A stretch of DNA of 54,774 nucleotides from a virus, in the IMG/VR virus record IMGVR_UViG_3300027896_002339, positions 1 to 54,774 of that record, one strand, 5' to 3'. The notes beneath the pieces were generated by a model that was not told where the DNA came from, ran no database searches, and saw only the letters and a program-made list of their open reading frames with translations. Both the position numbers and the translations under genes were made by a program. This document shows positions 1 through 54,774 of the stretch, piece after piece. Positions within the stretch are counted from its first letter, which is position 1; every line of letters starts with the position of its first letter.

Positions 1-51
1 TTCATTCTAAAAGTTTCCTTTTAGAAGCTCAATATACTTTATAGTACGTTT
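1..51 (-). ncRNA. Group I intron in tRNA-Leu(UAA), 5' part only
   Basis: Reading the minus strand, the tRNA-Leu 5' half stops exactly after CTT (U34 of the UAA anticodon) and does not continue into a pairing 3' anticodon strand. Instead come a small hairpin (TACT-ATAA-AGTA), then ATTGAGC, then a 9-bp stem TTCTAAAAG/CTTTTAGAA closed by a GAAA tetraloop. This matches, from memory, the 5' end of cyanobacterial tRNA-Leu(UAA) group I introns: insertion after U34, a P1 in which exon CTT pairs with GAG (U.G at the splice site), the ATTGAGC block and P2. The catalytic core (P3-P9) and 3' exon lie beyond the left edge, so activity cannot be judged. Confidence 0.78.
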
Positions 52-85
52 AAGTCCCGTGCGTATGCCATTCCGCCACCGTGGC
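52..85 (-). tRNA. tRNA-Leu(UAA), 5' exon
   Basis: The minus strand from 85 reads a 7-nt acceptor strand (GCCACGG), TG at positions 8-9, a D-arm with GCG/CGC stem and the conserved GG in its loop, A26, a 5' anticodon strand CGGGA, then CTT. Standard numbering gives C32, U33 and U34, hence anticodon UAA and a leucine tRNA. No complement of CGGGA follows within the window, which fits an intron immediately after U34. The 3' half would lie left of base 1. It is transcribed in the same direction as the accessory genes at 102-6830. Confidence 0.85.
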
Positions 86-101
86 AATTTGAGTCTTTCT
101 A

Positions 102-719
102 TTATTTATTCTTCTTTTGGTTTTTTCCTATCGCAGGACATGTTCCAGGAACCATACATTTATAGTATTGGTGCCCAACTTTCCCAGTAAAGGATTTGCA
201 CTTTCTGCATTCTTTCTTTATCTTGACTTTCTTCTTAGCTTCCTCTACAACTATAGGAGTTCCATGAAGAATACAATCAATGGAAATAATTCTCATTCCA
301 CTTCCAAAGTTATCATAGTTATCCATTTTAGGACAAGTACAATGAGGAGCCTGATACCACCATGTATGGAACTTAGCATCTTTTGAGAACTTCCAAGCTT
401 TTTGCATAGCAAATTCAAGCTTTTCAAGCTTCTTTACATATGGATGAAGTTCTTCTCTTGTTGAGAGCTTCTCCATCTTTTCAAACATCTGCAATCTTTT
501 GATGTGAAGTTTTCTCAGAACCTTTATAGCTCTTACTCCTATCCCTTGCTGTAAGATAAGACCCGGATTTAGAGCCATTTCTATTTTACCATTATATTCA
601 ATAGTTATTAAATCTTTGAATTCTTTCCATGTTTTACCAATATCTGATTTAGGATCCCAGTTAACTCTGGTACCATCAAACTTTTTTGCTGAATCTTTTA
701 GCAACTTTAATACGTTCAT
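102..719 (-). CDS. Hypothetical protein with Cys-rich C-terminal half
   Basis: 205 residues, not recognised as a named family. The N-terminal two thirds is Lys-rich and mostly helical. Around residues 120-150 there is a compact motif WWYQAPHCTCPKMDN followed by ISIDCILHG. Further Cys pairs (CRKC, then KCMVPGTC) lie near the end, before a basic tail. The clustered Cys/His residues suggest one or two zinc sites. The start is ATG with AAAAGG 6 bases upstream and overlaps the stop of the FliW-like gene (ATGA), so the two are probably translated together. It is the last gene before the split tRNA-Leu. Confidence 0.7.
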   Translation of the reverse strand: MNVLKLLKDSAKKFDGTRVNWDPKSDIGKTWKEFKDLITIEYNGKIEMALNPGLILQQGIGVRAIKVLRKLHIKRLQMFEKMEKLSTREELHPYVKKLEKLEFAMQKAWKFSKDAKFHTWWYQAPHCTCPKMDNYDNFGSGMRIISIDCILHGTPIVVEEAKKKVKIKKECRKCKSFTGKVGHQYYKCMVPGTCPAIGKNQKKNK

Positions 720-1162
720 GTTTTCCTTTTCGTTATCTTGAAATTGATTAGTTCTTGCAAACCTCTTATTTTTAAAGTATCAAATTTAAATCGTATATTT
801 TCCCATTTCTGTTTCATGACATATTGGAATCCAATCTTACTCTTAGTATCTAGTACTATTGGAGCAGCAAGGTTAGCAGATACATCATCAGAAGTACCAA
901 TAGAAACTATGCATATCACTGCTATATCTTTCTCATCAGTATTCTTAAGAAATTCTTTCCAGTCATCATTTAATATTATTGAATAGTCAGGTTCAATTAA
1001 TATTGGATCAACACATATAAATGCATATCCTTTTGATACCATACCAATTACATCGCCACCAACACTAGCAAAATTTGAAATTCCATATTCTCTTACATCT
1101 TCAAATCCCATTATTCCAATTGGAAAATTATATGTTCCTGATAGATGATTGATATCAATCAC
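716..1162 (-). CDS. fliW: FliW-like flagellar assembly factor / CsrA antagonist homologue
   Basis: 148 residues, the usual FliW size. Family hallmarks appear in order: GIMGFEDV near residue 17 (family: IPGFE), AFICVDPILIEPDY in the middle (family: AFVVxxPxxxxxDY), IAVICIVSIG, and SANLAAPIVLDTKSKIGFQ near 113-131 (family: TANLxAPxxINxxxxxGxQ). In bacteria FliW binds flagellin and also binds and inhibits the RNA-binding regulator CsrA. A phage copy could release CsrA-repressed host mRNAs or affect motility; that part is inference. The start is GTG, with AAAGGAG 7 bases upstream. The stop overlaps the next gene by ATGA. No CsrA gene is visible in the window. Confidence 0.83.
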   Translation of the reverse strand: MIDINHLSGTYNFPIGIMGFEDVREYGISNFASVGGDVIGMVSKGYAFICVDPILIEPDYSIILNDDWKEFLKNTDEKDIAVICIVSIGTSDDVSANLAAPIVLDTKSKIGFQYVMKQKWENIRFKFDTLKIRGLQELINFKITKRKT

Positions 1163-1180
1163 AACTCAACTCCTTTAAAA

Positions 1181-1381
1181 CTATTTCTTATTGATTACCT
1201 GATTCCATTGATTAGTAGCTTGTTCACCAAATTGTTTGATCTGTTCAAGTTTAACTTGACATTCAAGCTGTTTAGTTTTCTGTCTGCTACTATCTTCAAT
1301 ACTATCACAAATAAGACCCACCACAACCACAACTGCAACGATAATCAATATTATTGCTACTGGATGTTTAAAACCTCTCAT
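1181..1381 (-). CDS. Small single-pass membrane protein
   Basis: 66 residues. A short basic N-terminus (MRGFKHP) is followed by one strongly hydrophobic segment at about residues 8-25, rich in V and I, and then by a polar tail rich in Gln/Lys likely to form a helix on the other face of the membrane. There is no lipobox. The single N-terminal anchor with a helical tail is the shape of an inner-membrane spanin, but no outer spanin partner is nested or adjacent, so that identity is not claimed. The start has GGAG 7 bases upstream and overlaps the stop of the preceding gene. Confidence 0.6.
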   Translation of the reverse strand: MRGFKHPVAIILIIVAVVVVVGLICDSIEDSSRQKTKQLECQVKLEQIKQFGEQATNQWNQVINKK

Positions 1382-1626
1382 ATATAATCTCCTACGTCTT
1401 GTGGTATATGTTTCATACTTTTCAGTTCATCCATTGGGATACCCCAGTCATTATCATGTTTTACAGCTCGATCGAAATGCAATCTACCAATTTCTTCACA
1501 CTTCTCTCTGTTTGTGAATCTACCCCACTGCCATCCATCTTTATGTAAAGTATACCTGTAATGAAGTCCATCAACTGGACAATTAAATTCTATTACATTA
1601 AACTCGTATTTTATCTCTTCTGGCAT
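1378..1626 (-). CDS. Hypothetical protein
   Basis: 82 residues, unrecognised. It is rich in aromatic and acidic residues (YRYTLHKDGWQWGRF near 23-38, then DNDWGIP). It has one Cys in the first third and one near residue 43, and no membrane segment. It starts one base from the stop of the 59-residue gene upstream and overlaps the start of the small membrane protein gene downstream, so it belongs to the same accessory operon. No function is proposed. Confidence 0.6.
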   Translation of the reverse strand: MPEEIKYEFNVIEFNCPVDGLHYRYTLHKDGWQWGRFTNREKCEEIGRLHFDRAVKHDNDWGIPMDELKSMKHIPQDVGDYI

Positions 1627-1805
1627 TATCGATTCTTCCTGTGTTCTCTTTTCTTTGCATACTTGTTTTTCTTTGCATCTTGTACATTTGCAGGAATATT
1701 CATTTCCTTAGCAATATTTTTAAAGTTCAGATACAGTAGTTCATTTCCCACACCACGATCTACCTTCATTACATCACTGACATATTCTGAAACAATATTA
1801 TTCAT
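1626..1805 (-). CDS. Small basic hypothetical protein
   Basis: 59 residues from the ATG at 1805. This start is chosen over an upstream in-frame codon because AGGAG lies 5 bases before it and it follows directly after the deformylase stop, whereas the longer frame would overlap that gene by about 80 bases. The protein has an acidic-neutral N-terminal half and a very basic end (KKNKYAKKREHRKNR), so nucleic-acid binding is possible. Family unknown. Confidence 0.6.
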   Translation of the reverse strand: MNNIVSEYVSDVMKVDRGVGNELLYLNFKNIAKEMNIPANVQDAKKNKYAKKREHRKNR

Positions 1806-1806
1806 G

Positions 1807-2358
1807 TTACTCCTTTGCTCCACAGCATTTTTTATACTTCTTTCCACTCTTACAAGGACACGGTTCGTTTCTACCAATCTTATCATTTGACTTTATAGGA
1901 ACACATTCAATTTTTCTATCATGAAAAACAATACCATTATGATGATCTATTTCATGTTGAACAGCGATTGCTGTGATATCTTTCTGAGGATCATCAGTAT
2001 GGAAATATTGCCTTTCAATTCTAAAATTGTTATCTTCTATTACATGGTTGTCTATGACAACATCGTAATATCTTTCTGTATTACAATATTGTTCAGGGAA
2101 AGATAAACAACCTTCACCCACGAAAGTAAATTTATTTGATAACTCTACTATCTTGGGATTGATTAAAATGAATGTTCCAGCTTTCGTTGTAATTACAGAA
2201 ACTTGTTCTGGATATCCAATTTGAATAGCTGAAAGACCAATCGCAGTATCATGTTTCTTTATTTCTGCAAGAAGCAATGAAACAGTATTTCGTGCATCGC
2301 CAACATTAGTAACTGGTTCAGATTTTACTTTCAACGCGTTTACATCTGTCACTATCAT
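1807..2358 (-). CDS. def: Peptide deformylase with C-terminal SEC-C zinc motif
   Basis: 183 residues. All three deformylase motifs are present: IGLSAIQ (residues 40-46), EGCLSFP (82-88, metal ligand Cys84) and HEIDH (135-139, ligands His135 and His139, catalytic Glu136). The enzyme removes the formyl group from nascent N-terminal fMet. Deformylase genes are known in marine and jumbo phages. Unusual here is the tail at 160-180, [20 protein letters not shown], a complete SEC-C zinc motif (Cys167, 169, 178, 179). In SecA, that motif contacts SecB and ribosomes, so it may dock the enzyme near the exit tunnel; this is inference. Motif 1 has Ser in place of the usual Ala. Confidence 0.92.
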
Positions 2359-2780
2359 ATTATGTTTCTTTTCTTTGCTAGTTCATATGCAAGAACATAT
2401 GTTGATTGATTAGAATTTCGTTCATAGAATTGCCACGATATAAAAAATAATTTACTAACTATATAAACAATAAATAAATTTAATTCTTTAGCTTTATTTA
2501 TTGCCCACATTTGAGCGAACAATTCTCTTTCGACTCGATCATTGTAATAATCAGTTAGATCATGAAGATGACCCATTTCATGAAGCAATAAACATTTCTG
2601 TTTAATATTGCCTATTTTTGACCAGTATTCTTTATTTAGATAAATAGTTTTATTAGGTGCCATCCATGCACCGAAGTCATTCAAGCGAGACCACTCACTA
2701 CTTTTAGGATCGTAAAAAATAAACGGGTGTTCAGACCCATTTATTTTACGAATAAAAGTTTTGACTTGGTCCGCATTCAT
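2355..2780 (-). CDS. Small zincin-like metalloprotease (HEMGH)
   Basis: 141 residues. [11 protein letters not shown] at about 64-74 is a textbook HExxH zinc site, and an [10 protein letters not shown] stretch about 12 residues on can supply the third Glu ligand, as in ImmA/IrrE-type or SprT-like peptidases. It has no signal peptide, but a hydrophobic patch near 101-117. Start ATG at 2780; the stop overlaps the deformylase start by ATGA. Substrate unknown. A role in cleaving a host regulator or a phage protein would be a guess. Confidence 0.7.
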
Positions 2781-2782
2781 TT

Positions 2783-3004
2783 TTATATTAGTTTAGTACA
2801 ATCCGAACATTCAAATTTAATAAACTTTTCATTAACCATGCGTCTTTTATCTGCAGGTATTTCATAAAAAGGAACAACAACATTATTCTCATCGATAACT
2901 ACTTTCCTAATTTTCTTAGGAACTAGATCTTTGTTTTCTTTATCTGGTCCTTCGTTATATTTAAACTGCTTTTTACATTTATGACATTGTACTTCTTCCT
3001 TCAT
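2783..3004 (-). CDS. Zinc-ribbon protein
   Basis: 73 residues with CHKC at 7-10 and CSDC near 66-69, the spacing of a zinc ribbon whose two knuckles are joined by a charged linker. The middle is Lys/Asp/Glu-rich. Such small ribbons often modify transcription or bind nucleic acid, but nothing here is specific. The start overlaps the stop of the next upstream gene, and it ends 2 bases before the zincin start. Confidence 0.65.
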   Translation of the reverse strand: MKEEVQCHKCKKQFKYNEGPDKENKDLVPKKIRKVVIDENNVVVPFYEIPADKRRMVNEKFIKFECSDCTKLI

Positions 3005-3183
3005 GATTTAATCTCCTTTTTATTTATTCCCTTTGGCGATATTCTTTTCCAAGTACTAAACAATCTTCTACCTTCAGCCATTGAAACTATTAGATTCTCT
3101 TTTAGCATTCTTGATACACAATCTTCTTCGCTATTGGATGTATCGATTATATCTTTCATAGCTTTAATTTTTGGGTTGATCAT
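3001..3183 (-). CDS. Small hypothetical protein
   Basis: 60 residues from ATG 3183, with AAAGG 7 bases upstream. A longer in-frame reading begins at TTG 3207 but would overlap the upstream gene and lacks a ribosome site. The product is helical and basic (ending in INKKEIKS), with one Cys and no recognised motif. Confidence 0.55.
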   Translation of the reverse strand: MINPKIKAMKDIIDTSNSEEDCVSRMLKENLIVSMAEGRRLFSTWKRISPKGINKKEIKS

Positions 3184-3185
3184 AA

Positions 3186-3368
3186 CTATGCCTTTGGTAT
3201 GAAACAACGATCAATTTGTTTGAACTTGACTTCATAGATATTATATGAAGGATATATATTTGACACTTGAACATGACTCAGCTTTTCTTTCAGTTCTGCT
3301 AACGTCTTTCCTGTGGCAACGACACTATCTTCATACGTCCCAACAAACGGCTCCAATTTAAATTCCAT
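3186..3368 (-). CDS. Small hypothetical protein
   Basis: 60 residues from ATG 3368, chosen because AAGGAG lies 7 bases before it. Upstream in-frame codons would run into the membrane-protein gene. The sequence has a beta-rich start (MEFKLEPFVGTYEDSVVA), a helix (TLAELKEKLSHV) and a beta-rich end, so a small compact alpha/beta fold is likely. Family unknown. Confidence 0.55.
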   Translation of the reverse strand: MEFKLEPFVGTYEDSVVATGKTLAELKEKLSHVQVSNIYPSYNIYEVKFKQIDRCFIPKA

Positions 3369-3379
3369 ACTTAATCTCC

Positions 3380-3619
3380 TTATATTTTTGTAGCTAACCA
3401 TACTCCAATTACACAACCAAACGTGCAACCTATACTATATATTATTCTATTTTTCCAATTGCTTATCGCAAGCTTTGTTACTACAAAACTATACACTAAG
3501 TTAGTCATAAAGCATGATACAATTATACCAGGATAATGTGCTCTACTGGTGTAGTAAACATTTGCTGATAAGAATAGTAATTGAAAGAACCCTATTATGA
3601 AAAGCATTGTATCTTTCAT
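3380..3619 (-). CDS. Small multi-pass membrane protein
   Basis: 79 residues, with three hydrophobic stretches at about 4-22, 30-50 and 57-76 separated by short polar turns, so probably three membrane helices. It has three Cys and no lipobox. The gene overlaps the Nudix stop by 4 bases. It could act in superinfection exclusion or as a holin-type protein, but nothing specific supports either. Confidence 0.6.
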   Translation of the reverse strand: MKDTMLFIIGFFQLLFLSANVYYTSRAHYPGIIVSCFMTNLVYSFVVTKLAISNWKNRIIYSIGCTFGCVIGVWLATKI

Positions 3620-4122
3620 TTTATTAGTTGCACCGAAGGAATGTTCAGTATCCCTTTCTGAAGATAGATATAGAACCTTGTCATATCTGATAGATCTATC
3701 GGGTTATGTGTTTCTAATTCCTCAATTGATTTCCATTCCATGTTCGAATGTTTATGTGGTTCTGCATTAGTAGGAATTCCTGCATATTCATAGACATCAA
3801 ATAGATAACTTTCAATATATGTTTTTATTCCTTGCCCTCTATCGTAGGTTTTTGCGAACATTCCCAGTGTTGTCAAACCAACAGAGTCGATATTGATTTC
3901 TTCTTTAAGTTCAATTCTCAAACCTAACTTGATTGTATGCATATCACCATGTGCACATTTACCAACAGGGATAGTCCAAAATTGATATTTCTTATGGAAG
4001 AATACTAATATCAAATTATGATTTTCATGGTGATGTACTACGGCACCAACTCCGATATGATCCTTAATATCTTCAGCTGTAACTAACGGATTGCTGCTAG
4101 CGTAATGAATAGAAGAATTCAC
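3616..4122 (-). CDS. Nudix hydrolase-like protein
   Basis: 168 residues. GVGAVVHHHENHNLILVFF, then FWTIPVGKCAHGD and IELKEEINI, follow the Nudix pattern: a beta sheet leading to the GX5EX7REUXEEXGU box. The box is degenerate, with Asp for the first Glu, about two extra residues before the core and Ile where Arg is expected, but the EE metal pair is kept. Nudix enzymes hydrolyse nucleoside diphosphates linked to another group. The altered box means the substrate or even activity is uncertain. The start is GTG, with GGGAGG 7 bases upstream. Confidence 0.78.
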   Translation of the reverse strand: MNSSIHYASSNPLVTAEDIKDHIGVGAVVHHHENHNLILVFFHKKYQFWTIPVGKCAHGDMHTIKLGLRIELKEEINIDSVGLTTLGMFAKTYDRGQGIKTYIESYLFDVYEYAGIPTNAEPHKHSNMEWKSIEELETHNPIDLSDMTRFYIYLQKGILNIPSVQLIK

Positions 4123-4495
4123 TAAATACCCTCCCTATTTTTTCAAAGAACGTTTCAGTACGAAGTAATGATTTATCATAAACTGGATCATCAGAATTGA
4201 ATGGAGGATCATCGTTATAATAACTATAAACTCTAGGTGCCTTCTCAATATTCTCTCTTTTGTTGATAGTTTTCTTGTATCCAACCGACTTTTCAGAAAG
4301 TGTAGAAACAAAAACTGTTATAGATTTTGCTACCGCACCAACTTTAATCTCCAGGTGAATAGGTATTATTTGTAATGATCCATTATCTGAATAATGGAAT
4401 AATTTTATTACCTGTTCTCCAAGAGGCGAGCACGGGTCTATGGTATGACATTTTGTTTTCCCATTTATTACACTGGGATATTTAATAGTGATCAA
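4097..4495 (-). CDS. Hypothetical protein, start uncertain
   Basis: About 132 residues from a TTG at 4495 with AAAGGA 8 bases upstream. The reading frame stays open to 4543 but has no ATG, and the upstream part lacks a ribosome site. The first half is beta-rich (ITIKYPSVINGKTKCHTIDP), the last third is acidic and aromatic (YSYYNDDPPFNSDDPVYD), and the end is helical. It overlaps the Nudix gene start by 26 bases. Not recognised. Confidence 0.5.
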   Translation of the reverse strand: MITIKYPSVINGKTKCHTIDPCSPLGEQVIKLFHYSDNGSLQIIPIHLEIKVGAVAKSITVFVSTLSEKSVGYKKTINKRENIEKAPRVYSYYNDDPPFNSDDPVYDKSLLRTETFFEKIGRVFSEFFYSLR

Positions 4496-4573
4496 ATTCA
4501 AATTCCTTTCTGCTTTTAAATTGCTGATCAAACTGTTATTCAATAATAAATATATATAGAAATCGTTCGGGTT

Positions 4574-4741
4574 TTAAGGTTTCATAATTTTCTTAATTGC
4601 GTTGTTAATTTTGGATGAAAGCAATTGTTTTCTTCCACAAGTAGGACAGCCACCTCGTCTAGGAGTTTGAGGGATTAAAGTTGGAGTCCCGGTTCTTCTA
4701 GAATGTAACTGAATCTTAGTAAGAGCGTTTAGGTCTAACAT
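4574..4741 (-). CDS. Small Cys-containing basic protein
   Basis: 55 residues from ATG 4741 with GGAG 9 bases upstream. This start lies inside the last 26 bases of the metallophosphoesterase gene, suggesting coupling. The centre is RRGGCPTCGRKQ, a single zinc knuckle (CPTCG) in a basic Arg/Pro-rich context; the end is Lys-rich. A partner may supply other zinc ligands. Function unknown. Confidence 0.5.
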   Translation of the reverse strand: MLDLNALTKIQLHSRRTGTPTLIPQTPRRGGCPTCGRKQLLSSKINNAIKKIMKP

Positions 4742-6830
4742 TTTTAGGTACTCCAAAGAATTCAAATGACATCTTCGCTTTATACTCTGGTACGTTCCAA
4801 TTCTCTGGATTAACTGGAGCATATATTTTATTATTAATTCTGGTCTTGTTGTTAATAATACAAACATTACTTATGAATACTGTATCTTCAAATGTATTAA
4901 CAAGAGCTATACTATGAATCCATTTACTTGCATTGGTTTCATTGTATTGAAGATCTAGTTTACCTGTCAATCCAACTGTGTAACAATCGAATCTATGAGA
5001 AGGATAGTGACAGTGACCCATGATAGTATTTCTACCATACGTTCTAAATATCTTATCTAGTTTACTACCACCAGTTTGCCCGAACATAAACATATCACCA
5101 TGAACATAAGTGGCGTTACCAATCTTCTTCATCTGTTTCATATTGATTACTTCAATAGACTCATCAGCAATACCATTAATGAATTTGAAATCCAACAGCT
5201 CTTCAAATTGAGGAAACTTTAAATACATATCTTCGTAAAATCGTTCATGATTTCCTAGAAGTAATATTCTTCTCTTTGCCCAAGTTGTCATTCTTTTCAG
5301 AACAAAGTAATTGGTTGCTGATTCTTCTAGAAGACTCTTCTTAAGTCTCATACCACCTATCTGTTTAAAGATATGATGATTGATAGAAGTATTTCCACAG
5401 AGGTCTCCAAGATTTACATGGACGTGAGGTTTATAATCTCTACATATTTGCTCTTGAATATCCAGCACACTACTGTCATGTAGATCGCAATGGATGTCAC
5501 TATTGATAACAGTTTTTTCTTCTGGTTCAAGTATCTCCTTTTCGGTTATAATCTTATCGAAATAAGATGTGGTAAAACCTTTACTTGTTTTATGTATTCT
5601 GCATGATACGATTGAATAGTCACCTTTAGAATCAATATGAACAACCAGAATACCTTGTTGCCATGTCTTATATAGATGTTCCATTCTCCTGTATTTTTTA
5701 TAACCAACAGGGAATGTTTGCTTGACGGTTCTTCCATCAGTATAATCTTGCTGTTTTACAGTATACACTATATGGTTTTCACATAGGCAACCAGGACTTG
5801 CAATAACAGAGAATGTTCCTTCATCGCTGCATCTAGTATCTAATTCATGCCGATGAAGATTGCATACAGTACTTGATTCAAAATACTCTGGTGTTATAGA
5901 TCTTGATATTGGAGTTTGAACATAATCTTGAATTAGGTCTTGGTTTGTTATAGTTAGTTTGGTACCGAGAATAATTTCTTTTCTAACTATATCATGAAGA
6001 ATCTTATTCTTCGCTAGCGTCTTTAATTCTTCTTCTTTAGCTATAATAGTAAGATTTGTAAAGTCATTCCAGTTATAGTTTGAAGTGTCATCATCGTCCA
6101 AGAAATGCCCAACATGAATAACTTTCTTTGCTTTTAAATGCTTTGATAAGGTAGTGATTAATTTGAACACACCACTTCTTGTATGCTTTCCGTGCGTATC
6201 TCCGCAAATTATATAAGTTCCTTCACCTAATACTTTAGAACTAGGATAAGAAAATCCGATCTGTTCTAATTCGTATAGAGCTCGTTTCTTTAGTTCCGTA
6301 AACGATAGTGGTAAGGTTTTATTCTGCAAAATTACCCTGTTAAGAAACTCTTCTTTCGTTAACTCTTTTATTCTACTAATTTCGTGTCGTCCAAGCTCAA
6401 TGATACCTTTAACAAGGTTATCTGTAAATGCTGAATCAATAACTTCCTGTGTGATAGCAGTTTTTCTACCACCTTTCTTAATCAGTGTTTCTAATTCCTT
6501 TTCCCAGTCCGGATGTCTTTTAATCATACTAGCAATAGCGGGTAATGTTGTATTTAATTTAATTGCTATTTCTTTATATGGAACCCCAGCCTTTTTTAAA
6601 GTAAATAGTTGAATTAGATCTTTATCTTCCCAATAAGCTGTTCTATTTTTTGGTGGTTTACTTTTTCCCAAAAAATAATCCCAATTAACTCGATCATACT
6701 TGACGCGACAATCTTCCCCTTTAAGACCCTTAGAATCTATTTTTTCAGCTATCTGATTCCATGTCAATCCTAAATTTCTTAAATCATATAATGATTTTGT
6801 TAGTTCTGAATTCCATTTATAACGATTCAT
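4716..6830 (-). CDS. Tandem calcineurin-like metallophosphoesterase with N-terminal HTH repeats
   Basis: 704 residues. Residues 1-115 hold two Myb/HTH-like units (LTWNQIAEKI and VPYKEIAIKL in equivalent places). A first phosphoesterase-like domain has GDTHG (210-214) and GHFLD (241-245) but no clear GNHE. A second, canonical domain has SDIH (444-447), GDLCG (475-479), GNHE (526-529), HGD (577-579) and GHCH (605-608), the full metal-binding set. The first domain may be regulatory. The HTH repeats suggest that it works on or near DNA, perhaps as a phosphatase or nuclease at ends; this is inference. Its ATG has AGAGGT 5 bases upstream. It is the first gene of this minus-strand block. Confidence 0.85.
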   Translation of the reverse strand: MNRYKWNSELTKSLYDLRNLGLTWNQIAEKIDSKGLKGEDCRVKYDRVNWDYFLGKSKPPKNRTAYWEDKDLIQLFTLKKAGVPYKEIAIKLNTTLPAIASMIKRHPDWEKELETLIKKGGRKTAITQEVIDSAFTDNLVKGIIELGRHEISRIKELTKEEFLNRVILQNKTLPLSFTELKKRALYELEQIGFSYPSSKVLGEGTYIICGDTHGKHTRSGVFKLITTLSKHLKAKKVIHVGHFLDDDDTSNYNWNDFTNLTIIAKEEELKTLAKNKILHDIVRKEIILGTKLTITNQDLIQDYVQTPISRSITPEYFESSTVCNLHRHELDTRCSDEGTFSVIASPGCLCENHIVYTVKQQDYTDGRTVKQTFPVGYKKYRRMEHLYKTWQQGILVVHIDSKGDYSIVSCRIHKTSKGFTTSYFDKIITEKEILEPEEKTVINSDIHCDLHDSSVLDIQEQICRDYKPHVHVNLGDLCGNTSINHHIFKQIGGMRLKKSLLEESATNYFVLKRMTTWAKRRILLLGNHERFYEDMYLKFPQFEELLDFKFINGIADESIEVINMKQMKKIGNATYVHGDMFMFGQTGGSKLDKIFRTYGRNTIMGHCHYPSHRFDCYTVGLTGKLDLQYNETNASKWIHSIALVNTFEDTVFISNVCIINNKTRINNKIYAPVNPENWNVPEYKAKMSFEFFGVPKNVRPKRSY

Positions 6831-6996
6831 GATACCTCTTATTTAAATTAGATAGGGAGTAATTCTTAATAGATAGCGAATTGAATGTATATCATATTGT
6901 ATCTGAAGAAATTAAATACCTTCTACCTTTAATATTTATTCCAAATAAAAGGGAAATACTTCATAATCAAATATAGTTTTGAAACCTTAGAATATA

Positions 6997-7005
6997 GAAC
7001 AAAAT
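6997..7005 (+). promoter_or_regulatory. GAACAAAWW motif
   Basis: GAACAAAAT, 7 bases before the nucleotidase start. It lies in the 181-bp divergent gap between 6830 and 7012, where no other regulatory signal is clear. No Shine-Dalgarno sequence is visible for the downstream gene. Confidence 0.35.
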
Positions 7006-7011
7006 AATGAT

Positions 7012-7515
7012 ATGAAAGCAATTAATCAATTTTTGTGTGAAGCATCTCAAAAGTATTTTATATACCTTGATATGGATGGTGTGATCTGTGATATGGATGC
7101 TCAATTTGAGAAGCTTGGTAAAGGTCCGATAGATGGTATTGTAAAACGAGGTGGTGCTGGAATGTTCTTTGCTATGGTTGCTAAAGAAGGAATTAAATTC
7201 TGGAGTGAGATGCCATGGACAAAAGATGGAAAACAATTGTGGCACTTCGTTAAACAATACCCATGCAGTATTTTGAGCGCGCCAACTAAAACTAGATCCA
7301 GTTTCATTGGTAAAGATATGTGGGTTAATGAACATCTAGGCAAGAATGTTAAACGAATCTTTGATAGGCATAAATACAAATATGCTTCACCGGATTCCAT
7401 ATTAATAGACGACATGGAAAAGAATATTAAACCGTGGATAGAAGCTGGTGGAATAGGAATCTTGCATACTGATACTGAAACTACTATAAAGAAACTGAAA
7501 GAAATTATGATATGA
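7012..7515 (+). CDS. HAD-family 5'(3')-nucleotidase-like protein with capsid-targeting-like leader
   Basis: 167 residues. YLDMDGVICDMD at 17-28 is HAD motif I (nucleophile and acid Asp in DxDGV). ILSAPTKTRSS near 88 fits motif II, and LIDDMEKNIKPWIEAGG near 130 fits motif IV, as in bacterial and phage deoxyribonucleotidases. The likely reaction is dephosphorylation of nucleoside monophosphates. The N-terminus MKAINQFLCEA is unlike an enzyme start and resembles the capsid-targeting leaders of T4 internal proteins (F-I/L-x-E-A), with predicted cleavage after Glu10. If so, the enzyme could be packaged. Its stop overlaps the next start by ATGA. Confidence 0.82.
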   Translation: MKAINQFLCEASQKYFIYLDMDGVICDMDAQFEKLGKGPIDGIVKRGGAGMFFAMVAKEGIKFWSEMPWTKDGKQLWHFVKQYPCSILSAPTKTRSSFIGKDMWVNEHLGKNVKRIFDRHKYKYASPDSILIDDMEKNIKPWIEAGGIGILHTDTETTIKKLKEIMI

Positions 7516-7877
7516 ACCCGTACGGTAACAGCACTTCTACATTCAATATAAATGATTTTTTCAACTGGCATAAAACAGTTAAAAACAATATCAATAATCC
7601 AAATGGACCAGGTCATACTGTAGTTGAATTGGATAGTATTAAACCTGGCGAGATAATTATCATGCGGCAGTTTGCACCAAATACTAGACCTATTGAAGTT
7701 GGTCGAATGAATACAATAGCAGGTCAAAATAGATTATCACTAGATAAAGATTTTAAGGGTATTGTAGTTGGAAAACCAAAAGATGGAGTTAAGAAGTTTG
7801 AAATTGTATATGTTGGTTTCTCCGAAGAAGAGAAAAAGACGTTAACAGAAATGGAATCGAAGGTTAATAAAGTTTAA
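7512..7877 (+). CDS. Hypothetical protein
   Basis: 121 residues, unrecognised. The first 40 residues are Asn/Thr-rich. The rest is beta-rich with GEIIIMRQFAPNTRPIEVGRM and FKGIVVGKPKDGVKKFEIVYVGF, ending in a charged helix. No membrane segment or Cys. It is translationally coupled to the nucleotidase by an ATGA overlap. Confidence 0.6.
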   Translation: MNPYGNSTSTFNINDFFNWHKTVKNNINNPNGPGHTVVELDSIKPGEIIIMRQFAPNTRPIEVGRMNTIAGQNRLSLDKDFKGIVVGKPKDGVKKFEIVYVGFSEEEKKTLTEMESKVNKV

Positions 7878-7882
7878 AATCA

Positions 7883-7896
7883 GAACAAAAATAAAA
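7883..7896 (+). promoter_or_regulatory. GAACAAAWW motif
   Basis: GAACAAAAATAAAA, 24 bases before the ATG of the 416-residue gene and upstream of its AAGGAA ribosome site. Confidence 0.4.
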
Positions 7897-7920
7897 TTTT
7901 AACTGCAAGGAATATTTGAT

Positions 7921-9171
7921 ATGACTATAAAAAACAATAATCGTTGGGCGGAAAGAAGAGCATTGATGGATTGCGTAATGCTTGGTAATTATGATGTTAG
8001 TGATAAAGTTGGTATTACCGAGTGGATTGAGAGTTTGTCTGACGATAAAGTTTTAGAGCTTTCAGAATCTATAGTGTATTCTGTATCAGATAATGAATCA
8101 AAGAATATTCTTGAATCTGGTTATATGTCTTCTATGGCAGCTAAGTCTACTAGTCATGTAATGTCTGAAAATCTTCTGAGAGAGAGAGCTTATAGTATAA
8201 TACAAGAAGCAGATGAAGGTCAACCAATGATTGATGTTGATAAATTATTGAAACATGGTGGTGGCACTGTTGTTGCTGTTGCTGCTTTAAAAGCGTGGAT
8301 TATAGATCCTGAACAAGGTGAAAAAATCATGCTGCAGCTAAAAAGAATTTCCTCTACAGAATATGATAAAGGAGCTGAAATTTTTAATAGAATGGCACAC
8401 ACTTGGAAAATAACCCAAGCCCACAGAAATTTAAGTTGGGCAGAAAAAGCGATAGATCATAGTTTAGGTGCACCTGATCCTGATAAAATAAAGGGAGCTA
8501 AAGAAGCATTGGCTAAATTAGAGAAAGATGGACCTACAGAAATTTTTCCTAGAATTGCTTCATATGTGAATCGAATGAAAAGAGTTGCTAGAAAAATAAC
8601 TAATTTAAATAATGCAACAGCTGCTCCTGGGAATGTTTCTGGTGTAAATACTGCAAGAAAAGAACTAGATAGAGAAATTAAAAAAGCTGGTATAGCATGG
8701 GATAAACACAATCGTGATGGTGGCGCTGACGCTTTAAAATCAAAAGGAGTTGCTGCATTGAAATCCACTGCTACTAAAGCTTCATATCTTATATTGCTTG
8801 TTGGAATTACAGGAACTATAATTTGGGCATATAATCTATATAAAAATATGATTAAAGGTGCTGGAGCTGCATGTAAGAAGCTAAAGAAGAATGATCACAC
8901 TATATGTGTTTTGAATTATAAGATTAGAGCATGTGATCAATTTATTTCTGAATTAAGAGGAGCTCTGCCTGCATGTGAAAAACACAAGAATCCAGATAGA
9001 TGCAATCATAGTATCCAAACACATATTTGGAATTGGACGAGAAAGAAAAAGGCGTTTCAAGAGAAATTACATGTAATGATGGCAGTTCATCCTAATGTAC
9101 CGATTACTACTCCTGGCGCAACCCGTGCTACACCAGGAGCAGAATCAAGTATCTTTAGAAACAGAATGTGA
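7921..9171 (+). CDS. Hypothetical protein with internal transmembrane segment, possible virion protein
   Basis: 416 residues. An acidic N-terminal region ends at YSIIQEADEG (91-100), a match to the T4 prohead-protease pattern (L/I)xE. Helical Ala/Lys-rich sequence follows to about 285, then a hydrophobic segment SYLILLVGITGTIIWAYNLY (about 288-308). After that comes a Cys-rich basic domain with CKKLKKNDHTIC, RACDQF and PACEKHKNPDRC, about six Cys in 60 residues, and a Pro/Thr tail. The membrane segment plus cleavage site would suit an internal protein that enters the host membrane during DNA delivery, but that is inference. No family recognised. Confidence 0.62.
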   Translation: MTIKNNNRWAERRALMDCVMLGNYDVSDKVGITEWIESLSDDKVLELSESIVYSVSDNESKNILESGYMSSMAAKSTSHVMSENLLRERAYSIIQEADEGQPMIDVDKLLKHGGGTVVAVAALKAWIIDPEQGEKIMLQLKRISSTEYDKGAEIFNRMAHTWKITQAHRNLSWAEKAIDHSLGAPDPDKIKGAKEALAKLEKDGPTEIFPRIASYVNRMKRVARKITNLNNATAAPGNVSGVNTARKELDREIKKAGIAWDKHNRDGGADALKSKGVAALKSTATKASYLILLVGITGTIIWAYNLYKNMIKGAGAACKKLKKNDHTICVLNYKIRACDQFISELRGALPACEKHKNPDRCNHSIQTHIWNWTRKKKAFQEKLHVMMAVHPNVPITTPGATRATPGAESSIFRNRM

Positions 9172-9173
9172 TA

Positions 9174-9488
9174 TTACTTAGCAAGCGAGAGATTGGGGAT
9201 ATTTGGAACTACTTTAGCTGTTACAATTTTACTTGTAATTCTATTGTATTCTGCGATGATATCTGCATTCTCGCTATAGAACATAATCATTGTTTTGCTG
9301 AGTGTGATTTCTTCACCGGGACCAGTAGCAAATGGGTTAAAAGGTGAGAACCTGATACCCATTTTCTGATCCTGGAATACTGTATTCACAATGAGTGCTT
9401 CCTTGACGATAATATCCATCATAGATTCATTTATTACTTCTGCTGCTATTACTTCACCGCTGACTAGTTTGATCAATTTTGCTGACAT
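9174..9488 (-). CDS. Sm-like conserved phage protein
   Basis: 104 residues. The N-terminus AKLIKLVSGEVIAAEVI matches the Sm1-type beta strand pair of LSm-like proteins (K-L-x-x-G-x-x-I-x-A-x-V). The rest (IIVKEALIVNTV, MGIRFSPFNPFA, ITLSKTMIMFYSE, IAEYNRITSKIV) has the layout I recall for a small protein conserved in T4-like cyanophages. LSm folds form rings that bind RNA, but whether this one does is unknown. It is the only minus-strand gene inside a plus-strand block. ATG has AAAGGAG 7 bases upstream. Confidence 0.7.
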   Translation of the reverse strand: MSAKLIKLVSGEVIAAEVINESMMDIIVKEALIVNTVFQDQKMGIRFSPFNPFATGPGEEITLSKTMIMFYSENADIIAEYNRITSKIVTAKVVPNIPNLSLAK

Positions 9489-9530
9489 GTTTCTAACTCC
9501 TTTAGTTTGTTTATAAGTACCGCAATACTT

Positions 9531-9539
9531 TATTTATTC
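9531..9539 (-). promoter_or_regulatory. GAAYAAAWW motif
   Basis: GAATAAATA on the minus strand, 42 bases upstream of the Sm-like gene start, placed where a promoter for this isolated gene is needed. Confidence 0.4.
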
Positions 9540-9564
9540 TATAGTCATTGAAAAGGTTTCTATT

Positions 9565-10116
9565 ATGTTAAACTTGGGCATCATCATAGCTAATATTAAG
9601 AAGGGGCAATCCGCTCTAAAAGTTAAATCTGTTCTCGTTAAGTTAGAACAGAACTATCAAAGAGTTAAAGGAAATATAAAAATAACAGGTTGTAAAAAGG
9701 AACCAAACAAGATAACAGTATATACAACTATACCATCTGATTCAACGGCAGGGGTTTTATATGATACGGTTTTGGAATTTCACACGACTGGTCATTTAAG
9801 TGTATCTACACCGTTCAAAGCTTATAGTAACTCACCTTCTTTTGCGTATAATTTTTCCTACGTTTTCAATACGAATGGAAGCTTATTGTGGCCAGAGAAG
9901 TATCCAGCAGAGTTTAAAAAAATGACTCCTAAGACAAGGAATCCGTATATGTTTGCTGGATTTGATAAACATATTTTTGCTGCTGTAAGATTCATTGGTG
10001 ATTACGGATTAAACAATATTATTAGTGAATTAGATGGAACAATCCCACCAGTAAAATCATTTGATGATAAAGTAAGAGAATTGAGAACTGTAAGAGGCGG
10101 AACCTCGAACGTATAA
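9565..10116 (+). CDS. Hypothetical protein
   Basis: 183 residues, unrecognised. A short helical, basic N-terminus leads into a long beta-rich middle (ITVYTTIPSDSTAGVLYDTV, LEFHTTGHLSVSTPFKAY, FAYNFSYVFNTNGSLLW), then a helical end with FDDKVRELRTVRGG. Aromatic-rich beta structure fits a virion component, but there is no family evidence. AAAAGG lies 7 bases upstream of the ATG. Confidence 0.6.
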   Translation: MLNLGIIIANIKKGQSALKVKSVLVKLEQNYQRVKGNIKITGCKKEPNKITVYTTIPSDSTAGVLYDTVLEFHTTGHLSVSTPFKAYSNSPSFAYNFSYVFNTNGSLLWPEKYPAEFKKMTPKTRNPYMFAGFDKHIFAAVRFIGDYGLNNIISELDGTIPPVKSFDDKVRELRTVRGGTSNV

Positions 10117-10127
10117 ATCTAGAATTA

Positions 10128-10140
10128 GAATAAATTAAAA
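10128..10140 (+). promoter_or_regulatory. GAAYAAATTAAAA motif
   Basis: GAATAAATTAAAA, a perfect match to the consensus, 35 bases before the ATG at 10176. Confidence 0.45.
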
Positions 10141-10175
10141 ATGGTTTGTTTTTAAAATATTTTTGGAGAGCAACT

Positions 10176-10790
10176 ATGTCAATACAAATTGGAATGAAAG
10201 TAGTCGATATGATTTTGCATGAGTCACCCAGAGGAGCCGGTAGTAAACAAAGGAGACTAATGAAAAAATTGGCTCTTGGTAAAGTTCCTGTTACTATGAC
10301 AAATGAACCAACCAATGTACCACCGGTTACAGTTCATACAGATGCACCTGTTGCTCCTATAACTCCTCCGGCACCTGCTCCTGTGGTAGAACCAGTAGCT
10401 GCACCAGCACCCGTTCCTGTAACTCCCTCGAAACCTTTAGTAGAACCAGCTTCTGTTCCAATGTCTGATGCAGAACGAACTATAATTAATGCACAGAGAA
10501 CTGGCGGAGAAAAATCTGTTGCAGATGCAGCAAAAAATGTTGTAACAAACCCAGAAGCAGAACAAGGATTCCTTAGTAGAATGGCTGGACATGCTACCAC
10601 GCCGGTAAAATGGGCAGGTGAAAAAATAGCTGGTATGGGTGAAACAGGTGGAAATGTAGAGAAGGTTGGTCAATTTATAGCACAGCATAGAAATCCAATT
10701 ACAGCTGGTATTGGTATAACTGCAGCTGGTCTTGGTGTAATGCATCACTTGAAAAATAGACGGGATCAAAGAAATCAACAAACAATGTAA
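10176..10790 (+). CDS. Pro/Ala-rich putative internal capsid protein
   Basis: 204 residues from ATG 10176 (GGAGAG upstream); an in-frame TTG at 10146 lacks a ribosome site. The leader MSIQIGMKVVDMILHES ends in LHE-S, matching (L/I)xE cleavage after residue 16. Then come a basic stretch (KQRRLMKKLALGK), a Pro/Ala/Val-rich linker (about 45-95), and a segment with KWAGEKIAGMGE plus a Gly/Ala-rich hydrophobic end (TAGIGITAAGLGVMHHLKNR). The leader, the KWAGEKI block and the tail are all repeated in the next gene, so the two are paralogues. Packaging is inferred from the leader. Confidence 0.65.
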   Translation: MSIQIGMKVVDMILHESPRGAGSKQRRLMKKLALGKVPVTMTNEPTNVPPVTVHTDAPVAPITPPAPAPVVEPVAAPAPVPVTPSKPLVEPASVPMSDAERTIINAQRTGGEKSVADAAKNVVTNPEAEQGFLSRMAGHATTPVKWAGEKIAGMGETGGNVEKVGQFIAQHRNPITAGIGITAAGLGVMHHLKNRRDQRNQQTM

Positions 10791-10814
10791 GCAAGATAAT
10801 CAGGGAGAATAATC

Positions 10815-11159
10815 ATGTCAACAGAAATCGGAATGAAAGTTGTAGAAAATATTTTGAAAGAAAGTGTCGGCTCTAGAATTAAACAAGGCTCTAAATTTTT
10901 GGCTAAACCAGCAAAATGGGCTGGTGAGAAAATTGAAAAAGCTGGTCAAGAAATTGTAAAGCACCATAACAGTATGACAGATGGTAAGGGTGATTCGATT
11001 AAGGGAGCGGTCGGTTCAGCAATTCAAAAAGTTGGATCTGATGTAGCAAAGCATCCTGGTGCTTATACTGGTGCAACAGCTGGTGTTGGTGTTGCTGGTA
11101 CTAAAGCAGCAAAGCATCTTAAACATAGACGTGATAAAAAAGCTGGTGAAAAGGGTTAA
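10815..11159 (+). CDS. Putative internal capsid protein, paralogue of the preceding gene
   Basis: 114 residues. MSTEIGMKVVENILKES aligns with the previous protein's leader and gives the same cleavage site (LKE-S after residue 16). KPAKWAGEKIEKAGQEIVKHHN and the Gly/Ala-rich TGATAGVGVAGTKAAKHLKHRRDKK also align, but the Pro-rich linker is missing. Highly basic overall, suited to binding DNA in the head. GGAG lies 7 bases upstream. The stop is directly followed by the next ATG. Confidence 0.62.
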   Translation: MSTEIGMKVVENILKESVGSRIKQGSKFLAKPAKWAGEKIEKAGQEIVKHHNSMTDGKGDSIKGAVGSAIQKVGSDVAKHPGAYTGATAGVGVAGTKAAKHLKHRRDKKAGEKG

Positions 11160-11648
11160 ATGAACAACCAGTACCACGACACATCAAAGATATTGATGGA
11201 ACTATCGCTCGCTAATCTAGCTCCTGCTTTTAAACAAGGTATGACTAATGTTAAAAATACAATTGGTCAAAAAGCTGGTGCTGTAGCTGGTGCTGTTGGG
11301 CGTGCGGGCAGTGCTGTTAAACAAGCAGCTGTTAATACAGCAACTAAAGCTGGTGGTGCTATTAGTCAAGCTGGTGCAAATACCGCTGCTGCTGCAGCTC
11401 GTGCTAAAGAAGCTGCAACTAATGCCATGAATAAAACCAGAGAGGTTGCTAGAGACACTGCACAAAAAGCAAGAGAAGCTGCTAAAGATGCTGCAGATAG
11501 GGCACGAAATGCTACTAAGCAAGCTGTAGAGAAAGCTAAACCCGTTGTTCAACAAGCTGGAAAAACTGCGTTAAAAGTAGCTAAGAATACTGCTATAGGA
11601 ACTGGCGCAGTTGGTGCTGGTGGTGTATATCTTGCTGCTAAGGATTAA
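11160..11648 (+). CDS. LEA-like Ala/Lys-rich helical protein, putative internal capsid protein
   Basis: 162 residues, dominated by Ala, Lys and Gln. After a leader ending KILMEL (possible (L/I)xE site at Glu14), residues 30-150 form an uninterrupted amphipathic pattern with irregular 11-residue periodicity (AARAKEAATNAMNKTREVAR, AQKAREAAKDAADRARNATK). This resembles group 3 late embryogenesis abundant proteins, which are disordered in water and fold on drying or crowding. In a phage head it might coat or condense DNA. A Gly-rich hydrophobic stretch ends the protein. The resemblance may reflect composition alone. Confidence 0.6.
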   Translation: MNNQYHDTSKILMELSLANLAPAFKQGMTNVKNTIGQKAGAVAGAVGRAGSAVKQAAVNTATKAGGAISQAGANTAAAAARAKEAATNAMNKTREVARDTAQKAREAAKDAADRARNATKQAVEKAKPVVQQAGKTALKVAKNTAIGTGAVGAGGVYLAAKD

Positions 11649-11649
11649 T

Positions 11650-11793
11650 ATGAAACTTGATGGATTTGCTATTATAAGTGAAGCAATGAAATTATTTAGC
11701 GAAAAAAAATTTCAGGCTAGAGGCAGATCTACTGGTGCTTCTACAGGAAAATTAATCAAGAAAACAGCAGCGAATTTGTTAAAGAGAATATAA
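11650..11793 (+). CDS. Small putative internal capsid peptide
   Basis: 47 residues from ATG 11650, just past the stop of the LEA-like gene. The leader MKLDGFAIISEA fits the same targeting pattern, with cleavage after ISE (Glu11) before Ala. The remaining 36 residues are very basic (SEKKFQARGRSTGASTGK, then KKTAANLLKR). This is the last gene before the bidirectional terminator. Confidence 0.55.
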   Translation: MKLDGFAIISEAMKLFSEKKFQARGRSTGASTGKLIKKTAANLLKRI

Positions 11794-11796
11794 AGT

Positions 11797-11834
11797 AGGA
11801 CCCTCTGGAAATTACTGAGATTCCAGAGGGTCCT
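11797..11834. terminator. Bidirectional hairpin terminator
   Basis: A perfect 14-bp inverted repeat, AGGACCCTCTGGAA and its complement, around a 10-base loop. It sits between the end of the plus-strand block (11793) and the convergent MoxR gene (11845), so it can stop transcription from both sides. Confidence 0.85.
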
Positions 11835-11844
11835 ATCTTCACGT

Positions 11845-13002
11845 CTATTTTCCTACATTCAATAACTTCTTAGCAACTTCAAGAAGTTGATTATTCCCTT
11901 TAATCAATTCATAATATACCAAAGCTGTTTTAGCTTTTGCAGCTTCAGATACTATAATAGTTCGAAGACCTAAAGGAATTATTTCTTTGCAAGCAACTGT
12001 TAGATTATCAAAGAGTTTCTTAACTACTTTAATTTCACTAACAATCTCTTCATCCTTCATATCATAATTCTTCATCTTCCATGTCTTCATAAACTCAGCT
12101 ATGATTGCACTCATAAGCGAATATGCATCGATCTTAGACATTGCAGTAAGATCAGGTAGTGGTGTGTTTTGAATTAAAAATTCTTCCGCATTCCACTGAC
12201 TAAATAATCTTACATATTCCACAAATTTTTGTGTGTATTCCTGTCCAACATGACCATGTCCTAATATAAGATAATCAGAAGTAGAAAGTCTGCCTTTTGA
12301 TTCCAATTGATCAAGAGAATCTGAATAATGTGTCCATGATCTAGGAGAAGCAAATGGAGCTGATTCTAATGGAGGACTTTGTAATAGGTCTGGATACAAT
12401 CCCAGAAAAGACATCACATCTTGTCTCACACCATAAGTAATTGCGAAGTCATTAACCCATGATTCAACAGTTGTAACAACATCCACAAAAAGTAATCTGT
12501 TAACGATAGGACTCATTATTGGTTGAGCGCCAGCAGAATCTGTACTTTTATTACCCGCCAAAACAATTACATAATTATCTGATAGTTTATGATTATGAAT
12601 TGATTTATAAGTTAGTAATTGAAAAAGATAATTTTGTATACTTTTACAACAAAGATGTGCATCATCAAGAAATAATATAGTATTAGGACCATTGCCTTTT
12701 ATCTTCAAATGATCCTCTGAAAATAATTCGGGTTTAGACCAGTAATATTCTTTTTGATCAGAAGAAGCAGGAATAGGAAGTCCAGAAATTTGCTCAATCA
12801 ACATAGTTGAAAGATATTTTATATTTAATGATATATCTAATTTCTTAGCAACCTGTTCCATCAAAGAACTTTTTCCAACTCCTGGACTTCCTGATAGATA
12901 TATGATTGAGGTGGGACGATTCATTGGCGAGTTTTTTAGTTGTAGATTAATATTTGATTCTATATATTTAACTGCTTCTGATAGATTAACTGTAGTTGAC
13001 AT
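11845..13002 (-). CDS. MoxR-type AAA+ ATPase
   Basis: 385 residues. Walker A GSPGVGKS (38-45), Walker B ILFLDDAH (109-116), sensor 1 Asn in VLAGN (151), and SPRSW (219-223) in the sensor-2 region mark an AAA+ ATPase of the MoxR/RavA group. These ATPases usually pair with a VWA-domain protein and remodel or insert metals into partners. The matching VWA/metallopeptidase gene lies upstream on the same strand at 15276-16649, so the two probably act together. The ATG has GGAG 13 bases upstream, rather far. An endonuclease cassette sits directly upstream. Confidence 0.85.
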   Translation of the reverse strand: MSTTVNLSEAVKYIESNINLQLKNSPMNRPTSIIYLSGSPGVGKSSLMEQVAKKLDISLNIKYLSTMLIEQISGLPIPASSDQKEYYWSKPELFSEDHLKIKGNGPNTILFLDDAHLCCKSIQNYLFQLLTYKSIHNHKLSDNYVIVLAGNKSTDSAGAQPIMSPIVNRLLFVDVVTTVESWVNDFAITYGVRQDVMSFLGLYPDLLQSPPLESAPFASPRSWTHYSDSLDQLESKGRLSTSDYLILGHGHVGQEYTQKFVEYVRLFSQWNAEEFLIQNTPLPDLTAMSKIDAYSLMSAIIAEFMKTWKMKNYDMKDEEIVSEIKVVKKLFDNLTVACKEIIPLGLRTIIVSEAAKAKTALVYYELIKGNNQLLEVAKKLLNVGK

Positions 13003-13020
13003 AATCTTGTTATAACTCCT

Positions 13021-13980
13021 TTAATTTCTTCCTTGGTCTAGTAACACTAAAAAATCTTTAAATCTTTGAATTTCTTTTTCTGGATTTTTGAGAAATTCTT
13101 GTTCTGAAATATAATACACCATGCATGAAAGATGATAAGATATTATTAATTGTCTATTTTGATCATTATTAGATAGTTCACCGTTTATTTTAAAATGATG
13201 TGGTTCAAGAACTTCAATTGCAAGATTATATTTTTTATCATACAAATCCATAAACTTCCCACATTCATTAACCATACTTCGATCATTTCTTAGAAATGAC
13301 TCGCTACTAAAAATTTCTAGTTGGTCTCCAATAGGAATTTCATTATTTCCAATTCTTGGACACATTCGTTTACCATTTAACTTGTGTTTTTCAATATATT
13401 CAATGGCAGATATACTTTGTTTCTTCTTTGTTTCTAACGTTCGTTTTTTCCCTATATTTGCGTTTGCTATTTTTTTAATTGTTTCTTGTGTGTGTTTTCT
13501 TTCTTTAAATTTTTTAATTGTTTCTTGTGTATGTTGTTTACCATAAAATGAATTTAGTTTTCCACTACATTTCTCTTTCATTTTATTTTTGGTTTTTTCT
13601 GTATGTTTTCTTCCTTTAAAATTATTAGCTAATTTTGCTTTATGTTCCTTAGAAAGTTTTCTTCCTGTTAGAGATTTAGACATTTTCTCTATTGATACAG
13701 GAGATGATTTAAAACCTTTTGGTGTTCCGCCTCTATGATTTTCTTTCATTTTTTGTTTGGATTCTTCAGAATGTTTTCTTTCTGACATTCCTTTGCAATT
13801 TTGGGATAATTTTTGTTTCCATTTTTCAGAAAATTTTTTTCCTTTGTTGGGAGCGTGATGTCCTTTAATCCATAAATTTCCAATCTTCTTTACTTTTTCA
13901 CCACAACCACACAAACATAAAGGTAATTCTTTCTTAACCCCAATTACTAAATTATTCTCTATTGATATTCTCGCTTTCAT
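13021..13980 (-). CDS. Free-standing homing endonuclease, NUMOD3-repeat type (A)
   Basis: 319 residues. An N-terminal zinc-finger-like motif CLCGCGEKV..IKGHH (about 22-42) is followed by six or more NUMOD3-like repeats (GKxxSEExKxKxxENxKG), which bind DNA in GIY-YIG and HNH homing enzymes. The C-terminal nuclease has NLAIEVLEPHHF, then a DQNRQLI segment, like Vsr/EDxHD-type PD-(D/E)XK nucleases. The gene lies between others without splitting an ORF, as T4 seg/mob genes do. It is coupled to a ribbon-helix-helix gene by a 29-base overlap. The C-terminal third is shared with endonucleases B and C. Confidence 0.8.
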   Translation of the reverse strand: MKARISIENNLVIGVKKELPLCLCGCGEKVKKIGNLWIKGHHAPNKGKKFSEKWKQKLSQNCKGMSERKHSEESKQKMKENHRGGTPKGFKSSPVSIEKMSKSLTGRKLSKEHKAKLANNFKGRKHTEKTKNKMKEKCSGKLNSFYGKQHTQETIKKFKERKHTQETIKKIANANIGKKRTLETKKKQSISAIEYIEKHKLNGKRMCPRIGNNEIPIGDQLEIFSSESFLRNDRSMVNECGKFMDLYDKKYNLAIEVLEPHHFKINGELSNNDQNRQLIISYHLSCMVYYISEQEFLKNPEKEIQRFKDFLVLLDQGRN

Positions 13981-14116
13981 TATATTTCTCTTTTAATAAT
14001 TTAACACCTTCGTCAATTAACTGAAATAAAAATTTATCAGTTGTTGCTGCAAGATGTTTTAATTCATCATACGCATTTTTAGAAATCAAAACTTGTCTTT
14101 TATCATCCATATTCAT
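13952..14116 (-). CDS. Ribbon-helix-helix protein coupled to endonuclease A
   Basis: 54 residues from ATG 14116 (AGGAG 3 bases upstream). KRQVLISKNAYDELKHLAA and then KFLFQLIDEGVKLLKEKY fit the CopG/Arc layout: beta strand, helix, turn, helix. It overlaps the endonuclease start. A plausible role is an autorepressor that limits nuclease expression. It is diverged in sequence from the other four RHH genes here. Confidence 0.65.
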   Translation of the reverse strand: MNMDDKRQVLISKNAYDELKHLAATTDKFLFQLIDEGVKLLKEKYNESENINRE

Positions 14117-14149
14117 TACTCCTAATAATTGATAAATCAATAAATAGAT

Positions 14150-14162
14150 TTATAATTTATTC
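14150..14162 (-). promoter_or_regulatory. GAAYAAATTAWAA motif
   Basis: GAATAAATTATAA on the minus strand, 33 bases upstream of the RHH gene of cassette A. Confidence 0.4.
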
Positions 14163-14214
14163 ATATTATAAAATGAATCATTCATTAGGATTGAACTAAT
14201 GAATGATTTCAAAT

Positions 14215-14769
14215 TTATTGCTCTCTATCACTTCGATCATATCCGCATTTTAAACCACCAAAAGGTTCTGATTCTTCTCCTAGTAATTCTCTTAACATTT
14301 CTCCGAAGTTATTTTCAGCAGATATACCATTTATTATTTCATCTCTTGTTATACCAATTTTTTTAGCAGCATCATCTATTCTTTTATTTTCAGAATTACA
14401 ATACAACCAAGTCTTTAGTTCAGAGACTCTGAATGGATCAGGTTTTTGTTCTTTATCTTCTTCTGTAATAAAGAAAGCAAAGTCACACGCTCTTTCATCA
14501 AGATCAGGACAACCGTCACCGATAGGATAATATTTAATTTTATTATCAGTAAACCATTTATTTAATTTCCACCAGTTATAAAGACACTGGTTTCCATAAG
14601 ATTGTCCCGTACTAACATGAATCTGATTTCTATCATCAAATTCAGGTCGAACAAAGAAACCATCAACTGCACGATAGAATCTATCGTACATATTTTCATC
14701 TACACCAGTTAGATCAACTATAAAACTAGTTGAAGAACTATTACTAACTAAACTTTGTCTCGTTTTAAT
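14215..14769 (-). CDS. Hypothetical protein with probable AUU start
   Basis: 184 residues if read from ATT at 14769. The frame upstream of the first ATG (14691) encodes KTRQSLVSNSSSTSF, which aligns with the start of the protein at 15279 (MKTRHSLVSNSSSSSF), with ATT exactly in place of that ATG. GGAG lies 7 bases before the ATT, while ATG 14691 has no good ribosome site. AUU starts are known for infC and pcnB. The body is acidic and aromatic (NWWKLNKWF, CPDLDERACDFAFFITEED), with no recognised domain. The start overlaps the preceding gene by 22 bases. Confidence 0.65.
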   Translation of the reverse strand: MKTRQSLVSNSSSTSFIVDLTGVDENMYDRFYRAVDGFFVRPEFDDRNQIHVSTGQSYGNQCLYNWWKLNKWFTDNKIKYYPIGDGCPDLDERACDFAFFITEEDKEQKPDPFRVSELKTWLYCNSENKRIDDAAKKIGITRDEIINGISAENNFGEMLRELLGEESEPFGGLKCGYDRSDREQ

Positions 14770-15011
14770 TTTGATTCTCCTTTGGGTAAAACTGTAATTA
14801 ATTTATTAGTTATCATTCTAGGATACCTTGGTTGACCGAATGTCAACATATCTTCTATTGTCTCTTCTCGTTTCTTACCAACAAGATTATAACAACCACG
14901 CATAAGAATTTTAAGATTCTTTGCATGTTCTTTTGTTATACCTTTGGTAAAATCCTTTTCATTGATTTTCCAAAATGCATTAAAACTTATCTTTTTCTTA
15001 GAGGTTGGCAT
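14748..15011 (-). CDS. Small basic hypothetical protein
   Basis: 87 residues, Lys-rich throughout (MPTSKKKISF, KKREETIED, ending KGESKLKRDKV), with two Trp/Phe-rich patches and one Cys. Its start overlaps the stop of the gene at 14998 by 14 bases, and its 3' end carries the ribosome site and AUU start of the next gene. Not recognised. Confidence 0.58.
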   Translation of the reverse strand: MPTSKKKISFNAFWKINEKDFTKGITKEHAKNLKILMRGCYNLVGKKREETIEDMLTFGQPRYPRMITNKLITVLPKGESKLKRDKV

Positions 15012-15279
15012 GATCGAATTCCTTTATTTTTGATTCATCAATTCCAATATATTCTAAAAATTGGGCCATATCAAAACCATCCATATCAGTACTGAATTTT
15101 ATTACTTTATCAGTATATTCAATATTCCAACCAGTACAATCATTCACATACATCCCATAATGAGGTGCCTGCGATCTCCAATTATCAATTTGATATTCCT
15201 GAGTTTTGGTTATCCCTTCTCTAAGAATCATGAAACTGGAAGAGCTACTATTACTTACTAACGAATGTCTAGTTTTCAT
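14998..15279 (-). CDS. Hypothetical protein with SLVSNSSSSSF leader
   Basis: 93 residues. MKTRHSLVSNSSSSSFM is a leader I recall at the N-terminus of many small phage and bacterial proteins of unknown role. It is shared with the gene at 14769. The body is acidic and beta/alpha (WNIEYTDKVIKFSTDMDG, then FLEYIGIDESKIKEF). The start overlaps the VWA gene stop by ATGA, which suggests co-translation. Confidence 0.6.
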   Translation of the reverse strand: MKTRHSLVSNSSSSSFMILREGITKTQEYQIDNWRSQAPHYGMYVNDCTGWNIEYTDKVIKFSTDMDGFDMAQFLEYIGIDESKIKEFDHANL

Positions 15280-16649
15280 ATTTGTATTATCTTCCCTACA
15301 ACCTGATCAACTGTATAATCAAGAGTCTTCAAATAGATTCTTGGTATCCTTGACGGGAGTAGTTTTTGAGCCTCTGGAATATTAGAACACATATCAGTTA
15401 ACGATAAGACAAGACTAATGAATGTGTTATGAGTCTTTTCAAAGTCTAATACCTTTTGAAAAGCATCACTATGACTTGTACCGCCATGATGTCTCCTAAC
15501 ACACAACTCTTCTATATCCTTGCTCGTTATCTTTTCCTCATATAATTTTGACCACTTGACAGTGACATCGTGTTTAATTACTAATATATTTTTATAGTAG
15601 CTGTCTGCTTGCTGAGCTAACTCTACTGCCTTAGCAATATCTTCTTCTGTCATACTACCAGATTCATCTACTAATAATGCTAGTGTTCCATATACCTCTT
15701 CCTCAGTTACATTAGGAAGATAAGGTAATGATGGTTGAGCTAACCAAATAAGTCTTGGTCTACTGTAAGAGATATCACCTTTCTTTTGTAACTCAACGAG
15801 TATGCTGTCTCGAAGAATAACATCCCAAGGAACCTTTGCAGTAAACAAACGCTTAATAAATTTTTCAAAATATTTGTTTTCAAATCCTCTTGATAATATT
15901 CTAGATTCAAACATTGTTTTAGCTAAAGAAGAATCAAATTTATTATCTGATTCTCCCTCTTGACTTTCACTTTCCTGTTTAGGAAACTCGACAAATGTTT
16001 TTTTGTAAGTTTGATCATTTATTTGTAGTTCTGTTTTAGTAATCTTTATTTGAGAATCTTCCGGTACACCATCATTCGAAATACCGACCTCATCAAGGAA
16101 ATCCCGATAGGATTTTTGAGTTTCTTCTTTCTTAAAGTTGCCATTTTTTTGCAGAAGTTCATAGATTTCTTCCTCTATAAGATTACTGAATGATTCATTG
16201 AATAATACTTTATCCTTATATTTATCTAATTGAAAAATCACCAGATTTGCTTGATCGTCAAATTTTTCTTTTTCAAGATTGTAAAGTAGCAAGTTCAGAA
16301 AAAAATCTGTGCTATACTGCCACAATGTTTGATCTTTACCTTCACCTCTCTCTTTGTGCATGAAGATATTATGACCCACCTCATGTAAGAGTGTGAAAGT
16401 TAATACATAATGAATATTTGCAGTACACTCTTTAAAAAATGGATCATCTGGATTTACGTATATATATTTGAAATCCGTACATGCGGGAGCAGAAAGAGGA
16501 ACTTGATCAGTTAGAATAATTGGATAATTCATCGAACACAACCCGAATGGAAGATATACGTTTGAACGAAGTAATGATTCTATAATTTTTTCTATAACAT
16601 TATAATAATTAAAAAATTTATGATAGTCTTTCGTTTTAGTAACATCCAC
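15276..16649 (-). CDS. VWA-domain putative metallopeptidase (DUF2201-like), MoxR partner
   Basis: 457 residues. The N-terminal half has HEVGHNIFMH (89-98), a zincin HExxH site. The C-terminal half is a von Willebrand A domain with an intact MIDAS: DESGS (328-332), Thr391 in HGGTSH, and Asp419 in LTDM. This peptidase-plus-VWA architecture is usually encoded beside MoxR ATPases, matching the gene at 11845. The start is GTG 16649 with AAGGAG 9 bases upstream. That ribosome site lies inside the last codons of endonuclease B, so the mobile gene now supplies this gene's translation start. Confidence 0.83.
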   Translation of the reverse strand: MDVTKTKDYHKFFNYYNVIEKIIESLLRSNVYLPFGLCSMNYPIILTDQVPLSAPACTDFKYIYVNPDDPFFKECTANIHYVLTFTLLHEVGHNIFMHKERGEGKDQTLWQYSTDFFLNLLLYNLEKEKFDDQANLVIFQLDKYKDKVLFNESFSNLIEEEIYELLQKNGNFKKEETQKSYRDFLDEVGISNDGVPEDSQIKITKTELQINDQTYKKTFVEFPKQESESQEGESDNKFDSSLAKTMFESRILSRGFENKYFEKFIKRLFTAKVPWDVILRDSILVELQKKGDISYSRPRLIWLAQPSLPYLPNVTEEEVYGTLALLVDESGSMTEEDIAKAVELAQQADSYYKNILVIKHDVTVKWSKLYEEKITSKDIEELCVRRHHGGTSHSDAFQKVLDFEKTHNTFISLVLSLTDMCSNIPEAQKLLPSRIPRIYLKTLDYTVDQVVGKIIQI

Positions 16650-16650
16650 T

Positions 16651-17403
16651 TTAGTTAACTCCTTGATCTAGTAATAATAAAAAGTCTTTAAATCTCTGAA
16701 TTTCTTTATCTGGATTCTTAAGAAATTCTTGTTCTGATATGTAATAAATCATACATCCAAGTTTCCATGATATGATTAATTCTCTATTTTGATCATAATC
16801 TATTAATTCACCAATTGGTTTAAAATGATGATTTTCTAGTATATCAATACCAAGATTATATTTTGAAATATAACCATCAAGAAATCTACCAGAAATATTC
16901 GCTAATTTTCTATCATTTCTTAATACTTTTAAATTGATTTCTTTTTCTATATGATTAAGAATTAAAATTTCATTACTACCAACTCTTGGACACATTGGTT
17001 TACCATCAAATTTATGAACTTCAATATATTTAATAGCAGAAATACTTTGTTTAACTCTTGTGTTTTCAGATCTATTTTTTGCACTGATAGACATTCTTAA
17101 TTTCGTTTTTTCAGAATGATATCTTCCAATTGATTTTTCTCGGATTAATTGTTTTCTTTCTTCTGAATATTTTTTTCCTTTATTTCTTTTAGAATTTTCT
17201 AAACAAAATTCTTCTGTTCTTTTCATTCCTTTATTTCGTTTAGAAATTTTCAACTTGTGTTCTTCCGATAGTTGTTTACCTTTAGTGTAATTCTTTCCAA
17301 TTATATGATGTCCGTGTAGATATTTATTTTCTATATGTTTGACTTCTTTACCACACCCGCATGAACATAAAGGAAGTTTATTTTGTATTATTTTCGTTTT
17401 CAT
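16651..17403 (-). CDS. Free-standing homing endonuclease, NUMOD3-repeat type (B)
   Basis: 250 residues. CSCGCGKEV..YLHGHH at the start (about 13-36), four to five NUMOD3-like repeats (SEEHKLKISKRNKGM and similar), then the nuclease core NLGIDILENHHF followed by DQNRELIISWKLGCMIYYI. The last 60 residues are nearly the same as in endonucleases A and C. Its 3' end (DQGVN, stop) contains the AAGGAG of the VWA gene. It is coupled to an RHH gene by a 26-base overlap. Confidence 0.8.
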   Translation of the reverse strand: MKTKIIQNKLPLCSCGCGKEVKHIENKYLHGHHIIGKNYTKGKQLSEEHKLKISKRNKGMKRTEEFCLENSKRNKGKKYSEERKQLIREKSIGRYHSEKTKLRMSISAKNRSENTRVKQSISAIKYIEVHKFDGKPMCPRVGSNEILILNHIEKEINLKVLRNDRKLANISGRFLDGYISKYNLGIDILENHHFKPIGELIDYDQNRELIISWKLGCMIYYISEQEFLKNPDKEIQRFKDFLLLLDQGVN

Positions 17404-17566
17404 ATATTTGATAAAATGATTTTAAACTAATTGGTATTTCTTTATTGTGTTTTTGTACTATATAAAGAATTGCTTCATTAGTTATATGTTTTATTGATTT
17501 TTCTGATTCTGCTGCTATAATTCTTAAAAGTTTATGAACGTCATCATCTATTATAATACTCTTCAT
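17378..17566 (-). CDS. Ribbon-helix-helix protein coupled to endonuclease B
   Basis: 62 residues. MKSIIIDDDVHKLLRIIAAE gives the RHH strand and first helix, and KHITNEAILYIVQKHN the second. The C-terminal 20 residues (SLKSFYQIYENENNTK) are translated from the overlap with the endonuclease. AAGGA lies upstream of the ATG. Probably a small DNA-binding regulator. Confidence 0.62.
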   Translation of the reverse strand: MKSIIIDDDVHKLLRIIAAESEKSIKHITNEAILYIVQKHNKEIPISLKSFYQIYENENNTK

Positions 17567-17595
17567 TATTGATCCTTAATTATATAAAGTTAATA

Positions 17596-17608
17596 TTTTA
17601 ATTTATTC
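17596..17608 (-). promoter_or_regulatory. GAAYAAATTAAAA motif
   Basis: GAATAAATTAAAA on the minus strand, 29 bases upstream of the RHH gene of cassette B. It overlaps the stop codon of the 26-residue ORF upstream. Confidence 0.4.
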
Positions 17609-17683
17609 ATATGTATCATCTTCATCTTTCAATGAATAGTATTCAAAGAACTTACTATACTCTTTTGTGTTTTTTTCTATCAT
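17603..17683 (-). CDS. Possible 26-residue acidic peptide
   Basis: ATG 17683 with AGGAA 5 bases upstream encodes a 26-residue peptide, MIEKNTKEYSKFFEYYSLKD plus DEDDTYE-type acidic residues. It fills the gap between cassette B and the terminator of the 449-residue gene. Aromatic/acidic composition and a ribosome site support it, but its size makes chance possible. Confidence 0.35.
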   Translation of the reverse strand: MIEKNTKEYSKFFEYYSLKDEDDTYE

Positions 17684-17702
17684 AATAATTCCTACGAAAA
17701 AA

Positions 17703-17731
17703 AGAGGGAGGTAAATACCCCCTCCCCCTCT
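17703..17731 (-). terminator. Terminator after the 449-residue gene
   Basis: On the minus strand a G-rich arm (GGGGGAGGGGG) and a matching CCTCCCTCT arm form a hairpin around TATTTA, followed directly by a run of seven T. It lies 22 bases past the stop of the 449-residue gene. Confidence 0.75.
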
Positions 17732-17752
17732 TCCACCAACAACATCTTCGGT

Positions 17753-19102
17753 TTAAGAAGATGCTGCTGCTGAATGTTCACTTATCATCTGAATCACTTT
17801 TCCTGACAGAGCGATCATCTTATTAAGATTAAGATCGAGACTCTTCTTATCAGGTGTCCAGTCAGAGATGATACCTCTTTCGTTCTCGCAGGTTGATCCT
17901 TCACCGATGATCTTACCCTGTTCTCCAGTAATGTTTCCTGTCTCATCCTTCGCTGCAATAGTTCCAGTACCATTGCTCTTGATCCACCGAATCCCATCAA
18001 CCACCTGATTGAAAGAATTCTTATTGAACCGCACCTTCTGAAGGGTGTTCAAAGGAATATTCGGAATCTTGTAGTTCTTCTGCATCCAGTTCTCAACCAC
18101 TTCCGTAAGTGTGTTGAGATTTCCTTTTCTCAATCCGATATAATTGGGAATAAACATCTCTGCTTCTTTCCCAGTCTTTTTCGGATCAATAAAGATAACA
18201 CTGATCACCGGGAAATCCCTTCCCCAAACTACATTTCCGGTGCTAACTGTGAAGGTAACTTTACCATCCTTCTCATTAACATTCCTGGTTGACGTAACAA
18301 AACCGATCCTCGCAAGGAGTTTTGTTTTTGCTTCCTGAGTGAAGATCTCTGCAAACCTGGAATCTTTTTCTTTCAGAATAACCAAGTCTACATTCTTCAT
18401 CTGATTGGCAACTTTCTGAATCGAACCACCCATCAGCCTCTCGAACAGCTTGACGTGCTGGATGGCATTAGCCAACTTCTTTTCTGCCACCACGATGTCC
18501 TGCTCCAGTTTTTCAAACTGGGAATCAAAGACCTTTCCTTCTTCCTCTGACTCGGGACGACCGCCATCGACCATCGCCGTAAGATCTTTCTTCAAACCAT
18601 TTATCGAATTGGTGAAGGTTATGTCAGGATTCAAAAAGTCCATCATCATCTTCTCTCTGACTGCCCGATCATTCTTGGTCCAGCTCGGAAGACCAAAAAG
18701 ATTTGACTTCAGCTGCCTCATAACATTCAGACATTCTTCCACTGAATGATCGTGGGGTTCATGCTGTGCCTTTTCCAGCTTGGCGATGAACTTGAATACG
18801 ATCTGCTCAAGAATGATATCGAAATCTTTCTCGACAGTTCCATCGATCATGAAGTCCGAATCCTGAAAGAATTCGAAATGTGTCCTCTTGTTGAACTTCA
18901 ACGGAGCTCGACCATGATACTCCTTCTTCTGAATCGGTTTCTGTATTGCTTGATTCATCTTCTTTTTCTCCATTACCTTTATTTCCTTCTTGATCTCTGT
19001 TGCAACAGAAACGTTTGAAGCATTTGTTTCGGAACTCTGACCTTCCAGTTGTACCACACCACCAGCGACCATCAGACTTTCGAACGGATTATTTTTGGAC
19101 AT
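17753..19102 (-). CDS. 449-residue hypothetical protein with GC-rich codons
   Basis: Not recognised. The N-terminal 60 residues are low-complexity (Ser/Thr, then Lys/Gln: EKKKMNQAIQKPIQKK). Residues 90-260 are helical with charged heptad-like runs (QFEKLEQDIVVAEKKLANAI). The rest is mixed alpha/beta with VTFTVSTGNVVWGRDFPVISVIF. The coding sequence is visibly richer in G and C than its neighbours, mostly at third positions. It has its own sigma70-like promoter and a strong terminator, so it is a monocistronic, probably highly expressed gene. The ATG has GGAG 8 bases upstream. Confidence 0.72.
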   Translation of the reverse strand: MSKNNPFESLMVAGGVVQLEGQSSETNASNVSVATEIKKEIKVMEKKKMNQAIQKPIQKKEYHGRAPLKFNKRTHFEFFQDSDFMIDGTVEKDFDIILEQIVFKFIAKLEKAQHEPHDHSVEECLNVMRQLKSNLFGLPSWTKNDRAVREKMMMDFLNPDITFTNSINGLKKDLTAMVDGGRPESEEEGKVFDSQFEKLEQDIVVAEKKLANAIQHVKLFERLMGGSIQKVANQMKNVDLVILKEKDSRFAEIFTQEAKTKLLARIGFVTSTRNVNEKDGKVTFTVSTGNVVWGRDFPVISVIFIDPKKTGKEAEMFIPNYIGLRKGNLNTLTEVVENWMQKNYKIPNIPLNTLQKVRFNKNSFNQVVDGIRWIKSNGTGTIAAKDETGNITGEQGKIIGEGSTCENERGIISDWTPDKKSLDLNLNKMIALSGKVIQMISEHSAAASS

Positions 19103-19134
19103 TACTATGTCTCCAGCTATTATTGGGTTTATTT

Positions 19135-19162
19135 ATTATATAGTAAGTGTCACCCACCACAA
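19135..19162 (-). promoter_or_regulatory. Sigma70-like promoter for the 449-residue gene
   Basis: On the minus strand: TTGTGG (19162-19157), 16 bases, then TATAAT (19140-19135), 33 bases before the ATG at 19102. The -10 box is perfect and the -35 box partial. The surrounding 216-bp divergent gap (19103-19318) holds no gene. Confidence 0.5.
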
Positions 19163-19222
19163 TTACTATGTAAGACGTCACATAATTTACAGCATTAAAT
19201 TACGCAACTCTTAATATCATAA

Positions 19223-19241
19223 ATAAATATATATAGAAATC
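19223..19241. repeat. 19-nt repeat shared with 4546-4564
   Basis: ATAAATATATATAGAAATC occurs identically and in the same orientation at 4546-4564. Both copies lie upstream of minus-strand genes (4495 and 19102) in AT-rich DNA, so a promoter or binding site is possible, though low complexity weakens the case. Confidence 0.4.
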
Positions 19242-19286
19242 AGAAACCAAATATAGTTGAGCAATCTTCTTGAAATTTACAATTGA

Positions 19287-19299
19287 GAACAAATTAAAA
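19287..19299 (+). promoter_or_regulatory. GAAYAAATTAAAA motif
   Basis: GAACAAATTAAAA, 19 bases before the ATG at 19319 and upstream of its TAGGAG site. Confidence 0.45.
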
Positions 19300-19318
19300 A
19301 GAATTTATAGGAGTTATC

Positions 19319-19507
19319 ATGAATCAAAAATATAAACTAGTATGTGCAATACTAAATGAATTCGGGAACTGCGCCGCTGGAATTACAGGAGCCTATGAAA
19401 CACCAGCTAGACCCTTTAAGATAGTTAAGACAACAATAGTAAAAAAAGATCTTCCAATTAAAACTGCAGGTCCCGTTTCTAAAAGAGATAAGAAAAAAGG
19501 ATATTAA
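19319..19507 (+). CDS. Small basic hypothetical protein
   Basis: 62 residues. The start MNQKYKLVCAILNEFG could be another targeting leader (LNE then Phe). The remainder is basic and Pro-containing (TPARPFKIVKTTIVKKDLPI, ending SKRDKKKGY). The ATG has AGGAG 5 bases upstream. It directly precedes the 421-residue gene by 2 bases, so the two share an operon. Confidence 0.58.
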   Translation: MNQKYKLVCAILNEFGNCAAGITGAYETPARPFKIVKTTIVKKDLPIKTAGPVSKRDKKKGY

Positions 19508-19509
19508 CA

Positions 19510-20775
19510 ATGAGGCAAATTATCGTTATCCCGGAATTAAATTATTGGATGGCGAAGACTTTAAAAAATAGTCCAGTAACTGATACTTTTCATAGAATCC
19601 CATCTATCATTTCTGATGTATGGAGAGACTCTAGATCAGTATTAGAGCTAATGTTTAATGAATGTTTTCAACCAGAACCATCACCATCAAGTTCATCCAG
19701 TTATTTTCCAGATCAAAATGTTGAAGCAGATAATGATAGACCTTATATTTATCTTTACAGAAAATGTAGTCCGAATCTTTTACCAGATAAAAACGTGATA
19801 AGACGCCTTCAAATTTATAGATTCACAGCTCAAACATATGCAGTTAACGCACAAAAATTCGCAAACATATTTGATTATTCCGGAACAACATATGTCCCTC
19901 AACTAAATGGAACTATCAGAGAACCTTCTCAGATAGTAGAACCATCTCCACCCAAAGATTGGACGTGGATGGATAGAACTATTCAAACGACAACTCTTCC
20001 TAAAGATGTTCTTGAAAAAGATCGTAGTCCTTATATTACTTATAAGACAGAGATCTATGGAGCTACTAGTCATACTTATGTTGAAAAGGATAACGATCAA
20101 GTTGCTGGACCTTATCCACCAATTCCAATTTATCCACCTGATACAAACATATTTGATTTCACTCAATCAGATCTAATGATGTTGGATCTTCTATATCTAT
20201 ATAAGACAACAGGCACAGCATCTTTGACTGGTATAGATTTTGAAAGTTTAACATGTGTAGCCAAACTAGTATACATATATCTAGATGCATTTCTTAATGA
20301 TAGTTACACATACTATAATACAGAAAATACTATTTCAGATGGATCAGATATTCTTTGCACTCTATATGAGAAATTTGTATTAGATATAATCTATTCATTG
20401 AAGATGGAACAGTATGGTGTTATTTATAAAGAAAGTGAAGTAATTAATACTGAAGTTAAAACTGTTAACGTAGATCAGTTTATGATTCTCAAGAAGATGA
20501 ATCAGAGAGTACTAATCACTGACGTTATATATGAGGCTGGTGAGATAGTTCTAACAGAAAAGTTGCCTTGGGATAGAAAAGATTTCTATATATACAAAGA
20601 TGGAGATCTACTTGAAAACGATAAGGACTATACAGTGGTTATAGATTTTGCTGATCCAAATAATCCAGTTGCAAGAGTTCATTTAATTTCACCTGACATT
20701 CTTCCTGGTCAATTGATAGAAATGATTTGGAGCTATATTTTACCATATTCTATGCATGTTCAACTCGATCAATAA
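19510..20775 (+). CDS. Putative virion structural protein
   Basis: 421 residues, family not recognised. It contains a PEPSPSSSSSYF insert (about 56-67) like the Ser-tracts of other structural proteins here. Pro/Tyr-rich loops (GPYPPIPIYPPDT near 205) and a helical segment with DLLYLYKTTG and VYIYLDAFLND follow. The end is a beta-rich domain (DVIYEAGEIVLTEKLPWDRK, then DFYIYKDGDLLENDKDYTVV) typical of phage fibre or adsorption-apparatus repeats. Position among tail genes supports a virion role. Confidence 0.55.
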   Translation: MRQIIVIPELNYWMAKTLKNSPVTDTFHRIPSIISDVWRDSRSVLELMFNECFQPEPSPSSSSSYFPDQNVEADNDRPYIYLYRKCSPNLLPDKNVIRRLQIYRFTAQTYAVNAQKFANIFDYSGTTYVPQLNGTIREPSQIVEPSPPKDWTWMDRTIQTTTLPKDVLEKDRSPYITYKTEIYGATSHTYVEKDNDQVAGPYPPIPIYPPDTNIFDFTQSDLMMLDLLYLYKTTGTASLTGIDFESLTCVAKLVYIYLDAFLNDSYTYYNTENTISDGSDILCTLYEKFVLDIIYSLKMEQYGVIYKESEVINTEVKTVNVDQFMILKKMNQRVLITDVIYEAGEIVLTEKLPWDRKDFYIYKDGDLLENDKDYTVVIDFADPNNPVARVHLISPDILPGQLIEMIWSYILPYSMHVQLDQ

Positions 20776-20829
20776 ACTAAACAAAAAAAGATAAGCAAAT
20801 ATTAATTACAGTTAATATTGTTCTTTTTT

Positions 20830-20851
20830 AACAAATCTGTTTAGATTTGTT
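20830..20851. other. Perfect hairpin AACAAATCT/AGATTTGTT
   Basis: A 9-bp perfect inverted repeat with a GTTT loop. No T-run follows on the plus strand, and on the minus strand it is followed by A's, so it does not look like a standard terminator. On the minus strand it is in the 3' region of the 27-residue peptide transcript. Confidence 0.55.
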
Positions 20852-20895
20852 CGAGGTGATAAATTCCTTACTCGATGACATTCCTTAGGAGCTAA

Positions 20896-20979
20896 TTATT
20901 TTTTAGTTGGTATTTTATCTACCAACACTCCCAGTATTGCTATGATGATCGTTATTACTAGTTTCGTTTCCTTTTTCAT
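20896..20979 (-). CDS. 27-residue membrane micropeptide
   Basis: ATG 20979 preceded by AGGAGGTGAT, one of the strongest ribosome sites in the window. The product starts MKKETKLVITIIIAILGVLV and ends DKIPTKK: a charged start, one hydrophobic helix (about 7-20) and a basic tail. It is divergent from the RHH/endonuclease cassette C and is duplicated in cassette G (54712). The shape resembles small hydrophobic toxins of the Fst/Ldr or holin-like kind, without clear homology. Confidence 0.55.
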   Translation of the reverse strand: MKKETKLVITIIIAILGVLVDKIPTKK

Positions 20980-21035
20980 GCTAATCACCTCCTACTAGTT
21001 ATTAATATATATAGTGTCGATCTGATAAATAGAAT

Positions 21036-21048
21036 GAATAAATTATAT
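21036..21048 (+). promoter_or_regulatory. GAAYAAATTAWAW motif
   Basis: GAATAAATTATAT, 27 bases before the RHH start. It is preserved at all three closely related RHH loci (here, 27317-27331 and 54641-54655). Confidence 0.45.
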
Positions 21049-21075
21049 AAACTATATAAAACAATAGGAGATATT

Positions 21076-21240
21076 ATGAATGTTACTACTATACAGATTG
21101 ATAAAGAATTGCATAAAAGACTTCGCATAATTGCTGCGCATGCTGATAAGAAATTATATGAGATAATAGAAGATGCTGCTACTACGTTAGAAGAGAAATA
21201 TCATATTCCTCAAAATACTTCAGAGGTTGATCATGAATAA
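21076..21240 (+). CDS. Ribbon-helix-helix protein coupled to endonuclease C
   Basis: 54 residues from ATG 21076 (AGGAG 6 bases upstream); an in-frame ATG at 21034 has no ribosome site. VTTIQIDKELHKRLRIIAAH and then KKLYEIIEDAATTLEEKYH form a clear CopG-like ribbon-helix-helix. It is nearly identical to the copy at 54451-54615 and similar to the one at 27116-27283. It overlaps the endonuclease start by 8 bases (ATGAATAA). Confidence 0.72.
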   Translation: MNVTTIQIDKELHKRLRIIAAHADKKLYEIIEDAATTLEEKYHIPQNTSEVDHE

Positions 21241-22018
21241 GTTGTGTGAATGTGGTTGTGGTGAGGAAGTAACAAGCGAAAAAAATAGATTTTTAAAAGG
21301 ACATAATAAAGGAAAATTAGGAAAAAAAGTAACACCAGAAACAAAAAATAGGATGTCAAAAAGTCAGATAGGAAAGATTCATACAAAAGAACATAACTTA
21401 AAAGTTTCAGTTGGATTAAAAGGTAAAAAAAGAAAACCTCTAACTTCTGATCATATTAAGAAAATTTCTACAGGACACAAAGGTCAAATTCCATGGAATA
21501 GGGGCTCTATAGGAAAACAAAAAGGTCCTAATAAAGGGAGAATCTTTTCAGATTGTATTAGATATAGAATGTCTTGTGGACATAAAGGAAAAATCCATTT
21601 AGCAGAAACAAAAATAAAAATGAGTATTTCCGCAATTAATTATATAGAAAAAACTCGATTTAAAAATAGAGGGATGTGTCCCGGAATAGGAAAAAATGAA
21701 ATTCATATTCTTGATCAAATAGAGAAAGCGATTGGATTAGAAATAGATCGAAATAGTAGAAAACTTTCAAGCGTCACTGGAAAATTTAATGATGGATTCA
21801 TACATCGATATAATTTAGGAATAGATGTGTTAGAAAAACACCACTTCAAATTTGATGGTTCTTTATCTGACTATGATTTTAATAGAGAATCTATTATTGC
21901 ATATAAACTAGGTTGTATGATTTACTATATCCCTGAACAAGAATTTCTAAAGAATCCAGATAAAGAGATTCAGCGCTTTAAAGATTTTTTACTACTGCTT
22001 GATGAAGGAAAAAACTAA
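21233..22018 (+). CDS. Free-standing homing endonuclease, NUMOD3-repeat type (C)
   Basis: 261 residues from ATG 21233. The N-terminal CECGCGEEV..FLKGHN motif is followed by four to five NUMOD3-like repeats (KVTPETKNRMSKSQIGK, HTKEHNLKVSVGLKGK). The nuclease core is NLGIDVLEKHHF, then DYDFNRESIIAYKLGCMIYY. The tail EFLKNPDKEIQRFKDFLLLL is shared with A and B. The preceding 421-residue gene is intact, so this is an intergenic insertion. Confidence 0.8.
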   Translation: MNKLCECGCGEEVTSEKNRFLKGHNKGKLGKKVTPETKNRMSKSQIGKIHTKEHNLKVSVGLKGKKRKPLTSDHIKKISTGHKGQIPWNRGSIGKQKGPNKGRIFSDCIRYRMSCGHKGKIHLAETKIKMSISAINYIEKTRFKNRGMCPGIGKNEIHILDQIEKAIGLEIDRNSRKLSSVTGKFNDGFIHRYNLGIDVLEKHHFKFDGSLSDYDFNRESIIAYKLGCMIYYIPEQEFLKNPDKEIQRFKDFLLLLDEGKN

Positions 22019-22171
22019 TCTAATTATATCTGAAAAGAATACCTCTTACCCTTTATAAAGAACATTCTTTATTGATCTGATAATATAACTATACAGAATA
22101 AATAAGATGACATATTAGTATATCTTTTGATTGAGTTTCATACATAAATATTTCCAGTTCGTATATTTATA

Positions 22172-22190
22172 GAACAAAATTTATAAATAG
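22172..22190 (+). promoter_or_regulatory. GAACAAA motif with T4-type TATAAATA late promoter
   Basis: GAACAAAATTTATAAATAG combines the recurrent GAACAAA motif with a perfect T4 late promoter box TATAAATA (22182-22189). It lies 20 bases before the ATG at 22210, in a 191-bp gap with no gene. Confidence 0.55.
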
Positions 22191-22209
22191 TTAAATCAAG
22201 GAGTTTTTC

Positions 22210-23535
22210 ATGGGTGACCCAAAACGAGCGGTAACGCAATTTAAAGTTGAATTTGAAACTGATGGTGATGAGAATGAAGCACTCACAACACACTTCAGTA
22301 CCATGCAGATAATTAATTCAACTAGATCAATCTGGCCAATTTTTAATATATGGTTTCATGTTGATAATCAAATTTTTATAGAAAAAAATATCTATGGTAT
22401 GACTGATATTGTTTGTAAGATAAAGTACACTGAAGATAATGGAGAAGACGCAGCTAATCATGTAAAGTTTACTCTGATATATCTTGAGTCTGCTATTTCG
22501 CTTCCTCCAAAAATAGAAGAGAATGTACCACTAGAAGATGCTAGAGAAGTAAATAAGATGTATGTTCTTGTTACTTGTATTGCCAAACCTGCTTATTTAA
22601 GTATGAGTACTTTCATTAATAAACTATGGGAAGAACCAACCGAGATGACTCCTTTAGATATGATAAAGAAATTACTTGTAGATAATGAAATTCCGAATAG
22701 AGTATTTGATGATGGATTTAATGATAATAAGATTCAGCAGATGCTTATCCCGCCAATGACTTTTAAAGGAGCCGTAGATTATATAAATCAAAGTCACGGA
22801 ATATTCAGCGGACCACTATTTAGATATTGTAATTACTCTGGTGAATTTCAGATGTGGGATTTGAGAAAAATGTTTGAACTGAAAAAAGACTCTCCTTGGG
22901 TTAAGTTTCATAAATCACCATCTGCATTTACTACGCCTGGATTGTTTGAAAAAATTAATGAAATCGCATATAATACTGATGATGAATTTGTTACTTATGT
23001 TGGTGCAGAAACTATTCATCATGCAAATGCAAACGTGATTAAATACGGATATGAAAATATTTATATTTATCATCCACACGAAGACATAGCTTTATTTCAG
23101 AAAAAGACTTTGGATGAAATTATACCAGATTATGGAATATGGCATGATAGTGATGAATTAAAATTTCATCCAGATTTAAGACAGAGATCAATGTATTTTT
23201 ATGATATGAAAGGATTCGAAACAGGAGATGGCTATACTGGAGAATATAGCAATCATATTCTAACACAAGATATGGCAACATCATTTCAAAATGCTTCTGC
23301 TGTTAGACTTAAACTTTTTAAGAATGTTAAACTTCCAATGGTTATGAAAGTTGGAGAAGTTTTATATCTGAAACCATATTCGGATTTTGAAAAATATCCC
23401 GGTAGTAATTATGAAGGTGGGTATTTGATCACTGATAGTATGGTAGTTATAACAAGAATAATGAAAAAAGAGGAAATTAATATCAATTGTACCGCAACTC
23501 TAACAGCTGTTCGTACTACTCAATCTAAGAATTAA
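22210..23535 (+). CDS. Putative baseplate hub protein (gp27-like)
   Basis: 441 residues. Beta-rich throughout, with AVTQFKVEFETDG at the start, FNIWFHVDNQIFIEKNIYG, and DMIKKLLVDNEIPNRVFDDG before IPPMTFKGAVDYINQSHGIF. Size, beta composition and the internal DNEIP/INQ segment recall the gp27 / late-control-D hub family, and T4 also encodes the hub next to the tape measure. Homology is from layout rather than a diagnostic motif. AAGGAG lies 5 bases upstream. Endonuclease D starts 2 bases after its stop. Confidence 0.5.
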   Translation: MGDPKRAVTQFKVEFETDGDENEALTTHFSTMQIINSTRSIWPIFNIWFHVDNQIFIEKNIYGMTDIVCKIKYTEDNGEDAANHVKFTLIYLESAISLPPKIEENVPLEDAREVNKMYVLVTCIAKPAYLSMSTFINKLWEEPTEMTPLDMIKKLLVDNEIPNRVFDDGFNDNKIQQMLIPPMTFKGAVDYINQSHGIFSGPLFRYCNYSGEFQMWDLRKMFELKKDSPWVKFHKSPSAFTTPGLFEKINEIAYNTDDEFVTYVGAETIHHANANVIKYGYENIYIYHPHEDIALFQKKTLDEIIPDYGIWHDSDELKFHPDLRQRSMYFYDMKGFETGDGYTGEYSNHILTQDMATSFQNASAVRLKLFKNVKLPMVMKVGEVLYLKPYSDFEKYPGSNYEGGYLITDSMVVITRIMKKEEININCTATLTAVRTTQSKN

Positions 23536-23536
23536 T

Positions 23537-24472
23537 ATGAATAAGTTGTGTGAGTGTGGATGTGGAGAAGAAACAAAAATTGATAGAGATTCTAAGAAGT
23601 ATCGAAGATTTTGTAAAGGTCATCATAATAGGTGTGAATCTGTAAAACAAAAGAAAAGAAATGTGTGGTTAGAACATTATGGAACTGATAATCCCGCAAA
23701 ATCTATTGTGATCAAAGAAAAAGCAAAAGAAACTTCTAGAATGAATTGCGGCGAAGATTCGTGGATGCAAACCAAAGATGGTATTAAAAAATTTAATGAT
23801 TCGATGATGAAAGAATATGGATCAAAATGGGCGATGCAATCAGAAAAAATTAGAAGAAATCATTCTGCATCATTATTAGAAAAATATGGTGTAGAATATG
23901 CAATGCAATCAGAAAAAGTTCAAACTAAATATAAACATACTTGTAATAAAAATAATAGTTGTGACTGGCCAATGCAATCAGAGGATGTTAGAAAAAAATC
24001 AAAAAATTCATTAATAGAAAAATATGGTGTTGATAATTATTCTAAAACCTCCGAATTCAGACAACTAGCAAGGCGACTATTGAAAGAATCAATATTAAAA
24101 AACTATCCCGGTGAGACAGGGTGGTGCCCTAGAAAAGGTAATTACGAAAAAGAAGTATTTGATGAACTTCAAAAACATTGTTCATATACAATTCTGGAAG
24201 ATCAAGAATTTATTGAATTATATCCAGATCGTTATATTAATGAGATTAATTTAATCATTGAATTATATGAACCATGGCACAATAGAGATTGTTATGCTAA
24301 ACGTGATTCAGTTAGACAAAAAGAATTAGAAGATTATCTGGGCTGCAAGTTTTTTATAATTTGGTTGAAAGATTGGAAAGAAAATAAAGATATAATAATA
24401 TCAGAATTTAAAGAGGTTATCAATGGCTGCACCACAAAGTGTATCAGCACAACAACAGCAACGATTAGTTGA
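23537..24472 (+). CDS. Free-standing homing endonuclease, KYGVDN-repeat type (D)
   Basis: 311 residues. CECGCGEETKIDRDSKK..FCKGHHN at the start, then repeats of about 25-30 residues ending in EKYGVEYAMQSEKV or similar, and a nuclease domain from about 180: WCPRKGNYEKEVFDELQKHC, INLIIELYEPWHNRDCYAKR, FFIIWLKDW. The core ELYEPWH replaces the DVLExHH of A-C but aligns with it. There is no RHH partner. The last 50 bases overlap the terminase gene and contain its AGAGG ribosome site, so the endonuclease C-terminus (CTTKCISTTTATIS) is encoded out of frame within terL. Confidence 0.8.
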   Translation: MNKLCECGCGEETKIDRDSKKYRRFCKGHHNRCESVKQKKRNVWLEHYGTDNPAKSIVIKEKAKETSRMNCGEDSWMQTKDGIKKFNDSMMKEYGSKWAMQSEKIRRNHSASLLEKYGVEYAMQSEKVQTKYKHTCNKNNSCDWPMQSEDVRKKSKNSLIEKYGVDNYSKTSEFRQLARRLLKESILKNYPGETGWCPRKGNYEKEVFDELQKHCSYTILEDQEFIELYPDRYINEINLIIELYEPWHNRDCYAKRDSVRQKELEDYLGCKFFIIWLKDWKENKDIIISEFKEVINGCTTKCISTTTATIS

Positions 24473-26186
24473 ATATTTCAAGTGTAAAAAAGATCCGATC
24501 TATTTTATGGAGAATTATGTTCTTCTTGCGTTGACTGGCGGTGATACAAAGGTTAAATTATACGATAGACAGAAAGATTTTGTTGCGCAGGTGATGAAAG
24601 AACATTACGTCATCGTATTAAAATCCCGTCAGACTGGTGTATCTACTATAACTCAAATGTTATGTGCCTGGGTTTGTACTTTTTATAAGAATGTTGTTAT
24701 TGGATGTGTGAGCAAATCTGGTCCAGAAAGTACAGATTTTTGTCGAAAAGTTTTATCTATTCTTGATGGTTTACCTGATTGGTTGAAACCCGCATTTAGT
24801 AAAAGAGCTGAACAAAGTTTTATCACAGATACTGGATGTCAGTTCTATGCAGGGCAGGTCGATGAAAGCAACCCAGAAGGTTTATTCAGAGGAAAAGCTC
24901 TCGGATTTTTAATTATAGATGAGGGTGCATTCGTGCCCAAGATTGACGAAGCGTATACTGGCGTCGCACCAACACTATTTAAATCACAAACATTAGCGAA
25001 GCAACTTGGTGTACCATTTGGAACTATCATCATCTCGACTCCTAATAAGACTGTAGGTAAGGGTAAATGGTATTATCAGACATGGACTAAAGCAGTTAAT
25101 AATGATTCTATCTTTACCCCATTCAAATTGCATTGGAAAATGATTAAAGAGTTTGCTGATGATCCAACATGGTATAAAACACAATGTGCTCTACTTGATA
25201 ATATTCATTGGAAGGTCGCACAGGAATTGGATATGCAATTTGTTGCAAGTAGCAACTCATTCCTTAAAGCAGAGACAATAGAAATATTAAACACCTGTAC
25301 GATCGATCCTATTTACAAGATGCAGTTACATAAACACGAGTTGTGGCAATTCGAACAGCCTAATAGATCTAAGTTCTATATAATTGGCATTGATACTGCA
25401 TCTGCATCTGGTACGGACTCCAGTACAATTGTGGTTGTTGACTATGAAACTTTTGAACAGGTAGCAGAGTTTAGAGGTAAATTGAGAGTTGATGATTTCT
25501 GTAATATTATATATCTTGTGAATAAGATGTATCCTAACAATTTAATTGTGCCAGAGGCTAATAGTTATGGAAATCAGGTCTGCGAGTTCTTAACAAAAAG
25601 TGATACTTGGTATAATATATACATTTCTAAAGTTAAGAGTACTACTATAGCAACAGTCCCAAACAAGAACCAAAAATACAAATATGGTCTAACTACAGGT
25701 GCCCAAAACAGACCATTAATGATCGATTCTCTTTATACTTATATTACAGAAAATCCCAGTTGTGTTAAATCAGAAAGACTAGCTCTTGAATTAATTGGAT
25801 TAATAGATAATGGTAATGGTAAAATTATGGCAGATGAAGGTGAACATGACGACTTAGCTTTAGCTTTATCATTCTGTGCCTATGTTAGAACCTATGATCC
25901 ACCACTTGCTATTTCAAGAGATATGAATAATCAAAGTATAATGGATGAGATGAGAGATGTAGCGAATTGGAATGGTGACCGGCGATCGAATGTATCAGCA
26001 GAATTTTCTGAGATTAAAGAATTTGATAGTGATGATAAATTTGAACGAATAGAACATTCAAACAAATTGCTAAACAAATATCTTAAAACAAATCTTAGAA
26101 AGATAGTAGAGAATAACAATGGCGGCTCTACAATAGACATCCTTAAACTTCTAGATTTCAGAAACAAAAAAAATCAGAAGATGTAA
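24423..26186 (+). CDS. terL: Terminase large subunit (gp17-like)
   Basis: 587 residues (T4 gp17: 610). ATPase domain: Walker A-like SRQTGVST (68-75), Walker B FLIIDE (162-167, catalytic Glu167) and coupling motif STPN (205-208). RNase H-like nuclease: IGIDTA with Asp324, VPEAN with Glu378, and EHDDLA with Asp476/477. All catalytic residues are kept. It drives ATP-dependent packaging and headful cutting of phage DNA. The ATG has AGAGG 7 bases upstream, within endonuclease D. The 3' end overlaps the convergent endonuclease E by 29 bases. No small terminase is seen. Confidence 0.95.
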   Translation: MAAPQSVSAQQQQRLVEYFKCKKDPIYFMENYVLLALTGGDTKVKLYDRQKDFVAQVMKEHYVIVLKSRQTGVSTITQMLCAWVCTFYKNVVIGCVSKSGPESTDFCRKVLSILDGLPDWLKPAFSKRAEQSFITDTGCQFYAGQVDESNPEGLFRGKALGFLIIDEGAFVPKIDEAYTGVAPTLFKSQTLAKQLGVPFGTIIISTPNKTVGKGKWYYQTWTKAVNNDSIFTPFKLHWKMIKEFADDPTWYKTQCALLDNIHWKVAQELDMQFVASSNSFLKAETIEILNTCTIDPIYKMQLHKHELWQFEQPNRSKFYIIGIDTASASGTDSSTIVVVDYETFEQVAEFRGKLRVDDFCNIIYLVNKMYPNNLIVPEANSYGNQVCEFLTKSDTWYNIYISKVKSTTIATVPNKNQKYKYGLTTGAQNRPLMIDSLYTYITENPSCVKSERLALELIGLIDNGNGKIMADEGEHDDLALALSFCAYVRTYDPPLAISRDMNNQSIMDEMRDVANWNGDRRSNVSAEFSEIKEFDSDDKFERIEHSNKLLNKYLKTNLRKIVENNNGGSTIDILKLLDFRNKKNQKM

Positions 26187-27123
26187 TAATAGTTTTGAAA
26201 TTATTTATTACTTGTTCTTTATTTTCTTTCCACTCATCTAACCAAATTATAAAAAATTTACAACCCAAATGATTTTCAAGTTCTTTCTGTCTGATAGGAT
26301 CATGCTTAACATAACATGATCGTTTGTGCCATGGTTCATACAACTCGAGAATTATATTTAATTCTTTGATATATCGATCGGGGTGTAATTCAATAAATTC
26401 TTGTTCTTCTAAAATTTTATATGAACAATGTTTTTGAAGTTCGTCAAACACTTCTTTTTCATAATCACCTTTTCGAGGACACCATTTAGCTTTGCTAGGA
26501 TAATTTTTCAGTATTGATTCTTTCAATAATCGCCTTGCTAGTTGTCTGAATTCTGAAGTTTTAGAATAATTATCAACACCATATTTTTTTATCAAAGTTT
26601 GTTTAATTTCGTTTTGGATTTCTTTTGATTGTAATGGCCAGTCAGTACCGAAATTTTTTCTGGCTGTTGTTTTATATTTTTCTTGAATTTGTTTTGATTG
26701 AAATACATTATCAACACCATATAATTCTTGACATGTTTGAATAGATTTAATTCTAACATCCTCTGATTGCATCGGCCAATTCACACCTCTAATTTTTAAA
26801 TTTGTATCAATCTTTTTATCTTTGATATCTTTTTGTTGCTGCTCAGTGTGCTGATTCCATGTGCGCTTTGATTTTTCTTTAATTTCAATTGATTGTTGTG
26901 CCCATTCAACATTATGATTTTTTAACATTCCTTTTTTAAATTTATCCTTCCCTTCTTCAGATTGTAATATATGATCACAATTATATTTTTTTCTATTTGT
27001 TTTTATTCTTTTTTGCATAGATTCTAATGTTTGTTTTTCCCCATTTCTATGATGATTATAAATAAATCTGTTAGTATTATTGATTACTTCTTTGCCGCAT
27101 CCGCATTCACATAACTTATTCAT
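26158..27123 (-). CDS. Free-standing homing endonuclease, KYGVDN-repeat type (E)
   Basis: 321 residues. CECGCGKEV..FIYNHHR zinc-finger-like start, four to five repeats (LYGVDNVFQSKQIQEKYKTT, NFGTDWPLQSKEIQ), and a nuclease domain nearly the same as D and G from KYGVDNYSKTSEFRQLARR to the end, with ELYEPWH and FFIIWLDEW. It runs opposite to terL, and its last codons (SSDFFCF) lie within the terL 3' end. It is coupled to an RHH gene by an 8-base overlap. Confidence 0.8.
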   Translation of the reverse strand: MNKLCECGCGKEVINNTNRFIYNHHRNGEKQTLESMQKRIKTNRKKYNCDHILQSEEGKDKFKKGMLKNHNVEWAQQSIEIKEKSKRTWNQHTEQQQKDIKDKKIDTNLKIRGVNWPMQSEDVRIKSIQTCQELYGVDNVFQSKQIQEKYKTTARKNFGTDWPLQSKEIQNEIKQTLIKKYGVDNYSKTSEFRQLARRLLKESILKNYPSKAKWCPRKGDYEKEVFDELQKHCSYKILEEQEFIELHPDRYIKELNIILELYEPWHKRSCYVKHDPIRQKELENHLGCKFFIIWLDEWKENKEQVINNFKTIITSSDFFCF

Positions 27124-27283
27124 TATTGACCTCGCTAGTATTTTGGGGTATTCTATATTTTTCTTCTAGGATCATAGCAGATTCTTCAATTAACTCAAAT
27201 AGTTTCTTATCAGTATATGCAGAAATTATTCTTAATCGCTTATGTAATAATTTATCTATCTGAATAGTAGTAACGTCGTTCAT
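27116..27283 (-). CDS. Ribbon-helix-helix protein coupled to endonuclease E
   Basis: 55 residues from ATG 27283, AAGGAG 7 bases upstream. VTTIQIDKLLHKRLRIISAY and KKLFELIEESAMILEEKYR match the RHH proteins of cassettes C and G at roughly three of four positions. The shared upstream DNA (GATCTGATAAA, then GAATAAATTATATAAAC) shows that promoter and gene moved together. Confidence 0.7.
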   Translation of the reverse strand: MNDVTTIQIDKLLHKRLRIISAYTDKKLFELIEESAMILEEKYRIPQNTSEVNNE

Positions 27284-27316
27284 ATAATCTCCTTATAGAA
27301 TTATGAATACAATGGT

Positions 27317-27331
27317 TTATATAATTTATTC
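27317..27331 (-). promoter_or_regulatory. GAAYAAATTATATAA motif
   Basis: GAATAAATTATATAA on the minus strand, 33 bases upstream of the RHH gene of cassette E; identical to the element at cassettes C and G. Confidence 0.45.
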
Positions 27332-27385
27332 ATTCTGTTTATCAGATCATTTTTACTTAAATAAAAATAAATAAGTTTGAATGAT

Positions 27386-27398
27386 GAATAAATTAAAA
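27386..27398 (+). promoter_or_regulatory. GAAYAAATTAAAA motif
   Basis: GAATAAATTAAAA, only 8 bases before the ATG at 27407 and overlapping its AAAAGG ribosome site, so here it cannot be a normal promoter for that gene. A similar AAATAAATAAG lies about 20 bases further upstream. Confidence 0.3.
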
Positions 27399-27406
27399 GG
27401 TTTTTT

Positions 27407-28345
27407 ATGAATTTGATACAAGAGCAATTCCTAAATTTTCAATTGAAATCTGCACTTAGGCGTGTGGGGTATTCAAATACTACGGTTGGTGAAATTGGTG
27501 AAGATAGCATTTATACAAACGAAAAAATAAAAAAAACCTTCATAGAATCAATATCAGATCAAGATACTTTTAAACCTATCATGGGTGATATAATTAGATT
27601 GATTGAAAGCGATCGAATTGTCCCTGTTCATGTTGAGGTTGGATTAGTAAAAAGAGTCATTCTCTTTTTTTCTAAAAACAAAAGAAAATTTGCGCAATCT
27701 AATTTTGCTATGGCATTTTTTGATAACGAAACAAGAAAGATTTTCGTATTAGTTGAAAACATTACAAACTTTAATTATTGGATGAAGCAAGAAAGTTTGT
27801 CATTGGTATTGCTGCACGAGTTACAACACATGACATCAACATTGTTTCCTAATTCTTTTATGAATCTTCATGGAAAGTATATTTCAAGATACTTTAAGTA
27901 TTTTATAAACTTATATTTTAAGGCTCCTATAACAGATAAAGATTCATTTAGAATAGCAACGTGGTTACATTACAAAACAGAAACAACAAAAGGTAGAGCA
28001 ACGTTGACCAGCTCAACATCAAAAGAATATTTTCAATTGCTGTGGTCAATATTAGATTCCCATTTTGAATCAAAAGATAAATTGAAGAAATCTGTAATAG
28101 ATTATTTTAATGTGATAACCGTGTATATGCAGCAACCAGAGCTATACTCTCATCTTGTTCACAGTAAAGATCCGAAGATGTTTTATATGTTCAAGTGTTT
28201 ACGAGAGTCTTATAAATCATTGAATATTTTAAAACTGGATTCTCTTTGTATACAAGAAGTTCTATATCCGGGAGAAATAATTTGTATTGAGAGTGAATTT
28301 AATACGCAACCAAGACATTTTCAATTGATATCTAAAATAAAGTGA
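27407..28345 (+). CDS. Putative zinc metallopeptidase (HELQH)
   Basis: 312 residues. LSLVLLHELQHMTSTLFP near 132-149 is a hydrophobic helix carrying an HExxH site. A downstream Glu could serve as the third ligand, but no gluzincin motif is obvious. An amphipathic N-terminus and a basic patch (LFFSKNKRKFAQ) precede it. It sits between terminase and the probable tape measure, so it may be a virion or assembly protease, or a structural protein with a chance motif. AAAAGG lies upstream of the ATG. Confidence 0.5.
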   Translation: MNLIQEQFLNFQLKSALRRVGYSNTTVGEIGEDSIYTNEKIKKTFIESISDQDTFKPIMGDIIRLIESDRIVPVHVEVGLVKRVILFFSKNKRKFAQSNFAMAFFDNETRKIFVLVENITNFNYWMKQESLSLVLLHELQHMTSTLFPNSFMNLHGKYISRYFKYFINLYFKAPITDKDSFRIATWLHYKTETTKGRATLTSSTSKEYFQLLWSILDSHFESKDKLKKSVIDYFNVITVYMQQPELYSHLVHSKDPKMFYMFKCLRESYKSLNILKLDSLCIQEVLYPGEIICIESEFNTQPRHFQLISKIK

Positions 28346-28349
28346 TAAC

Positions 28350-31300
28350 ATGAATAAACCTTCAAATAGCGCTCCAGCTGCAACTGCTGATAATAATATT
28401 CAGACGAACCATTTATCTACAGTTCTTTCTAATCTTAATGAAACATTAAGAACGCTTCCTACACAGCTATCTAAGTCACAAGCGTCTGGTGGTGCTATTG
28501 GAAAAGCATATCCTAAGTCCCCAGATGTTGTAGCAGCTATTGATAAATTAAGGGAAAGCAATGTTGCTGCAATTAAACAGAGTTCATCTTTTGGAAAATC
28601 TACCGCCAATTTTAAAGATGATAGAGATGCAAAACAGGGAATGAATAAACAGTTATCTCTATTATCAGAAATACAACAATTACAGCAACAGCAACTTGCA
28701 CAATTAGAATCTCTTCGTGGTGTATTCTCTGATGAAAATAGTGAAGCTGGTGGATTCTTCCATGCTATGGGTACTGGTTTTCAATTATTGATGCCAATAT
28801 TTGCAGGCGGAAAATATAAGAGAGATATAGTAAGAAGTAGTAATCCATTTATTACTATGACATCTGCTTTAATGGAGCAGTATAGATGGCAAAGACTATA
28901 TGGTGAATTAACGAAGCGGCAATTAAATGAGTTGATTAAATTGCAAGGTGGAGAGACACAAGACGTGATTGGTAAGAGAGGTGTGTTTGCCGAATACCTT
29001 CAAAAGAATAGAGTAAAGCTTCTTAATCAAACTGCTAAATGGCTAGAGAAAAAAGAGAAAAAGGGTCAAGGTGGAAAGGTTGGAACTAAAGCTGTTCGTC
29101 TTGGTCATAAAGCGCTGAGTGGTTTTCTGGGCGATTTATTAATGATGGATATGGAACAGAATGACGAGAAGATGCGTGTTGGTTCTGGTTCTGCGATAGA
29201 TAAAGCAATTGAATCATTATCCAAACGAGAAAAACCTTTAAAGAAAGTTAGACTAGAAACTGGTCCTGGGAAAAGAAAAGCTAATTGGGAAAAGATATAT
29301 CTTAAGTATGGGGATGAATTACACGAAGAAATAGCAGAGTTAATGAAGAGTGGTGTAAGACCAGAAAAAGCATATCCAATACTAGCTAAAGCATATAGTG
29401 AAAAACAATTAAAGACTCCGAAATCATTTCTGAAATTTATTTCTATGCTTGGTATGATTGGTGACATGTATAAGACTGTAGAAGAGAAAACTGAAGAAAA
29501 GGGTAAAGGTCTTGGCGGAAGAAAGAGAAAAAGAAAAACTGGTGAATTTTTTAATGCTGAAGAATTATCTTCATCAGAAAAAGATATGTTTCCAATTCTC
29601 CTATCAATAGATCAAAAGAAAGCTTTATTAGAAGAAAAAGGAAAATGGGGATCAAGTAAATTCTTATCAAACATTGATAAAAATATATCTGAATTATTGA
29701 ATGTAGTATCAAAACCAGCAAAGACAGGTTCATTCAATAGCAGTACTGCTGTCCCATCTACCCCGTCCACTCCAGCTACCCCGACGCCAACAGATCCCAA
29801 TGCAAAAATAACAGGACTTAATCAAGGTGCTAAAATTCTTACTGAAGGTTTGGTTAAAGTTCACTCTGGTGAACAGATTGTTCCAACACCTGCTGTTTTA
29901 AAATTAGAAAAGAAATCTTTAACAAATAGATTACTTGCTGAAGGTATTCGATATCAAAGAGCAATGTTGAAACTTGCACAAGAAACAGAATCAGAAAAAG
30001 ATGCAGGTGCAGAAGCGGCGAAAGAATCTGCTGAGTGGGATAAAGTTGGTGGTGACAAAAAACAATCAAAGACACGCGGGATACTTGGTGGGATAGCTGG
30101 TGGTATTAAAGATAAAGTTATTGAGTATGGTATAAAGGCTGGTATAGATGCTGCTGGACTTGGTACAGCATATAAAGTAGGAAAAGGTTTTACTGCTGCT
30201 AAAGGTGTTGCAGCCGGTGCAGCTGGTGCGAGTAAATTGGCACCACTTGGTCTTAAAGGAACTAGAGCTGCAGCTGAAGCTGGGTGGATGGCTAAAGCTG
30301 GAGGCACACTAGTCAAAACTTCTAAATTTGCTGGGGAAGCAGCTGGTCCGTTAGCAATTGCTATAGAATCAGCAAGAGTCTTAAAATTAGATAAAGCAAC
30401 AGATAAAGATAGACTTGACAATTATAGAACTTTTGAAAATGCTACAACAAAATTAACTAATGCAAAAGGTTTTAAACAAACAGCTGCTGCTTATGGTGGA
30501 CTTTTAAAAGAAGGTTTTGGTGATATCGGTGGAATGCTTTATGCTATGGGTTCAGTTAGTACTGAAAATAGAAAGAAGACTAATGTTGAAGCAAAAGAAT
30601 CAGCTAAGTTTGCAGATGAAGGTAAAAACAAAGTTACCAATATAAAATCAACAATAGCAGAAATGAAGAAGTCTGGCGAGATAACTAATAAAGAAGATGA
30701 ATCAGCTATGTCTTCGATTTTAGCAAGTAACAAGTATTCTGATGATGATAAAGATTTTGCTAAGAAATTAATAAGTCAAGGATATGCACCAGTAAAAATT
30801 GAAAGTTATATTAAAGCTAGATCAGAAAAAAGAGAGTTGATAAAAAATGATGCAGAAGCAAATAAAGTAAATGAATTAATTGGAAAGTATGGGAAAGAAA
30901 ATGTTCTTCCACTATACAATACTTTGAAAGATACCGCAGTGGTAGAAAAAATTCTGGTCGAAGGAAATAAAGAAAATAAAGATAAAGCAGCTGACAAGCA
31001 AACCGGAGAAAAAATATCACGGTTAATAAAAACCAATCCAGATAAAAAAGATGTCATCATTAAATTAATTTCAAAGGGCTGGTCCCCAGAACAAATAGCA
31101 TCAGATCTTCATATGGATAGTCCAGATGAATTAAAGAAAGCAGCAACATTAAGTAAAGATGATAGAAATGAGTTAGAAGAACAAATCAAGTGGAAAGAAA
31201 AAATAATCAAACAAGCAGGATCTCCTGGTGGTGTAGATGAATTTTCTAAAAGTCATATTGAAGATACGAAAAAAGAAATTGAAAAATTAAAGGCTCAATT

Positions 31301-32417
31301 GACAGCTGGTGATTTAGATATGACACCAGCTCCCGTATCAAGTGGAAAACCGGTTGCTGATATATCAGGTATTATTGGCGATATAGATAAAGAAAAAGCT
31401 GCTAAAATAGCGGAAGCAAATAAATCAGTAGCAAGTGTATCTAATCCAGGCGCAGTACCCCCTGTTACAGAATCTTCTAAAAAGAAAAATACAGCTGAAC
31501 AAAATGCTGCGCATACTATAGCGAAAATGAAAAAAGGATTGAAGAGTTTCTTTACAATGGGTCTTTCTGATATTCCATCAGCTACCAGCACTGGATCTCC
31601 TGGAGTTATTCCTTTACCTCCAAATACTACAGTGACAGCTCAGAAAAAAGAAAGATCTGTGGGCGATTGGTCTGGTCTTGCTAGTGGTCTTCTTTCTGGT
31701 GATGGATCGATGTCCGCAAATTCTAGAGGCAGAGGCAGAGAAGGCGGACCTGGTATTATTACTAGAGGCGGAGAAATATTAAGAACTGCAGGCGATGATT
31801 TTATATCTACTCAGAAACATAAAGCAAAAGATATAGGTAGACAAGGTGTAGAAGGAATTAAAGAAGCTCCTGGGAGATTCAAAGATTCTTTAATAAACAC
31901 AGCAAATAATCTATCTATCGGAGATATTATATCAATGTCGAAGAGAAAAGGTGGTGTAAAAGAATTTGGTAAAAACGCCTTAAAGTATGCTGCAATGAAT
32001 GCTGGTGGTCAGACTCTTGATGCAGCTGATATGGCGTATGGTGCATCAGATAAAATGATACCCAGACGGTATCTTAATAATCTTGGCGGTGGAGGTATGT
32101 GGGGTGGAAGGAGAGGATCATCTCATCCCGAACCAGTTGAATTGCCAACTTCTCATCGAGGTGAAACTATTAAGCAAACAGCTTTACAAGAGCAACTAAA
32201 CGATTATGCTATAGCTATTAAATCAGCTAAGAAAATGGATAAGGTAGCAGAAAAAACAGAGTTAGCTCAAGAAAAATCAACAAAGAATTTAATACAAAAT
32301 ATTATCAATGTATTATCCATCACTGCAAGTAACGGTGGTGGTGGTGGCGGTGGTGGCGTGACAGCTTTACCACTATGGAGAAACATTGATTCTATTTTGT
32401 CAGGAAACTGTATCTAG
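28350..32417 (+). CDS. Probable tape measure protein
   Basis: 1355 residues, the second longest here. Long charged helical stretches (LSEIQQLQQQQLAQLESLRG near 105, and 740-1020) flank a Gly/Ala-rich hydrophobic region at about 600-690 (GFTAAKGVAAGAAGASKLAP). There are Pro/Thr linkers (about 465-490) and a nine-Gly run near the end before TALPLWRNIDS. Length, composition and position before a tube/baseplate protein suit a tape measure. At about 0.15 nm per residue it implies a tail near 200 nm; this estimate assumes the whole chain is helical ruler. It starts 4 bases after the HELQH gene stop. Confidence 0.65.
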   Translation: MNKPSNSAPAATADNNIQTNHLSTVLSNLNETLRTLPTQLSKSQASGGAIGKAYPKSPDVVAAIDKLRESNVAAIKQSSSFGKSTANFKDDRDAKQGMNKQLSLLSEIQQLQQQQLAQLESLRGVFSDENSEAGGFFHAMGTGFQLLMPIFAGGKYKRDIVRSSNPFITMTSALMEQYRWQRLYGELTKRQLNELIKLQGGETQDVIGKRGVFAEYLQKNRVKLLNQTAKWLEKKEKKGQGGKVGTKAVRLGHKALSGFLGDLLMMDMEQNDEKMRVGSGSAIDKAIESLSKREKPLKKVRLETGPGKRKANWEKIYLKYGDELHEEIAELMKSGVRPEKAYPILAKAYSEKQLKTPKSFLKFISMLGMIGDMYKTVEEKTEEKGKGLGGRKRKRKTGEFFNAEELSSSEKDMFPILLSIDQKKALLEEKGKWGSSKFLSNIDKNISELLNVVSKPAKTGSFNSSTAVPSTPSTPATPTPTDPNAKITGLNQGAKILTEGLVKVHSGEQIVPTPAVLKLEKKSLTNRLLAEGIRYQRAMLKLAQETESEKDAGAEAAKESAEWDKVGGDKKQSKTRGILGGIAGGIKDKVIEYGIKAGIDAAGLGTAYKVGKGFTAAKGVAAGAAGASKLAPLGLKGTRAAAEAGWMAKAGGTLVKTSKFAGEAAGPLAIAIESARVLKLDKATDKDRLDNYRTFENATTKLTNAKGFKQTAAAYGGLLKEGFGDIGGMLYAMGSVSTENRKKTNVEAKESAKFADEGKNKVTNIKSTIAEMKKSGEITNKEDESAMSSILASNKYSDDDKDFAKKLISQGYAPVKIESYIKARSEKRELIKNDAEANKVNELIGKYGKENVLPLYNTLKDTAVVEKILVEGNKENKDKAADKQTGEKISRLIKTNPDKKDVIIKLISKGWSPEQIASDLHMDSPDELKKAATLSKDDRNELEEQIKWKEKIIKQAGSPGGVDEFSKSHIEDTKKEIEKLKAQLTAGDLDMTPAPVSSGKPVADISGIIGDIDKEKAAKIAEANKSVASVSNPGAVPPVTESSKKKNTAEQNAAHTIAKMKKGLKSFFTMGLSDIPSATSTGSPGVIPLPPNTTVTAQKKERSVGDWSGLASGLLSGDGSMSANSRGRGREGGPGIITRGGEILRTAGDDFISTQKHKAKDIGRQGVEGIKEAPGRFKDSLINTANNLSIGDIISMSKRKGGVKEFGKNALKYAAMNAGGQTLDAADMAYGASDKMIPRRYLNNLGGGGMWGGRRGSSHPEPVELPTSHRGETIKQTALQEQLNDYAIAIKSAKKMDKVAEKTELAQEKSTKNLIQNIINVLSITASNGGGGGGGGVTALPLWRNIDSILSGNCI

Positions 32418-32426
32418 GAGAATTTC

Positions 32427-33611
32427 ATGCAATTACCTATAATTTTAGGATGGCCAGGAGCAGTGAATGGTGATGGTCTACCCGCTGAGTTTGAGATGAG
32501 AGATCATATTGAAAGAACAATGCCTATTGCTTATATAGCTCCATGTCATCAAAAATTCCAAATGGGTTTAGAGATATATGATCTAGTATCTGCATGGACT
32601 TCTGCTAGTGGCGGAACTCCTAGTTATGCAGGATATATGTCAACTCTTGGTTTTGAACTCCCACCACCGAAAACCTTTGGACCATATGGTCCATATCTTT
32701 CTGTGATGTATAATGATATTACTGCAATGGGAGAAAGTTATAGTAATTCATTTTCTCAGAGTTCACACCAAGATGAAATAAATAATGCGATGCCACAAGA
32801 CCTCCAAGATCTTATGTTCCTTGCTAATGGTAATGCACAGCAACTAACAGATAAACTAAAAGATCAAGATGGATTTCTTGGCGGAATGGCGGCGGGCGCT
32901 CAATCATCTGCAGCAGATGCCAGTCAAATTGTAGAGAAAGTAATGGGTAAGAAATTTGCCAAGGGTGTTGCTGAAATGACAAGAGGCACAAAAATAGATA
33001 TGCCTATGTTCTGGAGAGGATCCAGTTGGTCAGCTGAATATACTCTTGCTATTAGATTATATTGTCCGTCTGTAAAAGATGATGATCTATATAACAAATT
33101 GATAGTTGGTCCTTATGCAGCTTTAACAGCTTTAGCATTACCCAAAACTGTTGGTAGTGATAATTTTTCATATCAGTGGCCATTCTTGGTTCAATTATTT
33201 ATTCCTGGTGTAGTAAATTTAAGAGCTGGATATGTATCTAGTTTATCAGTTCTTAAAGGCGGTGATGTTAATGATAGAGCGTGGATCGGAAGACCTAATA
33301 TTATAGATTTAAGAATGACTGTAAGTCCATTATATTCTACTGCTTTGCTACCTTTAGATGAGCCAAAAAGTGGACAACCAACATTGCTAAATGAAGTACA
33401 AACTTTAAATACAATTAGTAGAGATATAGAATTGGGTGGTGAGGGTGGTTATGTTAGTATTAATGATGCAACAGCAGGTAATGTTGGACCCCATGTTGGA
33501 CCAGTAACTGATTCAGCATCAACTAATACTGAAGCACCAAGTGGTCCCACACCAGCTCAACAAGAAGCTGGTGCTGCAATGGCCGCTGCTGCTGGAGCTG
33601 GTTCTGGTTAA
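32427..33611 (+). CDS. Putative tail tube initiator / baseplate protein (gp48/gp54-like)
   Basis: 394 residues. The N-terminal part includes PTFG-like loops (FELPPPKTFGPYGPYL) and a helical middle (about 120-185). A beta-rich domain (MFWRGSSWSAEYTLAIRLYC, YQWPFLVQLFIPG, NLRAGYVSSLSVLKGG, IIDLRMTVSPLY) looks like the tube-fold proteins gp48/gp54 that cap the T4 hub. The last 60 residues are Ala/Gly/Pro-rich and probably disordered. AGGAG lies 5 bases upstream. The stop shares TTAA with the convergent gene. Confidence 0.5.
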   Translation: MQLPIILGWPGAVNGDGLPAEFEMRDHIERTMPIAYIAPCHQKFQMGLEIYDLVSAWTSASGGTPSYAGYMSTLGFELPPPKTFGPYGPYLSVMYNDITAMGESYSNSFSQSSHQDEINNAMPQDLQDLMFLANGNAQQLTDKLKDQDGFLGGMAAGAQSSAADASQIVEKVMGKKFAKGVAEMTRGTKIDMPMFWRGSSWSAEYTLAIRLYCPSVKDDDLYNKLIVGPYAALTALALPKTVGSDNFSYQWPFLVQLFIPGVVNLRAGYVSSLSVLKGGDVNDRAWIGRPNIIDLRMTVSPLYSTALLPLDEPKSGQPTLLNEVQTLNTISRDIELGGEGGYVSINDATAGNVGPHVGPVTDSASTNTEAPSGPTPAQQEAGAAMAAAAGAGSG

Positions 33612-34738
33612 ACATATTTCTTCATGACAAAAGCTAAATAATAAGCTATAAAATTCCTTGAAATGGCTTGTGATTGAATTGATAATCCATTATACCATTT
33701 ATCCAAACCTAACTTAGCAATGATTTCTAAGTGTATACTAGCAATAACTTTCTTAAAATAAACTTCTTGTTTAGTAACTTTGATAGACATTAATTTTTGT
33801 ACATAATCAAGAAACTCAGTACTCTTGATAAAGGAAGTATCTTTCATATCTCTTAATAGTAAATAAAGTGCAGTTTCTAATCTTTCAGAGAATGCTGGGG
33901 AAGCTAGTTTCTTAGCATATTCTTCTGATAGTTTCTTATTAAATTTAATAAGATTAGAAGCATCCGCTACTGCTTCATGATCTATCTTTCCGTATACGCA
34001 TATATCATTTATAATCTTAGAAATAAAACCTCTTAACTTATTCTCGTGACTCGGGTCGTATGCTTCTCTTTCACCAATTTCTGATTTAGACATTTTATTT
34101 TCTTCAATTGACGAATAATATTGAGTGAAGAAACTTTTCATAGACTGCATTATTCTTGTCTTCAAAGCATATATCAAATGATGAATACCATCAGCATTAT
34201 CTCTCATCAAGTCTTTCATATACATTCGAAACATTGCTGAAGAATAATATAGAATACTGTTTGGAATAGTTTTTTGTTTCACAAACATATGATTCTTGGA
34301 TAGACGTTCAAATGCAGATTGAAATGCATCGGAATTACAAAAAGACTGTCTGCTTCCTTTTGGTGTTGTCATTCTATGCAAAGAATTTGTATATGTTCTA
34401 AGTGCAAATAAATGAAAAGCAGATTGTGCTCCAGCAATATCTTTATGCTTTAAAAATTCCTGCGTAATCAGAATCAACAATGTTGTGATAGGATCATGTA
34501 AAAGTTTATATGTTTCCATACCAGGATATTTTAATTGAGAATATTCAACAAGATCTTTCTCATTGCTATTAGTCATGTGCATCAGATCTCTATAGATTTC
34601 AGCTATCTTTGGATAATAACAATTCTCGACCATATTCGCAAACTCAACACTCACTTTATTAATAATAAATGAATGTAATGCTCGATGATCAATTTCAGAA
34701 ACAATTTTTTGAGATCTGGGATTGATTATAGTGTTCAT
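33608..34738 (-). CDS. Hypothetical helical protein of the baseplate operon
   Basis: 376 residues, almost entirely helical, with no membrane segment and few Cys. It contains many Met/Tyr/His residues (AMFRMYMKDLMRDNADGIHH near 165-185) and a basic end (FVMKKYV). Its start overlaps the gp6-like gene stop by ATGA, so it is co-translated with the wedge protein and is probably a virion or assembly protein. Family not recognised. Confidence 0.6.
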   Translation of the reverse strand: MNTIINPRSQKIVSEIDHRALHSFIINKVSVEFANMVENCYYPKIAEIYRDLMHMTNSNEKDLVEYSQLKYPGMETYKLLHDPITTLLILITQEFLKHKDIAGAQSAFHLFALRTYTNSLHRMTTPKGSRQSFCNSDAFQSAFERLSKNHMFVKQKTIPNSILYYSSAMFRMYMKDLMRDNADGIHHLIYALKTRIMQSMKSFFTQYYSSIEENKMSKSEIGEREAYDPSHENKLRGFISKIINDICVYGKIDHEAVADASNLIKFNKKLSEEYAKKLASPAFSERLETALYLLLRDMKDTSFIKSTEFLDYVQKLMSIKVTKQEVYFKKVIASIHLEIIAKLGLDKWYNGLSIQSQAISRNFIAYYLAFVMKKYV

Positions 34739-37700
34739 GTTTTGATATCAATTTCAATTGAGTCTTGAGTAAATCCAACATACTGCGGTGTATAATCTAG
34801 TAATTGCGGTTGTGTCAAATCCTTCTCTATATTGTAATTAAACGTGATATCAATACCAGGACTTAGTATTTCTACATACTGAACACCAGGAATCTTTCTA
34901 ACCACAGTTAATACACTAGATCTATCAAATGGTTTTTGTGTACCCATATAAGGTGAGAAAGCATTGATCAATGTATCTTTAATAGTTTGTTTTAAAGTAT
35001 TTCCTGATACATTAACTGATGGATCTAATTCAACTTTGAATTTAAGTTTCAAAGGAATACTAAATGACTGTACATCAATCCATCCGTCGCCATCATATGC
35101 AACTATTTTTTCATCACCGGCACTATCTAACTCATCTTTTACTTTAACATACATCCCTCTTTTGGGTGCAGTTAAATACCACACAACAGTATTTCCTATT
35201 ATATATGCTTCTGCTATATAGTTTATATAATTAGCCAATGGGAGGTAACTATAACTATCAACTTCACCATTTACAATATATTTTACAGTTCCTTCTGTAT
35301 ATGTTGCACTGCTACTTGATACTGGTGAATCTGCAGTAAACAAAATATCTTCTGGATTTTCCCATTTAAATGGGGTATGAAATCTACTTCTAACAGTATC
35401 ATCTATAGGATTGTATTTTAGATTATTCAAAATACCATGAGTATCTGGGAATTTAACATTAACAGAATCTGTGAGCATTCTGGTACCAGAAAGATCTAGA
35501 TTCTTTATTAACGCTTGCATAACAGTTACTTCGAAATTTGGATATGTTTTATTATCAGCTCTATTTAAAATTCCGCCGCCCTGACCATCATCTAAATAAC
35601 TCGATAGAATTGCTGGAACATTATGAACATCATATTTTGTAGATCCTGGATGAAATACACCATCCCACAAGGATGTCCGTGTTACAGTACTGAACATAAC
35701 ATCTGTTAGATCTTTTCTTACCATAACATCGCTATAATATTGGGATAATTTAATCCACCCTTCTACAGGAACAATAGCGTTTACATCTGTTGTTGGGAGT
35801 TGTGTAACAGGATCAATAAGATGCTGTCCTTGTTCATTGACAAAATAACCTGCGGGATCTCTCAAGAAACCATAACCCCAAAGTGTAAATTCAAATCTTT
35901 GAACTTCTGTTGGTACATCTATATAATTAGGAATTTCAAATTCAAAGTAATTATATTTCGGTCTTTCTGTTGCTAAAACCCAATTAACGTATGTTTGTTC
36001 GTACTCTGTTAGATTACCCCATTTAGTAACCATAGTACAACGTATTTCTGTGCCTGGTATATTATCTTTATTGAATTGATAATCTTCTGGATTGTTTGTA
36101 GGTATATGATTAACATTAACTCTAACTCGCAATGGATATATAGATTGATTCGAGTTCGACGAAGATGAGGAAGATGTGCTGGTTGTATCTGGAATAACTA
36201 CAGTATAATCTATAGTATTCATGGGAATGTATGTATATTGTTGATACCAAGAATATGCACCTTCCTCATATAGAGTTACTGGAGTACCAACTAGATTTTG
36301 AATCATATAATCATAATATGCCATCATGGTATCTGAATGGATTGTGATATTAAAGAGTGTTTGATAATATTCATTGTCGACCATGACTTGCGATGTTCTT
36401 AAAATAGTATATTTATCCAGGATAAAGGTTGGGTCATATACTGAGAAAGTTACATTTCTTGTTGGTACAATTTGAGGAAGATACAATTCATCATGATATA
36501 GTAATGATGCAAATGTCAATATTTCATTTACTTTTAGATCACTTCTTTTTAAAATAGGATACCCTTCAATTACAGGGAAGTCGGATTTTAATATAGTATT
36601 GATATTATCATAATCTAATTCAGAAACTAATCTTTCTTTTGATCTCAGATTAATAATAGCCTGTCTTTTTATTTCAGGTAAAGTTGGTGTATCTTCTCCA
36701 CCTTGTGATTGAACTGGATTTGCTATTTGATAGACAATATTGTAAGTTCTAGATTGTGGATTTCCATATGTATCAACAAGATTATATGAAATTGAATCAC
36801 CTTTAGTGATACCATAAGGAACAACTTCACCATTACTTCCTTGTGTAACATCTAGTTGTACTGTTATAGCTGAATTAGCTGCTGGTTGTTTACCAATAAT
36901 ACCATTACCAAAAAATAATTCGCCTTGGTTAATACCAGAAACAAATACAAATTGTGTTGTACCGGGAGCCATAGTATAGATACCATTACTAGATTCGGTC
37001 CATTCAATCCATACTATACTCTTTCCTTTATTTGTTTCTACATTTATAGATGGATCAAATTTTGATACGTCTGTATTATTAAGAATTAGTTTCTCGCCCG
37101 CTGGTGGTTCTGCTACCCACACTCTAACGTTAGAAATCATTCCTGCGTATGTTAATACTTTAGAGAAAAATTGGTATTGTTGGAGATTAGAAGAAACTAA
37201 AAATTGATTGTATTGCTTTTCGTGCTGAGTAAATGGAAGAGTAAATGACGCATATTTTCCATCTGTTGATAAATAAATTGGTCTATAAAACCCACTACTG
37301 TCTTTGATTGTTAGTGCCGAATTATTTATTATCTCACCCTGAACTACTTTACCCGAGGAAATATTAGCTTGTAGTAATGTTTTATTAAAATTGATTTGAG
37401 CTGCAGATACATTTGAAGTAGGTGAGTCTAATGCTACATCTGCGATCGAATTTATTGTATAAACAATCTCTCCAGCGTATGCTTTAAAATTGTTCGGAAT
37501 ACTAAATACAGTTTGATCCTGTGAGAATGATAACGGGATAGTGAACATCACATCAACAGTAGATGCTTTTGCTTTTGGAACTTCAAAACCAACCCACTGA
37601 ACTAGATTATATACACTCTCTTGCATCTGTGCATCAACCATAAAAAATTCACGGTATATCACAGAATCATAAAAAAGTTGATTGGCGGCTAGAATAGATA

Positions 37701-37863
37701 ATGTATCTGCTATATAAGACATAACACTAGTCTTATAAAAATCTACAGTCTCTAATTGTAGATAAGTCTTAGCATAGTCAATAACCTGAGACCTAATCTT
37801 TTCACGAGAACCGTAAATGTCTATTCCTTCGCCCACTAATTCGTTGAAATTATCCAAAATCAT
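34735..37863 (-). CDS. 6: Baseplate wedge protein (gp6-like, baseplate J family)
   Basis: 1042 residues. The N-terminus (EKIRSQVIDYAKTYLQLET, then SVMSYIADTLSILAANQLFY) and the YNLVQWVGFEVPKAKAS segment near 85-100 match gp6/gpJ wedge proteins, as does the C-terminal QPLLDYTPQYVGFTQDSIEI-like end and the KQTIKDTLINAFSPYMGTQK region. gp6 forms the ring linking wedges around the hub. A SSSSSSNSNQS insert (about 560) and a shorter SSSS near 845 are the Ser-tracts typical of this phage. GAGG lies 8 bases before the ATG. Confidence 0.85.
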   Translation of the reverse strand: MILDNFNELVGEGIDIYGSREKIRSQVIDYAKTYLQLETVDFYKTSVMSYIADTLSILAANQLFYDSVIYREFFMVDAQMQESVYNLVQWVGFEVPKAKASTVDVMFTIPLSFSQDQTVFSIPNNFKAYAGEIVYTINSIADVALDSPTSNVSAAQINFNKTLLQANISSGKVVQGEIINNSALTIKDSSGFYRPIYLSTDGKYASFTLPFTQHEKQYNQFLVSSNLQQYQFFSKVLTYAGMISNVRVWVAEPPAGEKLILNNTDVSKFDPSINVETNKGKSIVWIEWTESSNGIYTMAPGTTQFVFVSGINQGELFFGNGIIGKQPAANSAITVQLDVTQGSNGEVVPYGITKGDSISYNLVDTYGNPQSRTYNIVYQIANPVQSQGGEDTPTLPEIKRQAIINLRSKERLVSELDYDNINTILKSDFPVIEGYPILKRSDLKVNEILTFASLLYHDELYLPQIVPTRNVTFSVYDPTFILDKYTILRTSQVMVDNEYYQTLFNITIHSDTMMAYYDYMIQNLVGTPVTLYEEGAYSWYQQYTYIPMNTIDYTVVIPDTTSTSSSSSSNSNQSIYPLRVRVNVNHIPTNNPEDYQFNKDNIPGTEIRCTMVTKWGNLTEYEQTYVNWVLATERPKYNYFEFEIPNYIDVPTEVQRFEFTLWGYGFLRDPAGYFVNEQGQHLIDPVTQLPTTDVNAIVPVEGWIKLSQYYSDVMVRKDLTDVMFSTVTRTSLWDGVFHPGSTKYDVHNVPAILSSYLDDGQGGGILNRADNKTYPNFEVTVMQALIKNLDLSGTRMLTDSVNVKFPDTHGILNNLKYNPIDDTVRSRFHTPFKWENPEDILFTADSPVSSSSATYTEGTVKYIVNGEVDSYSYLPLANYINYIAEAYIIGNTVVWYLTAPKRGMYVKVKDELDSAGDEKIVAYDGDGWIDVQSFSIPLKLKFKVELDPSVNVSGNTLKQTIKDTLINAFSPYMGTQKPFDRSSVLTVVRKIPGVQYVEILSPGIDITFNYNIEKDLTQPQLLDYTPQYVGFTQDSIEIDIKT

Positions 37864-37874
37864 ATTAAATCCTC

Positions 37875-37889
37875 ATTTATAATTTGTTC
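37875..37889 (-). promoter_or_regulatory. GAACAAATTATAAAT motif
   Basis: GAACAAATTATAAAT on the minus strand, 11 bases upstream of the gp6-like gene; the TATAAAT part resembles the T4 late promoter. Confidence 0.5.
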
Positions 37890-37892
37890 GAT

Positions 37893-38708
37893 TTAAACTT
37901 TTTCTTTTAATAGATCCACAAAATTCGAGAACCGAACAATTTCTTTTTCTGAATTTTTTATAAAATCACATTCTTTAATTCTATAAATCATACATGCTAA
38001 ACTAGACGATAGTATTAATTCTCGTTCTGTATCACATAATCTCAATTCATTTTTTGTATCATAGTGATGTGGTTCATCTATTTCAATTATAAGATTTAAT
38101 TCTTTAATATAACCATCTGGGAATTTACCAATAGTATATCCTATATCAAAGCTATTTCTAATTATTTTCTTGTCTATATTGTCTTCTAGTATATTAAGAA
38201 TATAATCTTCGTTTCTGCCTCTTCTAGGAATTGCAACATATTTTGCAGCGGCAATACTTAATTTTTGTCTTGTTTTTAATGAATGATGTTTACCTCTAGT
38301 AGATAAACCTATTTTGATTCTTGTTTCTAATGATGGTTTAATTCCTATATGAGAATTACTCATATTAAACTTTGCCGTATCTGAATGCTTTTGTCCTGTC
38401 ATACCAACATGATTATGATATAATGATAATTTCTTTTTATGCTCATCAGAAAGAGGTTTTCCTTTTTTAGCTTCAGAAAGAATTTCTTTAATTTTTTTAT
38501 CTCTAAACTGATGCCCTTTTATAAATCTATTTGGTATTTTTGAATCTCTTCCAATTTTTACAAATAACCCACAACCACATTCGCATAATTTTGATTCATA
38601 TACTATAGGTGTAGATGTTTCTATTTTTCGTTTGTTGTGTCCTGAAATAAATTTATTCTTTTCACTAGTTACTTCTTTTCCGCACCCACATTCACATAAC
38701 TTATTCAT
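37893..38708 (-). CDS. Free-standing homing endonuclease, double zinc-finger type (F)
   Basis: 271 residues. It has two CECGCG-type zinc-finger motifs (about 4-25 and 41-66), three NUMOD3-like repeats (SEAKKGKPLSDEHKKKLSLY, HSDTAKFNMSNSHIG), and a nuclease core LNLIIEIDEPHHYD followed by CDTERELILSSSLACMIYRI. The E-x-D-E-x-H-H string is the clearest Vsr/EDxHD signature here. No RHH partner. It lies between two wedge genes, overlapping the stop of the upstream one by 4 bases. Confidence 0.8.
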   Translation of the reverse strand: MNKLCECGCGKEVTSEKNKFISGHNKRKIETSTPIVYESKLCECGCGLFVKIGRDSKIPNRFIKGHQFRDKKIKEILSEAKKGKPLSDEHKKKLSLYHNHVGMTGQKHSDTAKFNMSNSHIGIKPSLETRIKIGLSTRGKHHSLKTRQKLSIAAAKYVAIPRRGRNEDYILNILEDNIDKKIIRNSFDIGYTIGKFPDGYIKELNLIIEIDEPHHYDTKNELRLCDTERELILSSSLACMIYRIKECDFIKNSEKEIVRFSNFVDLLKEKV

Positions 38709-39382
38709 GTTACTAAATTCTCAACATACAACCCAATCATTTCTTTATAAAAATCATTTACCTTCAACTTACTATTCTTCAGTTGGAGCTTAGCTAAGAA
38801 ACTTGCATCACTCGCTTTATAGATATGTTTCTCAAAATCACTAAATACATAACTTCCACTAAGTTGATTTTCAATTTGCTCTTTTTTTCTATAGTCAGAT
38901 TTAAGAGATACTCTCCAAAAAGTTAATTCACCGCTGGATGCTTTGTCTGTATTTACAACTTGATACATTGGTAGCTGATCTTTAAATTCATCATTCCTTT
39001 GCGTAGGGTGTTCGTATATTACAAAGTCATGCACAGTGGGCTTAAGCTCATATATGGTAGGGATCCACAAACTAGAAACTCTATCCCTAAAAGCAACCCC
39101 TGCTTCATCCGCAACCATATTAAATGGAATAGGTTCAAAAGAATAACACTGTACAGCAAATATTTTTTTCCATACCATACCCGATAGATCCCCTATCATC
39201 TCATAACTGCCCCCTTGTAGGAGTTTTCCGTCATAGACACTGTTAGGTAAGTCTAGATTATAATAGGTGACAGGGATACTTCTACCGCAGGTGGAATAAT
39301 ACTGATACAATAATTCAAAGTAATCCAAAGCGTATTCATTAATCGACATCCACTTCTGGTTGTACATTAATTTTCTACTCAT
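38705..39382 (-). CDS. Putative baseplate wedge protein (gp53-like position)
   Basis: 225 residues. MYNQKWMSINEYALDYFELL begins a helical part; the rest is beta-rich (MVWKKIFAVQCYSFEPIPFN, LKPTVHDFVIYEHPTQ). It lies between the gp25-like and gp6-like genes, the place of gp53 in T4-like clusters, and has similar size (T4 gp53: 196), but no diagnostic motif is seen. It overlaps the gp25 stop by 8 bases. Confidence 0.5.
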   Translation of the reverse strand: MSRKLMYNQKWMSINEYALDYFELLYQYYSTCGRSIPVTYYNLDLPNSVYDGKLLQGGSYEMIGDLSGMVWKKIFAVQCYSFEPIPFNMVADEAGVAFRDRVSSLWIPTIYELKPTVHDFVIYEHPTQRNDEFKDQLPMYQVVNTDKASSGELTFWRVSLKSDYRKKEQIENQLSGSYVFSDFEKHIYKASDASFLAKLQLKNSKLKVNDFYKEMIGLYVENLVT

Positions 39383-39833
39383 TGTATGCCGCCGTTATTG
39401 CATCTTCTAAACCGAACATTGTATTTTGAGCAGTAAGAATTGATGTTACTGTACCTTTGACACCATTCCTATTTATTATAACATTTACAACTGCAGTCTT
39501 TTTATTTGGTGAGAAACTAACTGATACAGAATCTATATCGATTCTATCATCATATCTTTTAACTCTTCCATGAACCTCATATTCTATTTCATTTAGAGTT
39601 TGAGCATCACCAGGTTCAAATAATTTTTTATATAGAAGTGACCCATATTCTGGATCAAAGGGATAATAACCTAGAGGAGTCATTAGAAGTGTTCTTAGAG
39701 AATTGATAAGAACGCCTATACCAGATAATCTTTTAAAATTTCCTGTCGCATCGAATACTGGTGCATAATCATATATTTCATTGATTTTACCAGCAACGGC
39801 ATCTTGAAAAAAATGATAGCTATTGAAGGCCAT
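39375..39833 (-). CDS. 25: Baseplate wedge protein gp25 (GPW/gp25 family)
   Basis: 152 residues. INSLRTLLMTPLGYYPFDPEYG near 43-64 matches the gp25 signature (I-x-x-x-L-x-T-x-x-G-x-R/Y-x-x-x-P-x-Y/F-G), and LFEPGDAQTLNEIEYEVHGR and RIDIDSVSVSF follow as in the family. gp25 is the conserved wedge component that nucleates sheath attachment. GGAG lies 7 bases upstream. Followed by the gp53-position gene with overlap. Confidence 0.88.
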   Translation of the reverse strand: MAFNSYHFFQDAVAGKINEIYDYAPVFDATGNFKRLSGIGVLINSLRTLLMTPLGYYPFDPEYGSLLYKKLFEPGDAQTLNEIEYEVHGRVKRYDDRIDIDSVSVSFSPNKKTAVVNVIINRNGVKGTVTSILTAQNTMFGLEDAITAAYNE

Positions 39834-39843
39834 ATCTGTTCTC

Positions 39844-40077
39844 CTATATCTTTATTTTACCTAGAGATTCAGCCTTACTCTTTTCTCGTTCTTGATCGTG
39901 CTTGATCTTCCAGGTTAAATACTCTTCGAGTCTATTAACTGGCATTTGTAAAATATCTCCATACGATAATTTACCTAGTTCTATAGCCAGAAAAATACTC
40001 TCTCTATGCCGCTTTAGATATGCCTCTTGATACTTTTCATTAGTAGATTGCTCGAAAAAACTGGCGCACCAAATCAA
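39844..40077 (-). CDS. Frameshifted C-terminal extension of the gp26-like chaperone/hub protein
   Basis: A 77-codon frame overlapping the 3' end of the gp26-like gene by 38 bases, with no ATG at its head (the only candidates are TTG/ATT 12 or more bases past an AGGAGG). Its start is better explained by a +1 shift at TTTTTTC (40060-40054): the gp26 frame reads QFF, then after skipping C continues EQSTNEKYQEAYLKRH. The fused product would be 337 residues. The sequence FLAIELGKLSYGDILQMPVN then RLEEYLTWKI looks like the C-terminus of T4 baseplate/tail chaperone proteins, supporting a fusion. Confidence 0.65.
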   Translation of the reverse strand: MIWCASFFEQSTNEKYQEAYLKRHRESIFLAIELGKLSYGDILQMPVNRLEEYLTWKIKHDQEREKSKAESLGKIKI

Positions 40078-40858
40078 TACTGATGGTGTCCTCCTGTCCG
40101 CATTTCTGGCATTTAACGAGCGAAGCTACATCAATTTCATATTTACCAAAATTTTCTGCATAGGCATTTTCTATAAGTTTCTTATCTGGAGCTGGAAGCT
40201 CTTTGTATCCCTTTAATATATTTTCTCTTTCTAATAGAGTATGGGGTGTTTTTGCTTCCGGTCGATTCATCTCGAATCTTCTAATAATAAGCAGTTGCAG
40301 ATTCATATCTCTAACTGAATCACTAGCAAAAGTTGCATCGTTCAGCAGTTTAATTTCATCCCTCAAAAGAGGCTGTGCAATAATAGCAGTAATTTCAGAT
40401 GCTATTTCTAGCTTAACTGGGATTTCTGTTTCTGTTATTGGTTTAGCTGAATCTTTTGGCCAAAGATTTGCTTTGAATGATTTGGCAATATTTATCTTGA
40501 CACTGTTTACGTGTCTGCATTCTGAGCATGTAACATCATAGTTGTGGATGTCTTTATATGTTACTGCGTACAATCCGAACATCAAAGCATCTCTATCTTT
40601 GATAGTTATTTTACTAGTAAAATCTTGGAGCGTTTTAATATCGTCTGGTTTTTTAACCAAACAAGAAAAAATTATTTCGTTCAGATGCTGTGCCATTTTA
40701 TTAGGAACAAGCAAGCTGCCCTTAAGTACTTCTTCTTCTGCTATTGTTAAAGTTCGTATTGTAAACTCTATTAGTGTTTGTGGAGTAACAATCGAATACT
40801 CTGGATACTTAATTTTAAATCCTTCAAATACTTCTATTCCTGCTGCATTCACACTCAT
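40040..40858 (-). CDS. gp26-like baseplate hub / tail assembly protein
   Basis: 272 residues. TIRTLTIAEEEVLKGSLLVP near 33-52 and ITIKDRDALMFGLYAVTYKD near 84-103, then CSECRH (111-116) and a C-terminal CQKCGQ (251-256), follow the T4 gp26-type baseplate family (pfam T4_baseplate), with two zinc-binding Cys pairs. Such proteins help assemble the hub or act as tail chaperones. AAGGAG lies 7 bases upstream. The 3' end contains the likely +1 shift site. Confidence 0.75.
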   Translation of the reverse strand: MSVNAAGIEVFEGFKIKYPEYSIVTPQTLIEFTIRTLTIAEEEVLKGSLLVPNKMAQHLNEIIFSCLVKKPDDIKTLQDFTSKITIKDRDALMFGLYAVTYKDIHNYDVTCSECRHVNSVKINIAKSFKANLWPKDSAKPITETEIPVKLEIASEITAIIAQPLLRDEIKLLNDATFASDSVRDMNLQLLIIRRFEMNRPEAKTPHTLLERENILKGYKELPAPDKKLIENAYAENFGKYEIDVASLVKCQKCGQEDTISIDLVRQFFRAIY

Positions 40859-40893
40859 AAAAAGAACTCCTTGTAATTTTTAAATAAAAACAA

Positions 40894-40906
40894 TTTTAAT
40901 TTATTC
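40894..40906 (-). promoter_or_regulatory. GAAYAAATTAAAA motif
   Basis: GAATAAATTAAAA on the minus strand, 35 bases upstream of the gp26-like gene and just past the tube terminator: the expected place for a new promoter. Confidence 0.5.
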
Positions 40907-40918
40907 GACTATATAAAA

Positions 40919-40948
40919 AGAGGATCCCTCCGATTGAAGGGATCCTCT
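40919..40948 (-). terminator. Terminator after the tail tube gene
   Basis: Perfect 11-bp stem AGAGGATCCCT / AGGGATCCTCT with an 8-base loop, followed by TTTTT on the minus strand; 17 bases past the tube gene stop. Confidence 0.88.
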
Positions 40949-40965
40949 ATTTTATTCTAACTAAC

Positions 40966-41724
40966 TTATAGAAAACCGAGACTGTCAACACCATCATCAC
41001 CTACACTTCTATAACCACCATTAGATTTGTTAGCTATATCCTTAGCATAACCTTGGCATCTGTCATGTACCCAAGTCTCATGCCAAATCCAGTCTACATT
41101 GAATTCGACATCTATTTCTAGTTTGTCAACTGCTGTTACATCACCTGTGAAAAGATCTTGAGGATCTTTTGAAGGGAACATACCAGTATATAATGCTGAA
41201 TATTCAACTGTTCTACCATCTGGTTTCGTTGTCCAATAGAACATCGATCCAGCATAAGCAGATTTTGTATATGCATCATCTTGATAATTTAATGATGTTA
41301 CACCAGTCTTTGCATCTCTGATCAGACGGCACCATCCGTGAATGATACTTAATACAGGAAGATATGAAAATTCAAGGAACTTCACAGTTACTGTATTACC
41401 ATAATCCATGTTAGTAGGTACTGACCATTTCATACCACCGATACCAGTGAATTCTGTTTTGTTAATTGTTCCACCGGGAGGTGTTACTGATAAGCATGCG
41501 CCTTGCAAGAACTTTCCAACATTGGCCGTACTTGAAAGACCACCGCCTCTAGCTTTTTGACCATCACCTGTTACGAGGTCATTACCTAGTTCAGGAATCT
41601 TTGCCCAGTGAATATAATGATATCCACTAATATATGGATCAGCAGCTATACCTTCAGTTGATCCTCCGAAGTGTCTATCATTCGCTGTATTATTAATTAC
41701 GCCTCTAAATGGGTTTGTTGCCAT
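40966..41724 (-). CDS. 19: Tail tube protein (gp19-like)
   Basis: 252 residues. A beta-rich protein with GIGGMKWSVPTNMDYGNTVT near 93-112 and VKFLEFSYLPVLSIIHGWCR near 113-132, then EYSALYTGMFPSKDP and DKLEIDVEFNVDW. This is the layout of gp19-type tube subunits: two sheets, a helix with W, and a Pro-rich final loop. It is placed just downstream of the sheath gene, as in T4. It is longer than T4 gp19 (163), as in other jumbo myoviruses. It has its own terminator. Confidence 0.78.
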   Translation of the reverse strand: MATNPFRGVINNTANDRHFGGSTEGIAADPYISGYHYIHWAKIPELGNDLVTGDGQKARGGGLSSTANVGKFLQGACLSVTPPGGTINKTEFTGIGGMKWSVPTNMDYGNTVTVKFLEFSYLPVLSIIHGWCRLIRDAKTGVTSLNYQDDAYTKSAYAGSMFYWTTKPDGRTVEYSALYTGMFPSKDPQDLFTGDVTAVDKLEIDVEFNVDWIWHETWVHDRCQGYAKDIANKSNGGYRSVGDDGVDSLGFL

Positions 41725-41756
41725 TTTAGCTCTCCTTTTTTGTTTATTTTAAAAAG

Positions 41757-41787
41757 TGCAGGGGGTAAAGTTTATCTACCCCCTGCA
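41757..41787 (-). terminator. Terminator after the sheath gene
   Basis: Perfect 11-bp stem TGCAGGGGGTA / TACCCCCTGCA with a 9-base loop, followed by CACTTTTTAAAA on the minus strand; 8 bases past the sheath stop. Confidence 0.88.
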
Positions 41788-41794
41788 TTTTATC

Positions 41795-44269
41795 TTACTT
41801 GATGTACAAGTTAAGTGCGATTTTCTCAATGACCTTCATAGGTTCAAGAGTTACATTTACGTGACAAATCTTATTCTGGAATTCCCACTCTGTTGCTCCA
41901 ACATCAATGGAATAAGAAATAAGACCCCTCTTTGCTTTAATGGCGTCAAGGAACGGAACAATACCGATCTTGATCTGTTCCCAAGTGACTGCATCATTAA
42001 ACTCGAATATGAAGTATCTGCAGAACTGCTCTAGTGCTCTCTTAATATAAAGAACCAATCTCATTATATTAATATCTTGCAGAGATGAAGGTCTCTTTTG
42101 AGTTGTCAGATTACCCCAGACTGTATATCCTTCAGGGAAGTGAACAATCGGGTTAACTTGGTTCAGATACAGAATGTTTCTTTCACCAAGTTTAGGACTC
42201 CATCTTAACTCTTTGATACTCTCCAATGTACCTCTGTTAAAACCAGCAGAAGCATACCAGATCTCGTACAGTCTGTCATTTAGAGGAATCAGCTGAGCCA
42301 TATGATATACTGGGGTAAACCAAATGTCCTTACCTGTATATACATCATATACTCTGCTATATGATTCAAATCTAGCTGCAAACTTTGTATTCCAAATAAC
42401 ACCTAGATCAGGTCTATTTGGATCTTCTCCGATTTGCTGTAAGCAATCTTCTAGATCACTATTGTCTCCGCAGTCTGAAATGCACATACAATCAAGTCTG
42501 TATATTTCAGCTAGTTCTCTAGCAGCTGTTTTAACATTTACATCATAACCAGCATCCCAAACTAATGAGAAGTAGATCCAATCCAGGTCTAGCATCTCGT
42601 CGCAATACTGCTCTTTCCAGATGAGATTACCTGTAGCAGGATCTTCTTTCGCTGGATTATCAGGTTTCTTTAAGAGACCCTGATAAGCTTCAACAAGAAC
42701 TTGAGTTGCTGTTTGTGGGTGAATTTTTTCTTTTCCTGATGTCTTATCAAGATAAACCAATGAACCTTCTGATCCCTGTAATAACGACCAAGGTTGAATA
42801 CCAGGAAGTGAAGGATCTGAATCACCAAAGTCCATGATGTCAAGATTATACGCCTCATCTAATGCAGCAGTTGCTTTATCCAGTTCTGTTCTAGCTACTG
42901 ATAAATCAACCAAAGCTGCTGATACTGCTGTATTTCTATCAATGATGTGCTGTTGGGTATCAGTAGGCATTAATCTTGCTACTGCAAGAGCATCTAATGC
43001 AACATTAAGATTCCAATTTGCATAATCATAATCACCCTTGGCGAATTCAATTACAATAGCTTTGAATCCTAGTTCAGTCTTCTGACCATTTTCATCAAGA
43101 ACAGTATACTCAGTAACCCAAGAAGGAAGAGTAGGATCATTCTTATAGAATGACATCATATAAGATTCACCACTACCATCATCTTCATATAGAGTATGTA
43201 ATGCTTGTTTACTTACAGAGCATCTGATATTAGGTGAAAATCTATTTACCACATCTTCAATAAATGCAGATTCGCCTTGACCATCTACTGCTGTAGGATC
43301 AAAAGAAACATTATACGATTCCATTATAATCTGGTCACCTGTACTTGGATTTACTCCATAGATGTCAAGAATATATGTACCGAATAATTGTTTATTTGCA
43401 TTTGCAGAAATTCTGACTGCGAAGCTATTGTAATATGCTCCACGTCCAACACCTCTGAAATACATTAAGAATCCATAGGGAACTCCTGTTCCGCCAGTAG
43501 CAGGAAGATTCATCCAAGGAGTTGTAATCTCTTCCTTGAGCTGTGTCTCTGCTTCAATTGTATGAGCTATTGTTCTCCAGATCAAGTTCTTGATTGCAAC
43601 TGTTCTTGTTCCAGGAACATAACCATTACCAGGTTTATGAATAGTCACTGCTGTAATCTTACCAGCGCTTGGTCCTGTTTCATCAACTGTATAATTCAGC
43701 TGAGCACATGTATCTGGTGTTGATCCATCAGCTAGTGGTACTAAGAAAGTCCAAATACCAGGTGCATATCCGTAACCAGTATTTTGTACTGATGCAGCAG
43801 TTACTACGCCCGTACCATCTGCGGTATAAGTAAATGCTCCATTAAATGAATGCTGTTTACCATCCATATACATTGGGTGCATTTCTAGGCGCGTGAAGGG
43901 AATACCTTCTGAGCTACTAGAATAAGTACCGTTTAAAATATAATCGGCAAGTTGCATACCAATGAACAGATGTGAATATACAGCATCATCAGGTAAAGCG
44001 CGCAGTACATAAAGGTGTGAAGATACTGATAAATGCTGTGTTGCAACATATGGACCCTGTCCATAAACAGTACCGTAATCAGTAATATTTGGTTTACCAT
44101 ATGTTGACAGATATTGTTCGTTACTGCTAACGAACATCAACTTATTGTCAGGACCGCTTTTTGTGAGTACCGGTATAAATCCAACCGTTCCAGGCACATC
44201 TGCAAGGTACTGCGATAAGTCTATAATTGTCGTATAGACCCCAGGTGATATCATTTGTCCCATTGCCAT
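41795..44269 (-). CDS. 18: Tail sheath protein (gp18-like)
   Basis: 824 residues (T4 gp18: 659). N-terminus ISPGVYTTIIDLSQYLADVP and GTVGFIPVLTKSGPDNKLMF are typical of sheath subunits. The C-terminal domain has NLTTQKRPSSLQDINIMRLV and LYIKRALEQFCRYFIFEFND, then a last strand VNVTLEPMKVIEKIALNLYI, as in the conserved gp18 core. The middle carries two Gly-Tyr-Gly beta repeats (NTGYGYAPGIWTF, KPGNGYVPGTRTV) and an alpha-helical insert near 415-470. Preceded by GAATAAATTAAAA and GGAG. Confidence 0.93.
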   Translation of the reverse strand: MAMGQMISPGVYTTIIDLSQYLADVPGTVGFIPVLTKSGPDNKLMFVSSNEQYLSTYGKPNITDYGTVYGQGPYVATQHLSVSSHLYVLRALPDDAVYSHLFIGMQLADYILNGTYSSSSEGIPFTRLEMHPMYMDGKQHSFNGAFTYTADGTGVVTAASVQNTGYGYAPGIWTFLVPLADGSTPDTCAQLNYTVDETGPSAGKITAVTIHKPGNGYVPGTRTVAIKNLIWRTIAHTIEAETQLKEEITTPWMNLPATGGTGVPYGFLMYFRGVGRGAYYNSFAVRISANANKQLFGTYILDIYGVNPSTGDQIIMESYNVSFDPTAVDGQGESAFIEDVVNRFSPNIRCSVSKQALHTLYEDDGSGESYMMSFYKNDPTLPSWVTEYTVLDENGQKTELGFKAIVIEFAKGDYDYANWNLNVALDALAVARLMPTDTQQHIIDRNTAVSAALVDLSVARTELDKATAALDEAYNLDIMDFGDSDPSLPGIQPWSLLQGSEGSLVYLDKTSGKEKIHPQTATQVLVEAYQGLLKKPDNPAKEDPATGNLIWKEQYCDEMLDLDWIYFSLVWDAGYDVNVKTAARELAEIYRLDCMCISDCGDNSDLEDCLQQIGEDPNRPDLGVIWNTKFAARFESYSRVYDVYTGKDIWFTPVYHMAQLIPLNDRLYEIWYASAGFNRGTLESIKELRWSPKLGERNILYLNQVNPIVHFPEGYTVWGNLTTQKRPSSLQDINIMRLVLYIKRALEQFCRYFIFEFNDAVTWEQIKIGIVPFLDAIKAKRGLISYSIDVGATEWEFQNKICHVNVTLEPMKVIEKIALNLYIK

Positions 44270-44323
44270 TGTCGTTCTCCTATTTATTGTTTCTAAATGT
44301 TCTGGTTAAACTTAAACCGAACT

Positions 44324-44336
44324 TTTTAATTTATTC
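44324..44336 (-). promoter_or_regulatory. GAAYAAATTAAAA motif
   Basis: GAATAAATTAAAA on the minus strand, 54 bases upstream of the sheath ATG, in a 212-bp gap (44270-44481) that also holds the terminator of the upstream gene. Confidence 0.5.
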
Positions 44337-44421
44337 ATGTAGAATTTAAGAAAAATTTCGAACTACAACTTTTAATTAAAGAATAAATAAACATTACGCT
44401 AATAAAAATTGAGAGGGATTA

Positions 44422-44459
44422 GTCCGGAAGCAGATGAACTTAATCACCCACTTCCGGAC
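44422..44459 (-). terminator. Terminator after the 351-residue gene
   Basis: 9-bp stem GTCCGGAAG / CTTCCGGAC with a 20-base loop. On the minus strand a weak T-run (AATTTTTATT) comes 14 bases later, so it is probable but less canonical. Confidence 0.6.
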
Positions 44460-44481
44460 GTTCCTTTTAACGCAGAATTGT

Positions 44482-45537
44482 TTAGAAATAAATCTTCCAA
44501 AGGAATACTATTTCTCTGTCAACAGTTTTTCTAACTGTACTAAATGTAACTCGTGAAAACATAATATAAGGAGTTACTGTTTTAGCTACCATATGAGCTA
44601 TTGGATATGTTGGTGCATAATCAGTATCCAATGCTCCAGGTTTCTCTACAACAATATAACCCTTCTTCACGCCCAAATCTCCATTGTATATATCAACGAT
44701 CATAACCTTGCCGCTGCTAGATATGATATTCGGGTCAAGAGGATAAGCTGCATTTGACATCCATAAAAAATCACCAGGTTTAACAGGACCAACATCAGCA
44801 GATATATTATAACTATCTAAATAATATATAGCATAATCTCCATCCGTTGATACTTTAAGAACATTGGTTCCTGTCCCATATTCCGAACCACCTGATACTG
44901 CATCACTTCCAGGATCAGTAGATGCTGGATCTGCAACAAATAACGCTGCTTCATTTAGATCTTCATAAGAAGCAGAGTTGGCATCATCACTTGATAATTC
45001 AATTCTTACTTCAGCAATTAGTGGAGGAAAGTTTGTTACGTTATTTATTGTATAAGGGTTAGCTTGGTCTTCTCTAATAGATACACTCGAGAATCTTTTA
45101 AAATATCCAAAGTTACCTTGATAATCAGAAGCATACAAACTATAACCCGGATCAGCAATAGTTAGATCTGATCTAAGTCTGACGGGTTGATATAATCCAG
45201 TATCTTGTCCTAGTGTTGGTCCAGCCTGTAAAGGGTTTCCCGGTTCACCACCACCATTACCCGCGCCGAACCAACGAAGCTCTTTATTATAAATACCCGA
45301 ATCATTACCATCTAGAGAGGTTCCAAAAGCTTTTCTTAATAACCAGGCTCTACCAGAAAAAACAATCATATTGCTTTTCTGAATAAGTTTAGTTAATCCA
45401 CTTTTCTTATCTCTTTCAAAGATAGATACTTCACCGTGCATATTTCCAGATGCAATACTAACCTTTTCTCTTAAGTTATCTTCTAGTCTAGGATTCCCAG
45501 AAATCCTATCATTCAATTCAATTATTCTTTCGCTCAT
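44482..45537 (-). CDS. Putative virion structural protein
   Basis: 351 residues. The N-terminal region EVSIFERDKKSGLTKLIQKS then NMIVFSGRAWLLRKAFGTSL is a layout I associate with tail or baseplate structural proteins of jumbo phages. A Gly-rich loop (WFGAGNGGGEPGNPLQ), acidic beta-rich middle and basic strand-rich end (YIMFSRVTFSTVRKTVDREI) follow. It has its own upstream motif and a hairpin after it. Specific assembly role unknown. Confidence 0.58.
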   Translation of the reverse strand: MSERIIELNDRISGNPRLEDNLREKVSIASGNMHGEVSIFERDKKSGLTKLIQKSNMIVFSGRAWLLRKAFGTSLDGNDSGIYNKELRWFGAGNGGGEPGNPLQAGPTLGQDTGLYQPVRLRSDLTIADPGYSLYASDYQGNFGYFKRFSSVSIREDQANPYTINNVTNFPPLIAEVRIELSSDDANSASYEDLNEAALFVADPASTDPGSDAVSGGSEYGTGTNVLKVSTDGDYAIYYLDSYNISADVGPVKPGDFLWMSNAAYPLDPNIISSSGKVMIVDIYNGDLGVKKGYIVVEKPGALDTDYAPTYPIAHMVAKTVTPYIMFSRVTFSTVRKTVDREIVFLWKIYF

Positions 45538-45550
45538 TAAAATTACTCCT

Positions 45551-45563
45551 TTAATTTTTGTTC
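45551..45563 (-). promoter_or_regulatory. GAACAAAAATTAA motif
   Basis: GAACAAAAATTAA on the minus strand, 13 bases upstream of the 351-residue gene, adjoining AAAGGAG. Confidence 0.4.
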
Positions 45564-45595
45564 TTGATTTGTATGTTTTAATCTATTCTAACTCA

Positions 45596-48500
45596 CTAGT
45601 TGGTATTTACAGTCCAGTTTCTAGGACTTATCAATATATTTTTATTTATTACACCTGCTGGTGATGGCGATGCATTACCAGTACCGTTTAATGTAGCAGA
45701 ACCACTAACTAGTCCATGTGCCACTAAAGATGCTAATATTGAATCAACACTTAGTGATGTTAATAAATTATTACTGCAGGTAAAATAGTGCACGCCACCG
45801 CAACTAGAAATATCTAATGAAGTTAAATTATTAGAATGACATTGGAAAAATACTAAACCAGAGCAACCAGAAACATTCAATGACGTTAATAAATTAGAGC
45901 TGCAACCAAAATAATATAAATTTGTTAAACCAGAAACATCTAATGAACTTAGATAATTAGAACCGCAAGTAAAATAATTTAAACTAGTACAACCGGAAAC
46001 ATCAAGAGATGTTAGAGCATTAAAATCACATGAAAAATTCACTAGATTAGTTAAACCAGAAACATGCAATTCTTGAATACTACATTGACTACAAGTGAAA
46101 TCAGTAATATTAACACAATCTGTGATATTAATATTACCATTTAATGAACTTGAAGGGATTGTTATTGCAGTAACACCTGATGGATTATCTATAGTCGCTG
46201 TATTATGAACATAATCATATGTTACAGTACTTCCAGTTACAGAAAATTCTGAACCTGTTAGTACATAACTTCCACCAGAATATAATTTAGTTGATTGTGG
46301 TGGAGCAGGTGGGATAACATTGTTTCTGATATAATAGTCACTACCATCTCTTACCCATGTTGCTTTGTTTACTCCATCCTTTAAAAAGAACGGGATATAT
46401 TTATTAAGCAAATAATGATCTTCTGATGTTAGCGTACTGACATTAAATGTTGTTGGTAAAGGCAACTGTGATTCATATATTTTAGATATAAATCTATGTT
46501 CTTCTCTTAACGGATCTCCAGAAACATTAGTTTTGATTTTAATATAATCACCAGCAGAATTAGCAGTATAATTAAATATACTTATTTCAACTTCATCTTC
46601 TACATGACATGTGCAGTACACCAACTCAAGGATTCTTCTGATTCCGTCATATGTTTCTTTGTAAGGAACCATATCAGCACATATAGATGCATCTTCCAGA
46701 GTTGTAATTGTATCAGCAGAAGATACATATCTATATGCATAGACATCAGTATCTGAGAGTTTCCATTGATTTGTAAAATATGGTGTTGCTTCTATTCCGG
46801 AAGGTATAGTTGGTGTAGCTAATTTTCTTACCCAACCATCATATTGATTAGTATTAATGAATAGATAAATATAACCGCCTCTATAGTAGTAACCAAAATA
46901 ATTATTAGGACTGTTGGGTCTAATAATTGATTCACTTCCAACTGACCAATCAAACTCGAAATTATTTGATACCTTCCAAAGGTAACTAGGTACATCTGGT
47001 TGAGATAGAACACAGATATATAAATTACCTGTTGAAGATGTCAATTCTTCAAAATTAATTTCTCCTACCACTCCTTGCTTATTCTGATAGAAAGGACTAT
47101 CAATAGCTTTACTATAATCAGCAACATCAAATCTAATCCATGTTGAGGTCTTAAATGTTCCTGAAATAATCACTTGGGGAATTTCTGATTTATCTTTACC
47201 TACAAACTGACTAGGATCAATAGCTCCATTAGACCATCTATCCTCTGCAATATCAACATCATCACCATTTAAGAAGTGACCTTGTTGAACTCTCCAGTTG
47301 CCAGTATTCTCATCAACAATCTCATTGAGAGCATGGAGTTTTTCTTTTAGTTCAGATCTTAGTAATACTGGACCAGCAACCTTTCTCATTTCCCAATAAT
47401 AGTATCCACTATCTCTATGATAAACATGAATCAATTCAAGAGAATGATCTAATTGTTTTCTATAACCAACAGGGAAATCATTCACACTTGTTGCTGATAC
47501 TAATGCATCAGTTGCTTCCCATGTTCCGTTGTAACCAGATATAGCTTCGAAGTCAAGAGCAGTCATTGTTAAATGATATACACCACAACGTTTCCATTCT
47601 TCTGGAATTGTGAATACTGCATTGTCAGGAGTAAATAGAGGTTCATCACATTCTGTACAATAAGTATCGCCAGGATTTGTTAAGTTCATTTCCCATGAAT
47701 TTTCACTCTCCCAATATTGTCTTACTGTAATTTGTGATGGAACAGGAGCAGTAGGGTTGATGATTTCATCTAGATGTGTTATAAATCCTATTGTTCTGTG
47801 GTGAGTTGTAAATTCATCATAATCTAATTTCTTTATATTGAAATCTGAATACTGACCTGGTTCCCATTGATTTCCCGCTGAACCACTAGAAGATGAATAG
47901 ACTGAATTATATCCCCACATAACTACTTGAGGATTTGTAGGACCATCATGTCTGCAACCAGTATCATAATAATCACAGCATCTATCAACATCAGGACATG
48001 GATAACAATCATGTATAGTATTTTGAAGTGCTAGATATACAGGTCTGTGGAATATAGGACCGCTAAAATATAATGATGAATCTTTATTCCACCAAGATGG
48101 GATTGTACTTGATACTAAAGTTAAATTGGCATGAACCAACGCGCCACTACCCGAACCTGTTATATCAAATATAGTTACGGTAGGAGCATAAGTGAATCCC
48201 ATTCCGCCAGAGGTAACTACTACACCAGTGATTTGCCCGCCTGAAATAGTTGGTGTTGCAATAACTCCAAAACCATCTCCACCTTCAACAATTACTATGG
48301 TCTGACTTGAATAACTAGATCCGACATTATCTACGCTAATAGTTCCCACTGTTCTTGTATATCTTATATAAGGTGCATTATAATCAGAAGTCGTTTGTAA
48401 TTGTTTATCAGTTGCAATAGTTGCACTTGGTCTAAATCCAATTATAGGTTTTGGTGCATCTTTAACAACCAATTCATCATCCGAGTATGGATAATTCTTA

Positions 48501-51500
48501 GCCCAGAAGGTATAATCATATTCGTTGATTCCACCATTTCTCCCATCAGCATCATAACCTGTTACTCTTTCGCCTTCGATAGTTTCTGGATAACCCTGTG
48601 CTCCTGGAGGAGATACTCTTCTAATATTTGCAGGATCTTCACAAAGAGCAGGATTCCACTGTCTCAATGATATGGATTCAGATCTAGTGGTTTTTGCTGG
48701 TTCAGGTCTTCTTTGAATCTTACTCAGCACTTTGATTTCGGTTTCATTTAAAGTTCTATCAAAGATTTTAAAATTATCAATCACGCCACCAAAGTTTCTT
48801 TCACTTACACCTTTACGTCTTCCTAACCAGATGTATCTGTCTTCCATGAAGAAACCTTGAGCAGTAGTCTTTAGAACCTGAGTATCATTAAGAATACCAT
48901 TTACATAGAGTTTAGCTACTCCATTTACTCTATCATGTTCTTCATATATATGATACCATACATTACTTTCAATATCATCTATTGAATGCATTTGCAGTGC
49001 ATCTTGGGGATAAACAGAATATGATGCATGCCAACATAAAAGTTTTCTACTAAGAGGATTTCCGTTGATTGCTGCTCTACCTCTCCAATGTAAACCACTA
49101 TCAGGATTAGCTCCATCTCCAGCATATAATACAACGGTTGAATAAATTTCTTGATCTATTGTAGCATCATCTACTTTGAACCAATAACTGAAACACATTA
49201 TTGGTCTTTCAGTAGGATAAGTATCAACTTCAATATATTGATCGTTTGTATTATTTCCATCAAAATAATAGCAAGTATTTTGATCACCGTCTCTAGCAAT
49301 CAGTGCTGGATCATTGTGAAGAATTCCATTATACCCATTTCCGCTATGATCATTAGCATCGCCGGTGAATGGAAGATCAAGTATGGTTCCTGTTATATCT
49401 TTCATCACATTCCATTGATTTGTCTTACCTATATTGTAAGGAGTCAAATCAACTGTTTTATCAATATCACATTCTCTTAAATCATTTAAAGTAACTGCAC
49501 TCGCCAACATTACTTTACCAACAACTTGTGATGGTGATGGACTAGATGATGAAGATGAAACTATTGGTTCATAATCTTTTGTAACCCACTCGTTAGATAA
49601 TAGATCGGCACTATAATTTACATACAAAGCATCACACCAGTGGAGATTATCTTTTCTTAATGCCAGAACCCACTCTTCAGTTAAACTATAAATAGGTTCA
49701 TCATTTATTAATTGAGTTAAACACACATTATGATAATTTAAATAGTAAGGTTTACCATTCTGACTTAAATCTGATCTGTTGAAATAAAATCCGTTCACTC
49801 TTTCATCAGAAAATCCACTCACATAATAGACAGCTAAACCATAAACAGAATTCAAAGGAACGATCATCTGTTTAGTTAAGTCATCTTCATAGTAACTATT
49901 GCTGGTTAATTCTTTTGTATCTGAAATATATATTCCATCATTTCTAGGAACATAATCATTGATGTTATGAAGAATCTTTGTAGTAGATATTACTTCATCT
50001 AAAACTATGGAATTGTATAACCTATCATCGAACTCTAGATTTACATTGAAATATAATAATCTAGCTCTTTTTGGTTTGAAGAAGTTTATGATATCTTTAT
50101 TTAAACCAGAATTTGTGATAGTTTTAAATATACCAGCAATATCAAAATCTGGATCCTGGAATTGAATTTTGACATAATTGGAAAGAGTGCCTAAAAATGT
50201 ATTAGCTATGTTAGCATAATCTTCTTCTGATGTTGCTGTTGAATCTATCCATTTTATCAGAACATCATTGACGCCTAGATTAATATCATTGATTCTGTTA
50301 ACTGGATTAGAGACCCACGTTGTTCCATTATATTTCCATGTTACTGGATGATCAATACTTGGATCAGCGCATACCAATATCTCTCCACCATTTGTAGTTC
50401 CTGGTAATGTAAGAAGTTCATCCGATGTTAGTACGTTAGTACCTCTTAGAATTCTTTCCGCATCATATCTATCAGTGAGATCAAGATTTGGATATTTATA
50501 ATCACCAACAAATATTTTATCTTCATTATCAAACCAATTACTCTCAAATACTTTTCTAGTCCACATTGGAGTAAATGTCATTTTACCTTCAGCATCTACT
50601 ACTTTAGTGGAGTAATCATCAACTCTAGTATATAGATGATTCTTTTCATAGTAGTTACTAAAATCTTTTACTAAATAACCATCAGGTCTGAGTAATAGTC
50701 TATTATCGTCAATATATGTTTGTAATTTTACAACATTGAACTGCTTTGTTGTTGGTACAGTTAATGGATCAATTACAATATTAAATAGTGTAGAAGATAA
50801 TATGTCCGGGTTAGTAATATATTTCAAAGCTACGCTAGAATCTATTTTAGCTTTGAAAGTAAGATGAGCTATATCAGAAGTTGATTTAACATGACCAGAA
50901 GAACTGATTGGTGCATCACAGTAAGACCAATCTGTTTCTACTATATATCTAACCCATGTATTTTTGGATACATATTTATAGATGAAACTGTGATAATAAA
51001 TTTGATATCCCAACTGCTCAGCTTTAGAAATTCCAGCTGGTGCAGGCGAATTAGGATCGACGGGACCTTCTCCAGAATCCCAATTAGTCTCCACTATAGT
51101 TCTAATCCATTTTGCTGGTGACTTACATACGTAAAGATACTGTGCATCTATACCCCAGTTCCATTGAACTGATTTAGGATACTTACCAAAATAACTAGGT
51201 TTGATTGAAGATCCATCATGCGTTTCTGTTTCATAGTAATCAGAAGCAATCCAAGAAATATAATCATAGTAAGTATTTTTGAATTCTATCTGAGCATCAA
51301 ATTCAGTAGGGATATATAAATTAACTCTGTTACTTGCATGATAAGATTTGAATTCATTATCAAATTCTATTCTTGAGATGCTGGAGTTTAAAAGAGATTC
51401 TGCATCACCAATTGTTTGAAAATATTCAAATGGTGTTTGTTTATAATCTAATTTCCTGGTACCGTTATAGAATAGAATCTCGTCCAATGTTGTGTCAGTC

Positions 51501-52945
51501 TGGTCTGGTTTGAATTGGAAATTATACGCTGTATCAAAGAAAATAGAAGGAACATTATTATCGATAGCTGAATTCCAGTAGTGGGGTGTTTCACCAATTG
51601 CCAGTGGTCTATTTAACCACCACTTAACTAGTTGATTAGTGGAGCAGTAATAGTTACTTACCCCTTTAATGTATTTTTTAACTATTGCATCTACTGGAAT
51701 AACTCCAGCAACTAGATCTGCTTTATGCCTGTAGCACCAATAAATTAACTCCTGATACGCCCATGGATATGTATATGGCTGTTCGACAACTACTCCATGA
51801 GTCGATAAAAATGTTAATAGATTAGTATACTCTAAATATTCATCTGATCTGATCTGAGCGTATGCGAATCCTAGAAATGTTTCTACTAAAGTAAGAGGTT
51901 GATTAAAACCAGTGATCCATAGATCTCTTTCAGACATATCTTGGTTATATCCGCCAACTCCGATATCTTTAGGAACCAAATTTTTGTTACCAGATAAAAT
52001 AGAGTTCATCTGGTCTGACATAATCTTTTCTAAAATTGCAATTAGAATGTTGTATCGTTCAATATTGGGATAAAAATCAATTCCAAAATAAGGAGTTAAG
52101 CTTGGTAACTTCAAATAAGTTTCCATAGCATAATCGATATCAAGAATTTCTTTAGATGAATAGTACCAATGTGGTTCAGCTAAATTTTGACTGAAGTCTT
52201 GCCAGGTTAAAAATGAATCTGTATAATGTAATGGATTACCAAGAAATTGATATTGCTTAGTTGCAGTATTAAAGAATTGTTCATCTTTTCCAACTGCAAC
52301 ACCTCTAACTCTTAGAGTTCTGTATGTATCGGGTTCTCTCTCAATCCAATACTCTCTTACTACTGCATTTCTTACATAAGCATAAGATAAAGCTTTTGTA
52401 ATAGATGCTGGTGATCCTTTAATCTTATATAGATCACACATAGCTAGTAGAAATAACTGTCTTTGAATTGTATTGGGTAATGATTTTTGGTTGACGAAGT
52501 CTATACCGAAACCTCTAATAGCTTTATCAACGTCATCATCATCTAGATTGAATGCATCAGTATTTCTCAACATTAGATCTTTTGTTGATCTTATTGTTGA
52601 TACCCAGTCGATAGTCATTGTTCTAAATAGATCCATCTCTCGGGTATTGAATGCGTAACTACCAGGGACAATTACTTTAGAAAAATACTTCCACTGTTTT
52701 TCTCTTGCTTGTAAAGCAACATCAATGGAGGGTAAATCTTTCGGAAATGATAATGATGGATGACCTTTAAAGGATTCAAAATTTAATACGTTTTGATAAA
52801 GATCTGAGGTTGATTCATAAACAATAGATTGATCTTTTAGTTTTTGGTTTAACGTGACAGTCTTCCCATCAGTTATTGTATAGTATGGATTCTGTTTAAG
52901 GAAAGTCCATAACCTAAAAAACTTATCAATGCTAACAGCACTCAT
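45596..52945 (-). CDS. Giant baseplate/tail fibre protein with LamG and leucine-rich repeats
   Basis: 2449 residues. N-terminal 250: helical with GSPASITKALSYAYVRNAVV (about 178-197), like gp7/gpI-type wedge proteins. Several WxxxV(E)T(D/N)W repeats (about 600-680). LamG/concanavalin-like domain at about 1190-1400 (CFSYWFKVDD, AKLYVNGILND, DNFKIFDRTL). A GxGF..APTVTI beta repeat near 1570-1600. A Cys-cluster (CYPCPDVDRCCDYYDTGC, about 1645) and CTEC near 1765. C-terminal leucine-rich repeats at 2270-2400. LamG and LRR domains bind sugars or proteins, so the C-terminus probably contacts the host surface while the N-terminus joins the baseplate. Ser-tracts at about 1135 and 1685. Confidence 0.8.
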   Translation of the reverse strand: MSAVSIDKFFRLWTFLKQNPYYTITDGKTVTLNQKLKDQSIVYESTSDLYQNVLNFESFKGHPSLSFPKDLPSIDVALQAREKQWKYFSKVIVPGSYAFNTREMDLFRTMTIDWVSTIRSTKDLMLRNTDAFNLDDDDVDKAIRGFGIDFVNQKSLPNTIQRQLFLLAMCDLYKIKGSPASITKALSYAYVRNAVVREYWIEREPDTYRTLRVRGVAVGKDEQFFNTATKQYQFLGNPLHYTDSFLTWQDFSQNLAEPHWYYSSKEILDIDYAMETYLKLPSLTPYFGIDFYPNIERYNILIAILEKIMSDQMNSILSGNKNLVPKDIGVGGYNQDMSERDLWITGFNQPLTLVETFLGFAYAQIRSDEYLEYTNLLTFLSTHGVVVEQPYTYPWAYQELIYWCYRHKADLVAGVIPVDAIVKKYIKGVSNYYCSTNQLVKWWLNRPLAIGETPHYWNSAIDNNVPSIFFDTAYNFQFKPDQTDTTLDEILFYNGTRKLDYKQTPFEYFQTIGDAESLLNSSISRIEFDNEFKSYHASNRVNLYIPTEFDAQIEFKNTYYDYISWIASDYYETETHDGSSIKPSYFGKYPKSVQWNWGIDAQYLYVCKSPAKWIRTIVETNWDSGEGPVDPNSPAPAGISKAEQLGYQIYYHSFIYKYVSKNTWVRYIVETDWSYCDAPISSSGHVKSTSDIAHLTFKAKIDSSVALKYITNPDILSSTLFNIVIDPLTVPTTKQFNVVKLQTYIDDNRLLLRPDGYLVKDFSNYYEKNHLYTRVDDYSTKVVDAEGKMTFTPMWTRKVFESNWFDNEDKIFVGDYKYPNLDLTDRYDAERILRGTNVLTSDELLTLPGTTNGGEILVCADPSIDHPVTWKYNGTTWVSNPVNRINDINLGVNDVLIKWIDSTATSEEDYANIANTFLGTLSNYVKIQFQDPDFDIAGIFKTITNSGLNKDIINFFKPKRARLLYFNVNLEFDDRLYNSIVLDEVISTTKILHNINDYVPRNDGIYISDTKELTSNSYYEDDLTKQMIVPLNSVYGLAVYYVSGFSDERVNGFYFNRSDLSQNGKPYYLNYHNVCLTQLINDEPIYSLTEEWVLALRKDNLHWCDALYVNYSADLLSNEWVTKDYEPIVSSSSSSPSPSQVVGKVMLASAVTLNDLRECDIDKTVDLTPYNIGKTNQWNVMKDITGTILDLPFTGDANDHSGNGYNGILHNDPALIARDGDQNTCYYFDGNNTNDQYIEVDTYPTERPIMCFSYWFKVDDATIDQEIYSTVVLYAGDGANPDSGLHWRGRAAINGNPLSRKLLCWHASYSVYPQDALQMHSIDDIESNVWYHIYEEHDRVNGVAKLYVNGILNDTQVLKTTAQGFFMEDRYIWLGRRKGVSERNFGGVIDNFKIFDRTLNETEIKVLSKIQRRPEPAKTTRSESISLRQWNPALCEDPANIRRVSPPGAQGYPETIEGERVTGYDADGRNGGINEYDYTFWAKNYPYSDDELVVKDAPKPIIGFRPSATIATDKQLQTTSDYNAPYIRYTRTVGTISVDNVGSSYSSQTIVIVEGGDGFGVIATPTISGGQITGVVVTSGGMGFTYAPTVTIFDITGSGSGALVHANLTLVSSTIPSWWNKDSSLYFSGPIFHRPVYLALQNTIHDCYPCPDVDRCCDYYDTGCRHDGPTNPQVVMWGYNSVYSSSSGSAGNQWEPGQYSDFNIKKLDYDEFTTHHRTIGFITHLDEIINPTAPVPSQITVRQYWESENSWEMNLTNPGDTYCTECDEPLFTPDNAVFTIPEEWKRCGVYHLTMTALDFEAISGYNGTWEATDALVSATSVNDFPVGYRKQLDHSLELIHVYHRDSGYYYWEMRKVAGPVLLRSELKEKLHALNEIVDENTGNWRVQQGHFLNGDDVDIAEDRWSNGAIDPSQFVGKDKSEIPQVIISGTFKTSTWIRFDVADYSKAIDSPFYQNKQGVVGEINFEELTSSTGNLYICVLSQPDVPSYLWKVSNNFEFDWSVGSESIIRPNSPNNYFGYYYRGGYIYLFINTNQYDGWVRKLATPTIPSGIEATPYFTNQWKLSDTDVYAYRYVSSADTITTLEDASICADMVPYKETYDGIRRILELVYCTCHVEDEVEISIFNYTANSAGDYIKIKTNVSGDPLREEHRFISKIYESQLPLPTTFNVSTLTSEDHYLLNKYIPFFLKDGVNKATWVRDGSDYYIRNNVIPPAPPQSTKLYSGGSYVLTGSEFSVTGSTVTYDYVHNTATIDNPSGVTAITIPSSSLNGNINITDCVNITDFTCSQCSIQELHVSGLTNLVNFSCDFNALTSLDVSGCTSLNYFTCGSNYLSSLDVSGLTNLYYFGCSSNLLTSLNVSGCSGLVFFQCHSNNLTSLDISSCGGVHYFTCSNNLLTSLSVDSILASLVAHGLVSGSATLNGTGNASPSPAGVINKNILISPRNWTVNTN
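45764..46078 (-). repeat. Five 63-nt leucine-rich repeat units
   Basis: Five consecutive 21-residue units (residues 2290-2394 of the giant protein) with consensus LTSLDVSGCTSLxYFxCxSN. Each keeps a Cys before the SN, forming a Cys ladder. Further degenerate units flank both sides. The units are diverged at DNA level, so they are not recent duplications. Confidence 0.85.
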
Positions 52946-52968
52946 ATTTGAAATCCTTTTAAATTAAA

Positions 52969-53238
52969 TTAAGCAGAAGAGGAGCTAGAACTATGAAAAC
53001 CAGAACTGCTGGAACTAGGAATACCTTTTGAGATATGCCACACACAATTGTTAAATCGATTAATTACAATTGGTTGACTTATAGGTACTTCTTTTGGTTC
53101 AATAGGACCATCTTTGAAATTCTGAGGAGCTAGACATTTATCTAATTGGTGTGCTGGCGGCCCAAAATCAAAATGTTGTACATGTTCGGGTTGAGCAAAA
53201 AATATACAATCAAAACAGTACACTTTTATATTCGACAT
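52969..53238 (-). CDS. Small Cys-containing protein with poly-Ser tail
   Basis: 89 residues. YCFDCIFF near 7-14 plus later Cys (DKCLAP, NNCVWH) suggests a zinc site. The tail GIPSSSSSGFHSSSSSSA is 11 Ser in 18 residues. It sits between endonuclease G and the giant fibre gene and has AGGAG-like AAGGAGATC upstream. Family unknown; the Ser tail resembles inserts in the structural proteins, so it is probably a virion component. Confidence 0.6.
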   Translation of the reverse strand: MSNIKVYCFDCIFFAQPEHVQHFDFGPPAHQLDKCLAPQNFKDGPIEPKEVPISQPIVINRFNNCVWHISKGIPSSSSSGFHSSSSSSA

Positions 53239-53249
53239 TCTTGATCTCC

Positions 53250-54458
53250 TTAATTTTTAATTTGTTCTGATAACTGAGATAGGAGATTTTTAAATTCTGA
53301 TATCACTTTTTCTTTATTATTCTTCCATTCATCTAACCAAATTATAAAAAACTTACATCCTAGATGATCTTCTAATTCTTTTTGCCTAACAGGATCATGT
53401 TTCCTAGCCCAGGCGTATTTGTGCCACGGTTCATATAATTCAATAATTATATTCAATTCTTTGATATAACGATCCGGATGCAATTCAATAAATGTTTGAT
53501 CTTCTAGAATTGTATATGAACAGTGTTTTTGAAGTTCATCAAATATTTCTTTTTCATAATTTCCTTTTCTTGGACACCATTTAGTTTCTCCGGGATAATT
53601 TTTTAAAATTGATTCTTTCAATAATCGTCGCGCTAGTTGTCTAAATTCTGGAGTTTTTGAATAGTTATCAACACCATATCGATTCATGCATGTTTGATTT
53701 CTTTTTAAAATCACAAGCGGATCTTGCATTGACCACGAAACCCCTCTTCGATCTATATTGGTTTGTTGATGTTTTTCTTTAACTACAAGATCTTGCATTA
53801 CATTATCACAATTTCGTATAGTTTTGTTTGTTTTTATGATTTTATTTTTTATTATTTTCAATTCTTCTTGTGTTTTATTTTCCCACGTCTTTTTGATTTT
53901 ATCAAGAATTATTTTAGAGCAAGATGGTGCTGGACCCCCATATCGTTTTTCATTTGTTGCCGTCATTTTTTCTCGAACTTCTTTATTTTGAGAGGGCCAG
54001 TCTACTCCAAGAGATTTTTGGAATCCAGTCATTTGTCGTTTTTGAACTTCTGAATTTTTAGTTGGATTGTCTTGACCCCAATTATCTTGAGATGTATCTA
54101 TGGATTTTTTCTTAGCCGCAGGAGATTGACTAGGAAATTCAAAACCAGTTTTTTCTAATAATGTTCTTTTCCATTTTTCTACCATTTCTGGAGAGTTTGT
54201 TTTTCCTTTTCTAGAATGTCCATGAATAAAGATATTACCGGATTTTACTATTAAACCACACCCGCATTTGCATAAAATAGGTATCTCAAAATTTTTTTTA
54301 TTTTTTATTTCTAATGCTCTTTTTTGATCAAATTGTTTTCTAACTTCTTTGCCTTCTATAGTTCTACTAAAGTGACCCTGTCTAAATCTGCTGTATTGTT
54401 TAGTATCTCTGTTGATTTTCACTTCTTTTCCGCAGCCGCACTCACACAGCTTATTCAT
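53250..54458 (-). CDS. Free-standing homing endonuclease, KYGVDN-repeat type (G)
   Basis: 402 residues from ATG 54458, the longest of the seven. It has two zinc-finger-like motifs (CECGCGKEV at 4-12 and CKCGCGLIV near 69-77), about seven repeats of the WGQDNPTKNSEVQKRQMTG / RYGVDNYSKTPEFRQLARR kind, and the same nuclease domain as D and E (YEKEIFDELQKHCSYTILED, IIIELYEPWHKYAWARKHD, FFIIWLDEW). Coupled to the RHH gene by an 8-base overlap. The N-terminal start is shared with cassette C although the nuclease types differ, so the cassette is a recombinant. Confidence 0.8.
   Translation of the reverse strand: MNKLCECGCGKEVKINRDTKQYSRFRQGHFSRTIEGKEVRKQFDQKRALEIKNKKNFEIPILCKCGCGLIVKSGNIFIHGHSRKGKTNSPEMVEKWKRTLLEKTGFEFPSQSPAAKKKSIDTSQDNWGQDNPTKNSEVQKRQMTGFQKSLGVDWPSQNKEVREKMTATNEKRYGGPAPSCSKIILDKIKKTWENKTQEELKIIKNKIIKTNKTIRNCDNVMQDLVVKEKHQQTNIDRRGVSWSMQDPLVILKRNQTCMNRYGVDNYSKTPEFRQLARRLLKESILKNYPGETKWCPRKGNYEKEIFDELQKHCSYTILEDQTFIELHPDRYIKELNIIIELYEPWHKYAWARKHDPVRQKELEDHLGCKFFIIWLDEWKNNKEKVISEFKNLLSQLSEQIKN
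53255..53267 (-). promoter_or_regulatory. GAACAAATTAAAA motif
   Basis: GAACAAATTAAAA on the minus strand, 16 bases upstream of the 89-residue gene. It coincides with the last codons of endonuclease G (EQIKN), so it may have been taken over by, or may come from, coding sequence. Confidence 0.35.
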
Positions 54459-54615
54459 GTTCAACCTCTGAAGTATTTTGAGGAATATGATATTTCTCTT
54501 CTAACGTAGTAGCAGCATCTTCTATTATCTCATATAATTTCTTATCAGCATGCGCAGCAATTATACGAAGTCTTTTATGCAATTCTTTATCAATCTGTAT
54601 AGTAGTAACACTCAT
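54451..54615 (-). CDS. Ribbon-helix-helix protein coupled to endonuclease G
   Basis: 54 residues from ATG 54615 (AGGAG 6 bases upstream). It differs from the cassette C protein at only two positions (Asn2 to Ser, Asp to Glu near the end), an indication of recent duplication or gene conversion. Confidence 0.72.
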   Translation of the reverse strand: MSVTTIQIDKELHKRLRIIAAHADKKLYEIIEDAATTLEEKYHIPQNTSEVEHE

Positions 54616-54640
54616 AGTATCTCCTATTGTTTTATATAGT

Positions 54641-54655
54641 TTATATAATTTATTC
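54641..54655 (-). promoter_or_regulatory. GAAYAAATTATATAA motif
   Basis: GAATAAATTATATAA on the minus strand, 25 bases upstream of the cassette G RHH gene; same as at cassettes C and E. Confidence 0.45.
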
Positions 54656-54711
54656 ATTCTATTTACTAGATCGACACTATATATATTAATAACTAGTAGG
54701 AGGTGATTAGC

Positions 54712-54774
54712 ATGAAAAAGGAAACGAAACTAGTAATAACGATCATCATAGCAATACTGGGGGTGTTGGTAGAT
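54712..54774 (+). CDS. Membrane micropeptide, second copy (partial)
   Basis: ATG after AGGAGGTGATTAGC; the 21 codons in the window encode the same residues as the first 21 of the peptide at 20979 (MKKETKLVITIIIAILGVLV, then D). The single nearby codon difference (GGG for GGA) is silent, a hint that the peptide is under selection. The 3' end is outside the window. Confidence 0.5.
   Translation, partial: MKKETKLVITIIIAILGVLVD

Follow-up and report, generated by a model that had tools for sequence, protein, structure and literature searches.

How the tRNA-Leu(UAA) intron, the classic 'ancient' bacterial intron that is common to cyanobacteria and plastids, reached other bacteria is debated. A phage that carries this intron at the same site would bear directly on that question, and the extreme left end of one metagenomic viral record appears to hold such a case. 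The window analyzed here is the whole linear IMG/VR record IMGVR_UViG_3300027896_002339, a stretch of 54,774 bases with nothing to the left of base 1. Very probably, this record breaks off within a phage tRNA-Leu(UAA) gene in which a group I intron of the tRNA-Leu type separates U34 from A35. The features on which this reading is based are the following, all on the minus strand:

102..719, minus strand: neighboring phage gene directly upstream of the tRNA (phrog_16704, E=3e-20)
52..85, minus strand: 5' exon of the tRNA-Leu(UAA) (direct reading, blastn, exon form)
1..51, minus strand: 5' part of the probable group I intron, stopped by the record end (match of covariance model R1 at 59..1)
27..54, minus strand: P1, in which exon CUU (54..52) is matched by GAG from the guide ATTGAGC (33..27) and U34.G marks the splice site (minimum-energy fold)
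34..47, minus strand: P1 extension hairpin GUACU-AUAA-AGUAU (fold)
5..26, minus strand: P2 hairpin TTCTAAAA-GGAAAC-TTTTAGAA with eight perfect pairs (sequence; comparison with proteobacterial and phage tRNA-Leu introns)
1..4, minus strand: TGAA, the first bases past P2 toward P3 (alignment with phage and gammaproteobacterial introns)

Read directly on the minus strand, 85..52 is GCCACGGTGGCGGAATGGCATACGCACGGGACTT, which constitutes a regular class II leucine tRNA 5' half through U34. It can be parsed as GCCACGG-TG-GCG-GAATGGCATA-CGC-A-CGGGA-CTT, i.e. the acceptor 5' strand, a 3-bp D arm with A14 and G18G19, the anticodon stem and C32 U33 U34. The exon is 88% identical over 34 bases to annotated phage tRNA-Leu genes (blastn) and has the form of the fetched tRNA-Leu loci. 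The 3' anticodon strand TCCCG is absent after U34 in the remaining 51 bases. These read (51..1, minus strand) AAACGTACTATAAAGTAT-ATTGAGC-TTCTAAAA-GGAAAC-TTTTAGAA-TGAA, whereupon the record ends. An unconstrained minimum-energy fold yields P1, a 5-bp P1 extension and the 8-bp P2; in P1, exon CUU plus AA is paired with UUGAG, which places a U.G pair at the splice site. An initial annotation had described precisely this arrangement, a leucine tRNA 5' half ending after U34 and, in the next 51 bases, a P1-like extension, the ATTGAGC block and a P2 hairpin. The first part is confirmed by the reading of 85..52, the second by sequence, fold and model R1, and the observation at 1-85 is real as far as about 85 bases allow.

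Since the record ends after P2 at base 1, the P3-P9 core and the 3' exon are absent rather than refuted. A circular-join check found no 3' half and no continuation at the other end of the window, and a search for a matching 3' half in other viral records (viral contigs) returned only chance matches in coding sequence. On the window itself, ARAGORN called no tRNA at the truncated gene and Rfam reported no group I intron (RF00028) above the gathering cut-off. The latter result is uninformative, because the proven intron of another viral record, L367 (see below), was likewise missed by Rfam when cut at the same point. Conceivably, the locus could instead be a decayed remnant, a tRNA 5' half followed by a shortened intron that has lost the ability to splice; neither the core nor the 3' exon is seen, and a deletion could be hidden by the record end. 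Yet P1, the U.G pair, all eight P2 pairs and the 5' exon are intact, and the related phage genes are complete, which makes decay improbable.

For an assessment of the 5' splice-site domain, genomes were scanned for tRNA-Leu(UAA) 5' halves followed by ATTGAGC. This gave 119 loci from Cyanobacteria, Gammaproteobacteria, Chloroflexota, Acidobacteriota and Planctomycetota, nearly all of them real introns (six were intronless or spurious). An alignment (A1) and a covariance model comprising P1 and P2 (R1) were built exclusively from the 5' domains of 30 bacterial tRNA-Leu introns. In the 54.8 kb of the window, R1 finds a single match, at 59..1 (38.7 bits, E=4.2e-10). Bacterial introns score 54-64 bits and intronless viral tRNA-Leu loci at most 12 bits, while viral look-alikes of the form GACTTAA...ATTGAGC...GAAA reach at most 19 bits among the matches listed, with the exception of L367 at 41.8. 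Verified phage tRNA-Leu introns range from 10 to 42 bits, and of all phage cases only L367 scores higher than the window. Both GGACTTAA and ATTGAGC are invariant in A1; as they were also search criteria as well as model columns, independent support comes only from P2 and TGAA. In 4.13 Mb of other viral sequence, 228 perfect hairpins with an 8-bp stem and a 6-nt loop were found, none of them with GGAAAC as the loop; the scan ended one position before the hairpin of the window itself, which adjoins the last bases. With R1 matching the window only once and the loop missing from these 228 hairpins, the resemblance to an intron is not due to chance. Among the candidates discarded along the way, a first viral motif scan gave seven chance matches in coding sequence plus the short-intron tRNAs of L006 and L009, and a later one gave, among the matches listed, chance coding matches except for L367. 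The scan for intronless tRNA-Leu returned normal genes and prophage junctions.

The R1 scores also bear on two further explanations. The tRNA half might have been left behind by integration at a prophage attachment site, with an accidental likeness to an intron, and many viral contigs indeed carry such halves: L035, L047, L062 and similar contigs have a tRNA-Leu(UAA) 5' half at an apparent attachment site. Such loci remain at or below 12 bits, compared to 38.7 for the window, and no integrase turned up among those window genes that were scanned, so that this explanation is scarcely credible. Equally far-fetched is a short protein-spliced intron of the archaeal or eukaryotic type. Introns of this kind are apparently present in L006 (995-4773) and L009 (54-3669), which perhaps derive from an archaeal or eukaryotic virus and carry several tRNAs with anticodon-loop inserts of about 4-32 nt. 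One of these tRNAs is Leu(UAA)-like; its insert in the same loop is 24 nt long and by chance includes ATTGAGC. L006 and L009 reach only 10 bits with R1, however, whereas the window has at least 51 nt past U34 without the 3' anticodon strand, and its insert lies at 34/35 with P1 and P2.

The surroundings of the locus are those of a tailed phage. The window is a piece of a large myovirus encoding a terminase large subunit, a tail sheath, a baseplate and several homing endonucleases, and the closest relatives of its terminase are in IMG/VR records with 66-71% identity. Among these terminase relatives (L129-L132, G002), a 101.7-kb piece with 16 tRNAs contains neither a tRNA-Leu(UAA) nor a group I match. 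A search with the protein encoded by 102-719 as bait found no relatives. At 33% GC, the window uses UUA for 36% of its leucine codons, more often than any other leucine codon; a UUA-reading tRNA is therefore plausible for this AT-rich phage. Six homing or HNH endonuclease-like genes are located at 13021-13980, 15276-16649, 21227-22018, 26158-27123, 37893-38708 and 53250-54464. A peptide deformylase gene lies near the tRNA end of the window (1807-2358, minus strand), and an open reading frame of 2449 aa occupies 45596-52945 (minus strand).

This context is also relevant for the concern that an assembly chimera joined the end of a phage contig to a tRNA-Leu intron locus of the bacterial host. 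While the site occupies the extreme end of a contig assembled from a metagenome, where errors concentrate, the tRNA starts 16 bp from gene 102..719, a member of a phage family, on the same strand. Moreover, the P1 extension and the AT-rich P2 are unlike the fetched bacterial introns and resemble the phage ones. A chimera is hence very improbable, though not quite as remote as an attachment site or a protein-spliced intron.

A phage tRNA-Leu(UAA) with a group I intron gains further plausibility from complete examples. L367 (IMGVR_UViG_3300036770_006520, 109 kb) contains a whole tRNA-Leu(UAA) with a 227-nt group I intron at 34/35, the core of which scores 76 bits with Rfam. When viral sequences were scanned for an intron 3' end adjoining a leucine 3' exon, 38 stretches were recovered, L367 included. 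Of these, at least 20 represent complete tRNA-Leu(UAA) genes in which a group I intron of 198-688 nt is inserted at U34/A35. The complete IMG/VR phage examples comprise about 14 distinct types, again including L367, and the spliced exons of every complete phage example were called as tRNA-Leu(taa). A terminase was detected in seven of 17 phage-intron records tested; none was found in the other ten, which are mostly shorter pieces. An HNH endonuclease of 161 aa (phrog_10822, E=8e-36) is encoded within the intron of the L447 type (688 nt, six records). The tRNA-Leu(UAA) of two metagenomic huge phages is likewise interrupted: the intron measures 205 nt in LR756501 (735 kb) and 700 nt in LR756511 (595 kb), where it contains an HNH-like open frame. 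An isolate is represented by Agrobacterium phage Atu_ph07 (MF403008, 490 kb), whose tRNA-Leu(UAA) harbors a 278-nt group I intron (locus L487, complement of MF403008.1 at about 2910-3290). Its predicted exon junction upon splicing is ...GGACTT/AAAATCCG... In the corresponding stretch of the deposited record this tRNA is unannotated, and a 'hypothetical protein' (AUZ94936.1) was called across its 3' end. The expectation that an intron-bearing tRNA occurs in a phage at the site of an ancient bacterial intron is thus borne out by complete genes. The reading of the left end of the window as a phage tRNA-Leu(UAA) group I intron is supported as far as a truncated record permits, because the 5' splice-site domain matches bacterial introns in both sequence and structure, the record is that of a tailed phage and complete phage examples exist. 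Phage tRNA-Leu(UAA) group I introns, some of them armed with an HNH endonuclease, are the wider finding that deserves attention.

Compared with cyanobacterial tRNA-Leu introns, the tRNA, the U34/A35 position, the P1 guide ATTGAGC and the place of P2 are the same. The window intron differs in being phage-borne, in its longer P1 and in a P2 with the loop GGAAAC followed by TGAA, where cyanobacterial introns usually have the loop GAGAAATC and GTGNNNGCTC. With the tRNA-Leu(UAA) introns of Gammaproteobacteria and other non-cyanobacterial groups it shares the site, the P1 guide, the GGAAAC loop and TGAA, but not the phage setting, the AT-rich P2 and the long P1 extension. The label 'cyanobacterial' used in the initial annotation holds for the insertion site; the sequence is closer to proteobacterial-type and phage introns (GGAAAC, TGAA) than to typical cyanobacterial ones. 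None of the bacterial introns examined has a P1 extension as long as this one; theirs amounts to only a few bases, and several phage introns have a P1 of comparable length. Two of the complete phage intron types encode an HNH endonuclease, for which the bacterial introns measured (about 210-350 nt) are too short. Group I introns in phage protein genes (T4 td, SPO1 and Twort type, and others located in structural genes) are also phage ribozymes that are often linked to homing endonucleases. Here, in contrast, the host gene is a tRNA and the 5' domain is of the tRNA-Leu type.

By analogy, the intron would belong to subgroup IC3, and we infer a core, a 3' exon and self-splicing from its complete relatives. 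Judging from these, the full intron may be about 200-400 nt long, or reach about 690-700 nt with an HNH gene inside, and would end with a terminal G followed by a 3' exon that starts with AA and pairs through TCCCG. Splicing would then begin with the attack of guanosine after U34 at the U.G pair of P1, which releases the 5' exon. In the second step, the 5' exon would attack the 3' splice site past the terminal G, and ligation of the exons would afford a mature tRNA-Leu with anticodon UAA that reads UUA. Mobility in phages via intron-encoded or free-standing endonucleases is plausible.

An unrooted tree calculated from 82 intron cores (223 columns, long branches) places the phage introns between the cyanobacterial clade and a clade of proteobacterial and other introns. 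Monophyly of the phage introns (AU p=0.10) and of the bacterial introns (p=0.14) is rejected in neither case, and no direction of transfer is claimed for this reason. The data are compatible with transfer from phage to bacterium, from bacterium to phage, or with repeated exchange. Phages may contribute to moving the ancient tRNA-Leu(UAA) intron: copies at the ancient site in isolate and metagenomic phages, some with an HNH endonuclease, provide both a vehicle and a testable homing mechanism.

According to the review by Hausner et al. from 2014, every phage intron then known resided in a protein-coding gene, despite the many phage tRNAs (PMC3984707). Neither the main text on Atu_ph07 (PMC6102473) nor that on the huge phages (PMC7162821) uses the word 'intron', and a group I intron database paper from 2025 mentions viral introns but not phage tRNA (PMC11835236). 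No report of group I introns in phage tRNAs was found in the open-access literature; as subscription journals and most supplements were outside the scope of this search, priority is not certain. Where phage tRNAs are counted with settings that ignore introns, genes may go unnoticed, for example the tRNA-Leu(UAA) of Atu_ph07.

Several other interrupted tRNAs were encountered. Group I introns are present in phage tRNA-Thr(UGU) genes of L183 (about 2008-2304, in a 218-kb record with a terminase) and L191 (about 6410-6725), placed by ARAGORN at or next to 34/35. The viral contigs L194, L195, L206 and L163 contain group I introns in tRNA genes whose 5' exon ends in ...CTCAT; these look like tRNAs with a CAU anticodon, and the Gln labels given by ARAGORN look wrong. 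Group I introns also interrupt phage tRNAs with a would-be UAA anticodon in L481, L448, L449, L453, L464, L469 and L473, in which the variable loop is short, unlike in normal leucine tRNAs. Finally, the trnL introns of L243 and L245, found in metagenome-assembled genomes labelled Lactobacillus and Clostridia, resemble plastid DNA contamination.
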